This document shows positions 1 through 64,000 of a stretch of DNA of 64,000 nucleotides, piece after piece. This DNA comes from Marixanthomonas sp. SCSIO 43207. GTDB taxonomy: Bacteria > Bacteroidota > Bacteroidia > Flavobacteriales > Flavobacteriaceae. The position numbers were made by a program, and so were the translations under genes. The notes under the pieces were generated by a model. That model was not told the origin of the DNA, made no database searches, and saw nothing but the letters and a program-made list of their open reading frames with translations. Numbering within the stretch: the stretch's first letter is position 1; the number at the start of each line of letters is the position of its first letter. Location: assembly GCF_019904255.1 (NCBI RefSeq), contig NZ_CP063203.1, forward strand, positions 1,736,001 through 1,800,000. Direction: 5' to 3'.

Positions 1-717
1 AAAGCCATTATGCCCGTTCATTTATATGGACAGTTAGCACCTATGGACGCAATCTCAAGTATTGCAAAAGCCAATAACTTACTAGTGATTGAAGATGCCG
101 CACAAGCACACGGAGCAACAAACGGAAATGGTAAACGAGCCGGTAATTTGGGTGATGCTGCCGGTTTTAGTTTTTATCCTACCAAAAACTTAGGAGCGTT
201 GGGTGATGCAGGAGCCATAACAACCAATGATGAGGCGCTGGCTTCGGTTATAAAAAAGCTTCGTAATTATGGAGCGTCTTCAAAATATGTAAATGAGCTA
301 ACTGGATTTAATTCTAGACTAGATGAGGTGCAGGCAATTTTTCTGAATATAAAATTGGCAAAGCTTGATGAAGATAACAACCGTAGGCGTATTGTGGCAA
401 AGCGATATATTTCGGAAATTAAAAATGAAAAAATAGTGCTTCCAGAGTGGGATGGTAGTGATAACCATATTTTTCATTTGTTTGTAATACGTGTGGAGGA
501 TAGAGCTGGATTTATAGATTTTTTAAAAAAGAAAACAATAGGAACGTTGATTCATTATCCTATTCCGCCGCATCAACAAGAAGCATTGCCGGAGTTTACT
601 AATTTGTCATTTCCTATTACTGAAAAGATTCATCAACAAGTGGTGAGTATTCCTATAAGTCCCGTGATGACAGATGAAGCGGTTGGTAGTATTATTTCAG
701 CATTAAACAGTTGGTAA
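1..717 (+). CDS. DegT/DnrJ/EryC1/StrS-family sugar aminotransferase, 5' truncated (FdtB/QdtB-like)
   Basis: PLP-dependent transaminase acting on a nucleotide-linked keto-sugar. The reading frame is open from base 1, so the N-terminal part lies outside the window; about 238 C-terminal residues are visible. Seen: the family signature [10 protein letters not shown], then [16 protein letters not shown], whose Lys (codon 184-186) is the expected Schiff-base lysine, then the NSRLDEVQA segment. This is the arrangement of FdtB/QdtB/DesV-type enzymes that put a 3-amino group on dTDP-3-keto-6-deoxyhexoses using glutamate. A matching FdtA/QdtA ketoisomerase lies at 7119-7520 and a beta-helix acyltransferase at 4260-4778, which supports a dTDP-Fuc3NAc or dTDP-Qui3NAc pathway (inference). 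The downstream flippase begins on the next base, so the two are co-transcribed. Confidence 0.9.
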
Positions 718-2019
718 TTGAAAATTCCGAAATTTATACGAAATAATTTGCTCTTAAAAATGACCTCTCTCAATGCGGGAGTTATTGTCATAAGGTTACT
801 TGTTGCTTTTTTTTTACAACGTGAGTTAACAGATATAGTTGGAAAATCTGGATATGCAAAAATAGGTTCGTTACGCAACTTGTTGCAAATGCTTACTTCT
901 ATAACTTCGTTTGGAGTTTTTAATGGTGTAGTAAAATATGTAGCCGATTTTAAAGAGAATAGCGAGCAGCTTCAAAAGCTATTTTCAACAACCTTTGTTT
1001 TTACCGTTTTAGGGAGTGTTACATCATTTTTGATACTATTTTTTGGTGCTGAAATAATCAGTAAATACTTTTTCTACACCACCGAGTTTGCTTACTTAGT
1101 AAAAGTAGTTGCTGTGGTAGTGCCTTTTATTGCTATTCAGCGTGTGTTTAACGGTATTGTTCATGGACTTTCAGACTATAAAAAGTTTGCAAAGATTGAG
1201 TTGTTTGCATATTTGTTGGGAGCTGGTTTAACGTTATATCTATTGTATAATTATAGTCTAGATGGGGCGTTACTAGCTATTGCGGTTATTCCTGTGATTC
1301 AAGTTATGGTAATGCTTTTTATTTTTATAAAAGTATTGCGACGTTACGTTCGTTTTTCTGAAATTTCTTTCAAAGCACCCTACGCAAAAAGTTTACTGGC
1401 TTTTTCATTAATGTCTTTTGTAGCAACTGTTTTGGTAAATTATGTAGAGATTGATATACGTTCTATGTTGGCAAATAGGTTAAGTGAAGATGATGCCGGT
1501 ATTTGGACAGGGATGACAACTCTTTCAAAAAACTATATGGTTTTTTCAGGTGCAATATTTACGCTATACGTTGTTCCAAAATTCACCGGAATTCATACCG
1601 AAGCAGGTTTTAAAAAAGAATTATTCAATATTTACAAAACCCTTTTACCGTTATTTGGTATTGGTATGTTGGTCATTTATTTTTTACGATTTCAGTTTAT
1701 AGAATACATTTTTATAGACTTTGATGAAATGGCACCTTTATTTAAATGGCAACTTTTGGGAGATTTTGTAAAACTGGCTGCTTTAATTTTATTACATCAG
1801 TTCATAGCCAAGAAAATGGTTCGAAATTTTATTTTTACCGAATTGTTTTCACTCATTTTATTCTATGTTTTTTCATATGCCTTGGTCGATAATTATGGTG
1901 TAGAAGGAATTGTATTTGCACACTTTGTACGCTATGTTCTCTATTTTTTACTAGTTTTTTTCTTGGTAATGCGATACTTTAAAAAACAAAAGAATACTTC
2001 TGAAACTTTAAATACCTAA
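718..2019 (+). CDS. Wzx-type polysaccharide flippase (O-antigen translocase), first copy
   Basis: Integral membrane protein of 433 residues with about 12 predicted hydrophobic helices, of the polysaccharide-export (MOP/MATE-like) family that flips undecaprenyl-linked repeat units. The N-terminal segment with NAGVIVIRLLVAFFLQREL and the GLSDYKKF loop are typical of Bacteroidota O-antigen translocases. The frame opens with a TTG directly after the aminotransferase stop; an internal ATG at 760 would give a protein 14 residues shorter. TTG is preferred because KIPKFIRNNLLLKM looks like the normal amphipathic start of the family. It is followed after 2 bases by a second, only distantly similar flippase. 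Confidence 0.85.
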   Translation: MKIPKFIRNNLLLKMTSLNAGVIVIRLLVAFFLQRELTDIVGKSGYAKIGSLRNLLQMLTSITSFGVFNGVVKYVADFKENSEQLQKLFSTTFVFTVLGSVTSFLILFFGAEIISKYFFYTTEFAYLVKVVAVVVPFIAIQRVFNGIVHGLSDYKKFAKIELFAYLLGAGLTLYLLYNYSLDGALLAIAVIPVIQVMVMLFIFIKVLRRYVRFSEISFKAPYAKSLLAFSLMSFVATVLVNYVEIDIRSMLANRLSEDDAGIWTGMTTLSKNYMVFSGAIFTLYVVPKFTGIHTEAGFKKELFNIYKTLLPLFGIGMLVIYFLRFQFIEYIFIDFDEMAPLFKWQLLGDFVKLAALILLHQFIAKKMVRNFIFTELFSLILFYVFSYALVDNYGVEGIVFAHFVRYVLYFLLVFFLVMRYFKKQKNTSETLNT

Positions 2020-2021
2020 TC

Positions 2022-3506
2022 ATGCAGCCGTATAAAAACTCATTTCGGCATGTTTTAAAAGCTACTTCACTTTTTGGAGGAGTACAAGTATTTAATATTC
2101 TTATTTCGATTATCCGGTCAAAGTTTATTGCCTTATTTATTGGCCCAACAGGAATGGGGATTGCCAGTTTATTTAATACCACAATTAACGTTGTAGATGC
2201 AGTTACCAACTTAGGCTTAAACCGAAGCGCCGTAAAAGATATATCCTACGCCAAAGAAAATTATGAAGCTAGTAAAGTAGCTAGAACCGTACATGTTTTA
2301 AAACGCTTGGTTTGGTTTACAGCCGTTATTGGCGCTGTTTTGATGATGATAACCTCACCGTGGTTAAGTGAGATTGCTTTTGAAAGTAAAGAATACACCG
2401 TATCATTTATTTGGCTAGCTATTGCACTTCTTTTTAAACAGTTTACGCACAGTAATTTGGCAATATTACAAGGATTGCAAAAACTGGGAAATTTAGCCAA
2501 AGCCAATCTAGTTGGTAACTCGGTTGGACTTCTTATAACGGTACCGTTGTATTATTTTTTCAGAATAGATGCTATAGTTCCTGCTATTATTATTGCTTCA
2601 CTTATCAGTTTTGCGATTACGGTATATTATACCAATAAAACCGAAGTTGAAAAAGTAAAACTCACTAATAAAGAAGCTTTTTCTGAAGGAAAGGAGATGA
2701 TAAACCTAGGCGTTACGCTTAGTGTAAGTAGCGTTATAACTTTAATTGCTGCCTATATTATTCAAATTTATATAAGTAATGAGGGTGGAGTAGATGCTGT
2801 AGGTTATTACAATGCAGGAATGGTAATACTCAATACCTATGTAGGATTGGTGTTTAATGCTATGAGTACCGATTATTTCCCAAGGCTTTCGGCAGTTTCA
2901 AATACTATTGAAAAAATTAAAAACGTTGTTTTTGAACAGGCTTATGTAGCTGTTTTATTGATTGTTCCTATTATAGTAATTTTTATAGCGTTTGCTCCTT
3001 TTTTTATTACTCTGTTGTATAGTGAAGCGTTTACCCCTACTGTGGCTTTTGTAAGTTGGGGAATATTAGGAATGTTGTTTAAGGCAGTTTCATTTTCACT
3101 AGGTTATATCATTATTGCAAAAGGTGATTCTCGTGTGTTTATTAAAACAGCAATTGGCTTTAATACAGCTTTGGTAGTAATGAATATCATTGGTTATACC
3201 TATTGGGGACTTCAAGGATTGGGAGTGAGTTATTTTATTTACTTTATCATTCATTTGATAGTAGTTTGGTTAATTACCTACTACCGCTATAAATTTACAT
3301 TCAAAAAAGAGTTTTATTATATTTTTATAGTCTCAACAATACTGTGTTTTTCTTCATTTTTACTGTCAGAAATAGAAGATACTGTAGTAAAATATGTTTC
3401 TTTAAGTATAATGATTGTAATTTCGAGTATCTTTTCAATCTATTATATTGACAAAAAAATAGGAATACGAGATGTAATTCAAAATTTCTTCAGAAGAAAA
3501 AAATAA
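2022..3506 (+). CDS. Wzx-type polysaccharide flippase (O-antigen translocase), second copy
   Basis: 494-residue multi-spanning membrane protein with many hydrophobic helices, of the same MOP superfamily as its upstream neighbour but a clearly different sequence. The N-terminal part with LFGGVQVFNILISIIRSKF and FIGPTGMGIASLFNT is characteristic of RfbX/WzxE-like translocases, which flip a single lipid-linked unit across the inner membrane. The gene is sandwiched between another flippase (2-bp gap) and a beta-helix acyltransferase whose ATG overlaps its TAA by one base, so the four genes from 1 to 4252 look like one transcript. Which lipid-linked substrate it moves cannot be read from the sequence. 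Confidence 0.87.
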   Translation: MQPYKNSFRHVLKATSLFGGVQVFNILISIIRSKFIALFIGPTGMGIASLFNTTINVVDAVTNLGLNRSAVKDISYAKENYEASKVARTVHVLKRLVWFTAVIGAVLMMITSPWLSEIAFESKEYTVSFIWLAIALLFKQFTHSNLAILQGLQKLGNLAKANLVGNSVGLLITVPLYYFFRIDAIVPAIIIASLISFAITVYYTNKTEVEKVKLTNKEAFSEGKEMINLGVTLSVSSVITLIAAYIIQIYISNEGGVDAVGYYNAGMVILNTYVGLVFNAMSTDYFPRLSAVSNTIEKIKNVVFEQAYVAVLLIVPIIVIFIAFAPFFITLLYSEAFTPTVAFVSWGILGMLFKAVSFSLGYIIIAKGDSRVFIKTAIGFNTALVVMNIIGYTYWGLQGLGVSYFIYFIIHLIVVWLITYYRYKFTFKKEFYYIFIVSTILCFSSFLLSEIEDTVVKYVSLSIMIVISSIFSIYYIDKKIGIRDVIQNFFRRKK

Positions 3507-4252
3507 TGGGAAGTGTAAGACAAACATACAGAAGCTTTAAAAAGAAACTTAAGTTGTACTTTTCTGTAAATTGGTATGCTACTTGGCGTTTTAATTTAAA
3601 GATGTTTCCGTTTGCAACAGCTAGAAAACTTCCTGTTATTTTCTACGGAAAAATTAAATTTTCAAACCTAGAAGGCAAACTTATACTTGATGCACCTATA
3701 AAAAGGGGAATGATAGGTTTTGGACAAAGTTTTGAATTTCCTACTACTTCAAAAGGAACAGCAGAGCTTTATTTACAAGGAACAATGATTTGCAAAGGTC
3801 ACGTGCAGATAGGAAAGGATGTTGGCATTAAAGTGTTAAAAGATGCTGTTTTAAAAATGGGACATATGGCTTGTTTTGGTTCAGAAATAAGGGTTTTGTG
3901 TACAAGAGGTATTACTTTAGGCAACTGGACAGGAATAGGTTATCAATCCCAGCTCATTGATACCAATTCACATCCTATGATGAATACCGAAACGAATAGG
4001 TATTATCCGCTTAATGGTACCATAGAACTAGGTAATTACAATGCGGTGTCAAATAGAGTGAGTATAATGCTGCATACCAAAACCCCTGATAACTTTGTAA
4101 TTGCTTCAAACACTTTGTGCAATAAAGATTATACTAGCTTGGGTGAAAACACTTTAATAGGAGGTATTCCCGCCAAAAAAATTAGAGACAATTTTAAGAG
4201 AGACTGGGAGAGTGAAAAAGAAACTTTAAAAAAGAATAAGATAATTTGGTAA
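3506..4252 (+). CDS. Left-handed beta-helix (hexapeptide-repeat) acyltransferase-like protein
   Basis: 248 residues. After a basic N-terminal region of about 60 residues come irregular hexapeptide turns (IGKDVGIKV, MGHMACFGS, ITLGNWTGIGY, LGENTLIGGIPAKKI) typical of the LbH acyltransferase fold. The TNSHPM segment in the middle may supply the catalytic His, and the closing GGIPAKKI is the usual end of sugar O-/N-acetyltransferases. It probably acetylates a sugar of the surface glycan (inference from the fold and from neighbouring flippases and glycosyltransferases). Its start codon overlaps the preceding stop (TAATG). The acceptor sugar is unknown. Confidence 0.75.
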   Translation: MGSVRQTYRSFKKKLKLYFSVNWYATWRFNLKMFPFATARKLPVIFYGKIKFSNLEGKLILDAPIKRGMIGFGQSFEFPTTSKGTAELYLQGTMICKGHVQIGKDVGIKVLKDAVLKMGHMACFGSEIRVLCTRGITLGNWTGIGYQSQLIDTNSHPMMNTETNRYYPLNGTIELGNYNAVSNRVSIMLHTKTPDNFVIASNTLCNKDYTSLGENTLIGGIPAKKIRDNFKRDWESEKETLKKNKIIW

Positions 4253-4259
4253 GTTTAGC

Positions 4260-4778
4260 TTAATCATTTTTCTTATAGAATTTTGCAGGATTTCCAAACC
4301 ATGTTTCATTAGCCGGAATATTTTTGTTTATAAACGACAATGAGCCTAAGATGCTGTTATCACCTATATGTATACCGTGTTGAAGGACACAGCTAGTACC
4401 TATAAATACATTTTTACCAATAATTGCACCACCTATTTGTTCATGTTCTGTATTAAGGTTGTTGCTCATCATTTTGGGACAGATGTAGGTATTATCACCA
4501 ATATTTATACCTCTAGCCAAAATACTGTCGTACCGTACTGTAACATTATTACCAATCGTGCAACTACCCGATGAAGAAACCCTAGAGTCAATATAACAGT
4601 TATCACCTATAATTGTATCTTTTCTTAACTCTACATAATTTTTAATAACCGTATTATCACCGATTACCACACCTTCTTCAATAATACAAAATGCGCCAAT
4701 ACTTACGTTTTTTCCTATGGTTGCTTTATCTGAAATGATTGAGTTATTCAAAACTGGTAGTTTAATGTTGCTGAACAA
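4260..4778 (-). CDS. Hexapeptide-repeat sugar acyltransferase (FdtC/QdtC-like candidate)
   Basis: 172 residues, nearly all regular hexapeptide repeats ([IV]G-x4): ATIGKNVSIGAFC, VIGDNTVIKNY, TIIGDNCYIDS, NIGDNTYICPKM and so on, ending in WFGNPAKFYKK, the usual tail of NeuD/WbbJ/FdtC-type acetyltransferases. With FdtA- and FdtB-like genes in the same locus, N-acylation of the 3-amino sugar is the most economical role (inference). No ATG fits the homologous N-terminus: the frame starts with TTG (complement of 4776-4778), and the next in-frame stop lies only 8 codons upstream. It follows the glycosyltransferase at 4826-5962 on the same strand after 47 bp, so the two are probably one operon. It runs towards the + strand block, leaving 7 bp between stops. 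Confidence 0.75.
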   Translation of the reverse strand: MFSNIKLPVLNNSIISDKATIGKNVSIGAFCIIEEGVVIGDNTVIKNYVELRKDTIIGDNCYIDSRVSSSGSCTIGNNVTVRYDSILARGINIGDNTYICPKMMSNNLNTEHEQIGGAIIGKNVFIGTSCVLQHGIHIGDNSILGSLSFINKNIPANETWFGNPAKFYKKND

Positions 4779-4825
4779 AAATAGAAGAAATAAATAAAAC
4801 TATGATTTTTTAAAAGGCTAAAATA

Positions 4826-5962
4826 TTAGTTGCTTTCCCAAGTCTTTAAATATCTTTCAGCAACGTGAATGTAATGGTGTTCTTTTTCAATAAAAGCACG
4901 AGCATTTTTAGAAATTTCAGGTATTAATTCAGGATTTAAAAGCAATCGCTCTAATTCTTTAAAAATTGCTTGTGCATCTGGCAGAGCATTAATAGCTACA
5001 GGTTTGGTTATGTTATAGTATTCGGTAAACTCTTTTTCGGCGCCTGTAAACACAACCTTACCTTTAGCCATAGCCTCTAGAGCATTATAGCCTTGATCCA
5101 TACCCAATACTTGATCTAATACGATGTGCGCTTTATTATACAGTTCTATATATTGTGCATACGGCACATTTTCAACAGTAATAATCTCTACCTTATCGCC
5201 ATATTTTTCTGAAACCATTGCTAAGGCTTCTTCAAAATAATCACTTCCTTTTTTATAATAGTTCCCTCTGTTAATACCGTGAAAAATGATAATTTTTTCC
5301 TTTTCAGAAATAGGCAAAAATTGAAGCTTTTCAACATTAATAGGGTTTGGTATAAGTCCTAAATAGTGTGGATGCCCTTTCATAGGTATGTGGTAATCCA
5401 TATCGGTTGCAATAACCCCTGAAATATGCTTAAACACAAACTCGTGTAAGGCTTTAAATTCTGGCTGAAGATATTTTAAAATAGGACTAAAAGCCTTTTT
5501 TGAAACTTTACCATCAAACAACGGACTTAAAATAGAATACCGTACCTTTTTTTCGTAGGCATATTTAACACTCAAATAATCGGCGCCACAACATAATACG
5601 AAGAGTTTTTTATTGTTTTTTGCTAAAAATGAAACAACCTCTTTTTCAACCTTAGGCGTTACACCCAAAGGGCTTTCGTTGATAAGTTGTACCACATCAT
5701 AGCCTTTTAATTGTTCAGCGTGCCCAAAAAACTGTTTTTTAATATCTTCTGCAGCGAGGTCTATTTTAAATAGTTTAAATAGCAACACTTTCCATTTTTT
5801 GGATAGACCAGAAGTGTATTTTCTATTTAGCTTTATATCAACCGGATAGTTTTTAAAATAGTCACCAGAACCTATGATAGTAACCTCGTGGCCCAAAGCG
5901 TTTAAACCTTCTTTTAAGGAGTTATGTAAACGGCTGTATTCGCCAACAAGGAGTATCTTCAT
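4826..5962 (-). CDS. Glycosyltransferase, GT4/GT1-like (GT-B fold)
   Basis: 378 residues from the preferred start. The N-terminal KILLVGEYSRLHNSLKEGL is the first Rossmann strand and loop of a GT-B enzyme. The C-terminal half has the donor-binding region with IIIFHGINRGNYYKKGSDYF and the acidic motif GYNALEAMAKGKVVFTG, corresponding to the E-x7-E region of GT4 enzymes. An 11-codon upstream extension is open, but starting at MKILL places the ATG at 5960-5962 and leaves a -7 promoter box at 5993-6000 (complement) at a sensible distance. It probably adds a sugar to the repeat unit on the cytoplasmic face. Donor and acceptor are unknown. Confidence 0.82.
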   Translation of the reverse strand: MKILLVGEYSRLHNSLKEGLNALGHEVTIIGSGDYFKNYPVDIKLNRKYTSGLSKKWKVLLFKLFKIDLAAEDIKKQFFGHAEQLKGYDVVQLINESPLGVTPKVEKEVVSFLAKNNKKLFVLCCGADYLSVKYAYEKKVRYSILSPLFDGKVSKKAFSPILKYLQPEFKALHEFVFKHISGVIATDMDYHIPMKGHPHYLGLIPNPINVEKLQFLPISEKEKIIIFHGINRGNYYKKGSDYFEEALAMVSEKYGDKVEIITVENVPYAQYIELYNKAHIVLDQVLGMDQGYNALEAMAKGKVVFTGAEKEFTEYYNITKPVAINALPDAQAIFKELERLLLNPELIPEISKNARAFIEKEHHYIHVAERYLKTWESN

Positions 5963-5970
5963 AAATGCAC

Positions 5971-5978
5971 TATATTTG
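5971..5978 (+). promoter_or_regulatory. Predicted -7 box TATATTTG for the glycosyltransferase at 6011
   Basis: Perfect match to the Bacteroidota -7 consensus TAnnTTTG, 32 bp before the ATG. No good TTG -33 element is seen at the expected distance. It lies 14 bp from the opposing -7 box for the divergent gene, so the two promoters share the same spacer. Confidence 0.55.
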
Positions 5979-5992
5979 CCTAAACAACATAC

Positions 5993-6025
5993 CAAAAGTA
6001 CAAATTATTTATGGCCAGTAAACAA
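5993..6025 (-). promoter_or_regulatory. Predicted promoter for the 5962-4826 glycosyltransferase (-33 TTG, -7 TACTTTTG)
   Basis: On the complementary strand TACTTTTG (5993-6000) matches TAnnTTTG perfectly, and a TTG at 6023-6025 sits 22 bp further upstream, slightly longer than the 20-bp spacers seen at the ftsE and cysteine synthase promoters in this window. The -33 element falls inside the first codons of the divergent gene. Confidence 0.5.
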
Positions 6026-7111
6026 CCGTCATCACAAATTAAAGTATGTTTGGTGGCTATATCTTTAGGTAAAGGAGGAGCAGAGCGTTCTACAGCATTA
6101 CTCTCCAGAATGCTTTACACCAAAGGTTTTAATGTTTCGATTGTTATATTAAATGACGTAGTAGACTATGCGTATGAAGGAGAACTTTTTAATCTAGGCG
6201 CCCTAAAAACAGAGGAAGATTCACTTTTAAAAAGAGTCTCACGTTTTAAACAACTTAAACGTTTTTTTGAAACACAACAGTTTGATTATATAATTGACAA
6301 TCGCTCTAGAATAAATGGTGTTAAAGAGCTGTTTTACTTGTATTACTTGTATAAAAATCAGTCTGTTGTTTATGTGGCACGTAGTTTTTATTTGCAACAA
6401 TATTTTTCTACAAATGCTTGGGTAGCCAAAAAAATGATACAAAAAGCCAAAGTTGTTGTAGGAGTTTCAAAGGCCATTTCAGAAGCAATAAATTCTCGTT
6501 ATCATACTAACAAAGCAATTACAATTTACAATCCACATGAATCTTTTTCCGAAGAGAATTCAGAAGTTCTTTTTTCTGAAAAATATATTCTTTACTTAGG
6601 CCGTATTGAAGAAAAGGTCAAAAACTTTACACTGTTACTAGAAGGGTATAAGGCTTCAAAACTTTCAGAAGAGAAAATTCATTTAAAGCTAGTAGGTAAT
6701 GGACCGGATGTTGATTTTGTACAGAAAAAAATTGACCAATTAGGACTTTCAGAAACGGTGACTATGTATCCATTTACATCTGCAATTGTACCCTATGTAA
6801 AAAACGCTTTGTTTTTAACATTGACAAGTGAGTATGAGGGTTTTCCTAGGGTTTTAATCGAAGCGCTTTCTATGGGAACGCCAGTTTTATCGGTTATGTA
6901 CAAAGGAAATCCTGCCGAAATTATAACACATACTGAAAATGGATTGCTAGTAGAAAATCACTCTGTATCTGCATTAGCCGAAGGAATGGATATGTTAGCT
7001 TTTAATGACCAATTATACAAAACCTGTAAAGAGAATGCCAAAAAGAGTGTTTCGCACATAACAATGCAAGCAATTGCCGAAAAATGGGCATCTTTGTTAA
7101 ATAAAAATTAG
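6011..7111 (+). CDS. Glycosyltransferase family 4 protein
   Basis: 366-residue GT-B glycosyltransferase. Seen: AISLGKGGAERSTALLSRM near the N-terminus, the classic nucleotide-sugar GT4 opening with GGAE; YLGRIEEKVKNFTLLLEGY, the start of the C-terminal Rossmann domain; and SEYEGFPRVLIEALSMGTPV, the E-x7-E retaining-GT4 signature. The order matches WbnH/WcaL-like enzymes. It is divergently transcribed from another GT at 5962 and followed after 7 bp by the ketoisomerase gene, so transferase and sugar synthesis are co-expressed. Its product would be a retaining transfer during surface glycan assembly. Linkage and sugar cannot be assigned. Confidence 0.9.
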   Translation: MASKQPSSQIKVCLVAISLGKGGAERSTALLSRMLYTKGFNVSIVILNDVVDYAYEGELFNLGALKTEEDSLLKRVSRFKQLKRFFETQQFDYIIDNRSRINGVKELFYLYYLYKNQSVVYVARSFYLQQYFSTNAWVAKKMIQKAKVVVGVSKAISEAINSRYHTNKAITIYNPHESFSEENSEVLFSEKYILYLGRIEEKVKNFTLLLEGYKASKLSEEKIHLKLVGNGPDVDFVQKKIDQLGLSETVTMYPFTSAIVPYVKNALFLTLTSEYEGFPRVLIEALSMGTPVLSVMYKGNPAEIITHTENGLLVENHSVSALAEGMDMLAFNDQLYKTCKENAKKSVSHITMQAIAEKWASLLNKN

Positions 7112-7118
7112 CTTACCT

Positions 7119-7520
7119 GTGAAAAGTAGAATAATCGATATACCAAAAATAATTGATAAAGAAGGAAGAGGAAACCTTTCGGTAATAGAAAAAGAGGTAC
7201 TGCCTTATCCTGTAAAACGAGTGTATTACTTGTATGATGTGCCAAGTGATTCTAGTCGCGGCGGTCACGCACATAAAGAACAATTAGAGTTTTTAATTGC
7301 AGTAAGTGGCAGCTTTGATGTTATTCTAGATGATGGAACCGAAACAAAAAAAGTAACACTTAATAAACCTAATAAAGGGTTGTTAATAGCCACAAAAACG
7401 TGGCGCGAGTTAGAAAACTTTTCTTCAGGGGCTGTTTGTGTAGTATTATCTTCTGGCGAGTTTGATGAAGCAGATTACATTAGGGAATATGAGGATTTTA
7501 AATTATTTATAGGAAGTTAG
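7119..7520 (+). CDS. FdtA/QdtA-type dTDP-4-keto-6-deoxyglucose 3,4-ketoisomerase (WxcM-like cupin)
   Basis: 133-residue single-domain cupin. The SSRGGHAHKEQLEF stretch (about residues 46-59) is the signature of the FdtA/QdtA/WxcM C-terminal family and contains the paired His residues used in catalysis. The family converts dTDP-4-keto-6-deoxyglucose to the 3-keto isomer, the substrate for an FdtB/QdtB aminotransferase such as the one at 1-717. Sequence inspection cannot tell the galacto (FdtA) from the gluco (QdtA) product. The start is GTG at 7119, as no usable ATG exists in the N-terminal half. It lies 7 bp after the GT4 gene, and its last 18 bp overlap the 3' end of the convergent GT2 gene. 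Confidence 0.88.
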   Translation: MKSRIIDIPKIIDKEGRGNLSVIEKEVLPYPVKRVYYLYDVPSDSSRGGHAHKEQLEFLIAVSGSFDVILDDGTETKKVTLNKPNKGLLIATKTWRELENFSSGAVCVVLSSGEFDEADYIREYEDFKLFIGS

Positions 7521-8450
7521 CCTAAAGCCCAGTTTTTCAAATAATACTTTACTTTTAACTAGGGTTTTTAAAATGGTTTTAGGTTGTTTAAGTAGGGTAC
7601 GCTGTTTTGAAGTGAGATTTTTTACATCTAGTTTTCCACGATATTCTTGAAAGGTAGCTAGGTCACCTGCCAATTTGTATTGAATAGCAAGTGAAAACCT
7701 ATTCAAATCTAGATATTGTTTTAGGTATGGGTTAGTTTGAGCCTCGGTTTCATATTTGTCAATATCAAAATAGGTTCTTTTTAGTGTATTGGTGTGTGAT
7801 ACTCTATTGCTTCCGTCCAGATTATGAGTTGCTGAAATTTTAGTAGAAAAAGCTAATGGAGCTTGTAAAGCTGCACGAATCCATAAATCTGTATCTTCTC
7901 CGGCACCGTGCGTAATGGATGTATCAAAACCGTTCAGGTTATTAAAAAAACTTCGTTTCATTCCGACGGCTGAGGTCCACGCTAGAGCATCTGCCAAGCT
8001 GTATTGAAAGTAATTGTCTATCAACCCAATCCAATTGTCACCTTTTTTTAAAATAGGTGAAATCATTGATGTGGTTAAATTTTTATTATGTCTTTTGTTG
8101 TAGGCAGAGGCAAACCACTTGGCTTTGGGAAACTTTTCTACAATAGAATTTAAATTTTCTAGATGAATGGGATACCAATAATCATCTGCATCTAAAAAAA
8201 CGATGTGTTCAGCCTTGGCTTTTGCTACACCAAAGTTGCGCGTAGGTCCCACGCCTTGGTTTTGTTTATTGTAGAGATTAATTCTAGAGTCTTCAATTTG
8301 TTCAACCATTAGTTGACTCTTATCAGTTGAGCCATCATTGACGATGATAACTTCAAAATCAGAAAAAGTTTGGCTAAAAAGGCTTTCAAGGGTGCTTTTA
8401 ATGTCTTTTTCTTTATTGTAAAGCGGTATGATGACTGAAAACTTAGGCAT
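7503..8450 (-). CDS. Glycosyltransferase family 2 protein
   Basis: 315 residues. N-terminal GT-A domain with KFSVIIPLYNKEKDIKSTLE, the nucleotide-binding VNDGSTDKS, and the metal-binding DxD in VFLDADDYW. The later HGAGEDTDLWIRA supplies the ED motif of inverting GT2 enzymes. The C-terminal third is basic and carries no recognisable domain. Its ATG lies inside the end of the upstream GT2 gene (8-bp overlap), so the two are translationally linked. Its 3' end overlaps the ketoisomerase gene on the other strand by 18 bp, so the two transcripts converge without a visible terminator. Confidence 0.9.
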   Translation of the reverse strand: MPKFSVIIPLYNKEKDIKSTLESLFSQTFSDFEVIIVNDGSTDKSQLMVEQIEDSRINLYNKQNQGVGPTRNFGVAKAKAEHIVFLDADDYWYPIHLENLNSIVEKFPKAKWFASAYNKRHNKNLTTSMISPILKKGDNWIGLIDNYFQYSLADALAWTSAVGMKRSFFNNLNGFDTSITHGAGEDTDLWIRAALQAPLAFSTKISATHNLDGSNRVSHTNTLKRTYFDIDKYETEAQTNPYLKQYLDLNRFSLAIQYKLAGDLATFQEYRGKLDVKNLTSKQRTLLKQPKTILKTLVKSKVLFEKLGFRLTSYK

Positions 8451-9330
8451 TTCGTTTCAATTTATCATAATAATAGAGTCTGTATAAATCAAATAAAAAC
8501 AACGAAGGATTTTTAGATTTGAAATTTGACAGTAGTTGTTTTTCAAAAAGTTTTATCGTCATTCTCAAAACAGGTAAAATACCATAAGATTTAAACGTTA
8601 CATATGTTTTTTGAAGCGGTCTTTCTATATCGAGTTGGTTGTTGTTTTCAAAATATACAGTAGTTTCTACAGATTTAAGTGATTTGGATAAAAAAACACT
8701 CGCTTTTTCTAATCCTAAATGCAATACAGGATTATGGATGTGTAAGATTTTCGCATCAATTTTCTTTAACATATTTGAGAATATATTGTCAAGGCCGTAG
8801 AAATTTTCATTGATCACATTCGCCTTTTTAAAAACCCTTTTTTGTATTAATAGGTTTTGTGAAATAATAAAGTAAGGATTTTTTGTTCTTTTATTTACAC
8901 TTTTTACTTCCCTATTTTTTCCATAATGCCATCGAAGGATTTCTTCTTTTTTTGGCTGTTCTTTTTGGTAACATACCCCTCCAAATATAACATCGGCAGA
9001 GCTATTTTTTATTGAATTTATATAGCTTTCAATAAACTCTTTAGAATCTAGCATCACATCAGCATCCAAAAATAACAACCAATTATATTTAGCTTTAGTA
9101 GCCAATATATTTCTAGTAGCGGTACGACCTTGATTTACTTTGTTTTCAAGATAAAAGCATTGCTCACGTTTTGCAATACTTTGATTTTCTAATTGTATCT
9201 TTTGCTCAGTTGAACAGTCATCCACTACAATAATTTCAAAAGGAATTTTTGATGCAATGGTTTGTCGATGTAATTCTTCCACAAGCGGAACAATGTTATA
9301 ATTATATGTGGGAATCAATATAGAAATCAT
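8443..9330 (-). CDS. Glycosyltransferase family 2 protein
   Basis: 295 residues with a GT-A fold. Visible are ISILIPTYNYNIVPLVEEL at the N-terminus, IIVVDDCSTEQK and the DxD motif in LLFLDADVMLDS. The C-terminal region contains an Asp/His-rich segment (ENFYGLDNIFSNM) where the catalytic base would lie. It is the first gene of a two-gene minus-strand unit with the GT2 gene at 7503-8450. The 89-bp gap to the divergent oxygenase gene must carry both promoters, but no perfect TAnnTTTG box was found there; the nearest minus-strand match is TAAATTTA. Substrate unknown. Confidence 0.88.
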   Translation of the reverse strand: MISILIPTYNYNIVPLVEELHRQTIASKIPFEIIVVDDCSTEQKIQLENQSIAKREQCFYLENKVNQGRTATRNILATKAKYNWLLFLDADVMLDSKEFIESYINSIKNSSADVIFGGVCYQKEQPKKEEILRWHYGKNREVKSVNKRTKNPYFIISQNLLIQKRVFKKANVINENFYGLDNIFSNMLKKIDAKILHIHNPVLHLGLEKASVFLSKSLKSVETTVYFENNNQLDIERPLQKTYVTFKSYGILPVLRMTIKLFEKQLLSNFKSKNPSLFLFDLYRLYYYDKLKRNA

Positions 9331-9419
9331 CGTTTCTTTCAGAAGAAAAGTCTAAATTTATAGTTTTAAACACTGTTAACTAGTAAGCGCTCACTTTAAT
9401 ACATAAGGCTATTTCAGTT

Positions 9420-10253
9420 ATGAACACAAAAGATATTGCAAATATAATTTATAACCGCATTTTAGAGGATAAATCACAGCTTATTTCAAGTTTTGAAAAA
9501 AGTAAGAATGAAATAGGCTTTTTCTTTGTTGATGATTTACTGCCAGAAGATCTTGCTTTACAAATTTATGAAGCCTTCCCAAAGAAGGAAGAAATGGTGT
9601 TAAAGAAAAGTATGCGAGAATATAAGCATGTTGCTGCGCAGATGGACCAATATAATCCATTGCTAGAGAAGGTTATTTATGCATTTCAAGACGAGCGCAT
9701 TGTAACGTTAATAGGAGAAATTTGTAAAATCGAAAATCCAGAACCGGATGAAAACCTGTATGCAGGAGGTATTTCATTAATGGCTAAGGATAATTTTTTA
9801 AATCCGCACTTAGATAATTCACATGATAAGAGTAGAGATAAATGGCGGGTGTTAAATCTATTGTATTACGTTACCCCAAATTGGGAAGACAGTTTTGGCG
9901 GCCATTTAGAAATTTGGCCTCAAGGATTAAATCACGATCCTATAACCATTTACAGTCGTTTTAATAGATTGGCAATAATGGCTACACATCAAAAATCTTG
10001 GCATAGTGTAAGCCCGGTAAATCACGATGGTGAGCGCTGTTGTGTGTCAAATTACTATTTTTCAGATACACCTTTAACAACAGAAGATCAATTTCATGTA
10101 ACTTCTTTTAGAGCAAGACCTGGTCAAAAGGTAAAAGACTTCATTTTACAAACCGATTCTATGTTGAGAATGGGAATACGAAAAGTGTTTAAAAAAGGCA
10201 TTACCGAAAATCCGCACGTTTATAAAAAAGACAATCATACAAAAGAAGAGTGA
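9420..10253 (+). CDS. 2-oxoglutarate/Fe(II)-dependent oxygenase family protein
   Basis: 277 residues. Seen: the iron-binding HxD as H130-L-D132 in NPHLDNSHD, the double-stranded beta-helix stretch LNLLYYVTPNWEDSFGGHLE, and the distal iron ligand H195 in KSWHSVSPV, followed by the region around GERCCVSNYYFS where an Arg for 2-oxoglutarate is expected. This is the PF13640-type prolyl-hydroxylase-like fold. Such proteins recur in Bacteroidota and proteobacterial glycan loci, where they are thought to modify sugars or a protein. Here the substrate is unknown. It forms a pair with the exported subtilase, whose ATG overlaps its stop codon. Confidence 0.85.
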   Translation: MNTKDIANIIYNRILEDKSQLISSFEKSKNEIGFFFVDDLLPEDLALQIYEAFPKKEEMVLKKSMREYKHVAAQMDQYNPLLEKVIYAFQDERIVTLIGEICKIENPEPDENLYAGGISLMAKDNFLNPHLDNSHDKSRDKWRVLNLLYYVTPNWEDSFGGHLEIWPQGLNHDPITIYSRFNRLAIMATHQKSWHSVSPVNHDGERCCVSNYYFSDTPLTTEDQFHVTSFRARPGQKVKDFILQTDSMLRMGIRKVFKKGITENPHVYKKDNHTKEE

Positions 10254-11875
10254 TGAGGTTCAGTGTTTTTTTGTGCTTTTATTTTATTTCACTTTTTTCT
10301 TTTTCCCAGGAACAAGCTTGGATGTATATACGTGCAAAAGATTCATCATTCAACCCTGTTTTTACTAAGGTTGATAATCAATTTATCTATAAAGGATATG
10401 ATGAAAAGCTGAAAGCAATACTTGGAAAGTATGTTATTTCTGAATTTAAAAAAACACGAAAGAATACCAATAAAAGTACCTTTAACTCTACCTTTTTTGT
10501 AATAGCAGACAAACAGTTTTTACTAGAAGAACTTTTACAGACAGCTTCGCATATATTCACTTCGGGAACAATACTTTCTGAAAAAGATAAAAAGATTTTT
10601 GAACCCAATGACTATGGTTTGACAAGCACTATTGGTGCCAATAAAGGCGTACAAGTAAATCTAGATTACTTTGATTTTTTGCAAGTTCCCAAGGCTTGGT
10701 ATTACACGACAGGTTCTAGAAATAGCGTGATAGGAATAGCAGATGCATCTGTAGATACAACCAATGCAGAGTTTAAAGGAAAAACAAAAATTATACGTCC
10801 GTCAAGTTTTTCTCGCGGTCATGGCAATGGCGTTGCCGGAATTGCTGCAGCGCAAGGAAACAATGCTTATGGAGTTCCTGGAGTTTGTTATGATTGTTCT
10901 ATTTATGCAACAGATTATGGCCACTTCAAAGATTTAAATCAATTAGTAGAATTATCCAAAGCTGGTGCAAAAGTGATTAATTGTAGCTGGGTAAGTTCTA
11001 CCTACCACGAAACCGCTCAAGCTGCTGTAGACTCAATATTTAACAACGGAACTATACTTGTAGCTGCCGCAGGAAATAGTGATTGGATTAAAACAAAAGG
11101 AAGCAAGCTGTATTATCCCGCTTCATATGAAAATGTAATATCGGTAGCTTCTGTAAGCTATAAATATGAAGACGTTGAGGATCATATTTTACTAAGTGAT
11201 AAAGGAAATTATTATGGTGAAAATATAAGAGGGTTTTTAGGAAGAACCGTGGGTTTCAAAAATAAGGAAGCACAAACCCAACCATTTAGTTATCCGGTTT
11301 CAATAACAACATTAAACCCTGAAGTAGATATACTAGCTCCTTCTTCGGGTCAGTTTAGAATTTCAAAATGGATGCTTGAAGATACAATTGAATATATCTG
11401 GGAAGCAAGTTCGCCAACAGCGCCATTAGTAACAGGAACGATTGGTTTAATGTATTCGCTAGCACCTTGCTTACCGGCAAATGAAGTAGAATCTATAATA
11501 AAAATGACCGCTTTAAATATTGATTTTATTGGTGATAATAGTAAGTATAAAGGTAATTATGGAGCCGGAGCATTACAAACCGGTGATGCGGTTGAAATGG
11601 TTTACCAAATGTTTAAAAACGATGAAACCGTATACATTGATAATCAAAATTTTTCTCGTTGGGATTTCAAACTTACAACCTACTCAAATAAAACTGTTTT
11701 AAAAAACCAGCGATTTACAGATTCGGCTACGCTTAATTTAACTTCAAAAAATCAAATCATACTTTCTGAAAATACTGTGTTAAAGCCAAATGAAGAGGGG
11801 AAAATTCAACTTAAAATTGATCCAACTTTAAAAAAAGAATGTGAGTTGCAGGTAAGGAAAGGTTTTCCAGAATAA
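10253..11875 (+). CDS. Exported S8-family serine peptidase (subtilase) with divergent active-site context
   Basis: 540 residues from the ATG at 10253; a GTG one codon earlier is also possible. The N-terminus is a signal peptide ending near FSFSQ. The peptidase core shows Asp164 in GIADASVD, His190 in SRGHGNGVAG, the oxyanion Asn in AAAGNS and Ser387 in EASSPTAPLVTG. The nucleophile motif departs from the usual GTSMAxP, reading ASSPTAP. About 120 residues after the core have no recognisable domain, and I see no T9SS sorting domain, so the protein is probably periplasmic or released by another route. The ATG overlaps the oxygenase stop (TGATG), implying coupled translation. Its stop abuts the convergent ftsE stop with no gap. 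Confidence 0.87.
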   Translation: MRFSVFLCFYFISLFSFSQEQAWMYIRAKDSSFNPVFTKVDNQFIYKGYDEKLKAILGKYVISEFKKTRKNTNKSTFNSTFFVIADKQFLLEELLQTASHIFTSGTILSEKDKKIFEPNDYGLTSTIGANKGVQVNLDYFDFLQVPKAWYYTTGSRNSVIGIADASVDTTNAEFKGKTKIIRPSSFSRGHGNGVAGIAAAQGNNAYGVPGVCYDCSIYATDYGHFKDLNQLVELSKAGAKVINCSWVSSTYHETAQAAVDSIFNNGTILVAAAGNSDWIKTKGSKLYYPASYENVISVASVSYKYEDVEDHILLSDKGNYYGENIRGFLGRTVGFKNKEAQTQPFSYPVSITTLNPEVDILAPSSGQFRISKWMLEDTIEYIWEASSPTAPLVTGTIGLMYSLAPCLPANEVESIIKMTALNIDFIGDNSKYKGNYGAGALQTGDAVEMVYQMFKNDETVYIDNQNFSRWDFKLTTYSNKTVLKNQRFTDSATLNLTSKNQIILSENTVLKPNEEGKIQLKIDPTLKKECELQVRKGFPE

Positions 11876-12559
11876 TTAAACCGTTTTTTGTACAACTTCA
11901 AAAATTTGATTTTCATCACATTTCAACGTTTTGGAAGGATACTTTAATAACAATGCATAATCGTGCGTTGCCATTAAAATAGTATTTCCGTTTTTGTTGA
12001 TTTCTTGCAACACTTCCATAACCTCTACACTAGTTTGCGGATCAAGATTACCGGTAGGCTCATCTGCAAGTATTAATTCTGGGTCGTTTAATAAGGCTCT
12101 TGCAATGGCAACACGTTGTTGCTCACCACCAGAAAGTTGATAAGGATACTTAAAAGCTTTGGTTTTCATACCTACTTTGCCAAGTACTTGGTCAATTTTG
12201 GCATCCATCTCTTTTTTGTCTTTCCAACCGGTTGCTGTTAGCACAAAAAGCAAATTATCTTTTACGGTACGGTCGTTTAGTAATTTAAAATCTTGAAACA
12301 CAACACCTAGTTTTCTACGTAAAAAAGGAATGTCTTTTTCTTTTAAAGTAGGTAAATCATACCCTACAATTTCGCCTTTACCTTCTTGTAAGGGTAAATC
12401 ACCGTAGAGAGTTTTCATAAAACTACTTTTTCCGGTTCCGGTTTTACCAATTAAATATACAAATTCACCTTTTTCTACTCGCACAGAAACATCTGATAAA
12501 ATAAGGTTTTCTCGTTGATAAATAGAGGCATCTTTTAATTCTAAAACCGGTTGCGACAT
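11876..12559 (-). CDS. ftsE: Cell-division ABC transporter ATP-binding protein FtsE
   Basis: 227-residue ABC ATPase. Seen: Walker [10 protein letters not shown] (residues 38-46 region), Q-loop in [10 protein letters not shown], signature [15 protein letters not shown], Walker [13 protein letters not shown] and the switch His in [25 protein letters not shown] is a recognisable FtsE Q-loop region. FtsE pairs with the permease FtsX at the division septum to activate peptidoglycan hydrolases. No FtsX gene is adjacent; the permease at 23900-25135 is LolE-like instead. The gene has its own predicted promoter (12580-12610, complement) and lies 87 bp downstream of the small secreted coiled-coil gene. 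Confidence 0.9.
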
Positions 12560-12579
12560 AATAGTGATTTATTTTATTT

Positions 12580-12610
12580 CAAAAGTAATTTGAAAACTTG
12601 CCAACTGCAA
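12580..12610 (-). promoter_or_regulatory. Predicted ftsE promoter (-33 TTG, -7 TACTTTTG)
   Basis: Complementary strand: TACTTTTG at 12580-12587 fits TAnnTTTG exactly, and TTG at 12608-12610 is separated from it by 20 bp, the same spacer as at the cysteine synthase promoter. The box ends 20 bp before the ftsE ATG, giving a very short leader. Confidence 0.6.
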
Positions 12611-12646
12611 TACTTGAACTATTTAATTAATGATATAAATACAGGT

Positions 12647-13111
12647 TTATTGCTGCTGGTTTATTTTTTCTTTCAACTTTTCAATCTCTTTTTGCTGCTG
12701 AAGCGTGTAAATAGTGAGTTCTTCAATTTTTTTAAGTAATAACAAATTCATTTCTTTTAAAGACATTCCTTCCTTGTCTAATGTTTCAGCAGATGGGATT
12801 TCTGGTAAATGTTTGTGTGTTTTTAAATAAGCTTCTAGTTCAGGTAATGAGATAAGAGTGTAATTTGGCATTTGTTCAGAAGCACCTTCAAAATAATGTT
12901 CAAAAACATAATCGGGAGCAATGGCGCCTTGTAAATCAACCAAAACTTCTTGAGTGTGTACTTTACCTTTTACCGTTAATAACTCATCGGGTTGTTCAGT
13001 ACCAATACCAATCTTTCCGTTTTTTTCATTCAAATTTTTAAACGGATTGTGTTGTGCGTTTAGGCTGAGGGCAGTAGCCGTAATTATTAATAATATAAGT
13101 GTGTTTTTCAT
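12647..13111 (-). CDS. Small secreted protein with C-terminal coiled coil (S74/tail-fibre-like C-terminus)
   Basis: 154 residues. A clear signal peptide (KNTLILLIITATALSLNAQ) is followed by GKIGIGTEQPDELLTVKGKV, the GIGT-x-P-x-x-L-x-VxG motif frequent in Bacteroidota exported proteins related to tail-fibre/S74 proteins. Next comes a segment with PNYTLISLPELEAYLKTHKHLPEIPSA (about residues 84-110) shared by the same family, and finally a heptad-like coiled coil rich in Glu, Lys and Leu to the C-terminus. No catalytic residues can be assigned; it probably trimerises through the coiled coil. Function unknown. It could be co-transcribed with ftsE, which nevertheless has its own promoter-like site. 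Confidence 0.75.
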   Translation of the reverse strand: MKNTLILLIITATALSLNAQHNPFKNLNEKNGKIGIGTEQPDELLTVKGKVHTQEVLVDLQGAIAPDYVFEHYFEGASEQMPNYTLISLPELEAYLKTHKHLPEIPSAETLDKEGMSLKEMNLLLLKKIEELTIYTLQQQKEIEKLKEKINQQQ

Positions 13112-13230
13112 TGTATAATTTTTTCAGAATGTAAAACTTAAAAATACTTGATTTTTTTGAGAGGTTGCTAAAGGTTTCTTAAAAACATACTTATCGCAGC
13201 TAACTTTCGTTACAGATTAAGACAAAACTG

Positions 13231-13238
13231 TAATTTTG
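13231..13238 (+). promoter_or_regulatory. Predicted -7 box TAATTTTG for the TPR-protein operon
   Basis: Perfect TAnnTTTG, 22 bp before the ATG at 13261. No TTG at the standard -33 distance; a TTTCG around 13205 is the nearest candidate. Confidence 0.5.
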
Positions 13239-13260
13239 TTATTAAAAAAACCTCAACTCT

Positions 13261-16200
13261 ATGCGCAATACCTGCTTAGCTTTAACTGTTTTTCTAGTAA
13301 GCTGCACTCTATCTTTTTCACAGCAAACGGCTGTGCTTACAAATGACTTGGTTGATTATAACAAAGCCATTGAGCTTTATAATAACAATCAATTTTTGGC
13401 TGCTCAAACTTTATTTGCCAAAGTAAAATCTACTACTGATGAAGAAACCATTGAAGGCGACTGTGCATATTACATTGCCAATTGTGCCGTGCGGTTAAAT
13501 CAACAAGACGCAGACCAATTAATGGAAACCTTTGTAGAAGATTATCCTACAAGTATAAAGCGAAATGACGCTTACATTAATGTAGCCAATTATTACTTTG
13601 AAAACGGAAAATATGCTTACGCTCGTAAATGGTATGATAAGGTAGATGAAAGTAGTTTAAGCCGTGGCGAAATGGAAAAGTATAATTTTAATAACGGGTA
13701 TGCATACTTTAAAAGTAAACGATACAACGAAGCAAAAAAATACTTTAATAGAGTTTCAACTTCACAAAAGTACGGCTCACAAGCAAAATATTACCTAGGT
13801 TATATTGCCTATGAAGGTGATGACTATGAGCAAGCCAATCAACAGTTTGAAGAGATTAAAGATGAAGAGCGCTACGCAGAAGACCTTTCTTATTACCAAG
13901 CCGATATGAATTTTAAATTAGGAAAATTTCAAAAAGCAATTGACTTGGGTAAAGAACAATATGACAGCTCCAGTCCTCAAGAGCGCAGTGAACTGTCAAA
14001 AATTATTGGTGAAAGTTATTTCAATTTAGGGCAATATGCAGATGCTATTCCGTACTTAAAAAAGTATAAAGGCAAACGCGGTAAATGGAATAATACCGAT
14101 TATTACCAGCTGGGCTATGCTTATTATAAGCAAGGTGATTATCAAAACGCTATAAATGAATTTAACAAAATCATTGGCGGAAGCAACTCGGTAGCACAAA
14201 ATGCCTATTACCATTTGGCAGAAAGTTATTTAAAACTTGACCAAAAGCAGCAAGCATTAAATGCTTTTAAAAATGCTTCAGAAATGGAATTTTCTGCTGA
14301 AATAAAAGAAGATGCGTTCTTGAACTATGCAAAACTTAGTTATGAGATAGGAAACAGCTATCAAAGTGCACCACAAGTGTTACAGTCGTTTATTGAAACC
14401 TATCCAAATAACAAAAACAATGAAGCGATTAAAAACCTGTTGATTGACTCATACATTACTTCAAAAAACTATGAAGCTGCAATGAAGCTGCTAGAAAATA
14501 ATAAAGCTTTCGAAAATAAATTGGCGTATCAAAAAGTGGCGTTTTTCCGTGGGGTAGAGCTTTATAATGAAAGCAATTATAATGAAGCAAAACAATTATT
14601 CAACAAATCATTAAAAGAACCTCGCGATGCTACTTATACGGCTCGTGCAACTTATTGGAAAGCCGAAAGTGATTATCAACTTTCAAACTTTAGTGAAGCC
14701 TTAATTGGGTACAAACAATTTTTACAATTACCACAAGCTACGGCTACACCAGAGTATGAAAATGCTCGTTACAATTTAGGATACAATCAGTTTAAACTTA
14801 AAAATTATTCTGAAGCCATTTCAAACTTTAAGCTGTATGTAGAAAGTTCATCTGCAAGCGGTGCTAGAAAACAAGATGCTTACCTACGATTGGGGGATAG
14901 TTATTTTGTAACAAGTCAATATTGGCCTGCTATGGAAAACTATAATAAAGCTATTGAAGTAGGTACCGCAGATGAAGATTATGCAGCTTTCCAAAAAGCA
15001 ATTAGCTATGGGTTTGTTGATAGAACCGATCAAAAAATAGAAGGATTGCAAACTTTTTTACGTACCTACGTAAAATCTATTTATCGTGACGACGCTTTAT
15101 ATGAATTGGGTAACACATACGTTTCGCAAAACAGAAATAGTGAAGCGTTACAAACGTATGATAACTTAATTAAAAACAATCCAAAAAGTATTTATAAGCC
15201 AAGAGCTTTAATGAAAAAAGCTTTATTACTTGACAACACAGGGAAAAGCAATGAAGCATTAACCATTTTTAAGCAAGTAGCACGCGATTATCCTTCTACA
15301 CCCGAAGCTGTGCAAGCAGTTTCTTCAGCAAAAATTATTTACATTGATCAAGGTAAAGTAGACCAATATGCCAATTGGGTGAGTACATTAGATTATGTTT
15401 CGGTAGAGGATAATGAACTAGATGATGCTACTTATCAAGCAGCAGAACAACCTTATTTAGAAAACAAAACTTCTCAGGCTATTTCTCGTTTTGAAGCGTA
15501 TTTAAATCAATTTCCGAACGGTAAACACGCTTTAAATGCACATTTTTATTTAGGACAAATTTACTTTTCAGAAACCGATAAACAGAAGGCCATTCCGCAT
15601 TATGAATATGTAGTTTCTCGTGAACGTAGTGAGTTTACCGAGCAGGCTTTGGCACGTATTTCAGAATTATATTTAGAACAAAATAAATATGAAAAAGCTT
15701 TAACATACTTAAAAAGACTAGAGGCAACGGCAGATTATCCTCAAAATATCATATTTGCTCAAACTAATAGTATGAAGGCAAGCTATGAGTTAAAACAATA
15801 TAATGATGCAGTAAATTATGCCGAAAAAGTTCTTCAGAATTCAAAAATAGATAATAGTATTAAAAGTGATGCACAAGTAATTATTGCTCGTTCGGCAATT
15901 AAAACCAATGACGAAGCAAAAGCAAAAAAAGCTTATGCTGAGGTAGGAAAAATTGCAACCGGCGAACTCGCTGCAGAGGCCTTGTATTATGACGCTTATT
16001 TTAAAAGAAAAGACAATAACTTTAAAGCCTCCAATGAATCTGTACAGCAATTGGCCAAAGATTACTCCGGGTACAAACGTTATGGTGCAAAAGGGTTATT
16101 GCTTATGGCAAAAAACTTTTATGATTTAAAAGACGCTTATCAAGCAACTTATATTTTGGAAAGTTTAATACAAAACTTTAGCGACTATCAAGAAACGGTG

Positions 16201-16278
16201 GACGAAGCTAAGGTTGAATTAGCCAGAATTAAAGCTGCTGAAGCTAAGACAAACGCCTCAGTAGAAACTGAAGAATAG
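13261..16278 (+). CDS. Large secreted tetratricopeptide-repeat protein
   Basis: 1005 residues. Signal peptide ending at LSFSQ, then an almost uninterrupted series of TPR-like helix pairs from about residue 30 to 980; recognisable units include NNQFLAAQTLFAKV, GKYAYARKWYDKV, SKRYNEAKKYFNRV, GDYQNAINEFNKI and QYWPAMENYNKAIEVG. The repeats imply a long superhelical scaffold that binds other proteins, probably in the periplasm or at the inner face of the outer membrane. There is no lipobox (no Cys at the cleavage site) and no sorting domain. The outer-membrane beta-barrel gene follows after 48 bp and the thioredoxin-like gene directly after that, so a joint envelope function is likely. The actual role is not known to me. 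Confidence 0.85.
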   Translation: MRNTCLALTVFLVSCTLSFSQQTAVLTNDLVDYNKAIELYNNNQFLAAQTLFAKVKSTTDEETIEGDCAYYIANCAVRLNQQDADQLMETFVEDYPTSIKRNDAYINVANYYFENGKYAYARKWYDKVDESSLSRGEMEKYNFNNGYAYFKSKRYNEAKKYFNRVSTSQKYGSQAKYYLGYIAYEGDDYEQANQQFEEIKDEERYAEDLSYYQADMNFKLGKFQKAIDLGKEQYDSSSPQERSELSKIIGESYFNLGQYADAIPYLKKYKGKRGKWNNTDYYQLGYAYYKQGDYQNAINEFNKIIGGSNSVAQNAYYHLAESYLKLDQKQQALNAFKNASEMEFSAEIKEDAFLNYAKLSYEIGNSYQSAPQVLQSFIETYPNNKNNEAIKNLLIDSYITSKNYEAAMKLLENNKAFENKLAYQKVAFFRGVELYNESNYNEAKQLFNKSLKEPRDATYTARATYWKAESDYQLSNFSEALIGYKQFLQLPQATATPEYENARYNLGYNQFKLKNYSEAISNFKLYVESSSASGARKQDAYLRLGDSYFVTSQYWPAMENYNKAIEVGTADEDYAAFQKAISYGFVDRTDQKIEGLQTFLRTYVKSIYRDDALYELGNTYVSQNRNSEALQTYDNLIKNNPKSIYKPRALMKKALLLDNTGKSNEALTIFKQVARDYPSTPEAVQAVSSAKIIYIDQGKVDQYANWVSTLDYVSVEDNELDDATYQAAEQPYLENKTSQAISRFEAYLNQFPNGKHALNAHFYLGQIYFSETDKQKAIPHYEYVVSRERSEFTEQALARISELYLEQNKYEKALTYLKRLEATADYPQNIIFAQTNSMKASYELKQYNDAVNYAEKVLQNSKIDNSIKSDAQVIIARSAIKTNDEAKAKKAYAEVGKIATGELAAEALYYDAYFKRKDNNFKASNESVQQLAKDYSGYKRYGAKGLLLMAKNFYDLKDAYQATYILESLIQNFSDYQETVDEAKVELARIKAAEAKTNASVETEE

Positions 16279-16326
16279 TACAATCACTACAAAAAAATTA
16301 AAGAACCAAACCTCTCAATATATCTT

Positions 16327-18117
16327 ATGACCTTATTGAAACATTGTAAAAATCCGCTTTTTACTGCCTACAAAAATCCATTGGTGTTACTAAGCTTATC
16401 ATTATTTTCTATAGCTACATTTGCTCAAGATAAAGATGGTGAACAGCAAGAAGACGACCTTGACACCGAAGTGGTAAACATTGTAAAACCATACACACCT
16501 ACTATTTCAGATGCATTTAAAGTAAAAGAAACTCCAATGCTTAATGATTCGGTCACTACACAAAAGAAAGAGGTGCGCTATGAAATTTTTTCTGTTCCGG
16601 TTGCTTCAACTTTTACACCAGCCAAAGGAAAAGCCGAAACAGTAGAAAAAGCAAAACCTATTAAATTATATGATAATTATGCAACTTTAGGTTTTGGAAA
16701 TTATACATCTATTTTGGGCGAGTTGTACAGTAATTTTCAAATAAGTAGAACCGACAATGCCGGGTTTTATTTCCGTCATAACTCTTCTCAAGGTGACATT
16801 GATGGTGTTTTACTAGAAAATAAATATTATGACACCAAAGTAGATGCAAATTACACCAGTAGACAACGGTACACGAGTTATAAACTAGATGTAGGTCTAG
16901 AACATCAATTGTTTAATTGGTATGGTTTGAATGATTATTATGAAGAAAACTTTGAATCTTTCAGTTCTGAAATTGATCCACAACAGCAATATTACAGTGG
17001 TTATGTAGGCGGAAGTATTTCAGTAGATGATTCATTTTTTGAAAAAGCTACCGCAACGATTCGTTATACAGGTGATGCCTTTTCTTCTTCAGAAATTAAT
17101 ACTACCCTACAACCAGAATTTTCATTTCCAATAGCAGATCTCACTCTTAAAGTAGATGGTGATATAGATTATATAACTGGTAGTTTTGACAGAAGCTATT
17201 TAAGTACTGAAGGTATAAATTATAGCTTTTTAAATGCTGGTGTTGCGCCATCTTTAGTCTATGTGAATGAGGATTTATCTGTTTCATTAGGAGCAGCAGC
17301 CTTTGTGAGTTTGGATTTGGAAAATAGCGAAACAGAACTTTTTATCTATCCACGTATTAATGCTTCATACAGATTGGTTGACGAGTTGTTAATAGTATAT
17401 GGCGGAGCAGAAGGTGATTTAGAACAAAACACGTATTACAATTTTAAAGAGGAAAACCCGTTTGTATCGCCAACTTTATCAATAGCACCTACCAGTCAAT
17501 TATATAAAGGCTTTGGAGGATTGAAGGGTAAATTAAGTAATTCTATTGGTTACAATGTACGAGCATCCTACGGAAAAGATGAAAATAAAGCTTTATTTAA
17601 AGCAAATCAATTTACAACTGCCACAAACACTGGAGAAGGGTATGAATATGGTAATTCGTTTAATGTAGTTTATGACGATGTTAATACACTTTCTGTGTTT
17701 GGCGAATTAAAGGTTGATGTTTCCAATACCTTTACACTTGGGGTAACTGGAGAGTATTTCAGTTATGATACAACAAACGAAAATCAAGCCTGGAACCTTC
17801 CCGAATTAAAAGCGTCTGTGTTTTCAAATTTCAATATTACCGAACAAATTTATGGAGGTGCTTCCTTGTTTTATGTAGGCGAACGTAAGGACCTTTATTC
17901 AAACGTTCCGCTACCTTTTGAATCCATACTCTTAGAAGAACGAACACTGGATGGTTACCTTGATGCTAATATTCACTTGGGTTATAATATCAATGAACGA
18001 TTATCTGTATTTGCAAAAGGAAGCAACTTGTTGAGCGATAATTATGAAAAGTGGTTACATTACCCTGTACAAGGCATTCAAGCATTGTTGGGTGCTACCT
18101 ATAAGTTTGATTGGTAA
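16327..18117 (+). CDS. Outer-membrane beta-barrel protein, TonB-dependent-receptor-like but without a visible plug
   Basis: 596 residues. A signal sequence (hydrophobic stretch ending IATFAQ, about residue 34) is followed by an acidic linker (EQQEDDLDTEV) and DTEVVNIVKPYTPTISDAF. From about residue 115 onward there are alternating amphipathic beta strands rich in Tyr, Phe and Gly, finishing with ALLGATYKFDW, a terminal aromatic strand expected for BAM-inserted barrels. LSVFAKGSNLLSDNY resembles the last strands of TonB-dependent receptors. About 110 residues before the barrel are too few for a normal 150-residue plug, so it may be a porin or assembly partner of the TPR protein rather than a siderophore receptor. 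Confidence 0.78.
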   Translation: MTLLKHCKNPLFTAYKNPLVLLSLSLFSIATFAQDKDGEQQEDDLDTEVVNIVKPYTPTISDAFKVKETPMLNDSVTTQKKEVRYEIFSVPVASTFTPAKGKAETVEKAKPIKLYDNYATLGFGNYTSILGELYSNFQISRTDNAGFYFRHNSSQGDIDGVLLENKYYDTKVDANYTSRQRYTSYKLDVGLEHQLFNWYGLNDYYEENFESFSSEIDPQQQYYSGYVGGSISVDDSFFEKATATIRYTGDAFSSSEINTTLQPEFSFPIADLTLKVDGDIDYITGSFDRSYLSTEGINYSFLNAGVAPSLVYVNEDLSVSLGAAAFVSLDLENSETELFIYPRINASYRLVDELLIVYGGAEGDLEQNTYYNFKEENPFVSPTLSIAPTSQLYKGFGGLKGKLSNSIGYNVRASYGKDENKALFKANQFTTATNTGEGYEYGNSFNVVYDDVNTLSVFGELKVDVSNTFTLGVTGEYFSYDTTNENQAWNLPELKASVFSNFNITEQIYGGASLFYVGERKDLYSNVPLPFESILLEERTLDGYLDANIHLGYNINERLSVFAKGSNLLSDNYEKWLHYPVQGIQALLGATYKFDW

Positions 18118-18119
18118 AG

Positions 18120-18452
18120 ATGAAAACTCCATCAAATATAGAAACACTTAAAAAAGTAATACAATCAAGACAACCAGTATTGCTGTATTTTTCTGGAGAA
18201 CGTTGTAGTGTTTGTAAAGCTTTAAAGCCTAAAATAGAAACGTTAATTTCCTCTCGATTTAAAGATTTACAAGCTTTTGAAGTAACAATAGAAAATCAAC
18301 CCGATATAGCTGCTCACTTTATGGTCTTTGCAAACCCTACAGTTGTGGTGCTTTTTGATGGCAAAGAATCATTAAGAGAAAGTAAAAACATGAGTATTTC
18401 TCAGTTTGAAAAATCACTAGATAGGTTATATCAACTTTACAAAGAAGCTTGA
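18120..18452 (+). CDS. Thioredoxin-like protein with CSVC active site
   Basis: 110 residues from the ATG at 18120; a TTG nine bases earlier would overlap the barrel gene. Thioredoxin fold: PVLLYFSGERCSVCKALKP carries the CxxC as C29-S-V-C32, and FANPTVVVLF contains the cis-proline before the active site. The motif differs from the WCGPC of ordinary thioredoxins: no Trp precedes the first Cys and the dipeptide is Ser-Val. There is no signal peptide, so it should be cytoplasmic. It starts two bases after the barrel gene and ends before a strong terminator, making it the last gene of the TPR/barrel operon. Confidence 0.82.
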   Translation: MKTPSNIETLKKVIQSRQPVLLYFSGERCSVCKALKPKIETLISSRFKDLQAFEVTIENQPDIAAHFMVFANPTVVVLFDGKESLRESKNMSISQFEKSLDRLYQLYKEA

Positions 18453-18482
18453 TTTTTTATCTATAACCTTATAAATTTTCAT

Positions 18483-18526
18483 AATAAAGAAAGCGGCTGC
18501 ATTTACAGTTGCTTTCTTTATTTTTG
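18483..18526 (+). terminator. Strong intrinsic terminator after the thioredoxin-like gene
   Basis: Perfect 12-bp stem: AATAAAGAAAGC (18483-18494) pairs with GCTTTCTTTATT (18511-18522), with a 16-nt loop that can form three more CTG/CAG pairs. A short T run follows. The same bases contain the -7 box for the next gene. Confidence 0.75.
18519..18526 (+). promoter_or_regulatory. Predicted -7 box TATTTTTG for the amidohydrolase gene
   Basis: Perfect TAnnTTTG, 23 bp before the ATG at 18550. It overlaps the 3' arm and T run of the terminator, so the two elements share sequence. No TTG at the usual -33 distance. Confidence 0.45.
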
Positions 18527-18549
18527 TGTCTTATTATTAAAAACTGATT

Positions 18550-20187
18550 ATGAAAAAATTTTTTACTCTCGCATTTGTATTATTAGTTCTAGCTTGTGCT
18601 CCAGAAAAAATACCTGCAGATTTATTAGTTAAAAATGCAACTATATACACTGTTAATGAAAATTTTGATGTTGAAGATGCATTTGTTGTGAGAGACGGGA
18701 AGATTCTAGAAATAGGATTAAAACCCGAGTTAGAATTAAAATACAAGATTACTGAAACCTATGATGCTAAAGGAAAAACTATTGTTCCCGGTTTAATTGA
18801 TGCACACGCACATCTTTATGGTCTAGGGTTAAACTTACAAGACGTAGATTTAACCGAAACAACCAGTTATGATGAGGTTTTGGCACGAGTTATTGCCTTT
18901 CAGAAAGAGAAAAAGAAAGAGTATATCATCGGAAGAGGTTGGGATCAAAATGATTGGGAAGTAAAGGAGTTTCCTACCAAAAAAGAATTAGACTCTTTAT
19001 TTCCAAATACACCTGTAGCCTTAACTAGAATCGACGGTCACGCGATGATAGTAAATAGTAAAGCACTGCAAATGGCAGGTATTACCCCACAAACTAAAAT
19101 TGAAGGTGGCGTAATAGGAATAGACAACGGAAAACTCACCGGTATTTTGGTAGATAGCCCCATGAGTATAATAGAAGAATCTTTTCCTAAACAAAATAGA
19201 AGTTATAACAAACAAGCCTTACTAGATGCAGAGCGTATTAGTTTGCAATACGGTTTAACAACAGTTAATGATGCCGGTCTTGATAGAGAAATAATTGAAT
19301 TGATAGATAGCTTACAAAAGCAAGACAGCATGGCTTTGCGTGTGTATGCTATGGTGAGTAATAAACCTAAAAATCTTGACTTTTATTTAAGTAACGGAAA
19401 AATAAAAACCAACAGACTTAATGTACGGTCAGTAAAGGTTTATGCAGATGGAGCTTTGGGATCTAGAGGTGCAGCCTTGCGCGATTCATACAGTGATATG
19501 CCAGGTCATTTTGGTGCTATGATTACTCCGGCAGATAGTTTACAAAAGTTAGCAAATAGAATTTATGAAGCCGGATATCAAATGAATACTCATGCAATTG
19601 GTGATTCAGCAAATATTGCTGTGTTACGAGCTTATGAAAGTGCACTAAAAGATAAAACAGATGCACGATGGAAAATTGAACATGCGCAAATTATCAGTAA
19701 ACAAGATTTTAGTAAGTTTTCAAAAAACATCATTCCTTCGGTACAACCAACACACGCTACCAGTGATATGTATTGGGCAGAAGACCGAATAGGATCTAAA
19801 CGAATACAGGGTGCATATGCATACAAAACACTTCTTGAAAATACCGGAATCATTGTTTTAGGAACCGACTTTCCGGTAGAGCAAGTTAACCCTATGTATA
19901 CGTTTTATGCAGCTGTTGCTCGTAAGGACTTAAAACAGTTTCCAGAAGGAGGTTTTCAGAAAAAAGATGCGTTAACTCGCGAAGAAGCTTTAAAAGGAAT
20001 GACCATTTGGGCAGCCTATTCAAACTTTGAAGAGGCTGAAAAGGGGAGTCTTGAAGAAGGTAAGTTGGCAGATTTTACAGTTCTTGATCGTGATATTATG
20101 ACGGTTGCTGAAGACAGCATCCCTAATACAAAAGTGTTGGCGACTTTTATCAATGGTAAAAAAGAATTCAGTCTAGAGGAAGAATAA
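18550..20187 (+). CDS. YtcJ-like amidohydrolase, predicted lipoprotein
   Basis: 545 residues of the amidohydrolase_3 family (PF07969). A lipoprotein signal with lipobox VLACAP puts a Cys at residue 16-17. The beta-sandwich part (LLVKNATIYTVNE) is followed by the metal-binding GLIDAHAHLYG, then IDGHAMIVNSKAL, KVYADGALGSRGA, MNTHAIGDSAN, WKIEHAQI and the catalytic Asp in LGTDFPVEQ. These match the metal-dependent hydrolase barrel of YtcJ/N-substituted-formamide deformylase relatives. It would hydrolyse an amide or related bond in the periplasm, but the substrate is unknown. The gene is monocistronic by position: terminator upstream and convergent gene downstream. Confidence 0.88.
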   Translation: MKKFFTLAFVLLVLACAPEKIPADLLVKNATIYTVNENFDVEDAFVVRDGKILEIGLKPELELKYKITETYDAKGKTIVPGLIDAHAHLYGLGLNLQDVDLTETTSYDEVLARVIAFQKEKKKEYIIGRGWDQNDWEVKEFPTKKELDSLFPNTPVALTRIDGHAMIVNSKALQMAGITPQTKIEGGVIGIDNGKLTGILVDSPMSIIEESFPKQNRSYNKQALLDAERISLQYGLTTVNDAGLDREIIELIDSLQKQDSMALRVYAMVSNKPKNLDFYLSNGKIKTNRLNVRSVKVYADGALGSRGAALRDSYSDMPGHFGAMITPADSLQKLANRIYEAGYQMNTHAIGDSANIAVLRAYESALKDKTDARWKIEHAQIISKQDFSKFSKNIIPSVQPTHATSDMYWAEDRIGSKRIQGAYAYKTLLENTGIIVLGTDFPVEQVNPMYTFYAAVARKDLKQFPEGGFQKKDALTREEALKGMTIWAAYSNFEEAEKGSLEEGKLADFTVLDRDIMTVAEDSIPNTKVLATFINGKKEFSLEEE

Positions 20188-20213
20188 CTTTAGTTTAAAG
20201 CAAAACGGTATTC

Positions 20214-21005
20214 TTATTTTCCACCTTTAGCTTGTAAATCTTCTAAGCAAAGTAAATCTAGTGAAGGTACAGTAGATCTGTTTTGAAAAAACTGTGCAAT
20301 ATCTCTACGTCTTGCACTAGTAGCTTCAAAATACATAAGACAATCTTGTACTACACAATGCCTGTTATTGTCAAGGTCTTCATGGTCAGTTGGGTGAATG
20401 TCATCATCAGTTATATTTACCAAGCTAAGAATATGACCAAACTCATGCTGAAGTGTAGTAATTTCTAAAGTAGCCAAATCTGAACCTTGATTATTTGCAA
20501 TTAAATCTTGCAGTGTTTTCTTGTAAATTACAATAGATGTATTGCGGTAAGCTGTACCTAGTGTTACGGTTGTATCAGTATCATTGCTCGAGTTCCCGTT
20601 TGAAAAGAATACAAATATAGCCAAGTTATCATCCTCATTATAAGCAGTTCTATTTTCGTCTTCAATTTCTTTAATTTCATTAGTATCAAAAGGCGCTCCT
20701 TGTGGAGGATTTATGAAGGTTTCTTTAACGGTAATTCCGCCAGGTTTGTTAACACGCTCGTTTAAAAACTGAATTACAGAAGCTTTGGTTTCTTCTTCAG
20801 GCTCAAAACCTAATGAATATACAAACTCAATTGTAAGACTATTATAAAAATCACTTGTTAATATGTCTTCTGCTGAAGTTCCCAAAGCCTTTTTATTATC
20901 TGCTGTAGGATCATTTATGGCATCATCAGAATCATCATCTTTACAAGATACCATGATTGAAATTGAAGTTAATAAAACCAATAAAAATGTGTAGGGAAAT
21001 TTCAT
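20214..21005 (-). CDS. Archaemetzincin-like zinc metalloprotease, predicted lipoprotein
   Basis: 263 residues. Lipobox SIMVSC (Cys about residue 21), then an acidic linker with many Asp. The putative zinc site is H187-E188-F-G-H191, and a second cluster, H216-C217-V-V-Q-D-C222-L-M224, lies after a 24-residue spacer. HC-x4-C-x-M is the second half of the archaemetzincin signature HExxHxxGx2HCx4CxM; here the Gly is Ser194 and about 19 extra residues separate the halves. Only one more Cys follows instead of the usual CxxC. Likely an outer-membrane-anchored peptidase of unknown target. A TATGTTTG -7 box lies just upstream. Confidence 0.72.
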   Translation of the reverse strand: MKFPYTFLLVLLTSISIMVSCKDDDSDDAINDPTADNKKALGTSAEDILTSDFYNSLTIEFVYSLGFEPEEETKASVIQFLNERVNKPGGITVKETFINPPQGAPFDTNEIKEIEDENRTAYNEDDNLAIFVFFSNGNSSNDTDTTVTLGTAYRNTSIVIYKKTLQDLIANNQGSDLATLEITTLQHEFGHILSLVNITDDDIHPTDHEDLDNNRHCVVQDCLMYFEATSARRRDIAQFFQNRSTVPSLDLLCLEDLQAKGGK

Positions 21006-21024
21006 AATTAACTTATTGTTTAGG

Positions 21025-21032
21025 CAAACATA
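21025..21032 (-). promoter_or_regulatory. Predicted -7 box TATGTTTG for the metalloprotease gene
   Basis: Complementary strand perfect TAnnTTTG, 19 bp before the ATG at 21005. A TTG lies about 24 bp upstream, longer than the usual spacer. Confidence 0.5.
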
Positions 21033-21116
21033 CTTTTTAAGTTCAAATTAAAAAAACAAGGCTCATTCTTTTAACGTCCTTTTATTGAAAAGAGTATAAG
21101 CTGTTTAACTCATGAC

Positions 21117-21827
21117 TTAATGAATAATGGGCGTGAGTTTTGCTAAATAATTGTAATGATCACCGGTCAAAGCAATTTTAAAATCAAAGTTGTTTTGATT
21201 ACAACATTCTTTAAAAGTTGAAACATCAAGGTACAACCAAGAAAAAGTATCGCTTTTCATTCCTTGATAAGTCATAGTAAATTCTAATTGACCATAATAA
21301 TGATCTGCCGGAACCCAAATTCCTTCTTCTTCGGCTTTATCATACATATACTGCAAATCACTGCTATCAATTAATACTTGCCCATTGGGAGTAAGTAAAG
21401 TATATAATTTCTGAAGATATTTTGAAACCAGTTCCAGTTTTTGAAAAATTCCGGTACCGTTCATTAATACTAAAATAGTATCAAACTTTTCATTTTTTAG
21501 CTCAAGTAGGTCGCTGTGTATAGCATCTTCAACGCCTCTTAACTGTGAAACTTTAATTGCCCCTTTTGAAGTGTCAATTGCAGTAACATTAAGCCCTTTT
21601 TCTTGTAAATAGAGGGAATGACTTCCGGCGCCGCAGCCTACATCCAAAACACGTCCGGTGGCAAGTTGTAGCGCTTTTTGCTCAATGGGAGGCATTTCGT
21701 CATAGTCTCGAAAAAGGTATGGGAGAGGCATTACATCTTCTTCAGTGATATTTGTTTCGGTAAGGATATCTTCAGAATAATTTCCGTGGTAATAATCTAA
21801 CAATGCTGTGCCTATAATATCATTCAT
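21117..21827 (-). CDS. Class I SAM-dependent methyltransferase
   Basis: 236 residues. Motif I RVLDVGCGAGSHSLYLQ, the acidic end of strand 2 in NVTAIDTSKGAI, and FDTILVLMNGTGIF at the motif-post-I/II position identify a Rossmann-like methyltransferase of the Methyltransf_11/25 type. The N-terminal part (MPLPYLFRDYDEMPPIEQKAL) is family-specific and gives no substrate. It is divergent from the YkgJ-family gene across about 90 bp. Acceptor unknown; small molecules are more likely than RNA because no RNA-binding domain is present. Confidence 0.85.
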   Translation of the reverse strand: MNDIIGTALLDYYHGNYSEDILTETNITEEDVMPLPYLFRDYDEMPPIEQKALQLATGRVLDVGCGAGSHSLYLQEKGLNVTAIDTSKGAIKVSQLRGVEDAIHSDLLELKNEKFDTILVLMNGTGIFQKLELVSKYLQKLYTLLTPNGQVLIDSSDLQYMYDKAEEEGIWVPADHYYGQLEFTMTYQGMKSDTFSWLYLDVSTFKECCNQNNFDFKIALTGDHYNYLAKLTPIIH

Positions 21828-21904
21828 AAATCTTTATTTGATGAAGAAGTGTTTTTCTGTTTAGGTTATTAAATCTGTTTTTACCTGTCTTTAATAGTAT
21901 TTTG

Positions 21905-21912
21905 TACTTTTG
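21905..21912 (+). promoter_or_regulatory. Predicted -7 box TACTTTTG for the YkgJ-family gene
   Basis: Perfect TAnnTTTG ending only 7 bp before the preferred ATG at 21920, which would leave a leader of zero to a few nucleotides. See the corresponding finding. Confidence 0.45.
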
Positions 21913-21919
21913 CTTTGCA

Positions 21920-22414
21920 ATGGAAGAAACCCTCAAACAACTCCCACAACGTGCCAAAGATACGCATAACGAGAATAAAAAATTCTTCAAAAAACTGAAG
22001 CGTAAACCTCCAAAAAACATAGATGCATTGATGCAAGAGCTGCACGATGAAGAGTTTGAGCAAACTGATTGTTTAACCTGTGCAAACTGCTGTAAAACTA
22101 CCGGACCTTTGTTTACGCAAAAGGATATTGAGCGTATTTCAAAACATTTTAAGATGAAGCCTAGTCGTTTTATTGAGAGTTATTTGCGTATGGATGAAGA
22201 AAATGATTATGTGTTACAAAGCGTGCCTTGTACTTTCTTAGGGGCAGATAATTATTGTAGTATCTACAATGTGCGTCCAAAGGCGTGTAGAGAGTTTCCG
22301 CACACCGACCGAAAGAAATTTCAACAAATATCAAATTTAACTTTGAAGAACGTAGCTATTTGCCCGGCAGCATTTAATATTGTTGAAAAAATGAAAAAGC
22401 GAATACCGCATTAA
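21920..22414 (+). CDS. YkgJ-family cysteine-cluster protein
   Basis: 164 residues from the ATG at 21920; six further upstream codons are open but would run into the promoter box. The Cys cluster is CLTCANCCKTTG, then VPCTFLGADNYCSIY and RPKACREFPH, the CxxCxxCC...C...C...C pattern of the UPF0153/YkgJ family (PF03692), thought to bind zinc or an Fe-S cluster. LFTQKDIERISKHF between the clusters is the usual helical segment. The family's biochemical role is not established. The 3' end overlaps the convergent muramidase gene by four bases. Confidence 0.85.
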   Translation: MEETLKQLPQRAKDTHNENKKFFKKLKRKPPKNIDALMQELHDEEFEQTDCLTCANCCKTTGPLFTQKDIERISKHFKMKPSRFIESYLRMDEENDYVLQSVPCTFLGADNYCSIYNVRPKACREFPHTDRKKFQQISNLTLKNVAICPAAFNIVEKMKKRIPH

Positions 22415-23760
22415 TCATACAGCATATATTTTTTTCGCATAGAATCATATTTTTCCAAATCTTTAAGCCACGTGGCTCTTATTTCGCGATAGGTATAGCC
22501 GTTTTCAATTTGTTCTTGTAATTTTTTGGTACCTGCCAAGTTGGTAAAAAAGTTTGTGAAAAAGTCTGCTTTTTTTCCGTAGGCAACATATGCTTCTATA
22601 AGCCACTCTAGATTGAGCTTATCAAGTTTTGGATTGTTTTGAAGGTTCAACCCATGACATTCTTGTCCTTTAAATTTTGGATATTTAGCTCCTTCATTAG
22701 CTTGTGGTGTAAATGTGTATGGATAGAATTTTGTAGGTAATCCGGGTGCTCCAAATACCTGAAACTGAGTGTTTGTACCTCTCCCTGCGCTTATAATAGT
22801 TCCTTCAAAAAAACACAAACTAGGGTATAGGTTTATAGCTACATCATTTGGTAAATTGGGTGAAGGTTTTACAGGTAAAGAATATGCCGTCTGGTGATTA
22901 TAATTTTTAACTTTAATTACAGTGATATCTGATTTTACTTTATTTTTTAACCATTCTTCACCATTAATCATTTGTGCGTATTCTCCAATAGTCATGCCGT
23001 GAACCACCGGTACAGGATGCATACCTACAAAGCTTGAATGTTGAGGCTCCAAAATTGGTCCGTCTATATAGTGACCGTTAGGATTTGGGCGATCCAAAAT
23101 AAGTACTTTAATATTATTTTCTGCACAAGCTTCCATTACATAATGAAGTGTAGAAATGTAAGTATAAAACCGTGCTCCTACATCTTGAATGTCAAAGATT
23201 ACTACGTCGAGATCGCTTAATTGTTCTTTTGAGGGTTTTTTATTGTTGCCATACAATGAAATAATAGGCAAGCCGGTTTTTGAATCTATCGCGTCTTTCA
23301 CTTTCTCACCAGCATCGGCAGTTCCTCTAAAACCGTGTTCGGGTGCAAAAACTTTTTGTATAGCTATTTTCTTATCCATTAAATAATCAACCAAGTGTTT
23401 GCTGTTATTTTCAACGCGGGAGGTTTGATTAGCAACAACACCTACAGATTTTCCTTTTAAAAGATTGCCATACAATAAAAATTGATCTGCACCTACTGTC
23501 AAATTACCTTGATCATTGATTACTTGAATACCGTCTTCAGTTTGTAAGGTTCCTACTTCAACTCTGTAGGTTGGGTTTTCTTTTGCCTTTTTTTTCTTTC
23601 GTTCTACATCTCGATCATAATCTTCTTTTATAGCAGTGCCTACTTCAATATATTGGTCTAAGGTACTTTGCTCAACAGGTTCTTTTTCTGAAACTGAACT
23701 TCCACAAGAAAAAGTGGTAAACACCAAAAGTATAATTGCCAGGCTTTTTTTTACGACCAA
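22411..23760 (-). CDS. namZ: NamZ-type exo-beta-N-acetylmuramidase (DUF1343), predicted lipoprotein
   Basis: About 449 residues from the chosen TTG start at 23758-23760, which makes VVKKSLAIILLVFTTFSC a normal lipoprotein signal with lipobox TFSC. An ATG at 23853 would add 31 residues and bury the signal, so it is less likely but cannot be excluded. After a Lys/Glu-rich linker the DUF1343 domain begins with KSVGVVANQTSRVE, followed by the conserved FAPEHGFRGTADAGE, VVIFDIQDVGARFYTY and LDRPNPNG. Characterised relatives (NamZ of Bacillus and Tannerella; GH171) remove N-acetylmuramic acid from peptidoglycan fragments. The role here is probably muropeptide salvage. Divergent from the permease gene. 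Confidence 0.85.
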   Translation of the reverse strand: MVVKKSLAIILLVFTTFSCGSSVSEKEPVEQSTLDQYIEVGTAIKEDYDRDVERKKKKAKENPTYRVEVGTLQTEDGIQVINDQGNLTVGADQFLLYGNLLKGKSVGVVANQTSRVENNSKHLVDYLMDKKIAIQKVFAPEHGFRGTADAGEKVKDAIDSKTGLPIISLYGNNKKPSKEQLSDLDVVIFDIQDVGARFYTYISTLHYVMEACAENNIKVLILDRPNPNGHYIDGPILEPQHSSFVGMHPVPVVHGMTIGEYAQMINGEEWLKNKVKSDITVIKVKNYNHQTAYSLPVKPSPNLPNDVAINLYPSLCFFEGTIISAGRGTNTQFQVFGAPGLPTKFYPYTFTPQANEGAKYPKFKGQECHGLNLQNNPKLDKLNLEWLIEAYVAYGKKADFFTNFFTNLAGTKKLQEQIENGYTYREIRATWLKDLEKYDSMRKKYMLYD

Positions 23761-23864
23761 CCCGTTTACTGCGTTACTAAAATAAAGTGGAGATAGTTTT
23801 ACCAGTTGTTTTAAAATAGCTGAAGCTTTCGGCTTTTTAAAACCAAGTTTCATTAATAAAACTG

Positions 23865-23872
23865 TATTTTTG
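23865..23872 (+). promoter_or_regulatory. Predicted -7 box TATTTTTG for the ABC permease gene
   Basis: Perfect TAnnTTTG, 27 bp before the GTG start at 23900. This position supports the GTG over the longer frame beginning at 23870. Confidence 0.5.
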
Positions 23873-23899
23873 ACTGTAGATAACCGCATAAACCTATTT

Positions 23900-25135
23900 G
23901 TGAATTTCGAATTTTTCATTGCCCGGCGCATTATTGCTTCAAAGGACTATAAAAGTAGTATTTCGGCACCAATAATAAAAATTGCAATTACTGCAATTGC
24001 CATTGGTATTATTATGATGCTGGTTTCTATAGCCACGGGTGTAGGACTTCAAAAAAAGATTCGTGAAAAAGTTTCGGCTTTTAATGGTGATATTATCATT
24101 ACCAATTTTGACACAAATTTTTCAGACGATTCTCAAATTCCTATTTCAAAACAACAAGATTTTTATCCCAAATTTTCTAGTGTAGACGGAATTAAACATA
24201 TTCAAATTTCCGCATTAAAAGGTGGTGTGATTCGAACTGCAGAAAACTTTGAAGGTGTTGTGGTAAAAGGGGTTGGTGATGATTATAATTGGGCAGTTTT
24301 TGATGACTTTATTGTAGAAGGCAGGTTACCAGATTATTCAGAAAATTTAAATGATGAAATTCTTATTTCACAATACCTCGCCAATAGATTGCAATTTAAA
24401 GTAGGTGATAGAGTGAACACTTTTTTTCTCCAAGATGCCGAAAATAGAAAAACAAGAAGCCGTGGGTTTACCATTGTAGGGATTTACAACAGTGGATTTC
24501 AACAATTTGATGAACAATATATTATAGCAGATATTCGTCACATTCAACGACTCAATAAATGGGATGATAACCAAATTGGCGCTTTTGAAGTTTTTGTTGA
24601 TGATTTTGACAATATTCAATCCATTGGTAACGCTGTTTATAATGAAACTAGCAGTACACTCGATACACAAACCATACGAGATAAATACGGCGCTATATTT
24701 GAGTGGCTTGACCTTTTTGACTTTAACATTGCGCTTATTATTGGTATTATGATTTTGGTAGCCGGAATCAATATGATTACCGCTTTGTTGGTTTTAATTT
24801 TAGAACGTACCCAGATGATAGGCATTTTGAAAGCATTAGGAAGCAATGACTGGAGCGTGCGCAAAGTATTTATTTATAATGCAATGTATTTAATTGGTGT
24901 AGGCCTGTTTTGGGGAAATGTAATAGGGTTAGCGTTATTATTTCTTCAGAAATATTTCAAACTCTTCCCCTTAAACCCCGATACCTATTACGTTACCGAA
25001 GCTCCAGTATACATCGATATTGGCTACATTTTGCTATTAAATGCAGGAACCTTTATATTATGTCTATTGATGTTGCTTATTCCTTCTTATATCATAGCCA
25101 AAATATCTCCAGTAAAAGCCATTCGGTTTGAGTAA
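23900..25135 (+). CDS. LolC/LolE-type ABC transporter permease
   Basis: 411 residues from GTG at 23900, chosen because FEFFIARRIIASKDYKSS is the normal N-terminus of this family and a -7 box lies in the right place. One transmembrane helix near residues 30-50 (IKIAITAIAIGIIMMLVS) is followed by a MacB-like periplasmic domain with FNGDIIITNFD, then three C-terminal helices (about residues 275-405) that include ILERTQMIGILKALGS, the FtsX/LolE cytoplasmic loop. Relatives extract lipoproteins from the inner membrane for transport to the outer membrane. The ATPase partner is not adjacent. It is followed by the cysteine synthase gene, which has its own promoter. Confidence 0.85.
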   Translation: MNFEFFIARRIIASKDYKSSISAPIIKIAITAIAIGIIMMLVSIATGVGLQKKIREKVSAFNGDIIITNFDTNFSDDSQIPISKQQDFYPKFSSVDGIKHIQISALKGGVIRTAENFEGVVVKGVGDDYNWAVFDDFIVEGRLPDYSENLNDEILISQYLANRLQFKVGDRVNTFFLQDAENRKTRSRGFTIVGIYNSGFQQFDEQYIIADIRHIQRLNKWDDNQIGAFEVFVDDFDNIQSIGNAVYNETSSTLDTQTIRDKYGAIFEWLDLFDFNIALIIGIMILVAGINMITALLVLILERTQMIGILKALGSNDWSVRKVFIYNAMYLIGVGLFWGNVIGLALLFLQKYFKLFPLNPDTYYVTEAPVYIDIGYILLLNAGTFILCLLMLLIPSYIIAKISPVKAIRFE

Positions 25136-25144
25136 TAGAAAATC

Positions 25145-25175
25145 TTGTAGTTCGATAAACGAAACAGTACCTTTG
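25145..25175 (+). promoter_or_regulatory. Predicted promoter for the cysteine synthase gene (-33 TTG, -7 TACCTTTG)
   Basis: TTG at 25145-25147 and TACCTTTG at 25168-25175 with a 20-bp spacer form a complete Bacteroidota-type promoter. The ATG lies 19 bp downstream of the -7 box. Confidence 0.65.
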
Positions 25176-25194
25176 CAATCGATAAAAAATAGCT

Positions 25195-26175
25195 ATGAAA
25201 TACGCAGAAAATATCTTAGGAACCATTGGTAATACACCCTTGGTTAAAATTAACAAGTTAGCCGAAGAAATCCCAGCTTTAGTGCTTGCCAAATATGAAA
25301 CCTTTAATCCAGGAAATTCAGTTAAAGACCGTATGGCTGTCAAAATGATTGAAGATGCTGAAGCAGACGGTCGTCTAAAACCCGGCGGAACTATCATAGA
25401 AGGAACCAGCGGCAATACCGGAATGGGTTTGGCCTTGGCTGCTATTATAAAAGGATATAAAATGGTATGCGTGATTAGCGATAAACAAAGTAAAGAGAAG
25501 ATGGATATTCTGCGAGCAGTAGGTAGCGAAGTGGTGGTTTGCCCTACCGATGTAGAACCCGATGATCCGCGTTCGTATTATTCTACTTCAAAACGCTTAG
25601 CCGAAGAAACTCCTAATAGTTGGTATGTAAACCAATACGATAACCCTAGTAATGCAAAAGCACACTATGAAAGCACAGGACCCGAAATTTGGGAGCAGAC
25701 CGAAGGTAAAATCACACATTTTGTTGTAGGAGTAGGTACGGGAGGTACCATAAGTGGTGTAGGTAAATACCTAAAGGAGAAAAACCCAAATATCAAAATA
25801 TGGGGTATCGATACCTACGGAAGTGTTTTTAAAAAATATCACGAAACCGGCGAGTTTGATGAAAAAGAAATCTATCCATATATTACCGAAGGTATTGGAG
25901 AAGATATTCTTCCAGCCAATGTAGATTTTGATATTATTGATGGATTTACCAAAGTTACCGATAAGGACGCCGCGGTGTACACCCGCAAACTGGCCGAAGA
26001 AGAAGGTATGTTTTTAGGAAATTCGGCTGGAGCAGCGATGAAAGGATTACTTCAATTAAAAGATAAATTTTCCAAAGATGATGTGGTGGTGGTATTATTT
26101 CATGACCACGGAAGCCGTTATGTAGCCAAAATCTACAATGATGATTGGATGCGTAAACAAGGCTTTATTGAATAA
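25195..26175 (+). CDS. PLP-dependent cysteine synthase family protein, resembling cystathionine beta-synthase
   Basis: 326 residues, fold type II PLP enzyme. Seen: NSVKDRM with the Schiff-base Lys44, the substrate loop EGTSGNTGMGLAL, and the phosphate-binding GTGGTISG. Several stretches look more like the catalytic domain of cystathionine beta-synthase than bacterial CysK: MIEDAEADGRLKPG, NPSNAKAHYESTG, ITEGIGEDILP and the C-terminal DDWMRKQGF. No regulatory CBS domains are present. It could therefore condense serine (or O-acetylserine) with homocysteine or sulfide; assays are needed to decide. It is a single gene with its own promoter and a strong terminator. Confidence 0.85.
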   Translation: MKYAENILGTIGNTPLVKINKLAEEIPALVLAKYETFNPGNSVKDRMAVKMIEDAEADGRLKPGGTIIEGTSGNTGMGLALAAIIKGYKMVCVISDKQSKEKMDILRAVGSEVVVCPTDVEPDDPRSYYSTSKRLAEETPNSWYVNQYDNPSNAKAHYESTGPEIWEQTEGKITHFVVGVGTGGTISGVGKYLKEKNPNIKIWGIDTYGSVFKKYHETGEFDEKEIYPYITEGIGEDILPANVDFDIIDGFTKVTDKDAAVYTRKLAEEEGMFLGNSAGAAMKGLLQLKDKFSKDDVVVVLFHDHGSRYVAKIYNDDWMRKQGFIE

Positions 26176-26200
26176 TATTTCAGAAATAAAAATTTTATAC

Positions 26201-26236
26201 ATCCCGTTCCATTGCATTTGGAGCGGGATTTTTTTA
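26201..26236 (+). terminator. Intrinsic terminator after the cysteine synthase gene
   Basis: ATCCCGTTCC pairs with GGAGCGGGAT (9-10 bp with one G-T pair) around a 9-nt loop and is followed by a run of seven T. Confidence 0.85.
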
Positions 26237-26249
26237 CTTTTAAAGTGAA

Positions 26250-26603
26250 ATGAAACGAGAAGCACAAAAACTCTTTAAATATTTACGTACCAAACCGGTA
26301 CCGGTAAATACACGTGAAATTTTGGCCCTTGAACGAACCAAACTCGCCAATGAACGCACCTTGTTGGCATACATTAAAGCATCCTTATATTTATTGTTAG
26401 GTGGTTTGGCTTTATTAGGTCTTGAAGATTTTCAAAGCATCCGCTGGTTAGGGTATGTAGCGCTGGTGGTGTGTATTGTTTTTTTAGGGGTAGGAATTAT
26501 GCGGTATATTGTATTAAACCGAAGGTTATATAAGTGGCATCGCGTTTTGTTTACCGATACGATTCCTGAAGAAAATAATACAGACGATACAGCTTCAAAA
26601 TAA
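26250..26603 (+). CDS. DUF202 (YidH-like) small membrane protein
   Basis: 117 residues. The DUF202 signature ILALERTKLANERTLLAYIK lies at about residues 24-43, followed by two hydrophobic helices (LYLLLGGLALLGL and LGYVALVVCIVFLGVGI) and a charged tail. Family members are inner-membrane proteins of unknown function. The ATG sits just past the preceding terminator, with an imperfect -7 element TACTTTTA (26235-26242) in between. The DUF2851 gene follows after 42 bp. Confidence 0.85.
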   Translation: MKREAQKLFKYLRTKPVPVNTREILALERTKLANERTLLAYIKASLYLLLGGLALLGLEDFQSIRWLGYVALVVCIVFLGVGIMRYIVLNRRLYKWHRVLFTDTIPEENNTDDTASK

Positions 26604-26645
26604 AACGTATCTTCGTTACTGAAACTCCCCTCAATTTTTTCTAAA

Positions 26646-27929
26646 ATGAAAGAAGATTTTCTGCATTACGTGTGGAAGTTTCAAAAATTTACAACTACAC
26701 AATTACACTCAACTCAAGGGGAGCTGGTTAATGTGATTTCGGTTGGAATGCATAATCACAACTCTGGGCCAGACTTTTTTAATGCAAAAATTTCAATTGA
26801 TGGACAATTATGGGCAGGCAATGTAGAGATTCACTTAAAAGCTTCAGATTGGTATGCACACCATCATGAAAAAGATACAGCGTATGACTCGGTAATTTTA
26901 CACGTAGTTTGGGAACAAGATGCAGAAGTATTTACAAAAGACAACGCATCAATCCCCACTATTGAATTAAAAAACTGTGTTGATACAAAAATACTTACTA
27001 GATACAAAGAGTTGTTTGCTAAAAAGCAAAGATGGATTCCTTGTGATAATCAATTTAGTCAAGTAGATTCTTTTATACTTACTAATTGGTTAGAACGCTT
27101 GTATTTTGAACGCTTACAACAAAAATCTGAATTAATTTTAAAAGAATTAGCAACATCAAACAATCACTGGGAAGCTGTATTGTTTAAGTTGCTAGCTAAA
27201 AATTTTGGACTCAAAGTAAATGGTGATTCCTTTTACAGTATTGCGCAATCGATTGATTTTTCGGTAGTAAAAAAATGTGTACAACCATTAGATCTGGAGG
27301 CTTTGCTTATGGGACAAGCCGGTTTATTAGCAGGTCACAATGAAGACGGTTATGGTAAAAAACTTCAGCAAACGTATATGTACCTTTGTCATAAATTTAA
27401 TATATCAAATACTGAAGTAGTAGTGCCAAAATACTTCAGGTTGAGACCGCCTAATTTTCCAACAATTCGGTTATCACAATTGGCGATGCTATACGCAAAC
27501 CAGAAACATTTGTTTTCAAAAATCATTTCAATTTCAGAAAAGAACGATTTTTATACCCTTTTTGATGTTTCTGCTTCAACATATTGGGATGCGCATTATA
27601 ACTTTGGCACCGTTTCTTCAAAGCGGAAAAAGAAATTGACCAAGACTTTTATTGATTTACTGCTCATCAATACGATTATTCCTTTAAAATTTTGCTATGC
27701 TTCCTATTTGAAAAAAGATATTTCAGAAGAAATTATCCGGCTGGCTACTTCTATAGCAAAGGAGCAAAATACGATTATCAAAAAATTTAATGCACTAATG
27801 CCAATCGCCGAAACTGCTTTACAATCTCAAGGATTACTTCAGTTAAAAAATCAATATTGTGATCAAATACAATGTTTACAATGTGCTGTAGGAACGAGTA
27901 TTTTGAACAAACAAAGTGAAGAATTTTAG
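26646..27929 (+). CDS. DUF2851 family protein
   Basis: 427 residues. The N-terminal segment with GMHNHNSGPDFFNAKI, WAGNVEIHLKASDWYAH and VILHVVWE is the conserved core of DUF2851, a family almost confined to Bacteroidota. The acidic and His residues there (NSGPDF, E-x-H) recall PD-(D/E)xK-like metal sites, though this is an inference from spacing alone. The rest is helical, with a Cys-containing C-terminus (CDQIQCLQC). Cytoplasmic by lack of a signal peptide; function unknown. The PspC-domain gene follows after 36 bp, probably on the same transcript. Confidence 0.85.
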   Translation: MKEDFLHYVWKFQKFTTTQLHSTQGELVNVISVGMHNHNSGPDFFNAKISIDGQLWAGNVEIHLKASDWYAHHHEKDTAYDSVILHVVWEQDAEVFTKDNASIPTIELKNCVDTKILTRYKELFAKKQRWIPCDNQFSQVDSFILTNWLERLYFERLQQKSELILKELATSNNHWEAVLFKLLAKNFGLKVNGDSFYSIAQSIDFSVVKKCVQPLDLEALLMGQAGLLAGHNEDGYGKKLQQTYMYLCHKFNISNTEVVVPKYFRLRPPNFPTIRLSQLAMLYANQKHLFSKIISISEKNDFYTLFDVSASTYWDAHYNFGTVSSKRKKKLTKTFIDLLLINTIIPLKFCYASYLKKDISEEIIRLATSIAKEQNTIIKKFNALMPIAETALQSQGLLQLKNQYCDQIQCLQCAVGTSILNKQSEEF

Positions 27930-27965
27930 GTTTAAAGTTTTATTTAAAAATAGTATTTTGCAAGT

Positions 27966-28196
27966 ATGTTACAATTGGTGTATCGCATACGGTATTTTTT
28001 TGAAAAACGAGGTTTTTATGTAAGTTCTCGCCTAGCAGACCGGTTAGGAATGCGAGTAAAAAACGTTCGTCTTTTTTTTATTTATTTATCTTTTGCAACG
28101 CTAGGGATAGGTTTTGCAGTGTATGTTACGCTTGCGTTTTGGTTGCGTTTGAAAGATTTGGTATATGCAAAACGAACTTCAGTTTTTGATTTATAA
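27966..28196 (+). CDS. PspC-domain small membrane protein
   Basis: 76 residues. RLADRLGMRVKNVRLFFIYLSFATLGIGFAVYVTLAFW is the PspC pattern: a short helix-turn followed by one long transmembrane segment (split here only for description; it spans about residues 22-60). Related domains occur in phage-shock-protein C, which senses envelope stress, but no PspA or PspB homologue is nearby, so a stress role is only an analogy. Probably co-transcribed with the DUF2851 gene. Confidence 0.8.
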   Translation: MLQLVYRIRYFFEKRGFYVSSRLADRLGMRVKNVRLFFIYLSFATLGIGFAVYVTLAFWLRLKDLVYAKRTSVFDL

Positions 28197-28275
28197 AGTA
28201 TTTTAAAGTTGGCTATTTAATGATATTGAGTAACTTTAACAAGACTATATTCTGTTTTACAACCATTTTTAGTTA

Positions 28276-29286
28276 ATGAAACACTTCCTTAATTCAAGAT
28301 TATACGGAGCGGTTTTTTTATTGATTACCGTATTTTCAATTGGTATTTTGGCCTTTCGGTTTTTCTCGGGATACACGTGGATAGATGCCATTTACATGAC
28401 CGTAATCAGCATTACTACGGTAGGTTTTCAGGAAGTTAGGCCTTTAGGTCCTGTAGAGAAAATTTTCACTTCACTTCTTATTCTTTCCAGTATATTTATA
28501 GTCGGGTATGCTATTTCGGTAATTACAGAATATATTTTAAGTAAAAATAATATAGGTAATTTAAAGCAAAAAAGAGTGCAAAAAAAAATAGATTCATTGC
28601 GTGACCACGTGATTGTTTGTGGATATGGTCGCAACGGAAAACAAGCCGTTGAAAAACTTGCAGATTATAAAAAGGAATTTGTTGTAGTAGAGATTGATGA
28701 ACAAATTGTTGAACGATTTTTAAACACAGAAATACTTTATATTTTGGGCAATGCAGATGAAGATGAAATACTTATAAAAGCTGGAATAGAAAGAGCTTCA
28801 ACATTAATTTGTGCGTTGCCAAGTGATGCAGATAACCTTTTTGTAGTGCTTTCTGCACGACAGATTAACCCTAATTTAAAAATAATAAGTAGAGCAACTG
28901 AAGAGACCAGCTATCAAAAATTAAAATTAGCCGGTGCCGATAACGTTATAATGCCAGATAAAATAGGAGGAGCTCACATGGCAAATTTGGTTGTAACGCC
29001 AGACTTAGTAGAGTTTTTGGATAACCTTTCTGTTTCTGGAGAACAAGATAGTATTAATGTAGAACAAATACCATTTAAAAATGTTTCACCAGACGGAAGT
29101 GAGAAAGCAATTTTAGAATTAGATATCCGAAATAAAACCGGCTGTTCAGTAATTGGGTATAAAGCACCTGAAGGCACCTATGTAGTTAATCCTGAGCCTT
29201 CCATGAAACTAAAAAAAGGATCGAGTTTGATATTAATTGGAAGACCAGAACAAATTAAAAACTTAAAGAAATTATACAATGTTTAA
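28276..29286 (+). CDS. Two-helix potassium channel with RCK (TrkA-N/TrkA-C) domain
   Basis: 336 residues. Two transmembrane helices (about 10-30 and 63-85) flank a pore loop whose filter reads T48-V49-G50-F51-Q52-E53. The RCK domain follows: HVIVCGYGRNGKQAVEKL is the GxGxxG nucleotide-binding loop, VVEIDE the end of strand 2 and NADEDEIL the next element. A TrkA-C-like domain closes the protein. The architecture is that of MthK-type ligand-gated K+ channels. The filter departs from TVGYG/TVGFG by having Gln where the last Gly is usual. The gene stands alone between the PspC and symporter genes. Confidence 0.88.
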   Translation: MKHFLNSRLYGAVFLLITVFSIGILAFRFFSGYTWIDAIYMTVISITTVGFQEVRPLGPVEKIFTSLLILSSIFIVGYAISVITEYILSKNNIGNLKQKRVQKKIDSLRDHVIVCGYGRNGKQAVEKLADYKKEFVVVEIDEQIVERFLNTEILYILGNADEDEILIKAGIERASTLICALPSDADNLFVVLSARQINPNLKIISRATEETSYQKLKLAGADNVIMPDKIGGAHMANLVVTPDLVEFLDNLSVSGEQDSINVEQIPFKNVSPDGSEKAILELDIRNKTGCSVIGYKAPEGTYVVNPEPSMKLKKGSSLILIGRPEQIKNLKKLYNV

Positions 29287-29392
29287 GAAACTGTTAATTT
29301 TTTAACGTGTAAATATTTGAATTACCCTAAATTTTTTAGCATATTGCCAAAACAAATTTTTTGAATCGAATAGTAATTAACTAAAATAAACA

Positions 29393-31018
29393 ATGAAGAA
29401 GCTACTTCTTTCCCTATTTTCAATTTTAACCCCATTATTAACATTCGCACAAGATACTAGCACATCAGCTTCAATTGATGCTAAGTTTAAAGAGTATACA
29501 GGATGGTTTGTTGAGTTCATTTTTTACGAAATACCTTTTTCTGAAGAATTTCAAATCCCTTGGGTTTTAATTGTTTTGGTAGGTGGTGCTACTTATTTTT
29601 CAATATATTTTAAGTTAATAAACTTTACAGGATTTTGGACAGCCATAAAAGTTGTTCGTGGAAAATATGAAGACATTGAAAAACACGGTGCAGATACGTT
29701 ATATGGTGATTCTACACCCAATGAGGGCGGAAATATAATTGAAACCATGCGTGATGATAGTGCAGATGGAGAAGTTTCGCACTTTCAGGCGTTAACAGCC
29801 GCACTTTCAGCAACAGTAGGTTTAGGAAATATTGCCGGAGTTGCTGTGGCTTTATCCATTGGAGGACCAGGAGCTACCTTCTGGATGATATTAGCAGGTC
29901 TTTTGGGTATGGCTTCAAAATTTGCTGAATGTACATTAGGTGTAAAATATAGAGATGTAGGGCCAGATGGAACAGTTTACGGAGGTCCTATGTACTATTT
30001 GAGAAAAGGTTTAGGAGAAAAAGGAATGGGCGGATTAGGTAAAGTTCTTGCTGTAATTTTTGCCATTTTTGTGATTGGAGGATCTTTTGGTGGCGGAAAT
30101 ATGTTTCAAGCCAACCAAGCAGCAGCACAATTTGTTCAGTTATTTGAATTTACAAATCCTAATGCAGGGCTATATTTTGGAATAGGGATGGCAGTTTTGG
30201 TTGCTATCGTTATTATTGGAGGAATTAAAAGAATTGCATCTGTAACAGAAAAAATTGTTCCTTTTATGGCTGGTATCTACGTATTGGCTGCAGTAGTAAT
30301 TCTAGTGGCAAACTACCATCACATTGGTGATGCATTCGGTCTTATTTTTGAAGGCGCTTTTTCTGGATTGGGAATAGCAGGTGGTTTAATAGGAGTTATG
30401 ATTCAAGGTATTCGTCGAGGAGCCTTCTCAAATGAAGCAGGTGTAGGTTCGGCTGCAATTGCTCACTCTGCTGTAAGAACAAAATATCCTGCTAGTGAAG
30501 GTATTGTTGCTCTTTTAGAGCCTTTTGTTGATACCGTAGTAATATGTACAATGACAGCGCTTGTTATCATCATTACAAATTATGAAGCTGGATTTATGCA
30601 ATATGGAACCGAAATTACAGAAGGTGTAGAAATAACCGCAACAGCATTTGATACGGTAATTCCGCATTTCTCAATAGTGCTTACCATAGCTGTAATTCTG
30701 TTTGCATTCTCAACTATGATTTCTTGGTCGTATTACGGTATGCAAGGTTGGAAATATTTATTCGGAAAAGGGAAAATAACTGATTTGGTATACAAACTCT
30801 TATTCTTAATATTTGTAGTAGTTGGAGCATCAATAACACTTGGTTCTGTTATAGACTTTTCAGACGCAATGATATTTGCAATGGTAGTTCCTAATATTAT
30901 TGGTGTAATTCTATTAACACCTATAGTAAAAAGAGAACTGAAAAAATATATGAAAGCAATAAGTAAAAAGGAAGATGCACTTGATGATGGAGCCGAAGAT
31001 CTTACTAATAGAATGTAA
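29393..31018 (+). CDS. Alanine/glycine:cation symporter (AGCS family)
   Basis: 541 residues with about 11 hydrophobic helices. The family region ATVGLGNIAGVAVALSIGG (about residues 140-158) and GPGATFWMILAGLLGM are the sodium and substrate site of AGCS/DagA transporters; RRGAFSNEAGVGSAAIAHS is the other signature. An additional hydrophobic N-terminal stretch ending in TFAQ looks like a cleavable signal, as in many Bacteroidota members. It imports alanine or glycine with Na+. A perfect 15-bp inverted repeat that could terminate this transcript lies within the start of the next gene. Confidence 0.92.
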   Translation: MKKLLLSLFSILTPLLTFAQDTSTSASIDAKFKEYTGWFVEFIFYEIPFSEEFQIPWVLIVLVGGATYFSIYFKLINFTGFWTAIKVVRGKYEDIEKHGADTLYGDSTPNEGGNIIETMRDDSADGEVSHFQALTAALSATVGLGNIAGVAVALSIGGPGATFWMILAGLLGMASKFAECTLGVKYRDVGPDGTVYGGPMYYLRKGLGEKGMGGLGKVLAVIFAIFVIGGSFGGGNMFQANQAAAQFVQLFEFTNPNAGLYFGIGMAVLVAIVIIGGIKRIASVTEKIVPFMAGIYVLAAVVILVANYHHIGDAFGLIFEGAFSGLGIAGGLIGVMIQGIRRGAFSNEAGVGSAAIAHSAVRTKYPASEGIVALLEPFVDTVVICTMTALVIIITNYEAGFMQYGTEITEGVEITATAFDTVIPHFSIVLTIAVILFAFSTMISWSYYGMQGWKYLFGKGKITDLVYKLLFLIFVVVGASITLGSVIDFSDAMIFAMVVPNIIGVILLTPIVKRELKKYMKAISKKEDALDDGAEDLTNRM

Positions 31019-31044
31019 CAGTTTGGCTTAAATCCTTATAGGGT

Positions 31045-31920
31045 ATGAACTCTTTAAAATCCCACTTCGCGTTCAATAGATCTCAACGAAGTGGGATTTT
31101 ACTATTATCACTATTTATTCTTATTTTATTTGGGATTTATCATTTTGTAGATTTTTCTGAAACCTCTTCTTTTGATACCAGTTCTCCTGAAATAGTAGCT
31201 ATTCAGCAAGAACTAGAATCCATTACAAAAGCAGAACTTGAAAATAAAAAACCTAAAATATTTCCATTTAACCCAAATTTTATCACCGATTATAAAGCAT
31301 ATACCCTAGGGCTTTCAACCGAAGAGTATGACCGTCTCAAAAATTTCAGAAGTAAAGATAAATGGATAAACTCAGTTGTAGACTTTAAACGTGTTACACA
31401 AGTTTCAGATTCGGTTTTAGCTCAAATAAGTCCGTATTTTAAATTTCCAGATTGGGTTACAAACCCAAAACCTAAAAAGAAATCTTTTTCAAATTTTACT
31501 GCTGAAAAACCGTATGCTCAAAAAATTGATTTAAATACCGCGACAAAAGAACAGTTGCAACGAGTAAGTGGGATAGGTGAGGCGTATAGCGATAGAATAG
31601 TAAAATATAGAAGTAAGTTGGGAGGTTTTACAGATGATGTACAATTATACAATGTGTACGGTCTTGATACAGCAGTAGTAAAACGAGCTTTAAAACAATT
31701 TACCGTAAAAACCCCTCGTGAAATTGAAAAAATGAATATTAATACTGCATCTGCTTCAGATATAGCTACTATACCGAGCATTTCTTTTGAACTTGCAAAA
31801 AAGATTTGGGAATTCAGAAAATTGCGGGAACGACTTGAAAATATAACCGAATTACAGAAATTAGAAGGGCTCTCACAAAGCAAATTACAGCTAATTCAGT
31901 TATATTTGTACGCAGAGTAA
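31045..31920 (+). CDS. ComEA-like helix-hairpin-helix protein, membrane-anchored
   Basis: 291 residues. A basic start, one transmembrane helix (about residues 18-36: GILLLSLFILILFGIYHF) and a linker are followed by three helix-hairpin-helix units. The best are DLNTATKEQLQRVSGIGEAY (about 155-174) and NINTASASDIATIPSISFEL (about 231-250), resembling the DNA-binding HhH of competence protein ComEA. DNA binding in the periplasm is plausible but unproven. A 15-bp perfect inverted repeat (31055-31101) lies inside the first 19 codons. The acyl-CoA dehydrogenase gene follows. Confidence 0.85.
   Translation: MNSLKSHFAFNRSQRSGILLLSLFILILFGIYHFVDFSETSSFDTSSPEIVAIQQELESITKAELENKKPKIFPFNPNFITDYKAYTLGLSTEEYDRLKNFRSKDKWINSVVDFKRVTQVSDSVLAQISPYFKFPDWVTNPKPKKKSFSNFTAEKPYAQKIDLNTATKEQLQRVSGIGEAYSDRIVKYRSKLGGFTDDVQLYNVYGLDTAVVKRALKQFTVKTPREIEKMNINTASASDIATIPSISFELAKKIWEFRKLRERLENITELQKLEGLSQSKLQLIQLYLYAE
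31055..31101 (+). repeat. Perfect 15-bp inverted repeat inside the 5' end of the HhH gene
   Basis: TAAAATCCCACTTCG (31055-31069) and CGAAGTGGGATTTTA (31087-31101) are exact reverse complements with a 17-nt loop. The hairpin lies 10 bp after the start codon and 37 bp after the stop of the symporter gene. It resembles an intrinsic terminator, but only four T follow the stem. Confidence 0.8.
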
Positions 31921-31994
31921 TTTGAAATTTCTGCAATCAAAAATGTACAATCGTTACATTTCGCCTTAATAAAAAATTGAATTTAAATATTACT

Positions 31995-33161
31995 ATGAGT
32001 AGCATGTACTTTACAGAAGAACACGATTTTTTCAGAAAAAGCTTTCAAGACTTTTTACAAAAAGAGGTAGTCCCACACATTGAAAAGTGGGAAAAAACCG
32101 GAACCATAGATCGCTTTATCTGGGAAAAATTTGGAGAAATGGGCTATTTTGGGATTAACTACCCAGAAAAATATGGAGGAATGGATCTTGACCTTTTCTA
32201 TACAGTAATATTTCTGGAAGAATTACAAAAAGTAAACTCTGGCGGGTTTGCAGCAGCAATGTGGGCACACGCTTACTTAGCAATGACACATTTAAATAAA
32301 GAAGGTAATCACGAACAAAAAGAAAAATACTTAGCTCCTAGTATTTCAGGTGAAAAGATTGGTTGTCTTTGTATAACCGAACCCTTTGGAGGAAGTGATG
32401 TAGGTGGTATGAGAACTACAGCTGTAAAAAAAGGGGATTCATATATTATAAATGGGTCAAAAACTTTTATTACCAATGGTGTGTATAGTGACTATTTAAT
32501 TGTAGCCGCAAAAACAGCTCCTGAAAAGGGTAATAAAGGAATAAGCATTTTTGTAGTTGATCGAGATGTGAAAGGAATCTCGGCTACTAAGCTTGATAAA
32601 TTAGGTTGGCGAGCTAGTGACACCGGAGAAATAGCCTTTGATGATGTAGAAATTCCAGCTGAAAATTTAATGGGAGAAGAAAATAAAGGATTTCCATACA
32701 TTATGCAGCATTTTGCACTGGAAAGATTAATAATGGGAATCAACGCTCACGCAAGAAGTGAATTTGCTCTAGAATATACCAAGCAGTATATGCAAGACCG
32801 TGTAGCTTTTGGCAAACCTATTTCAAAATTTCAAGCGCTGCGTCATCGAGTTGCCCAATTAACCAGTGAAGTAGAAGTGTGTAAAACATTTAATTATGTA
32901 ACTGCCAAAAGACTTGACCAGGGTGAATACGTAGTAAAAGAAGCTACAATGTCAAAGTTGATTTCAACCAAGGTTTCAGATGAGGTAATGTATGACTGCC
33001 TTCAATTTTTAGGAGGATATGGTTATATGGAAGATTATCCATTAGCAAGATTGGCTCGTGACAGTAGGTTAGGACCTATAGGTGGAGGAACATCAGAAAT
33101 ACTTCGCGAAATTATTGCCAAAATGGTAATGGATGGGAAGGAGTACAAACCGGCAACTTAA
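31995..33161 (+). CDS. Acyl-CoA dehydrogenase family protein
   Basis: 388 residues from the ATG at 31995; a TTG six codons earlier and an ATG three codons later are alternatives. Seen: FTEEHDFFRKSFQDFLQKEV (N-terminal helical domain), ITEPFGGSDVGGMRTTA (flavin/substrate loop of the central beta domain), SGSKTFITNG-like NGSKTFITNG, and the C-terminal QFLGGYGYMEDYPLARLARD with GGTSEILREI, where the catalytic Glu and FAD contacts of the family lie. It oxidises an acyl-CoA at the alpha-beta position, passing electrons to ETF. Chain-length or branched-chain preference cannot be read. A CarboxypepD_reg protein gene starts 14 bp downstream. Confidence 0.92.
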   Translation: MSSMYFTEEHDFFRKSFQDFLQKEVVPHIEKWEKTGTIDRFIWEKFGEMGYFGINYPEKYGGMDLDLFYTVIFLEELQKVNSGGFAAAMWAHAYLAMTHLNKEGNHEQKEKYLAPSISGEKIGCLCITEPFGGSDVGGMRTTAVKKGDSYIINGSKTFITNGVYSDYLIVAAKTAPEKGNKGISIFVVDRDVKGISATKLDKLGWRASDTGEIAFDDVEIPAENLMGEENKGFPYIMQHFALERLIMGINAHARSEFALEYTKQYMQDRVAFGKPISKFQALRHRVAQLTSEVEVCKTFNYVTAKRLDQGEYVVKEATMSKLISTKVSDEVMYDCLQFLGGYGYMEDYPLARLARDSRLGPIGGGTSEILREIIAKMVMDGKEYKPAT

Positions 33162-33175
33162 AATATTTTCCACTT

Positions 33176-34600
33176 ATGAGACCTTCACTTCTGAAATACA
33201 GTTTTTGTATTATCTGCTGTTTGTTCAGTTTGCAAATATTTTCTCAAACTGAAATAAAAGGAAAAGTAGTAGATTTTACACAACTGTTACCTATTGAAAG
33301 TGCTAGTGTATACGTTCAAAATTCAACCATTGGGACTATAACCAATTCAGACGGTAAGTTTTCATTGACTGTTCCTCAAAAACATGTAAATGATACGCTT
33401 GTAATTTCTTCTATTGGATTTAAAAGTTATAAAACAACTGTTGCCGAATTTGATGGTTCTGTAGATATTTTTTTGGAAGAAGATATCGCATCACTGGACG
33501 AAGTCATGATTGTAGCAGAAACGAGGCCCAAAACCGGAAATGATATTGTGCTTCGAGCTATTGAAGAGCTGCCAGACAATATGCCAGAACAGCCTTACCT
33601 GCAAAAAGGTTTCTTAAGACATAAAGAACGTAACAAGAAAGAGTTTAAATGGCTCATTGAAGCTGCGCTCACTGTTTATGATTCAGGATATGCTTCGGGA
33701 GCAAAGAACAACCTAAAAATTAATATTGATGAAATACGTAAAAGTTATGATTTACGTGATGTAGATAGTTTATTTGCGTATGCGTCTTATTTAAAATACA
33801 ATGTTGGTGGTATCAATGTGCGTTCAAAAAAACTAAACAGAGATACTATAAAAACAGCCTCCCTTATTGAAGCTATTAAATGGAATGATGAACGAGTTAA
33901 TGGAATGGATAATCTGTTTAAAGAAAAACTCAATTTGGTACGCAACGCAACTACCAAAAATGCACTTTTAGGTGATGATGTTTTAAAAACACACCAATTT
34001 AAGTTAGATACAGTTTTGGTTGAAAACGACAGAAAGCTCTACAAAATTAAAATTTTTGAAGGAGAAGAATACGTAGGCTTAAATACCAAAAACATTTACA
34101 ATGAAGGTTTTCACCCTAAAGGATGGATCTACATTTATTGGGATACTTATGCCTTTAAAAAAATTGAGTATGAGCTAGTAGCGGCATCAAGCGCGCAAAA
34201 GCGTAGAAGTAAAAGTTTATTTGATACGCTTGTAAACCATAAACTGGTGTTAGATTATAAAGAATATAATGAAAAAATGTATCCTAGTTATATGTACTAT
34301 GAGACACCAAAATTGGTTCAAGTAGGAAATAGGTCTTCAGATATAATAGAGGAAGATAAAGCCCAAGCAAACAAAGAAGAACAATTTTACTATACCGTTC
34401 AAGAATTGCTTTTTACTGAAATCATTCAAGACGAAGAAGCGGTTCAACAAAAACTTCAAGAAAAATGGTCTTCAGATATTTTTGTTTCAAAACCCTACAA
34501 TGCTTCTTTCTGGAAAAATTATAATGTTCTGTTAGAGAGTGAAGAAGAAGATCAGCTTATTAAAGATTTAAGTAAACGAGCTTCATTATATAAACAGTAA
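33176..34600 (+). CDS. Exported protein with CarboxypepD_reg-like N-terminal domain
   Basis: 474 residues. Signal peptide ending at LQIFSQ. Residues about 26-105 form a carboxypeptidase-regulatory-like beta-sandwich (EIKGKVVDFTQLLPIESASV, NSDGKFSLTVP, ISSIGFKSYK), ending in SLDEVMIVAETRP, as seen in SusC N-termini. The remaining 350 residues lack a barrel and plug; they contain charged alpha/beta segments and WIYIYWDTYAFKKIEYEL, a DUF5686-like feature in my reading. It could be periplasmic or attached to the outer membrane. No function is known to me. It follows the acyl-CoA dehydrogenase closely, probably by operon inertia. Confidence 0.75.
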   Translation: MRPSLLKYSFCIICCLFSLQIFSQTEIKGKVVDFTQLLPIESASVYVQNSTIGTITNSDGKFSLTVPQKHVNDTLVISSIGFKSYKTTVAEFDGSVDIFLEEDIASLDEVMIVAETRPKTGNDIVLRAIEELPDNMPEQPYLQKGFLRHKERNKKEFKWLIEAALTVYDSGYASGAKNNLKINIDEIRKSYDLRDVDSLFAYASYLKYNVGGINVRSKKLNRDTIKTASLIEAIKWNDERVNGMDNLFKEKLNLVRNATTKNALLGDDVLKTHQFKLDTVLVENDRKLYKIKIFEGEEYVGLNTKNIYNEGFHPKGWIYIYWDTYAFKKIEYELVAASSAQKRRSKSLFDTLVNHKLVLDYKEYNEKMYPSYMYYETPKLVQVGNRSSDIIEEDKAQANKEEQFYYTVQELLFTEIIQDEEAVQQKLQEKWSSDIFVSKPYNASFWKNYNVLLESEEEDQLIKDLSKRASLYKQ

Positions 34601-34631
34601 AACAAGTTCAGAAAAAAATAAAAAAGATAGC

Positions 34632-34660
34632 TTGTAATTGTTAAATTGCATGTATCTTTG
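34632..34660 (+). promoter_or_regulatory. Predicted rpsU promoter (-33 TTG, -7 TATCTTTG)
   Basis: TTG at 34632-34634 and TATCTTTG at 34653-34660, spacer 18 bp. The leader would be about 25 nt and contain the Shine-Dalgarno site. Confidence 0.6.
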
Positions 34661-34671
34661 CCGTCCTAAAG

Positions 34672-34683
34672 AAAGGAGGTGAT
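34672..34683 (+). promoter_or_regulatory. Perfect Shine-Dalgarno site of rpsU
   Basis: AAAGGAGGTGAT is complementary over 12 nt to the normal 3' end of 16S rRNA. The AGGAGG core ends 10 nt before the ATG at 34690. No other gene in the window has a comparable site; Bacteroidota normally do not use one. Confidence 0.85.
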
Positions 34684-34689
34684 GACACT

Positions 34690-34884
34690 ATGTTAATAAT
34701 ACCAGTAAAAGACGGCGAAAATATAGATAGAGCTTTAAAGCGTTTTAAGCGTAAGTTTGACCGCACAGGAACAATGCGTCAACTACGTAAAAGACAGCAA
34801 TTCACAAAGCCATCTGTAAAGCGTAGAGCCGAAATTCAAAAAGCTGAATACATTCAGCATTTGAGAGATCAAGAAGAAATTTAA
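34690..34884 (+). CDS. rpsU: 30S ribosomal protein bS21
   Basis: 64 residues. LIIPVKDGENIDRALKRFKRKF, KRQQFTKPSVKRRAE and a basic helical tail are bS21. In Flavobacterium ribosomes bS21, with bS6 and bS18, covers the anti-Shine-Dalgarno sequence of 16S rRNA (published structural work), so this protein is the reason why flavobacterial mRNAs lack SD sites. Its own mRNA carries an exceptionally strong SD, fitting autoregulation by ribosomes that lack bS21. It has its own promoter and terminator, hence is monocistronic. Confidence 0.95.
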   Translation: MLIIPVKDGENIDRALKRFKRKFDRTGTMRQLRKRQQFTKPSVKRRAEIQKAEYIQHLRDQEEI

Positions 34885-34921
34885 AGAAATACTGCTTTGC
34901 AGTTTCTTTCAATTGATATAC

Positions 34922-34954
34922 ATCCGCTAGAACTTTTTCTAGCGGATTTTTTTT
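34922..34954 (+). terminator. Intrinsic terminator of rpsU
   Basis: ATCCGCTAGAA and TTCTAGCGGAT form a perfect 11-bp stem with a 4-nt loop, followed by seven T. Confidence 0.92.
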
Positions 34955-35032
34955 ATTCATTTTAGCTTAGTTGATTAAGTTCAATTTCAGTATCTTCATT
35001 GTTTACATTGAATGATTATTTTATATTAACAA

Positions 35033-35923
35033 ATGGCTTTTAAAGCTTTTACAGACTATCTTTCTTTAGAAAAAAAGTACTCGTCTCACACGGTAACTGC
35101 TTATACAAAAGATTTGGAGAGCTTTTCTGAATTTGCAAAATCTGAATTTGATTATAAGCATATTGATTCTGTAAATTATAGTGTGATACGAAGCTGGATT
35201 ATTCATTTAGTAAATAGTGGTATCTCAAATAGAAGTGTAAATCGAAAAATTTCCTCTTTAAAAACATATTATAAATTTTTGCTCAAAACCAATCAGATAG
35301 AAATAAATCCCTTGGCTAAACATCGAGCATTAAAGACATCAAAAAAAATACAAGTTCCTTTTTCAGAAAAAGAAATAAAACAAGTCTTGCAGTTGCTTCA
35401 AGACGTTGAAGGTTTTGAAGGAATACGTAATAAGTTGATTGTAGAATTGTTTTACAGTACCGGAATGCGTCGAGCAGAATTGATAAATATCAAGTTAGAT
35501 AACATTTCTGAAACAAAAAAAACAATTAAAGTTTTAGGAAAACGAAATAAAGAACGAATTATCCCTTTACTCAAACCGGTTCTTGAAACAATTGCACTAT
35601 ATAAGAATGAACGTAATGCTTTGCCAAACATTCAAGATAGTCAATACTTATTGCTCACAAATAAGGGCGTTAAAATATACGAAACACTTGTCTATCGGGT
35701 GATAAATTCTTATTTTAGTAAAGCGTCACAGAAGGTAAAGAAAAGTCCGCATATATTGCGTCATTCCTTTGCCACTCATCTTTTAAATGAAGGTGCAGAC
35801 TTAAACGCAGTAAAAGAGTTGTTAGGGCATTCCAGTTTAGCTTCAACACAAGTTTATACACATAACAGCATAAAGAAGCTCAAAGAAGTATACCAAAACG
35901 CACACCCTCGCAACTCACAATAG
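35033..35923 (+). CDS. Tyrosine recombinase XerC/XerD-like
   Basis: 296 residues. The N-terminal SAM-like DNA-binding domain (YLSLEKKYSSHTVTAYTKDL) is followed by the catalytic domain with Arg146 (TGMRRAEL), the Lys of KVLGKRNKERIIPL, H240-x-x-R243 (HILRHSFATHLL), the His of LGHSSLAST and nucleophile Tyr275 (TQVYTH). The full RKHRHY set and the normal length point to a functional chromosome-dimer resolvase-type enzyme rather than a mobile-element integrase; no att-like duplication or element is around it. Whether it is XerC or XerD cannot be decided by eye. hpf follows after 23 bp, and the pair likely forms one transcript. Confidence 0.9.
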   Translation: MAFKAFTDYLSLEKKYSSHTVTAYTKDLESFSEFAKSEFDYKHIDSVNYSVIRSWIIHLVNSGISNRSVNRKISSLKTYYKFLLKTNQIEINPLAKHRALKTSKKIQVPFSEKEIKQVLQLLQDVEGFEGIRNKLIVELFYSTGMRRAELINIKLDNISETKKTIKVLGKRNKERIIPLLKPVLETIALYKNERNALPNIQDSQYLLLTNKGVKIYETLVYRVINSYFSKASQKVKKSPHILRHSFATHLLNEGADLNAVKELLGHSSLASTQVYTHNSIKKLKEVYQNAHPRNSQ

Positions 35924-35946
35924 GTATTAACTTAAAAACTTCGCTT

Positions 35947-36249
35947 ATGAAAGTAAATGTGCAAACTCCAAATTTTGTTGCAGACGGAAAATTAATTGAT
36001 TTTATTGAAAAGAAACTTTCCAAGTTAGAACAATTTTATGATCGAATAATTTATGCAGATGTTTTTTTAAAAGTTCAAAAAACAAGTGAAAAAGAAAATA
36101 AAACTGTAGAAATTTTATTGAGTATTCCAGGTGATGATCTGATTGTCAAGAAAGAAGCAAAAACATTTGAAGAAGGAACAGACGTTTGTGTGAGTGCTTT
36201 GCAAAGACAATTAAAGAAGCGAAAACAAAAACAAAGAGCTTTTTCTTAA
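35947..36249 (+). CDS. hpf: Ribosome hibernation-promoting factor (short HPF/YfiA type)
   Basis: 100 residues, a single HPF/RaiA domain: VNVQTPNFVADGKLIDFIEKKL is strand 1 and helix 1, and a basic tail ends with QRQLKKRKQKQRAFS. The length is that of the short HPF class, without the C-terminal dimerisation domain of long HPF. It binds the 30S decoding region in stationary phase, inactivating ribosomes. The gene lies between xer and the tRNA cluster and ends before the hairpin at 36299-36326. Confidence 0.9.
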   Translation: MKVNVQTPNFVADGKLIDFIEKKLSKLEQFYDRIIYADVFLKVQKTSEKENKTVEILLSIPGDDLIVKKEAKTFEEGTDVCVSALQRQLKKRKQKQRAFS

Positions 36250-36289
36250 ACTTTTTTGATAAAATATTTTTTTAAATAATAAATTTATA

Positions 36290-36297
36290 TAAATTTG
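36290..36297 (+). promoter_or_regulatory. Predicted -7 box TAAATTTG for the tRNA-Thr/tRNA-Tyr unit
   Basis: Perfect TAnnTTTG. A transcript starting about 6 bp downstream would begin inside the hairpin at 36299-36320. Confidence 0.45.
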
Positions 36298-36298
36298 C

Positions 36299-36326
36299 AG
36301 TCCGTTAGAAATAGCGGACTTTTTTA
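36299..36326 (+). terminator. Hairpin with T run between hpf and tRNA-Thr
   Basis: AGTCCG (36299-36304) pairs with CGGACT (36315-36320), loop TTAGAAATAG, followed by a run of six T. Best read as the hpf terminator. It coincides with the predicted start of the tRNA transcript. Confidence 0.7.
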
Positions 36327-36357
36327 TGCTGAATAATTGGTGTAAAAAAGACTAAAA

Positions 36358-36431
36358 GCCGATGTAGCTCAGCTGGCTAGAGCAGCTGATTTGTAATCAG
36401 CAGGTCGTGGGTTCGAGTCCCTCCATCGGCT
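36358..36431 (+). tRNA. tRNA-Thr (TGT anticodon)
   Basis: 74 nt cloverleaf: acceptor GCCGATG/CATCGGC, D arm GCTC...GAGC, anticodon stem GCTGA/TCAGC around TTTGTAA, T arm GTGGG-TTCGAGT-CCCTC. CCA is not encoded. First tRNA of a five-tRNA neighbourhood, with tRNA-Tyr following 64 bp later. Confidence 0.96.
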
Positions 36432-36495
36432 CTTAAAAAAAGTAAAAATCAAAACCGTTAAATTTTGGTTTTTAATTTGAAATGTTGAAGTTTTT

Positions 36496-36578
36496 GGGGA
36501 GATACTCAAGCGGCCAACGAGGACAGACTGTAAATCTGTTGGTTTTTACCTTCGCAGGTTCGAATCCTGCTCTCCCCA
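36496..36578 (+). tRNA. tRNA-Tyr (GTA anticodon)
   Basis: 83-nt class II tRNA with a long variable arm: acceptor GGGGAGA/TCTCCCC, anticodon stem ACAGA/TCTGT around CTGTAAA, T arm GCAGG-TTCGAAT-CCTGC, discriminator A. A terminator hairpin starts three bases after it. Confidence 0.96.
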
Positions 36579-36580
36579 CT

Positions 36581-36606
36581 ACGATTTGAAATGATAAATC
36601 GTTTTT
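36581..36606 (+). terminator. Intrinsic terminator after tRNA-Tyr
   Basis: ACGATTT (36581-36587) pairs with AAATCGT (36596-36602), loop of 8 nt, then TTTT. It separates the Thr/Tyr unit from the Gly/Thr/tuf unit. Confidence 0.65.
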
Positions 36607-36644
36607 CTGAATTTGTGAGGCAATGAGCTAAAGAAATTCAATAG

Positions 36645-36670
36645 TTGAGTTTTTTAAAATTTTAACTCAA
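36645..36670. repeat. Inverted repeat TTGAGTT...AACTCAA upstream of the second tRNA promoter
   Basis: Two 7-bp perfect arms with a 12-nt T/A spacer, no following T run. It lies about 30 bp upstream of the -7 box at 36699 and could be an operator or simply AT-rich chance. Confidence 0.4.
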
Positions 36671-36698
36671 ACTATGTTCTAATAAATATTGAAATGTT

Positions 36699-36706
36699 TA
36701 TTTTTG
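36699..36706 (+). promoter_or_regulatory. Predicted -7 box TATTTTTG for the tRNA-Gly/tRNA-Thr/tuf transcript
   Basis: Perfect TAnnTTTG 38 bp before tRNA-Gly. No TTG at the standard distance. Confidence 0.45.
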
Positions 36707-36743
36707 TACTCCTTTTTCAGAAAGTATCAAAATAAAAAATTAA

Positions 36744-36816
36744 GCGGGAGTAGCTCAGTTGGTAGAGCGTCAGCCTTCCAAGCTGAATGTCGCCGGTTCG
36801 AACCCGGTCTCCCGCT
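36744..36816 (+). tRNA. tRNA-Gly (TCC anticodon)
   Basis: 73 nt: acceptor GCGGGAG/CTCCCGC, anticodon stem TCAGC/GCTGA around CTTCCAA, T arm GCCGG-TTCGAAC-CCGGT. Not CCA-encoding. Confidence 0.96.
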
Positions 36817-36820
36817 CAAA

Positions 36821-36840
36821 ATTCCTGCGAAGGCAGGAAT
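36821..36840. repeat. Small palindromic element between tRNA-Gly and tRNA-Thr
   Basis: ATTCCTGC-GAAG-GCAGGAAT: 8-bp perfect arms, GAAG loop, no T run. It resembles the short dispersed palindromes (TTCCTGC...GCAGGAA) known as intergenic repeats in Flavobacteriaceae genomes; this identity is from memory. It could also be an RNA-processing hairpin. Confidence 0.5.
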
Positions 36841-36884
36841 CTCTTGCATGGGTGATGTTCCGGCAAGAAGATTCAACTCTTTAC

Positions 36885-36956
<72 letters not shown>

Positions 36957-37012
36957 CAACTTTGTTTAAAATTGAACACTAAATATATAACTAAGATTAA
37001 ATTTAATACAAC

Positions 37013-38200
37013 ATGGCAAAAGAAACATACGATCGGTCGAAGCCTCACTTAAACATAGGTACAATTGGACACGTAGATCACGGTAAAACAACATTAACTG
37101 CAGCTATTACAAAAGTAATGGCTGATGCTGGTTATTCTGAAGCAAGTGCTTTTGATCAAATTGACAATGCACCTGAAGAAAAAGAAAGAGGTATTACAAT
37201 TAACTCTTCTCACGTAGAGTATCAAACAGCTAACCGTCACTATGCACACGTTGACTGTCCAGGTCACGCGGATTATGTGAAGAACATGGTAACTGGTGCT
37301 GCTCAGATGGACGGTGCTATTCTTGTGGTTGCTGCTACAGACGGTCCTATGCCACAAACTCGTGAGCACATCCTTTTAGGACGTCAGGTAGGTATTCCAC
37401 GTATCGTTGTGTTTATGAACAAGGTAGACTTAGTAGATGATGAAGAATTACTAGAGTTAGTTGAGATGGAAATCAGAGACTTGCTTTCTTTCTACGAGTA
37501 TGACGGTGACAATGGTCCTGTTATCTCTGGTTCTGCTCTTGGAGCTTTAAATGGTGAGCAAAAATGGTCTGATACTGTTTTAGAATTAATGGAAGCAGTA
37601 GATACTTGGATTGAATTGCCACAACGTGATGTTGATAAAGATTTCTTAATGCCAATTGAAGATGTATTCTCAATTACAGGTCGTGGTACTGTTGCAACTG
37701 GACGTATTGAAACTGGTGTAGCAAACACTGGAGACGCTGTAGATATCATTGGTATGGGTGCTGAAAAATTAACTTCTACAATTACTGGAGTTGAAATGTT
37801 CCGTAAGATTCTTGATAGAGGTGAAGCTGGAGATAACGTAGGTATCTTATTAAGAGGTATTGAAAAATCTCAAATTTCAAGAGGTATGGTAATCTGTAAG
37901 CCAGGTTCTGTAACTCCTCATGCTAAGTTTAAAGCAGAGGTTTATATCTTGAAAAAAGAAGAAGGTGGACGTCACACTCCATTCCATAACAACTACCGTC
38001 CACAGTTCTACGTACGTACTACTGATGTTACAGGAACAATCAACCTTCCTGACGGAGTAGAAATGGTAATGCCAGGTGATAACCTTACAATTACTGTAGA
38101 TCTTATTCAGGCAATTGCAATGAACGTTGGACTACGTTTCGCTATCCGTGAAGGTGGTAGAACTGTAGGTGCAGGTCAGGTAACTGAAATATTAGACTAA
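37013..38200 (+). CDS. tuf: Elongation factor Tu
   Basis: 395 residues. G1 [11 protein letters not shown]3 [13 protein letters not shown]4 NKVDLVD and SALGAL identify EF-Tu, the GTPase that delivers aminoacyl-tRNA to the ribosome. Domains 2 and 3 are complete, ending in [15 protein letters not shown]. It stands between tRNA-Thr and tRNA-Trp, upstream of secE-nusG-rplKAJL-rpoBC, as in many Bacteroidota. A hairpin at 38217-38257 lies between tuf and tRNA-Trp. Confidence 0.98.
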
Positions 38201-38216
38201 TTATATTAGATACATA

Positions 38217-38257
38217 AAGTCAAAAGGTGTCCCGTACCACGGGATGCCTTGACTTTT
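38217..38257 (+). terminator. Terminator-like hairpin after tuf
   Basis: Imperfect long stem in which AAAGTCAA and TCCCGT pair with ACGGGA and TTGACTTT around a short ACC loop, with internal mismatches, followed by TTTATAAAA. It may end part of the tuf transcripts before tRNA-Trp. Confidence 0.65.
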
Positions 38258-38301
38258 ATAAAAGGATAAGCTTGGTCATAATGATTTAGCTTTCCATATA
38301 A

Positions 38302-38374
38302 ACGGGCGTAGCTCAGCTGGTAGAGCAGTGGTCTCCAAAACCAAAGGTCGTGAGTTCGATCCTTACCGCCCGTG
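38302..38374 (+). tRNA. tRNA-Trp (CCA anticodon)
   Basis: 73 nt: acceptor ACGGGCG/CGCCCGT, discriminator G as expected for Trp, anticodon loop CTCCAAA with CCA, T arm GTGAG-TTCGATC-CTTAC. The outermost anticodon-stem pair (27-43) is G-A rather than Watson-Crick. The tuf-trnW-secE order is conserved in bacteria. Confidence 0.95.
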
Positions 38375-38399
38375 CTAAATAGGTAAAAACCAATTGAAA

Positions 38400-38588
38400 A
38401 TGGTGAATTATATAAAAGAATCCTATAGTGAACTTAAAAACCACGTAACTTGGCCTACTTGGGCTGAGGCTCAAAAACTAATGGTTATTGTAGCAGTATT
38501 TTCAGTAGTACTGGCTTTATTAACCTTTGGTGTTGATAAGGTGTTTAGTAGAGTTATAGAGTTTTATTTTGAATGGATTAAGTCGTAA
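38400..38588 (+). CDS. secE: Preprotein translocase subunit SecE
   Basis: 62 residues from the ATG at 38400; a TTG two codons earlier is less likely. YIKESYSELKNHVTWPTWAEA is the conserved amphipathic SecE segment, followed by one transmembrane helix (LMVIVAVFSVVLALLTFGV). It is the short, single-span SecE form that clamps SecY. nusG starts 2 bp later, as in most bacteria. Confidence 0.95.
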   Translation: MVNYIKESYSELKNHVTWPTWAEAQKLMVIVAVFSVVLALLTFGVDKVFSRVIEFYFEWIKS

Positions 38589-38590
38589 AT

Positions 38591-39145
38591 ATGACTGAAA
38601 CTAAAAGTGCAAAAAAGTGGTACGTTGTCCGTTCAGTAAGTGGACAAGAAAATAAGATTAAATCGTATATCGAAACAGAGATTACGCGTTTAAATCTTGA
38701 AGATTATATTGAACAAGTGCTCGTTCCTACTGAAAAGGTTATTCAAATACGTAACGGAAAGAAAGTAAACAAAGAACGTGTTTTTTTTCCAGGTTACATC
38801 ATGATACAGGCAAGCTTAGCTGGAGAAATTCCACATATAATCAAGTCGATTAATGGAGTAATTGGCTTTTTGGGTGAAACCAAAGGAGGTGACCCTGTTC
38901 CGCTTAGGCAGTCTGAAGTAAACAGAATGTTAGGTAAGGTTGATGAATTAGCAGTTGAAGATGAAAGTGTAAACATACCTTACGTAGTAGGAGAGACTGT
39001 AAAAGTAATAGACGGTCCTTTTAATGGTTTTAACGGGACTGTTGAGAAAATAAATGAAGAAAAACGTAAGCTTGAAGTAATGGTAAAGATTTTTGGAAGA
39101 AAAACACCATTAGAATTAAGCTACATGCAAGTAGAGAAAATTTAA
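38591..39145 (+). CDS. nusG: Transcription termination/antitermination factor NusG
   Basis: 184 residues. The NGN domain begins KKWYVVRSVSGQENKIKSYI, with RVFFPGYIMIQ in the middle, and the C-terminal KOW domain has VKVIDGPFNGFNGTVEKINE. NusG binds RNA polymerase and links it to ribosomes or Rho. Standard length, no insertions. It lies downstream of secE and 72 bp before rplK. That gap contains T6CTT/AAGA6-like complementary stretches but no clear regulatory structure. Confidence 0.96.
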   Translation: MTETKSAKKWYVVRSVSGQENKIKSYIETEITRLNLEDYIEQVLVPTEKVIQIRNGKKVNKERVFFPGYIMIQASLAGEIPHIIKSINGVIGFLGETKGGDPVPLRQSEVNRMLGKVDELAVEDESVNIPYVVGETVKVIDGPFNGFNGTVEKINEEKRKLEVMVKIFGRKTPLELSYMQVEKI

Positions 39146-39217
39146 TTGTTACACGCTATATAAATAGGTTTTTTCTTTAGCTTCCACATAAGAAAAAATC
39201 GAAGTAAAATTAAAACA

Positions 39218-39655
39218 ATGGCAAAAGAAGTAGACAAAGTAGTAAAGTTGCAAGTTCGAGGTGGTGCCGCTAACCCGTCGCCTCCAGTAGGACCAGCTTT
39301 AGGTGCTGCCGGTGTGAACATTATGGAGTTCTGTAAGCAGTTTAATGCTAGAACTCAAGACAAACAAGGAAAAGTGTTACCAGTTGCGATTACGGTTTAC
39401 AAAGACAAATCTTTCGATTTTGTTATTAAAACCCCACCCGCTGCTGTACAAATTCTTGAAGCTGCAAAGATCAAAAAAGGATCTGGAGAGCCACACGCAA
39501 GAAAAGTAGCATCTATTTCATGGGATCAAGTTCGAGCTATTGCAGAAGACAAAATGCCCGATTTGAATGCATTTACCGTTGAGTCTGCCATGAAAATGGT
39601 AGCAGGTACTGCACGATCAATGGGAGTGAAAGTAAAAGGAGCTGCTCCTTTTTAA
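39218..39655 (+). CDS. rplK: 50S ribosomal protein uL11
   Basis: 145 residues. [20 protein letters not shown] and [17 protein letters not shown] are the N-terminal signature of L11; the C-terminal RNA-binding part includes [20 protein letters not shown]. It forms the GTPase-associated centre with the L10-L12 stalk. First gene of the rplKAJL-rpoBC cluster. Confidence 0.97.
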
Positions 39656-39676
39656 TCAAGAAAAAGAATCTATAAA

Positions 39677-40372
39677 ATGGCAAGATTAACAAAAAAGCAA
39701 AAAGAAGCAAAGCTTAAGGTTGAAGACAAGTCTTACACTGTAGCAGAAGCTTCTGCTTTAATAAAAGAAATTACCAACGTAAATTTCGATGCTTCTGTAG
39801 ACCTAGCGGTACGTCTTAACGTAGACCCACGTAAAGCGAATCAAATGGTTCGTGGCGTTGTAACCCTACCTCACGGTACAGGTAAAGATGTTAAGGTGTT
39901 GGCTTTGGTAACTCCAGATAAGGAAGCTGAAGCTAAAGAAGCTGGAGCAGATTATGTTGGACTAGATGAGTACCTCGAAAAAATTAAAGGAGGTTGGACA
40001 GATGTTGACGTTATTGTAACTATGCCAAGTGTTATGGGTAAATTAGGACCATTAGGTCGAGTATTAGGACCACGTGGATTAATGCCTAACCCAAAAACAG
40101 GTACAGTAACAATGGATGTTGCTAAAGCAGTTTCTGATGTAAAAGCTGGTAAAATTGACTTTAAAGTTGACAAAACCGGTATCGTACACGCAGCAATAGG
40201 AAAAGCGTCTTTTGATGCTGAAAAAATTGCAGGAAACGCAAGAGAATTATTAACAACACTCGTTAAACTGAAGCCTCAGGCTGCAAAAGGTGTTTACATT
40301 CAAAGTATTCATATGTCTAGTACTATGAGTCCTAGTGTAGAGATTGACACCAAGCGTTTCACTGAGCAGTAA
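39677..40372 (+). CDS. rplA: 50S ribosomal protein uL1
   Basis: 231 residues. The conserved core [20 protein letters not shown] and [20 protein letters not shown] (central domain signature) is present, as is [13 protein letters not shown] near the end. L1 forms the mobile E-site stalk and in many bacteria represses its own operon by binding the leader of rplK. The gap to rplK is 21 bp. Confidence 0.97.
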
Positions 40373-40384
40373 AATTGAGAACTT

Positions 40385-40906
40385 ATGACAAGAGAAGAAA
40401 AATCACAAGTAATTGAAAGTTTGACTGCACAGTTATCTGAGAATACTATTATCTATTTAGCTGATATCTCGGGGCTTGATGCAGGATCTACTACAAAATT
40501 ACGTCGTGCTTGTTTTAAAGCAGGTGTAAGCTTGAATGTAGTAAAGAACACGTTACTTTCCAAAGCTATGGAAAGTTCAGATAAAGACTTTGGTAAATTA
40601 ACCGGAGTACTTAAAGGAAATACCTCGTTGATGGTTTCTGAAACAGGAAACGCACCTGCCAAAGTAATTAAAGAATTCAGAAAAAAATCTGATAAACCAT
40701 TACTTAAAGGAGCATTTATTGAAGAAGCAATCTATGTAGGCGATGAGCAACTAGATAAATTGGTTGAAATTAAATCTAAGGAAGAAGTTATTGGAGATAT
40801 CATTGGATTACTTCAATCTCCTGCTAAGAATGTTATTTCAGCTCTTAAATCTGGTGGAAGCACAATCGCGGGTATTGTTAAAACCCTTTCTGAAAAAGAA
40901 GGATAA
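40385..40906 (+). CDS. rplJ: 50S ribosomal protein uL10
   Basis: 173 residues. N-terminal RNA-binding domain with TREEKSQVIESLTAQLSENT and LRRACFKAGVSLNVVKNTLL. The C-terminal helix that carries L7/L12 dimers ends in AGIVKTLSEKEG. Only 12 bp separate it from rplA, so there is no room for a separate L10 leader structure as in E. coli; any autoregulation must work elsewhere. Confidence 0.97.
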   Translation: MTREEKSQVIESLTAQLSENTIIYLADISGLDAGSTTKLRRACFKAGVSLNVVKNTLLSKAMESSDKDFGKLTGVLKGNTSLMVSETGNAPAKVIKEFRKKSDKPLLKGAFIEEAIYVGDEQLDKLVEIKSKEEVIGDIIGLLQSPAKNVISALKSGGSTIAGIVKTLSEKEG

Positions 40907-40963
40907 AAATTTAGCACTAATTAAATTATACATATTAATACAATTATTTTAAAACGATAGAAA

Positions 40964-41341
40964 ATGGCAGATTTAAAAGATTTCGCAGAACAATTAGTTA
41001 ACTTAACTGTAAAAGAAGTTAATGAGTTAGCTGAAATATTAAAAGAAGAATATGGTATCGAGCCTGCTGCTGCAGCTGTAGCTGTTGCTGGTGGTGCTGG
41101 TGCTGCCGGAGGCGATGAAGCTGACGAGCAAACTGAATTTGACGTAATTCTTAAAGCTCCAGGAGGTTCTAAATTAGCAGTTGTAAAACTAGTTAAAGAA
41201 TTAACAGGTGCTGGTCTTAAAGACGCTAAAGAATTAGTAGACAACGCTCCTTCTCCAATTAAAGAAGGTGTAGCAAAAGACGAAGCTGAAGCAGTAAAAG
41301 CTCAGTTAGAAGAAGCTGGAGCAGAGGTTGAGCTTAAATAA
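40964..41341 (+). CDS. rplL: 50S ribosomal protein bL12
   Basis: 125 residues. N-terminal dimerisation helix ([20 protein letters not shown]), an Ala/Gly-rich hinge ([16 protein letters not shown]) and the C-terminal factor-binding domain with [17 protein letters not shown] and [12 protein letters not shown]. Hinge length and domain order are normal. Followed by a long hairpin before rpoB. Confidence 0.97.
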
Positions 41342-41364
41342 GCTCACTAAGTTTCAAACCTTAC

Positions 41365-41402
41365 GGTTTAGGCCTTCCGGAACACCGGAATAGGCCTAAA
41401 CC
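41365..41402 (+). promoter_or_regulatory. Long GC-rich hairpin between rplL and rpoB
   Basis: GGTTTAGGCC + TTCCGG pairs with CCGGAA + GGCCTAAACC around an AACA loop, with a 2-nt bulge: 16 bp in all, and no real T run. In other bacteria a partial terminator or RNase processing site here sets the ratio of ribosomal protein to polymerase mRNA. A similar function is inferred. Confidence 0.75.
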
Positions 41403-41478
41403 ATTTTGCGTATATAAAGGTTAAGGATTTTTTGAGTATATGCAATAGTAGTTTTTTTAATTAAAATTCCGTCCATAG

Positions 41479-44400
41479 ATGTCAGCAACGCAAACTGAAA
41501 GATTGAATTTTTCTTCTGTACAGAACAAGCCAGATTATCCAGACTTTCTGGATATTCAGATTAAATCCTTCCAGGATTTTTTCCAGTTAGAAACAAAATC
41601 AGAAGAAAGGGGTAACGAAGGTCTTTATAACACCTTCATGGAAAACTTTCCAATTACCGATACCCGCAATCAATTTGTATTAGAGTTTTTAGATTATTTT
41701 GTAGATCCACCTAGATATTCCATTCAAGAATGTATAGAACGTGGACTTACCTATAGCGTTCCCTTAAAGGCACGTTTAAAATTATATTGTACAGATCCTG
41801 AGCACGAAGATTTTGAAACTATCGTACAGGATGTATATTTAGGGGTAATTCCTTATATGACCCCAAGTGGTACCTTCTGTATCAACGGTGCAGAACGTAT
41901 CGTAGTTTCACAATTACACCGTTCGCCAGGTGTTTTCTTTGGACAGTCATTTCACGCCAATGGAACCAAATTATACTCAGCTCGAGTAATTCCTTTTAAA
42001 GGTTCTTGGATTGAATTTGCTACCGATATCAACAGCGTGATGTACGCTTATATTGATAGAAAGAAAAAATTACCTGTTACAACGCTTTTCCGTGCAATAG
42101 GCTTTGAAAGAGATAAAGATATTCTTGAAATCTTTGACCTTGCCGAGGAAATTAAAGCAACCAAAACAGGTCTTAAAAAATACCTAGGTAGAAAACTAGC
42201 AGCTCGTGTTCTTAAAACGTGGCACGAAGATTTTGTGGACGAAGATACCGGAGAAGTTGTATCTATTGAACGTAATGAAATTGTTCTAGACCGTGATACT
42301 GAACTTGAAAAAGAACATATTGAAGAGATATTAGATTCTGGTACAAAAACTATTCTGTTACACAAAGAGGATAATCAACAAGGAGATTATGCGATTATCC
42401 ACAATACATTACAAAAAGACCCTACCAATTCAGAAAAAGAAGCGGTAGAGCACATCTATAGACAATTACGTAACGCTGAACCGCCAGATGAAGAAACCGC
42501 TCGAGGTATCATCAACAAGTTGTTCTTCTCAGATCAGAGATACAACCTTGGTGAAGTAGGTCGTTATAGAATGAACAAAAAACTAGGTCTTGATATTGAC
42601 ATGGAAAAGCAAGTGCTTACCAAAGAAGATATCATTACCATTGTAAAATACTTAATCGAGTTAATCAACTCAAAAGCAGAGATTGATGATATTGATCACC
42701 TTTCTAACCGTCGTGTACGTACAGTAGGAGAGCAGTTGTCATCTCAGTTTGGTGTTGGTTTAGCTCGTATGGCACGTACCATTCGTGAACGTATGAATGT
42801 TCGTGATAACGAAGTGTTTACTCCAATCGATTTGATTAATGCTAAGACACTTTCTTCAGTAATTAATTCATTCTTTGGTACAAACCAGCTATCTCAGTTT
42901 ATGGATCAAACCAATCCATTAGCAGAGATTACACACAAACGTCGTCTTTCTGCATTAGGACCTGGAGGTCTTTCGCGTGAAAGAGCAGGTTTTGAGGTAC
43001 GTGACGTTCACTATACTCACTACGGAAGATTATGTCCTATTGAAACACCTGAAGGACCAAACATTGGTTTGATTTCATCACTTTCGGTTTATGCAAAAGT
43101 GAACAATTTAGGTTTTATCGAAACTCCTTACAGAAAAGTTGAAGACGGTAAAATTGACCTGAAGAGTGAACCAATGTATCTTTCTGCTGAAGAAGAGGAA
43201 GAAAAGTTAATTGCGCAAGCAAACATTCCGCTTAAAGAAGACGGAAAAATAGACACCGATAGGGTAATTGCTCGTATGGAAGGTGACTTCCCGGTAGTTG
43301 AACCAAACACAGTAAATTATGCAGACGTTGCTCCTAACCAGATAGCATCTATTTCTGCATCATTAATTCCATTCTTGGAGCACGATGATGCAAACCGTGC
43401 GCTGATGGGAAGTAATATGATGCGCCAGGCTGTACCTTTATTGAGAGCAGATTCTCCAATTGTGGGAACTGGCTTAGAGCGTCAAGTAGCTTCAGATTCG
43501 CGTGTGTTGATTAATGCTGAAGGAGATGGTGAAGTAGAATATGTAGATGCAAATGAAATTACTATTAAATATGACCGTACCGATGAAGAACGTATGGTAA
43601 GTTTTGATAGTGACTCAAAAACATATCAACTTGTTAAGTTTAGAAAAACAAACCAAAGTACCTCTATTAACCTTAAACCTATCGTAAGTAAAGGAGACCG
43701 TGTTAAAAAAGGACAAGTACTTTGTCAAGGTTACGCAACTGAAAAGGGTGAACTAGCACTAGGTAGAAACATGAAAGTTGCCTTTATGCCTTGGAAAGGG
43801 TATAACTTTGAGGATGCAATTGTGATTTCTGAACGTGTGGTTCGTGAAGATATATTCACCTCTATTCATATTGATGAATATTCACTTGAAGTACGTGATA
43901 CCAAATTAGGTAATGAAGAATTAACACATGATATTCCTAATGTTTCAGAAGAGGCAACAAAAGACCTTGACGAAAATGGAATGATACGTGTAGGAGCCGA
44001 AGTAAAGCCAGGAGATATATTAATTGGTAAGATTACTCCAAAAGGAGAAAGCGATCCAACTCCTGAAGAAAAACTACTTCGTGCAATATTTGGTGACAAA
44101 GCAGGTGATGTAAAAGATGCCTCTTTAAAGGCATCTCCATCATTACGAGGAGTTGTAATTGATAAAAAGCTTTTTGCACGTGCTATTAAAGATAAACGTA
44201 AAAGAGCAAAAGATAAAGAAGATATTTCTGCTCTTGAAATCTCTTATGACGCCAAATTTGATGCATTAAAAGATGTATTAGTTGACAAACTATTTGCTAT
44301 TGTAGGTGGAAAAACAGCTCAAGGAGTAACAAACGACCTAGGTGAAACAGTTTTCCCAAAAGGTAAAAAGTATACGCTTAAAATGTTAAACGCTGTAGAT

Positions 44401-45291
44401 GATTATACACATTTAACTGGCGGAACTTGGACTACCGATGATGAAACAAATGCTATGGTTGCAGACCTAATGCATAACTATAAAATAAAAGAAAACGATT
44501 TACAAGGTAGCTTACGTCGTGAGAAGTTTACCATTTCTGTTGGAGATGAATTACCATCAGGAATTTTAAAACTAGCTAAAGTTTACATTGCTAAAAAACG
44601 TAAACTTAAAGTTGGTGATAAGATGGCAGGACGTCACGGTAACAAAGGTATTGTGGCGCGTATTGTTCGTGAAGAAGATATGCCATTCCTAGAAGACGGA
44701 AGCCCTGTAGATATCGTGTTGAACCCACTTGGGGTACCATCACGTATGAATATTGGTCAAATTTATGAAACAGTACTAGGTTGGGCTGGACAAAAGTTAG
44801 GACGCAAATTTGCAACTCCAATTTTTGACGGTGCTACTATAGACCAAATTAATGAACTGACCGATGAAGCCGGAATACCAAGATATGGACACACGCACTT
44901 ATATGACGGAGGAACCGGACAGCGTTTTGATCAACCTGCAACAGTAGGTGTAATCTATATGCTGAAACTAGGTCACATGGTAGATGATAAGATGCACGCA
45001 CGTTCTATTGGACCATACTCATTAATTACACAACAGCCATTAGGTGGTAAAGCACAATTTGGTGGTCAGCGTTTTGGTGAGATGGAAGTTTGGGCACTTG
45101 AAGCTTATGGAGCATCAAGTACATTACGTGAGATATTGACAGTAAAATCTGATGATGTTATTGGTAGAGCCAAAACATACGAAAGTATCGTAAAAGGTGA
45201 AACCATGCCAGAACCAGGTCTCCCAGAATCATTTAACGTGTTAATGCACGAATTAAAAGGATTAGGACTTGACATTAGATTAGAAGAGTAA
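41479..45291 (+). CDS. rpoB: DNA-directed RNA polymerase subunit beta
   Basis: 1270 residues. Conserved blocks in order: [20 protein letters not shown], the rifampicin region [20 protein letters not shown] with [58 protein letters not shown] and [14 protein letters not shown] (each given in segments). The lineage-specific insert region is short. The His, Ser and Leu positions that change in rifampicin-resistant strands appear wild type ([17 protein letters not shown]). It ends 94 bp before rpoC, a gap that contains two hairpins. Confidence 0.98.
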
Positions 45292-45297
45292 TAAACT

Positions 45298-45318
45298 CCC
45301 CCACAAATGTGGGGGTTT
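45298..45318 (+). promoter_or_regulatory. GC-rich hairpin after rpoB
   Basis: CCCCCACA-AA-TGTGGGGG: an 8-bp perfect stem with a minimal 2-nt nominal loop, then TTT. Terminator-like, but rpoC follows; probably partial termination or mRNA stabilisation. Confidence 0.7.
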
Positions 45319-45332
45319 CAAACTCTTTTGCA

Positions 45333-45352
45333 GGGACGCAAAAAATCGTCCC
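45333..45352 (+). promoter_or_regulatory. Second hairpin in the rpoB-rpoC spacer
   Basis: GGGACG (45333-45338) and CGTCCC (45347-45352) pair over 6 bp around an A-rich 8-nt loop. Together with the preceding hairpin it fills most of the spacer. Confidence 0.6.
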
Positions 45353-45385
45353 ATTTCAAACATAACAAGATTAGTACACAGCATT

Positions 45386-48300
45386 ATGGCAAGAAATAAA
45401 GAAAACACAGTTCAGAAATTCAATAAAATTTCTATTGGTTTAGCCTCTCCTGAATCGATTTTGGCAGAATCTCGTGGAGAAGTTTTAAAACCGGAAACGA
45501 TTAACTACCGTACGCACAAGCCGGAGCGTGACGGCCTTTTCTGTGAGCGTATTTTTGGTCCTGTAAAGGATTATGAATGTGCCTGTGGTAAATATAAACG
45601 AATTCGCTACAAAGGTATTGTATGTGACCGTTGTGGTGTAGAGGTAACTGAAAAGAAAGTACGTCGTGATCGCGTAGGGCACATTAACTTAGTAGTTCCC
45701 GTAGCTCACATTTGGTATTTCCGTAGTTTACCAAATAAAATAGGATACCTTCTTGGATTGCCATCTAAGAAGTTGGATATGATTATATATTATGAAAGAT
45801 ATGTTGTTATCCAACCTGGTATCGCTAAAAATGAAGAAGGAGAGCCGCTTCAAAAAATGGACTTCTTAACCGAAGAAGAATATTTAAATGCTCTTGAAGC
45901 AATTCCGGTAGAAAACCAATATTTAGAAGACAGCGATCCAAATAAATTTATTGCAAAAATGGGAGCTGAGTGTTTAATTGAATTGTTACAGCGTATCGAC
46001 CTTGATGCACTTTCTTTTGAATTAAGACACAAAGCAAATAACGAAACCTCAAAACAACGTAAAACCGAAGCATTAAAACGTCTTCAAGTTGTTGAAGCAT
46101 TACGTGAGGCTAATAAAAACCGGGAAAATAAACCCGAATGGATGATTATGAAGGTGGTGCCAATTATACCACCAGAATTACGTCCTTTAGTACCACTTGA
46201 TGGGGGTCGTTTTGCAACTTCAGATTTAAATGATTTATACCGTCGTGTTATTATAAGAAACAATCGTCTTAAGCGATTAATGGAAATTAAAGCTCCAGAA
46301 GTAATTTTACGTAATGAAAAACGTATGCTTCAAGAGTCTGTTGATTCATTATTTGATAACACACGTAAATCATCAGCAGTAAAAACAGATAGTAACCGTC
46401 CACTAAAATCACTTTCAGATTCATTGAAAGGTAAACAAGGACGTTTCCGTCAAAATTTACTTGGTAAACGTGTAGATTACTCGGCACGTTCGGTAATTGT
46501 TGTAGGACCAGAATTAAAACTATTTGAATGTGGTATTCCAAAAGATATGGCTGCCGAACTTTACAAGCCTTTTGTAATTAGAAAATTAATTGAAAGAGGT
46601 ATTGTAAAAACAGTTAAATCTGCTAAGAAAATTATAGATAAAAAAGAACCTGTAGTTTGGGATATACTTGAAAACGTACTTAAAGGACATCCGGTATTAT
46701 TAAACCGTGCTCCTACGTTACACCGTCTAGGTATTCAAGCATTCCAACCTAAATTAATTGAAGGTAAAGCAATCCAATTACACCCATTAGTATGTACGGC
46801 ATTTAACGCCGACTTTGATGGTGACCAGATGGCCGTTCACCTTCCATTGGGACCAGAAGCAATTCTGGAAGCTCAATTATTAATGTTGGCTTCGCACAAT
46901 ATCTTAAATCCAGCTAACGGAAGTCCGGTAGCAGTACCATCTCAGGATATGGTATTAGGTCTTTATTATATGACCAAGCCAAGAAAATCTACAGATGATG
47001 TAAAAGTTAAAGGAGAAGGGTTAACATTCTACTCAGCAGAAGAAGCAGTTATCGCTTACAATGAAAAACGAGTAGATCTTAACGCTGAAATAAAAATAAA
47101 AGCAAAAGACTTTAACGAAAACGGAGAACTGGTATATCAAATTATCGAGACTACTTTAGGTAGAGTGATATTTAATCAAGAGGTGCCAGAAGAAGCAGGT
47201 TACATTAATGAAGTATTAACCAAGAAATCACTACGTGATATTATTGGTAGAATTCTTAAAGTAACTAGTGTACCAAGAACAGCAGCTTTCCTTGATGAAA
47301 TTAAAACATTAGGATACAAATTTGCATTTGAAGGAGGATTGTCTTTCAGTTTAGGAGATATTATTATTCCTGAAGAAAAACTATCTATGATTGAAGATGC
47401 AAACAAACAAGTAGACGGTATTGTAGGAAACTACAATATGGGACTTATTACCAATAACGAGCGTTACAACCAGGTTATTGATATATGGACAGCAACCAAT
47501 GCTGAGTTGACCGAACTTTCTATGAAACGTATTCGGGAAGACCAGCAAGGATTTAACTCTGTGTATATGATGCTTGACTCTGGAGCACGTGGTAGTAAAG
47601 AGCAAATTAGACAGTTAACCGGTATGCGTGGATTGATGGCAAAGCCTAAAAAATCTAACTCTGGCGGTGGTGAGATTATTGAAAACCCAATTCTTTCAAA
47701 CTTTAAAGAAGGACTTTCAATTCTTGAATACTTTATCTCTACTCACGGTGCGCGTAAAGGTCTTGCCGATACCGCACTTAAAACAGCCGATGCAGGTTAC
47801 TTAACCCGTCGTCTAGTAGATGTTTCACAAGACGTTATTATTAATGAAGTAGATTGTGGTACATTAAGAGGTATAGAAGTTTCAGCATTGAAGAAAAATG
47901 AAGAAATAGTTGAAACGTTAGAGGCTAGAATTATTGGTCGTATAGCATTAAACGATGTTATAAACCCACTTACTAAAGAAGTGTTGGCCGTTGCCGGTGA
48001 ACACATTTCAGAAGAGAAAGCCAAAATTATTGGTGACTCTGCTGTAGAAACTGTAGAAGTGCGTTCTCCATTAACGTGTGAAGCTAAAAAAGGAATATGT
48101 TCACAATGTTATGGTCGTAACCTTGCAACCAACAAGATGGTTCAACGAGGAGAGGCTGTAGGTGTTGTAGCCGCTCAGTCAATTGGTGAGCCTGGTACAC
48201 AGTTAACGCTTCGTACCTTCCACGTGGGTGGTATTGCAGGTAACATTTCAGAAGAAAATAAACTTGTTGTTAAATACGACGGTAAAGCTGAAATTGAAGA

Positions 48301-49684
48301 CCTTAAAACTGTAAAAGGTGAAGATGCTGAAGGAAATGAGGTTGATATTGTAATTTCACGTACTTCAGAAATTAAATTGATTGATCCAAAAACAGGTATT
48401 ACTTTAAGTAACAACAACATTCCTTACGGTTCTACACTTTATGTAAAAGATGGTGATAAGCTGAAAGAAGGAGATGTAGTTTGTCAGTGGGATCCATATA
48501 ACGGTGTAATTATTTCAGAGTTTGCAGGTAAGATTAAGTATGAGAATATCGAGCAAGGTGTTACCTACCAAGTTGAAATTGATGAGCAAACAGGATTCCA
48601 AGAAAAGGTAATTTCAGAATCTAGAAATAAAAAGAAAATACCAACACTTCAAATCTTAGGCAAAAAAGACGAAGTAATCCGTTCATACAATTTACCAGTA
48701 GGTGCACACTTAATGGTAGATGACGGTGAAAAGATTAAAATTGGTAAAGTACTTGTAAAAATACCTCGTAAATCATCAAAAGCTGGTGATATTACCGGTG
48801 GTCTTCCACGTGTGACCGAGTTATTTGAAGCACGTAATCCTTCAAATCCTGCTGTAGTAAGTGAGATTGATGGTGTTGTTTCTTTCGGAAAAATTAAACG
48901 TGGTAACCGTGAGATTATCGTTGAGTCTAAGCTAGGCGAAATCAAAAAGTACTTGGTAAAGTTATCTAATCAAATTCTTGTACAAGAAAATGATTATGTA
49001 CGTGCCGGTATGCCACTTTCAGATGGATCTATTACTCCTGAAGATATTTTACGTATTGAAGGACCTTCAGCAGTACAGCAGTACTTAGTAAATGAAGTTC
49101 AAGAAGTATACCGTCTACAAGGTGTAAAAATTAACGATAAGCACTTTGAGGTAGTAGTACGTCAAATGATGCGTAAAGTACGTATTGTTGATAGTGGTGA
49201 CACTACATTCTTAGAAAATCAATTAGCTCATAAAGATGATTTTATTGAAGAAAACGATAAAATCTTCGGAATGAAAGTAGTTGAAAACGCTGGAGATAGT
49301 GATACTTTAAAAGAAGGACAGATTGTAACACCACGTGAGTTACGTGATGAAAACTCAATCTTGAAACGTAATGATAAAGCACTAGTTGAAGCTAGAGATG
49401 CAATTAATGCAACTGCAACTCCTATATTGCAAGGTATTACAAGAGCATCGCTACAAACTAAATCTTTTATCTCTGCGGCTTCCTTCCAGGAAACTACAAA
49501 AGTATTAAACGAAGCTGCTGTAAGCGGTAAAGTTGATACTCTTGAAGGATTGAAAGAGAATGTTATTGTAGGTCATAAAATACCAGCAGGTACCGGAATG
49601 CGTGAATACGATTCTATAATCGTAGGAAGCAAAGAGGAGCTTGAAGAAATGACTCGCGAAAAACAAGAAGTGAATTACAACTAA
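45386..49684 (+). CDS. rpoC: DNA-directed RNA polymerase subunit beta'
   Basis: 1432 residues. Zinc-binding N-terminus with [20 protein letters not shown], the clamp, then [16 protein letters not shown] (about residues 474-489) carrying the three Asp that bind the catalytic Mg2+, the trigger-loop region around [12 protein letters not shown], and the second zinc site [14 protein letters not shown]. Complete, with no unusual inserts visible. It ends with a strong bidirectional-looking terminator before the DUF3467 gene. Confidence 0.98.
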
Positions 49685-49707
49685 TACGTTGTATTATATA
49701 CATAAGT

Positions 49708-49743
49708 AAAGAAAAATCCCGTTCAAACGGGATTTTTCTTTTA
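49708..49743 (+). terminator. Intrinsic terminator after rpoC
   Basis: AAAGAAAAATCCCGTT pairs with ACGGGATTTTTCTTT around a CAA loop, at least 14 bp, with a T-rich 3' arm. Ends the ribosomal/RNA polymerase operon. Confidence 0.88.
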
Positions 49744-49816
49744 TATTTAGTTATCAATAATCATTTATGTGGCTTTGTTAAGTAAAGCTACAAACATTAA
49801 TAAGAGATTTAAACCT

Positions 49817-50134
49817 ATGTCAGACGATAAAAAAAAGCAAAAGCAAGGACAAATAAATATAGAACTAGATGAGAGTACAGCGCAAGGTATTTACAGCAAC
49901 TTGGCTATAATCAATCACTCCCAATCTGAATTTATAGTAGATTTTGTTAGTATTATGCCGGGTGTGCCTAAAAGTAAAGTAAAGTCTAGAATAATATTAA
50001 CGCCTCAACATGCAAAAAGACTTTTGAGAGCGTTAAATGATAACATTCAACGATTTGAGAAAGCGCACGGTGAAGTAGAAGAACAAGAACAACCTACTAT
50101 GCCTTTAAATTTTGGCCCTACTGGTGAGGCTTAA
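49817..50134 (+). CDS. DUF3467 family protein
   Basis: 105 residues from the ATG at 49817 (MSDDKKKQ); a frame open further upstream (49769) lies in non-conserved sequence. The core QINIELDESTAQGIYSNLAI, then HSQSEFIVDFVSIMPGVPK and SRIILTPQHAKRLLRAL, defines DUF3467, a small family found next to rpoC in Bacteroidota and Chlorobi. Function unknown. The fold is probably a small beta-sandwich resembling DUF2887-like or chaperone domains, but this is a guess from strand pattern only. Confidence 0.88.
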   Translation: MSDDKKKQKQGQINIELDESTAQGIYSNLAIINHSQSEFIVDFVSIMPGVPKSKVKSRIILTPQHAKRLLRALNDNIQRFEKAHGEVEEQEQPTMPLNFGPTGEA

Positions 50135-50162
50135 TTGAACAGATTATAAGTATTAAAGTACC

Positions 50163-51749
50163 CTACTTAAATTCGCTTACAAAATGCAATTTTATGTTAG
50201 GGTATTTTGTTTGTGTCATTTGTAAAGTAAAGGCAGAATCTGCAAAGAACACCAATTGGTTTCTTTTGTCTTTTGCCAAAAACTTTGCTTTTACACGCTT
50301 AAATTCTTTAAATTCTTCGCTTTTAGGATCTTTTGGTTCAACCCAACATGCTTTATGTACGTTAAGGTTCTCATAGCGACAAGAAGCTCCATATTCGTGC
50401 TCCAATCGATATTGAATTACTTCAAATTGAAGAGCACCTACAGTTCCTATTACTTTTCTTCCGTTTAATTCTAAGGTGAATAGTTGTGCAACCCCTTCAT
50501 CCATCAATTGATCAATCCCTTTTTCTAGTTGCTTGCTTTTCATAGGGTCTGCATTATTGATGTACTTAAAATGTTCTGGAGAAAAGCTGGGAATACCTTT
50601 ATATTGCATTTCTTCACCTTCTGTAAGGGTGTCACCAATTTTAAAATTACCTGTATCGTGAAGGCCTACAATATCACCTGGATAAGAAATGTCTACAATT
50701 TGTTTTTTTTCTGCAAAAAATGCATTGGGGCTAGAAAATTTAAGTTTTTTTCCATTTCTCACGTGTAAATATGGAGTGTTGCGTTCAAAGGTACCAGATA
50801 CAATTTTTACAAATGCAAGACGGTCACGATGCTTAGGGTCCATATTTGCGTGTATTTTAAACACAAAACCTGTAAAATCTTTTTCATCTGGTTTTACTAA
50901 GCGAGTATCACTTTCTTTTGGTCTTGGTTTTGGGGCAATTTCTACAAAACAATCTAATAACTCGCGTACCCCAAAATTATTTAAGGCGGAACCAAAGAAA
51001 ACGGGTTGTAGTTCTCCATTAAGATATTCTTCTCGATTAAATGTAGGGTAAATATCAACAAGTTCTAGTTCTTCTCTAAGTGTTTCAGCAGATTCGCTTC
51101 CTATTAATTCATCGAGTTGTGGATTGCTTAAATCCTCAATTTCAATAGTTTCTTCAATGTTTTTTCGGCTACTGCCACTAAAAAGGTTTACATTTTTTTC
51201 CCAGATATTATAGATTCCTTTAAAATCATATCCCATTCCAATTGGAAAACTCAATGGGGTAACGCGTAGGTTTAATTTTTGCTCAATTTCGTCTAATAAT
51301 TCAAATGCGTCTTTACCTTCACGATCCATTTTATTAATAAAAACAATCATGGGTATGTTACGCATTCTACAAACTTCAACAAGTTTTTCGGTTTGAGCTT
51401 CAACACCTTTTGCTACGTCTATTACAACAATAACACTATCTACTGCTGTAAGTGTTCTAAACGTGTCTTCTGCAAAGTCTTTGTGACCGGGAGTGTCTAG
51501 AATATTAATTTTAATTCCTTCATATTCAAACGCTAATACAGATGTAGCAACTGATATACCACGTTGCCTTTCAATCTCCATAAAGTCACTTGTGGCTCCC
51601 TTTTTAATTTTATTACTTTTTACGGCTCCAGCTTCTTGAATTGCACCTCCAAAGAGTAATAATTTTTCGGTTAAAGTGGTTTTACCTGCATCTGGGTGAG
51701 AGATAATTCCAAAGGTTCTTCTGCGTTCTATTTCCCGTTTAATTGACAT
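50163..51749 (-). CDS. prfC: Peptide chain release factor 3
   Basis: 528 residues. GTPase motifs [18 protein letters not shown] (G1), QRGISVATS (switch I), [12 protein letters not shown] (G3) and [11 protein letters not shown] (G4), then domain 2 with [12 protein letters not shown] and the RF3-specific C-terminus with [20 protein letters not shown]3 recycles RF1/RF2 after termination. Convergent with the DUF3467 gene (28 bp between stops); preceded by its own -7 box. Confidence 0.96.
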
Positions 51750-51772
51750 GGATTGATTTCTAAATTTGATGG

Positions 51773-51780
51773 CAAAGATA
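51773..51780 (-). promoter_or_regulatory. Predicted -7 box TATCTTTG for prfC
   Basis: Complementary strand, perfect TAnnTTTG, 23 bp before the ATG. No TTG at -33. Confidence 0.5.
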
Positions 51781-52232
51781 CGTGTTTTTAAAGTAGTTTT
51801 TTAGGGTGTTTTAAAGAGTTTTAAAAACAAAAATTCCCACAAAATAAAACGCTCTCATCCTAGTGAAAACCGATATTCTACGTAGTTATACGTATATATG
51901 TTTCCTACAAAAAAAAGGGTTAAAAAGTAAAAAATATTGTAGTTCACCGAGAATATTCAACATTTAGGCTAATAGTTGCTTTTTAGTAAGACTTTAACAT
52001 TTTTTCCTACGTATCTTAGCACTCAGAAAGCGATTAAGTAATCTATTGTGATGGTTCATTTATATACCAATAATTTTAGATATTCCTCTACTGAATTTCG
52101 TTTTATCCAAATCAAATTAATAATGTAACCTATAGAGTTGAAAGGATGATGTTCTTTTGCTAGAAGTTATTTTAATGAAGATTTAAGTTATAGTTAATGA
52201 TAAAATTATGAATACTAATAAAATTCAAGCTT
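51781..52232. other. 452-bp intergenic region upstream of the giant surface protein gene
   Basis: No convincing gene. It contains three TACGTA palindromic hexamers at 51879-51884, 51889-51894 and 52008-52013 (the first two as CTACGTAG and TATACGTATA), a near-consensus -7 box TATCTTAG at 52012-52019, and otherwise AT-rich sequence. If that box is used, the giant gene has a leader of about 200 nt. A 25-codon ORF at 52051-52128 has no support. Confidence 0.6.
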
Positions 52233-55200
52233 ATGTATAAAATAATTACTAAATTATTTACTTCTGATAAGAGGTTTTTAATAGGTCTCATTTTAATAGT
52301 TTGCTTGGGTAGTCAAGGATTTGCTCAGGTGAAAACCTCTACAGATGAGGGAGAAGTAGTATTACCTTATACTCAAGAGTATTTGGATCAATACAATGCA
52401 GAATTAGACAAAAAGGCTGCTAAGCATAATACCTTGTTTCGTTCTAAATCTAAAGCACAAGCGTTGCATAACCATTCAGAATCTAGAAATGTAGGTGGTT
52501 GTAACTTGATTACGTGTGGTTCTTTTGAAAAAGGGGATGTAAGCGGAGGAACTTTTCGTACTGCTATTGGTGGAACAAATGGTCAATATCAAGCAGATGC
52601 AAGATATACGTGTTGGGATGATAACGGTACAGTAGATTGGTCTGAAGGACAATATATTTCATATTCAACAACAAATTCAAACTCAGTTTATCCAGGTATA
52701 ATTGAGCCTTCAACTTATGATGGAGGCGGTTTTGCTATATTTTCGTTTAGAAATGAATCTATAGAGCAAACATTATCTGTTATACCAAATACTGTATATA
52801 CGGTATGTTTTGAAATAGCTGTTATACCTCGTTATGCTACAGTAAATAATAATAATAATGGTGGGCAAATTTTGGAGTATAGACCAAATTTACAATTTGG
52901 TGTTAGAAACGGAGCTGTTGTGGTTAGCGATCCACTTACTTATACAGATGATGACCTTATTCAACATCCTACAAGTGATTTTCCATCTAGATTATCTTTC
53001 TCTACTACGGGACCAAACCAAAACCCTGGAGGATGGACTGAAATAAACCCATATTGGGAAAACAGATGTATAACTTTTAGAACGGGACCTTCAGCAAATT
53101 CTGTAGAGGTGTTTTATAAAACCGGAAACCCGGGAGAATCTGTAGTTTTAGTAGACGGTTTAAGACTGTCTGTTGAAGGTTATGCAAACTCTCCAGAACT
53201 TTCTGTTACTGCAAAAACGTATTGCGAACCTACTCAGGTTCAGCTGAATAGTTTTGTTACGTCTACAACACCTACTGGTGCTGAATTGAGATGGAGTGCT
53301 AATGCAGATTTAAGTAACCCTCTTCCTAGTAATCCTACAGTAACAACTCCTGGTGAGTGGTATGCTTATTATTATAATCCAGATTTAGGATGTACTTCGC
53401 CTTCGCGAAAACTTACATTAACTAATTCTGATATAGCTATCACAAATACTAAGAAAGATGTTACTTGTTTTGAAGGTAATGATGGAGAAATCGATATAAC
53501 TGTAACTGGAGGATCTTCGTCTTATACATATGCTTGGACAACTAATGATGGTAGTGGCTTAAACCCTACAGCAGAAGATCAAACGGGATTAACTGCAGGA
53601 ACTTATAAAGTAACTGTAGATGACGGTATATGTACCATTGATAAAACTATTGTGATAACTCAACCCGATCAAATTGATGTTGAGGCCAATGAATATAATC
53701 CATTATGTGATAATGGAAATGAAATTGTTTTAACAGGAGTACCAACAAACTCAAACGGTGAATGGACCGGAACCAATGTTGTAGATAATGGAGATGGTAC
53801 GGCAAGCTTTGATCCTTCTGGATTGAGTGGAACTATTACAGTGACTTATACCTACACAGACGGAAACAATTGTACAAATAGTGATACAGCAGACATTGTA
53901 ATCAATGAATCTCCAGAGGCACCGATAAGTAACGGTGATATTGCAGAATGTAAAGAAGAAATTACACAAACACTTGATGCAAATGATGCAATTTCAGCAG
54001 CACCTGGTACTAGTATTGTTTGGTATACAGATGCTACCGGTAACTCAGTAGTTAACAATCCTATTCTTAATTCGGTAGGAACGGTTACCTATTATGCTGA
54101 AGCGATAAGTAATACAGGATCTTGTTCTAGTTCAGATAGAACAGCAGTTACTTTAACTATTTATAACTGTTCTATTTCAATTGAGAAAACAGCAAGTCCT
54201 AATAATACTCAAAATTGTAACACTATCGCTCCAGGTGAAATGATAACCTACACTTTTAAGGTTACAAACCTAGGAGACGTTGCAATAAATGACATTGAAG
54301 TAAACGATCCATTAATAGATACTGTAAACCCAGTACCAGGTCCAAACGGTGGTGACACAAATAATAACGGAATTTTAGACGTAGGAGAAGAGTGGACTTA
54401 TGAAGCAAGTTATGAGGTAACTCAACAAAATATTATTGATGGTCAAGTTGAAAATACTGCAACTGTCGATGGTACAGTTACTGGTTCATCAGCTTCTTAC
54501 AATGTAACAGATACAGATTCAGTAACTGTAACACTTTGTCAAGATGCTGAAATATCTATTGTAAAATCAAGTACTAGTGAATCTCAAAATTGTCTTGACC
54601 TTAATGTTGATGATACCATTGATTATAAATTTGAAGTAACAAATGAAGGCGATGTTGATATCACGAATGTAGAAGTTATCGATCCATTATTCCAAGCTCC
54701 AAATCCTGTAGTTTCAATTACATTGGCTTCTGGAGATATAAATAATGATAATATATTAAATGTTGGTGAAGTATGGATGTTTGAAGCAACTTATACAGTA
54801 GATCAAGATGATATTGATGCTGGTCAAGTAGAAAATACAGCAAGTGTAAATGGAGAAACCGGATTAGGTTCAGTAAATGATACTAGTAACACTATTACAA
54901 TTCCTATTTGTCAAGACGCATCGATAGCATTGATTAAGGAATCAGATATACAGATTGATCCGAACACGGGTTGTTACGAAGGAGAAGTAGGGGAGACGAT
55001 CACCTATAGCTTCAAAGTAAAGAACACAGGAGATGTAACATTAACCAATGTGATGGTAACCGATTTAGTAGGCGGTGTAACGATGAGCGGTGTACCTATT
55101 GCTAGTTTAGCACCGGGAGCAGAAGACACCACTACCTTCACAGCGAGTTATGAATTAACCCAAGCTGATATAGATGCAGGATCATTTACCAACCGAGCGT

Positions 55201-58200
55201 TAGCCACAGGAACGCCACCAATCGGTGATGATGTAACCGATGAGTCAGACGACACGAGTTATACAGAAAACGGCGATACGGTAGTACCGCTATGTCAGAA
55301 TGCATCGATAGCATTGATTAAGGAATCAGATATACAGATTGATCCGAACACGGGTTGTTACGGAGGAGAAGTAGGGGAGACGATCACCTATAGCTTCAAA
55401 GTAAAGAACACAGGAGATGTAACATTAACCAATGTGATGGTAACCGATTTAGTAGGCGGTGTAACGATGAGCGGTGTACCTATTGCTAGTTTAGCACCGG
55501 GAGCAGAAGACACCACTACCTTCACAGCGAGTTATGAATTAACCCAAGCTGATATAGATGCAGGATCATTTACCAACCGAGCGTTAGCCACAGGAACGCC
55601 ACCAATCGGTGATGATGTAACCGATGAGTCAGACGACACGAGTTATACAGAAAACGGCGATACGGTAGTACCGCTATGTCAGAATGCATCGATAGCATTG
55701 ATTAAGGAATCAGATATACAGATTGATCCGAACACGGGTTGTTACGGAGGAGAAGTAGGGGAGACGATCACCTATAGCTTCAAAGTAAAGAACACAGGAG
55801 ATGTAACATTAACCAATGTGATGGTAACCGATTTAGTAGGCGGTGTAACGATGAGCGGTGTACCTATTGCTAGTTTAGCACCGGGAGCAGAAGACACCAC
55901 TACCTTCACAGCGAGTTATGAATTAACCCAAGCTGATATAGATGCAGGATCATTTACCAACCGAGCGTTAGCCATAGGAACGCCACCAATCGGTGATGAT
56001 GTAACCGATGAGTCAGACGACACGAGTTATACAGAAAACGGCGATACGGTAGTACCGCTATGTCAGAATGCATCGATAGCATTGATTAAGGAATCAGATA
56101 TACAGATTGATCCGAACACGGGTTGTTACGGAGGAGAAGTAGGGGAGACGATCACCTATAGCTTCAAAGTAAAGAACACAGGAGATGTAACATTAACCAA
56201 TGTGATGGTAACCGATTTAGTAGGCGGTGTAACGATGAGCGGTGTACCTATTGCTAGTTTAGCACCGGGAGCAGAAGACACCACTACCTTCACAGCGAGT
56301 TATGAATTAACCCAAGCTGATATAGATGCAGGATCATTTACCAACCGAGCGTTAGCCACAGGAACGCCACCAATCGGTGATGATGTAACCGATGAGTCAG
56401 ACGACACGAGTTATACAGAAAACGGCGATACGGTAGTACCGCTATGTCAGAATGCATCGATAGCATTGATTAAGGAATCAGATATACAGATTGATCCGAA
56501 CACGGGTTGTTACGGAGGAGAAGTAGGGGAAACGATCACCTATAGCTTCAAAGTAAAGAACACAGGAGATGTAACATTAACCAATGTGATGGTAACCGAT
56601 TTAGTAGGCGGTGTAACGATGAGCGGTGTACCTATTGCTAGTTTAGCACCGGGAGCAGAAGACACCACTACCTTCACAGCGAGTTATGAATTAACCCAAG
56701 CTGATATAGATGCAGGATCATTTACCAACCGAGCGTTAGCCACAGGAACGCCACCAATCGGTGATGATGTAACCGATGAGTCAGACGACACGAGTTATAC
56801 AGAAAACGGCGATACGGTAGTACCGCTATGTCAAGACGCAATTATTGCGATTGTAAAAGAGAGCAGTTATGATGACGGAGGAGATTGTTCACAACCAGGT
56901 GAAGAGATTAACTACACGTTTACGGTAACCAACGAAGGCAACGTAAGTTTATCAAACATAGTAGTAACCGATCCATTATTAGCGAGTATTTCTGGACCAA
57001 CCGGTGATACCGATGGAGATGGTGAGTTAGATGTAACAGAGACTTGGGAGTATACAGGAGTGTATGCTATCACTCAAGAAGATATTGACAACGGTCAAGT
57101 AGATAACCAAGCTATGGTAGAAGGAACAGCACCAGATGACACAGTAGTAGGAGACGATTCAGGAAGTACAATAAGTACTGATGAAATCACAACCACAATG
57201 TTATGTCAGAGTCCAGCAATTGCAATTGTAAAAGAGAGCAGTTATGATGATGGAGGAGATTGTTCACAACCAGGTGAAGAGATCAACTACACGTTTACAG
57301 TAACCAACGAAGGCAACGTAAGTTTATCAAACATAGAAGTAACAGATCCATTATTAGCGAGTATTTCTGGACCAACCGGTGATACCGATGGAGATGGTGA
57401 GTTAGATGTAACAGAGACTTGGGAGTATACAGGAGTGTATGCTATCACTCAAGAAGATATTGACAACGGTCAAGTAGATAACCAAGCTATGGTAGAAGGA
57501 ACAGCACCAGATGACACAGTAGTAGGAGACGATTCAGGAAGTACAATAAGTACTGATGAAATCACAACCACAATGTTATGTCAGAGTCCAGCAATTGCAA
57601 TTGTAAAAGAGAGCAGTTATGATGATGGAGGAGATTGTTCACAACCAGGTGAAGAGATCAACTACACGTTTACAGTAACCAACGAAGGCAACGTAAGTTT
57701 ATCAAACATAGAAGTAACAGATCCATTATTAGCGAGTATTTCTGGACCAACCGGTGATACCGATGGAGATGGTGAGTTAGATGTAACAGAGACTTGGGAG
57801 TATACAGGAGTGTATGCTATCACTCAAGAAGATATTGACAACGGTCAAGTAGATAACCAAGCTATGGTAGAAGGAACAGCACCAGATGACACAGTAGTAG
57901 GAGACGATTCAGGAAGTACAATAAGTACTGATGAAATCACAACCACAATGTTATGTCAGAGTCCAGCAATTGCAATTGTAAAAGAGAGCAGTTATGATGA
58001 TGGAGGAGATTGTTCACAACCAGGTGAAGAGATCAACTACACGTTTACAGTAACCAACGAAGGCAACGTAAGTTTATCAAACATAGAAGTAACCGATCCA
58101 TTATTAGCGAGTATTTCTGGACCAACCGGTGATACCGATGGAGATGGTGAGTTAGATGTAACAGAGACTTGGGAGTATACAGGAGTGTATGCTATCACTC

Positions 58201-61200
58201 AAGAAGATATTGACAACGGTCAAGTAGATAACCAAGCTATGGTAGAAGGAACAGCACCAGATGACACAGTAGTAGGAGACGATTCAGGAAGTACAATAAG
58301 TACTGATGAAATCACAACCACAATGTTATGTCAGAGTCCAGCAATTGCAATTGTAAAAGAGAGCAGTTATGATGATGGAGGAGATTGTTCACAACCAGGT
58401 GAAGAGATTAACTACACGTTTACGGTAACCAACGAAGGCAACGTAAGTTTATCAAACATAGAAGTAACCGATCCATTATTAGCGAGTATTTCTGGACCAA
58501 CCGGTGATACCGATGGAGATGGTGAGTTAGATGTAACAGAGACTTGGGAGTATACAGGAGTGTATGCTATCACTCAAGATGATATTGACAACGGTCAAGT
58601 AGATAACCAAGCTATGGTAGAAGGAACAGCACCAGATGACACAGTAGTAGGAGACGATTCAGGAAGTACAATAAGTACTGATGAAATCACAACCACAATG
58701 TTATGTCAGAGTCCAGCAATTGCAATTGTAAAAGAGAGCAGTTATGATGATGGAGGAGATTGTTCACAACCAGGTGAAGAGATCAACTACACGTTTACAG
58801 TAACCAACGAAGGCAACGTAAGTTTATCAAACATAGAAGTAACAGATCCATTATTAGCGAGTATTTCTGGACCAACCGGTGATACCGATGGAGATGGTGA
58901 GTTAGATGTAACAGAGACTTGGGAGTATACAGGAGTGTATGCTATCACTCAAGATGATATTGACAACGGTCAAGTAGATAACCAAGCTATGGTAGAAGGA
59001 ACAGCACCAGATGACACAGTAGTAGGAGACGATTCAGGAAGTACAATAAGTACTGATGAAATCACAACCACAATGTTATGTCAGAGTCCAGCAATTGCAA
59101 TTGTAAAAGAGAGCAGTTATGATGATGGAGGAGATTGTTCACAACCAGGTGAAGAGATCAACTACACGTTTACAGTAACCAACGAAGGCAACGTAAGTTT
59201 ATCAAACATAGAAGTAACAGATCCATTATTAGCGAGTATTTCTGGACCAACCGGTGATACCGATGGAGATGGTGAGTTAGATGTAACAGAGACTTGGGAG
59301 TATACAGGAGTGTATGCTATCACTCAAGAAGATATTGACAACGGTCAAGTAGATAACCAAGCTATGGTAGAAGGAACAGCACCAGATGACACAGTAGTAG
59401 GAGACGATTCAGGAAGTACAATAAGTACTGATGAAATCACAACCACAATGTTATGTCAGAGTCCAGCAATTGCAATTGTAAAAGAGAGTTATGATGATGG
59501 AGGAGATTGTTCACAACCAGGTGAAGAGATCAACTACACGTTTACAGTAACCAACGAAGGCAACGTAAGTTTATCAAACATAGAAGTAACAGATCCATTA
59601 TTAGCGAGTATTTCTGGACCAACCGGTGATACCGATGGAGATGGTGAGTTAGATGTAACAGAGACTTGGGAGTATACAGGAGTGTATGCTATCACTCAAG
59701 ATGATATTGACAACGGTCAAGTAGATAACCAAGCTATGGTAGAAGGAACAGCACCAGATGACACAGTAGTAGGAGACGATTCAGGAAGTACAATAAGTAC
59801 TGATGAAATCACAACCACAATGTTATGTCAGAGTCCAGCAATTGCAATTGTAAAAGAGAGCAGTTATGATGATGGAGGAGATTGTTCACAACCAGGTGAA
59901 GAGATCAACTACACGTTTACAGTAACCAACGAAGGCAACGTAAGTTTATCAAACATAGAAGTAACAGATCCATTATTAGCGAGTATTTCTGGACCAACCG
60001 GTGATACCGATGGAGATGGTGAGTTAGATGTAACAGAGACTTGGGAGTATACAGGAGTGTATGCTATCACTCAAGATGATATTGACAACGGTCAAGTAGT
60101 AAATCAAGCTTTTGTTGAAGGTACTGCTCCAGATAGTACTGTTGTTACTGACGATTCAGGAAGTACAATAAGTACTGATGAAATCACAACCACAACGTTA
60201 TGTCAGAGTCCAGCAATTGCAATTGTAAAAGAGAGCAGTTATGATGATGGAGGAGATTGTTCACAACCAGGTGAAGAGATCAACTACACGTTTACAGTAA
60301 CCAACGAAGGCAACGTAAGTTTATCAAACATAGAAGTAACAGATCCATTATTAGCGAGTATTTCTGGACCAACCGGTGATACCGATGGAGATGGTGAGTT
60401 AGATGTAACAGAGACTTGGGAGTATACAGGAGTGTATGCCATTACTCAAGATGATATTGACAACGGTCAAGTAGATAACCAAGCGATGGTAGAAGGAACA
60501 GCACCAGATGACACAGTAGTAGGAGACGATTCAGGAAGTACAATAAGTACTGATGAAATCACAACCACAACGTTATGTCAGAGTCCAGCAATTGCAATTG
60601 TAAAAGAGAGCAGTTATGATGACGGAGGAGATTGTTCACAACCAGGTGAAGAGATTAACTACACGTTTACAGTAACCAACGAAGGCAACGTAAGTTTATC
60701 AAACATAGAAGTAACCGATCCATTATTAGCGAGTATTTCTGGACCAACCGGTGATACCGATGGAGATGGTGAGTTAGATGTAACAGAGACTTGGGAATAT
60801 ACAGGAGTGTATGCCATTACTCAAGATGATATCGATAAAGGTCAAGTAGTAAATCAAGCTTTTGTTGAAGGTACTGCTCCAGATAGTACTGTTGTTACTG
60901 ACGAATCAGGAAGTACAGTTACTACAGATGATGCTACTACTACAACGTTATGTCAGAGTCCTGCAATTGCGATTGTTAAAGAAGGAATCTTAAATGACGA
61001 AGACGGAGACGGTTGTAGTAATGTAGACGAAACAATAAGCTACACATTTACAGTAACTAATCAAGGAAATGTATCCTTAGACTTTGTTTCAGTTTCTGAT
61101 GCTTTATTAGGAGGTGAGATTGCAGGTCCAGATAGCGGTGATACTGACGGAGATGGAAAACTAGATGTTTCCGAAGTTTGGATATATTCAGCAAACTATG

Positions 61201-62825
61201 CCATTACTCAAGATGATATTGACAATGGAGAAGTAATTAACCAAGCTATTGCTAAAGGAGAAGCTCCATCAGGTCAAATTGTTACAGATGAGTCTGGAGC
61301 TACAATAAGCGATGATGATCCAACAGTGACTACGCTTTGTCAAAATCCAGCAATCGCTATCGTTAAAGAAGGAATTTATAATGATGAAGACGGAGATGGT
61401 TGTAGTAATGTAGATGAAACAATTAGTTACACATTTACAGTAACTAATCAAGGCAACGTAAGTTTATCAAACATAGAAGTAACAGATCCATTGATAGCAA
61501 CAATTGATGGTCCTTCAGGAGATGATAATGGTAATGGTCAATTAGATGTAACTGAAACTTGGGTGTATACAGGAACTTACGCCATTACTCAAGCAGATAT
61601 AAACAATGGAGAGGTAGTAAATCAAGCAACTGCTGAAGGTACTGCGCCAGACGGAACAATTGTAAGTGATGATTCAGGAACGTCTATAAGCAATGATGAC
61701 CCAACAATTACTATTCTTTGTCAAGAAGGATCAATCGCTCTTGTGAAGATAGGAACCTTCTCTGATGAAAATGGAGATGGGTGTACTCAAGTTGGAGAAA
61801 CTATTGTATATGACTTTATTGTAACCAATACAGGAACAGTTGATTTAACAAATGTAATTGTAACAGATCCACTTGTAACAGTAACTGGAGATCCAATAGA
61901 TCTTATTGCTGGTGAAACAGATGACACAACTTTTACGGCGGTGTACACTATCACGCAAGCAGATATAGATGCAGGTCAAGTTACCAATCAAGCAACCGCT
62001 GAAGGTACTACACCTGAAGGAAATACAGTAAGTGACCAATCTGGTGAAACAATTGATGATGATAATCCAACAATAACAGAACTTTGTCAGACTTCATCAA
62101 TGTCATTAGAAAAGTCAGGTGCATTCAACGATGAAAATGGAGATGGAATACCTCAAGTAGGAGAAACAATAAGTTATGTTTTCAGTGTAACAAACACAGG
62201 AAGTACAACATTATACAACATAACGATTGAAGATCCATTACCAGGTATTGAAGTTCAAGGAGGACCTATTGAAGAATTAGCTCCAGGTATTACAGATGAT
62301 ACTACATTTACAGCAACCTATGCAATTACTCAGGCAGATATAGATGCCGGTCAAGTAATTAATCAAGCAATTGTAAATGGAGAAGATGAAGACGGAGTAT
62401 TAGTAACTGATGAGTCTGATGATCCAAACAATGATGAAGATGTTGATAACAACGGTGATGGAGAACCAGATGATCCTACAGTAGTTGTAATTGGAAACGT
62501 AGATCCAGAAGGAGACTTTGAAATATTCAATGGTATAACGCCTAACGGAGATAACTTAAATGATTACTTTGTGATTGCTGGAATACAAGATTACCCAGAC
62601 AACAATGTTAAAATTTACAACAGATGGGGTGTTCTAGTATGGGAAACAAACGGATATGGAGGTTCAAACGGTCAAGAGAATGTATTTACCGGAGAGTCTA
62701 ATGGTAGAGCAACAATACGTGCAAACGAAGAATTGCCAACCGGTACTTACTTCTATATTCTTAGCTTCCAGTCAGACAATCCAGGGAAAGCAAGTTATTC
62801 AGGATACTTATATATAAATAGATAG
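52233..62825 (+). CDS. Giant T9SS-secreted repeat protein (SprB-repeat, 22 Ig-like DUF11/DUF7507-type domains, type B sorting domain)
   Basis: 3530 residues. A signal peptide ends near SQGFAQ (about residue 32). Residues ~90-315 look like a beta-sandwich ligand-binding domain; ~320-395 and ~485-645 are Ig-like; ~405-480 is a SprB repeat (DVTCFEGNDGEIDITVTGG ... GLTAGTYKVTV). From ~647 to ~3420 there are 22 Ig-like domains of the DUF11/DUF7507 type (core pattern YTFTVTNEGNVSLSNIEVTDP): two divergent, five nearly identical 128-residue copies (896-1535), eleven nearly identical ~125-residue copies (~1536-2910), and four divergent. The last ~107 residues (GITPNGDNLNDYFVI ... GTYFYILSF ... SGYLYINR) are a type B (gliding-motility-associated) C-terminal sorting domain. 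SprF and OmpA-family genes follow. The protein is best seen as a cell-surface adhesin or fibre exported through the type IX secretion system. Confidence 0.93.
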   Translation: MYKIITKLFTSDKRFLIGLILIVCLGSQGFAQVKTSTDEGEVVLPYTQEYLDQYNAELDKKAAKHNTLFRSKSKAQALHNHSESRNVGGCNLITCGSFEKGDVSGGTFRTAIGGTNGQYQADARYTCWDDNGTVDWSEGQYISYSTTNSNSVYPGIIEPSTYDGGGFAIFSFRNESIEQTLSVIPNTVYTVCFEIAVIPRYATVNNNNNGGQILEYRPNLQFGVRNGAVVVSDPLTYTDDDLIQHPTSDFPSRLSFSTTGPNQNPGGWTEINPYWENRCITFRTGPSANSVEVFYKTGNPGESVVLVDGLRLSVEGYANSPELSVTAKTYCEPTQVQLNSFVTSTTPTGAELRWSANADLSNPLPSNPTVTTPGEWYAYYYNPDLGCTSPSRKLTLTNSDIAITNTKKDVTCFEGNDGEIDITVTGGSSSYTYAWTTNDGSGLNPTAEDQTGLTAGTYKVTVDDGICTIDKTIVITQPDQIDVEANEYNPLCDNGNEIVLTGVPTNSNGEWTGTNVVDNGDGTASFDPSGLSGTITVTYTYTDGNNCTNSDTADIVINESPEAPISNGDIAECKEEITQTLDANDAISAAPGTSIVWYTDATGNSVVNNPILNSVGTVTYYAEAISNTGSCSSSDRTAVTLTIYNCSISIEKTASPNNTQNCNTIAPGEMITYTFKVTNLGDVAINDIEVNDPLIDTVNPVPGPNGGDTNNNGILDVGEEWTYEASYEVTQQNIIDGQVENTATVDGTVTGSSASYNVTDTDSVTVTLCQDAEISIVKSSTSESQNCLDLNVDDTIDYKFEVTNEGDVDITNVEVIDPLFQAPNPVVSITLASGDINNDNILNVGEVWMFEATYTVDQDDIDAGQVENTASVNGETGLGSVNDTSNTITIPICQDASIALIKESDIQIDPNTGCYEGEVGETITYSFKVKNTGDVTLTNVMVTDLVGGVTMSGVPIASLAPGAEDTTTFTASYELTQADIDAGSFTNRALATGTPPIGDDVTDESDDTSYTENGDTVVPLCQNASIALIKESDIQIDPNTGCYGGEVGETITYSFKVKNTGDVTLTNVMVTDLVGGVTMSGVPIASLAPGAEDTTTFTASYELTQADIDAGSFTNRALATGTPPIGDDVTDESDDTSYTENGDTVVPLCQNASIALIKESDIQIDPNTGCYGGEVGETITYSFKVKNTGDVTLTNVMVTDLVGGVTMSGVPIASLAPGAEDTTTFTASYELTQADIDAGSFTNRALAIGTPPIGDDVTDESDDTSYTENGDTVVPLCQNASIALIKESDIQIDPNTGCYGGEVGETITYSFKVKNTGDVTLTNVMVTDLVGGVTMSGVPIASLAPGAEDTTTFTASYELTQADIDAGSFTNRALATGTPPIGDDVTDESDDTSYTENGDTVVPLCQNASIALIKESDIQIDPNTGCYGGEVGETITYSFKVKNTGDVTLTNVMVTDLVGGVTMSGVPIASLAPGAEDTTTFTASYELTQADIDAGSFTNRALATGTPPIGDDVTDESDDTSYTENGDTVVPLCQDAIIAIVKESSYDDGGDCSQPGEEINYTFTVTNEGNVSLSNIVVTDPLLASISGPTGDTDGDGELDVTETWEYTGVYAITQEDIDNGQVDNQAMVEGTAPDDTVVGDDSGSTISTDEITTTMLCQSPAIAIVKESSYDDGGDCSQPGEEINYTFTVTNEGNVSLSNIEVTDPLLASISGPTGDTDGDGELDVTETWEYTGVYAITQEDIDNGQVDNQAMVEGTAPDDTVVGDDSGSTISTDEITTTMLCQSPAIAIVKESSYDDGGDCSQPGEEINYTFTVTNEGNVSLSNIEVTDPLLASISGPTGDTDGDGELDVTETWEYTGVYAITQEDIDNGQVDNQAMVEGTAPDDTVVGDDSGSTISTDEITTTMLCQSPAIAIVKESSYDDGGDCSQPGEEINYTFTVTNEGNVSLSNIEVTDPLLASISGPTGDTDGDGELDVTETWEYTGVYAITQEDIDNGQVDNQAMVEGTAPDDTVVGDDSGSTISTDEITTTMLCQSPAIAIVKESSYDDGGDCSQPGEEINYTFTVTNEGNVSLSNIEVTDPLLASISGPTGDTDGDGELDVTETWEYTGVYAITQDDIDNGQVDNQAMVEGTAPDDTVVGDDSGSTISTDEITTTMLCQSPAIAIVKESSYDDGGDCSQPGEEINYTFTVTNEGNVSLSNIEVTDPLLASISGPTGDTDGDGELDVTETWEYTGVYAITQDDIDNGQVDNQAMVEGTAPDDTVVGDDSGSTISTDEITTTMLCQSPAIAIVKESSYDDGGDCSQPGEEINYTFTVTNEGNVSLSNIEVTDPLLASISGPTGDTDGDGELDVTETWEYTGVYAITQEDIDNGQVDNQAMVEGTAPDDTVVGDDSGSTISTDEITTTMLCQSPAIAIVKESYDDGGDCSQPGEEINYTFTVTNEGNVSLSNIEVTDPLLASISGPTGDTDGDGELDVTETWEYTGVYAITQDDIDNGQVDNQAMVEGTAPDDTVVGDDSGSTISTDEITTTMLCQSPAIAIVKESSYDDGGDCSQPGEEINYTFTVTNEGNVSLSNIEVTDPLLASISGPTGDTDGDGELDVTETWEYTGVYAITQDDIDNGQVVNQAFVEGTAPDSTVVTDDSGSTISTDEITTTTLCQSPAIAIVKESSYDDGGDCSQPGEEINYTFTVTNEGNVSLSNIEVTDPLLASISGPTGDTDGDGELDVTETWEYTGVYAITQDDIDNGQVDNQAMVEGTAPDDTVVGDDSGSTISTDEITTTTLCQSPAIAIVKESSYDDGGDCSQPGEEINYTFTVTNEGNVSLSNIEVTDPLLASISGPTGDTDGDGELDVTETWEYTGVYAITQDDIDKGQVVNQAFVEGTAPDSTVVTDESGSTVTTDDATTTTLCQSPAIAIVKEGILNDEDGDGCSNVDETISYTFTVTNQGNVSLDFVSVSDALLGGEIAGPDSGDTDGDGKLDVSEVWIYSANYAITQDDIDNGEVINQAIAKGEAPSGQIVTDESGATISDDDPTVTTLCQNPAIAIVKEGIYNDEDGDGCSNVDETISYTFTVTNQGNVSLSNIEVTDPLIATIDGPSGDDNGNGQLDVTETWVYTGTYAITQADINNGEVVNQATAEGTAPDGTIVSDDSGTSISNDDPTITILCQEGSIALVKIGTFSDENGDGCTQVGETIVYDFIVTNTGTVDLTNVIVTDPLVTVTGDPIDLIAGETDDTTFTAVYTITQADIDAGQVTNQATAEGTTPEGNTVSDQSGETIDDDNPTITELCQTSSMSLEKSGAFNDENGDGIPQVGETISYVFSVTNTGSTTLYNITIEDPLPGIEVQGGPIEELAPGITDDTTFTATYAITQADIDAGQVINQAIVNGEDEDGVLVTDESDDPNNDEDVDNNGDGEPDDPTVVVIGNVDPEGDFEIFNGITPNGDNLNDYFVIAGIQDYPDNNVKIYNRWGVLVWETNGYGGSNGQENVFTGESNGRATIRANEELPTGTYFYILSFQSDNPGKASYSGYLYINR
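54918..56837 (+). repeat. Array A: five tandem 384-bp coding repeats
   Basis: Units start at 54918, 55302, 55686, 56070 and 56454, each exactly 384 bp (128 codons). I see only isolated single-base differences: copy 1 has GAA where the others have GGA (Glu for Gly), copy 3 has ATA for ACA (Ile for Thr), and copy 5 has a silent G-to-A near 56530. Each unit encodes one Ig-like domain with SLAPGAEDTTTFTASYELTQ and no calcium loop. Confidence 0.97.
56838..60962 (+). repeat. Array B: eleven tandem 375-bp coding repeats
   Basis: Units begin at about 56841, 57216, 57591, 57966, 58341, 58716, 59091, 59466, 59838, 60213 and 60588. The period is 375 bp except unit 8 (372 bp), which lacks one AGC codon (KESS becomes KES). 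Units 2-8 differ at only a few bases. Units 9 and 11 share a divergent 3' half encoding NQAFVEGTAPDSTVV. Each encodes an Ig-like domain with the EF-hand-like loop DTDGDGELDVTE. Confidence 0.97.
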
Positions 62826-62839
62826 AAAGTCAAAAACCT

Positions 62840-62859
62840 CCCGGAGTAGTTACTCCGGG
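62840..62859 (+). promoter_or_regulatory. GC-rich hairpin between the giant gene and porP/sprF
   Basis: CCCGGAGTA-GT-TACTCCGGG, 9 bp perfect, extendable by flanking C/G, no T run. It may set the relative mRNA levels of the giant substrate and its partner, like the hairpins around rpoB. Confidence 0.65.
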
Positions 62860-62878
62860 GGTATAAAAATATGTAACG

Positions 62879-63823
62879 ATGAAACACAGTTATTTAGCCA
62901 TTTTAGTTTTGATTTTACTTGGGAGCTTTTCAAGCAATGCCCAGCAAGATCCGCAGTACACACAATATATGTACAATACACAGATTGTAAACCCTGCGTA
63001 TGCGGGATCTAGAGACGCCTTAAGTTTCGGCTTATTGCTACGTTCACAGTGGGTGGGTCTAGAAGGAGCACCAAAGACAGGAACCTTTACTGTAAATTCT
63101 CCTATTGGAGCATTAGACAATATGGGACTTGGTCTTTCAATTGTTCGTGATGAAATAGGCCCGGCAGTAGAATCAAATGTTAACATAGATTATTCATATA
63201 CCATCAATACCTCAGATGCTGCAGAATTATCCTTTGGACTTAAAGCAGGTTTAGATTTATTAGATGTGAATTTTAATAGACTAAACATATTTGATGAAAA
63301 TGATGTGTTTGAACAAAACATTGACAATAAGATACAACCACAAATAGGAGCAGGTGTATATTTTAATACAGATAAGTTTTATGCCGGTTTATCGGTTCCT
63401 AACTTCTTAACATCAAAACACTTTGATGAGTCAACTCTAGAAAATTATGACTTTGATGATGATGTTGCTCCAGCAGAAAGACTACACTATTTTTTAATTG
63501 CTGGTTATGTATTTGATATTAATGAAAATTTAAAGTTTAAGCCAGCAACATTGGTGAAAGCTGTAAGCGGGTCACCTCTACAATGGGATGCTTCAGCAAA
63601 CTTTTTAATCTATGATAAATTAACATTAGGAGCTTCTTATAGATGGAGTGCAGCATTGAGTGCTATGGCTGGTTTTCAAGTAAGCGATCAAATATTTATT
63701 GGTTTTGGGTATGATTATCAAACCACAGATATTGAAGATTTCAGTGATGGTTCTTATGAAGTATTTCTACGATTTGATCTATTTAACAGACCGGAAAGGG
63801 TACTTACACCAAGATTCTTCTAA
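62879..63823 (+). CDS. Type IX secretion system PorP/SprF-family outer-membrane protein
   Basis: 314 residues. Signal peptide ending at FSSNAQ, then QDPQYTQYMYNTQIVNPAYAGSRDALS, the diagnostic N-terminus of PorP/SprF proteins (given as two parts: QDPQYTQYMYN and NPAYAGSRDALS). A series of amphipathic beta strands follows, ending with EVFLRFDLFNRP before the C-terminal FF. In Flavobacterium johnsoniae SprF is needed to export and attach the giant adhesin SprB. Its position 53 bp after a type B substrate suggests that it is the dedicated partner of the 3530-residue protein. The next gene follows after 17 bp. Confidence 0.93.
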   Translation: MKHSYLAILVLILLGSFSSNAQQDPQYTQYMYNTQIVNPAYAGSRDALSFGLLLRSQWVGLEGAPKTGTFTVNSPIGALDNMGLGLSIVRDEIGPAVESNVNIDYSYTINTSDAAELSFGLKAGLDLLDVNFNRLNIFDENDVFEQNIDNKIQPQIGAGVYFNTDKFYAGLSVPNFLTSKHFDESTLENYDFDDDVAPAERLHYFLIAGYVFDINENLKFKPATLVKAVSGSPLQWDASANFLIYDKLTLGASYRWSAALSAMAGFQVSDQIFIGFGYDYQTTDIEDFSDGSYEVFLRFDLFNRPERVLTPRFF

Positions 63824-63840
63824 ATACAAACTAACTCATT

Positions 63841-64000
63841 ATGAAATTTATATTTAATAAATCGATTTTTTTTCTCCTCTTCTTTTGCATAGTAACTGTG
63901 TCTTTTTCACAGCGTAAAGAAATAAAAAAAGCTAATGAGGATTTTGACAAATTCGCATACATAGATGCACGCGAAATTTACCTAAAAGTTGTAAAGGACG
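63841..64000 (+). CDS. Probable OmpA-family protein, 3' truncated by the window end
   Basis: The first 53 residues are visible. A signal peptide (FIFNKSIFFLLFFCIVTVSFSQ, hydrophobic stretch ending at SFSQ) is followed by KEIKKANEDFDKFAYIDARE, a TPR-like start seen in OmpA-family proteins that accompany PorP/SprF in T9SS substrate modules. The peptidoglycan-binding OmpA domain would lie outside the window, so this call rests on context and the N-terminus only. Same strand, 17 bp after the PorP/SprF gene. Confidence 0.6.
   Translation, partial: MKFIFNKSIFFLLFFCIVTVSFSQRKEIKKANEDFDKFAYIDAREIYLKVVKD

Follow-up and report, generated by a model that had tools for sequence, protein, structure and literature searches.

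Probable homogenisation by recombination of two stalk-domain arrays in a giant, putatively type IX-secreted adhesin gene of Marixanthomonas sp. SCSIO 43207

Periscope Proteins are single-chain surface proteins that carry folded domains in tandem, very highly identical at the DNA level, and a putative binding domain at one end, features that the protein described here, with its putative tip, would share; recombination has been proposed as the source of their length change (accessible portions of PMC8201768 and PMC9704523). They are defined by tandem repeats that are longer than 50 residues and at least 80% identical, and it has been reported that identical neighbours are disfavoured in multidomain proteins owing to misfolding (PMC8201768, same portion). 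A second point of comparison is the DUF7507/CLIPPER_2 family, which occurs in tandem in long surface proteins and for which Lys-Asp-Asn residue types are listed in a proposal of isopeptide-locked stalks (accessible part of PMC12617251). A third is constituted by the CHU_C-anchored fibrillar-adhesin-like proteins of Bacteroidetes (PMC8286594, likewise in its accessible part).

The window, i.e., the whole stretch of 64,000 nucleotides analysed here, contains an intact single ORF of 3,530 aa (52233-62825, + strand) that holds both repeat arrays detected by TRF and encodes 22 consecutive DUF7507 (CLIPPER_2) Ig-like domains. Pfam recognises this family (PF24346) in 22 stretches totalling 1664.8 bits, against a curated cut-off of 27, and in a genome-wide search 22 matches over the cut-off fall in this ORF. 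Its parts and its neighbour, in window coordinates, are the following:

52233..62825, + strand, giant ORF of 3530 aa, comprising an N-terminal region, a 22-domain DUF7507 stalk and a predicted type IX type-B C-terminal signal
52488..53186, + strand, conserved N-terminal domain, putative tip
53442..53549, + strand, SprB repeat, residues 404-439 (Pfam)
53913..54161, + strand, Ig_7 domain, residues 561-643 (Pfam)
54174..54914, + strand, diverged flanking domains D1 and D2
54915..56834, + strand, array A (D3-D7), 5 x 384 bp, 3 variable sites
56835..60956, + strand, array B (D8-D18), 11 units of 375 bp (B8, 372 bp)
60100..60149, + strand, putative conversion patch of B9, equal to B11 at 18/18 variable sites
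60850..60899, + strand, stretch of B11 matching the B9 patch, the donor being presumably B11-like
60957..62489, + strand, diverged flanking domains D19-D22
62520..62816, + strand, CHU_C type IX secretion signal (type B), residues 3430-3528
62879..63823, + strand, PorP/SprF family protein, probable partner

The features of a type-B type IX cargo are present. The C-terminal CHU_C domain (PF13585) scores 90.9 bits against a cut-off of 27, the PorP/SprF gene adjoins that of the adhesin, and the translocon protein SprA is encoded in the genome (2886.4 bits); TIGR04131, at 34.8 against a cut-off of 35, falls just short. Two OmpA/PD40 proteins are encoded downstream of the adhesin gene, and positions 1-20000 of the window gave no match in a plasmid collection. 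The conserved N-terminal domain, which is 61-100% identical across 12 related loci, is the probable tip of the adhesin; over 52488-53186 no family exceeded its cut-off (a weak match to DUF642 having E 0.028) and the structure model was too poor for a structure search (pLDDT 50.8).

Regarding the stalk, K8, D46 and N91 are invariant in 22/22 domains, and both cysteines occur in 21 of them, D22 having neither. This triad was equated with the published one by residue type and spacing rather than by structure, a B unit having intervals of 38 (K to D) and 45 (D to N) and the published example 40 and 40 (accessible part of PMC12617251). Each domain would probably be locked in two ways, by an isopeptide bond of the Lys-Asp-Asn triad and by a disulphide (Cys-Cys) bridge. 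A two-domain AlphaFold2 model (pLDDT 87.7, pTM 0.76) consists, in each unit, mainly of beta strands, and Foldseek against the PDB returned generic Ig-like matches (integrin alpha, antibody Fc) with TM up to 0.48 among the 50 matches listed, where the DUF11 structure named in the accessible part of PMC12617251 does not appear. Searching PDB sequences with a single A unit gave no matches at E up to 0.1, and searching them with a profile of the 22 domains gave four sequences at E up to 1, none convincing (best E 0.0029, a lectin).

Across the window, TRF (periods of up to 500) detected two large arrays. The first occupies 54918-56833, with 5.0 copies of 384 bp and a 99% match, and the second 56844-60982, with 11.0 copies of 375 bp and a 97% match; unit borders were then set by domain boundaries. 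As had been foreseen, both periods preserve the frame, the arrays lying within one intact ORF. Array A has three variable sites across its five units. The core of array B is uniform, B2, B3 and B7 being exactly equal and units 2-8 and 10 differing pairwise at 0-7 positions, with the one-codon deletion of B8 scored as 3. From the array B consensus, B1, B9 and B11 differ at 14, 19 and 39 of 375 positions, respectively; since these three are clearly diverged, the original prediction of sixteen units with almost no divergence stands for 13 of them and fails for the others. The silent-site comparison of domains proposed in that prediction gave mean synonymous and non-synonymous differences (Nei-Gojobori proportions) of 0.013 and 0.004 in array A, 0.095 and 0.020 in array B, 0.624 and 0.372 among the six flanking domains, and 0.670 and 0.443 between A and B units. 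The flanks D1, D2 and D19-D22, which the prediction had described as well-diverged domains of the same fold, belong indeed to the same 22-member Pfam series and are near saturation at silent sites.

Inside array B, a 50-bp patch of B9 is identical to B11 at 18/18 variable sites and lies between stretches of array consensus, which points to gene conversion. Furthermore, in a tree including related genomes (DUF7507 stretches containing runs of N were excluded, as were, for the support tree, those of 250 bases or less), array B of the Marixanthomonas genome forms one clade (100/100, SH-aLRT/UFBoot) and the three B-type units of a relative, G001, cluster together (90.3/90); a joint array-B clade of G001 and a second relative, G002, is absent from this tree, and the array A clade, without the G002 unit, has a support of only 83.9/78. 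Positions 1, 2, 19, 21 and 22 each form a clade that spans genomes (SH-aLRT 87-100, UFBoot 99-100), while a clade for position 20 (D20) was not recovered. Because the G002 sequence at positions 1 and 2 is nearly equal to that of Marixanthomonas, G001 is the sole independent species there among G000-G002. No DUF7507 domain was obtained from loci L010 and L012. Most flanks cluster by position and the arrays by genome, a pattern that we read as concerted evolution.

In our view, the gene probably encodes a type IX-secreted fibrillar surface adhesin, in which two blocks of the stalk have been amplified and homogenised by recombination; the silent-site contrast, the B9/B11 patch and the tree all favour the recent amplification or homogenisation originally proposed. 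The 22 Ig-like domains would form a stiff stalk, whose attachment to the cell would depend on the CHU_C signal and the adjoining PorP/SprF protein. The two inner blocks would be repeatedly amplified, trimmed and homogenised through unequal crossing-over and gene conversion, both by homologous recombination, so that the outer domains would diverge normally while the arrays evolve in concert within each lineage, and the stalk would change its length in steps of one domain with the frame unbroken. Adhesion, attachment, the isopeptide and disulphide bonds, the recombination enzyme and copy-number change within the species are elements that we infer.

It is quite possible, even if we lean the other way, that repeat recombination yields such homogenised arrays as a neutral by-product and that length change is useless to the cell. 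Repeats of such length recombine on their own, and different species have expanded different segments of the adhesin gene. Nevertheless, the tip and the sorting ends are conserved, and identical neighbours recur in the family despite their reported misfolding cost (accessible part of PMC8201768). Indeed, in a survey of 18 genomes, near-identical DUF7507 arrays recur in Flavobacteriaceae, including other single-contig genomes, which corrects our earlier reading: in this family, such arrays are nothing out of the ordinary. These genomes were hand-picked from the best-scoring search rows, the figures thus giving no random-sample rate, and domain pairs up to 60 residues apart were compared, with the 95% line applied to rounded values.

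We regard it as improbable that the units were amplified once, in a recent burst, with no exchange since then, and are alike only because they are young. The equality of B2, B3 and B7 and the three variable sites of array A agree with it, but the B9/B11 patch requires that a non-reciprocal exchange took place afterwards, variants at sites 75, 90 and 135 are common to B1 and B5 and absent from B2 and B3, and the array-type domains of G001 and G002, located at the same place in the gene yet grouped by genome, need repeated turnover.

An assembly artefact, with copies multiplied or misordered by the assembler, is more doubtful still. Adjacent units with the same sequence, B2-B3 (750 bp) for instance, cannot be placed in order by short reads, and related assemblies break at the same gene, in support of the earlier view that such genes defeat assembly: of 12 related loci, 11 have a contig that terminates within the adhesin gene (the count covers all 12, L009 and G002 being probably one record), the contig of G001 ending within an A-type unit and that of G002 in the first A unit. 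The reading frame of both L016 and L017 is disrupted close to runs of N ahead of the contig end, and the distance for L019 was counted from where the match begins (query residue 46) rather than from the start of the gene. Since a TRF array (219-240 bp) is found in only 3 of the 11 loci ending in the gene (L012, L013 and L017), a repeat cause for the remaining breaks is partly presumed. However, the genome studied is one contig of 2.96 Mb, private differences or combinations mark B1, B4, B5 and B8-B11, the units share one open frame, and similar arrays exist in other single-contig genomes; the counts of 5 and 11 are those of the assembly. Finally, identity kept by selection on protein or codon choice without recombination is scarcely credible. 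In its favour, pN lies below pS in both arrays, so that protein change is selected against, but the flanking domains, which belong to one family and one gene with the arrays, have reached saturation at silent sites (pS 0.62), which rules out protein constraint or the codon bias of the gene as sole cause of identical silent sites.

Recombination at this locus might also extend between species. Compared with the Marixanthomonas genome, G002 is 70-86% identical from 20 to 36.5 kb and 84-95% across the conserved translation and RNA-polymerase genes; at 48739/48740, in rpoC, identity jumps to 99.2%, with third codon positions passing from 72% before the switch to 99.4% after it. The 99.2% tract covers prfC and the adhesin tip and reaches the first A unit, where the contig ends, and on a separate contig the stalk end, PorP and the downstream genes are again only 76-79% identical. 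Between G002 and the Marixanthomonas genome there are 8 shared differences in 368 bases of the A unit and 29 in 2682 of the flank; with such small numbers, and a unit placed at a contig end, we do not take the A unit to change faster than its flank. A speculative and, on the whole, unlikely reading is that the locus is a recombination hot spot where related species exchange their adhesin tip halves via the near-identical arrays, which would serve as landing sites joining a foreign tip to the resident stalk end; the switch may instead reflect a chimeric metagenome contig.

Arrays such as these should let stalk length change quickly. As diverging and homogenising domains of one family adjoin, they offer a clean test of the speed of concerted evolution in a bacterial gene. 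Draft genomes truncate genes of this kind, so that how large and how variable they are is underestimated. Isopeptide-type stalk domains are common in the giant proteins of Bacteroidota.

With the fibrillar-adhesin-like proteins of PMC8286594 (accessible part), and likewise with SprB-type giant proteins, the likeness consists of the CHU_C C-terminus, the PorP/SprF neighbour and one SprB repeat; unlike both groups, the stalk here is formed mainly by near-identical DUF7507 arrays. Compared with the DUF7507/CLIPPER_2 domains of PMC12617251 (accessible part), of the same Pfam family and with Lys-Asp-Asn alike, those described here have an extra Cys pair and EF-hand-like loops. No account of adhesins changing their number of repeats was found in the accessible parts of papers on F. 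psychrophilum and F. columnare. The accessible portions of PMC8201768 and PMC9704523 contain no mention of 'Bacteroid' or 'Flavobacter', nor the latter of 'type IX' and the former of 'T9SS'. In contrast with the Periscope Proteins described there, the present one has a type IX-type secretion signal and a PorP/SprF neighbour, and its change in length is predicted from its repeats. With units of 128 and 125 residues and DNA matches of 99% and 97%, it falls within the repeat definition of that class and would behave like a Periscope Protein: a known kind of system, here in a less studied bacterial group, the Flavobacteriaceae, which suggests that stalks of variable length, so far studied chiefly in other bacteria, occur in type IX-secreted giant proteins of Bacteroidota too.

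Both arrays lie within one intact reading frame encoding a type IX-type surface protein, a candidate fibrillar adhesin, whose stalk consists of 22 Ig-like DUF7507 (CLIPPER_2) domains. Array A comprises D3-D7 and array B D8-D18 (units B1-B11); D1, D2 and D19-D22 flank them.

Features of the giant ORF and its surroundings (window coordinates, except for L075, the stretch of the same genome running past the window end)
48740-55285: tract of high identity between this genome and contig C5 of G002, a related species
52233-62825, plus strand: giant ORF, intact, 3,530 aa, containing both arrays (ORF search)
54918-56833: array A, 384 bp x 5.0 (TRF)
56844-60982: array B, 375 bp x 11.0 (TRF)
62879-63823: PorP/SprF, the gene directly after the giant ORF
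L075:11842-15875: two paralogous proteins with OmpA and PD40 domains, directly after PorP/SprF, just beyond the window end

The remaining two TRF rows in the window have periods of 15 and 29. Besides the 22 DUF7507 stretches, Pfam recognizes one SprB repeat, one Ig_7 domain and a C-terminal CHU_C signal. The downstream OmpA/PD40 pair, PorE-like in kind, is possibly part of the attachment complex; relatives are also seen on a G002 contig, and one on a contig of G001, another related species. The genome, a single contig of 2.96 Mb, carries the SprA translocon gene. Outside the giant ORF it holds one DUF7507 match, under the cut-off, and four of CHU_C, one over the cut-off and three under. A second gene (C1:2704601-2705227) combines a strong CHU_C end (108.8 bits) with a weak DUF7507 match.

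All units of array A and eight of array B (B2-B8 and B10) are nearly identical even at silent sites. Mean synonymous and non-synonymous differences (Nei-Gojobori proportions) are 0.013 and 0.004 in array A (10 pairs), 0.095 and 0.020 in array B (55 pairs), and 0.624 and 0.372 among the six flanking domains (15 pairs). Neither selection on the protein nor codon bias can account for the likeness of the array units, since silent sites are saturated in the flanks of the same gene. Array A varies only at unit positions 62, 78 and 290. In array B, the sequences of B2, B3 and B7 are identical and B2-B8 and B10 lie 0-4 positions from the consensus, with B1 at 14 differences (7 of them in bases 1-9), B9 at 19 and B11 at 39. 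In general, unequal crossing-over should homogenise the middle of an array while its edges lag behind, as in the pattern of array B.

Within B9, 18 of the 19 differences are packed into 50 bp (unit positions 269-318, window 60100-60149), where the unit matches B11 at 18/18 sites; on either side, the nearest differing sites being 258 and 324, it follows the consensus, unlike B11. Such an inner B11-like patch bears the mark of gene conversion or of two exchanges rather than of simple duplication, and we read it as a direct trace of recombination.

A maximum-likelihood tree of the DUF7507 domains of this genome, G001, G002 and three related loci (L016-L018) suggests concerted evolution, with arrays grouping by genome and most flanking domains by position. 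Supported across three genomes (SH-aLRT/UFBoot) are positions 1 (87.4/99), 2 (98.8/99), 19 (97.4/99), 21 (99.4/100) and 22 (99.8/100); the tree contains no clade for position 20. G002 hardly differs from this genome at positions 1 and 2, which leaves G001 as the sole independent genome of the three there. Array B of this genome forms its own clade (100/100) and the three B-type units of G001 a separate one (90.3/90); no array-B clade uniting G001 and G002 appears. Array A alone reaches 83.9/78, becoming firm (99.4/100) only once the unit of G002 is included. All five A units share 8 differences from that unit, and 29/2682 bases of the flank differ between the two genomes; the common ancestor of the A units would thus be younger than the split of the two haplotypes, with the caveat that the G002 unit is a contig end.

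Computed in 500-base steps, identity between G002 and the window is 70-86% between 20 and 36.5 kb and 84-95% across the conserved genes that follow, up to 49.0 kb; beyond that point, as far as the G002 contig end at 55285, it is 98-100%. The switch falls inside rpoC, at 48739/48740, where third-position identity rises from 72% to 99.4%; from 48750 to 54914, 52/6,165 aligned bases differ. The stalk end, PorP and downstream genes of G002, which lie on its contig C12, are 76-79% identical to those of this genome. Either an interspecies exchange of the adhesin tip half together with prfC, or a chimeric metagenome contig, would account for this sequence pattern.

Twelve loci encoding the N-terminal part were found: UBA3356 (Flavobacteriaceae), nine Aequorivita records, Flavobacteriaceae MAG BB35 and Winogradskyella eximia. 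Only in Winogradskyella is the ORF complete, and its repeats are looser (about 80% match); in the other 11 the contig ends 1,902-3,758 bp past the match start. Upstream of the gene, ten of these contigs continue for 10 kb and one (L013) for 2.2 kb, which makes the break specific to the gene. Two (L012, L013) stop within 240-bp units and L017 carries a 219-bp pair; in the remaining eight TRF finds no such array in the assembled part, and repeats are presumably the cause of the break there. The G001 assembly (6 contigs) breaks inside an A-type unit, and the two contig ends there overlap exactly over 104 bp. Its contig C1 repeats a 240-bp unit 3.8 times, against a single unit of that type at the same place in this genome; different species amplify different segments of the same gene.

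Among 119 genomes sampled from Flavobacteriaceae, 57 have DUF7507 over the cut-off. In 18 hand-picked from the best scorers, not at random, DNA identity reaches 95% or more in 65/205 pairs of adjacent domains; such pairs occur in 11 of the genomes and are absent from seven, so that near-identical arrays are a recurrent habit of the family. Long runs occur in five (G024, G067, G072, G083, G119), three of them single-contig genomes (G067, G072, G119). The G072 run stands in a frame that stays open for 8,565 aa or more (within C1:1-40000); this frame has about 20 near-identical units of 357 bp, and a 303-bp repeat is present in it some 10 times.

As for the units themselves, K8, D46 and N91 are kept in 22/22 domains, and these residue types are listed for the DUF7507 isopeptide bond in the relevant part of PMC12617251; the stalk domains would then carry such a bond. 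A cysteine pair, one after the first strand and one at the domain end, is present in 21/22 domains; D22 lacks both, which fits a putative bridge inside each domain. A search of the ORF with the EF-hand loop pattern gave 19 EF-hand-like loops, 11 of them copies of one unit, whereas 500 shuffles averaged 0.03. The 19 loops lie mid-domain in D1, D2, D8-D18, D19 and D20 and near the domain start in D19-D22, with none in array A; the Pfam EF-hand match is weak (E 0.19), and the loops may bind calcium. AlphaFold2 models two B units as beta-rich domains (pLDDT 87.7), with generic Ig-like Foldseek matches. The N-terminal domain, 61-100% identical across the 12 loci, matches no family over the cut-off (best DUF642, E 0.028), and its structure model is unusable.

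Within the literature collection and terms searched, titles and opening abstracts do not describe such a gene in this bacterial group, and text searches of PMC8201768 and PMC9704523 matched none of the Bacteroidota terms used. One paper of that collection mentions DUF7507. In the sections consulted, PMC8286594 reports 134 fibrillar-adhesin-like proteins with CHU_C, every one from Bacteroidetes, and PMC9210967 treats DUF11 as a stalk domain. As far as those sections describe the Periscope Proteins (PMC8201768, PMC9704523), the giant ORF would work alike, length variation being a Periscope feature that here is only predicted.
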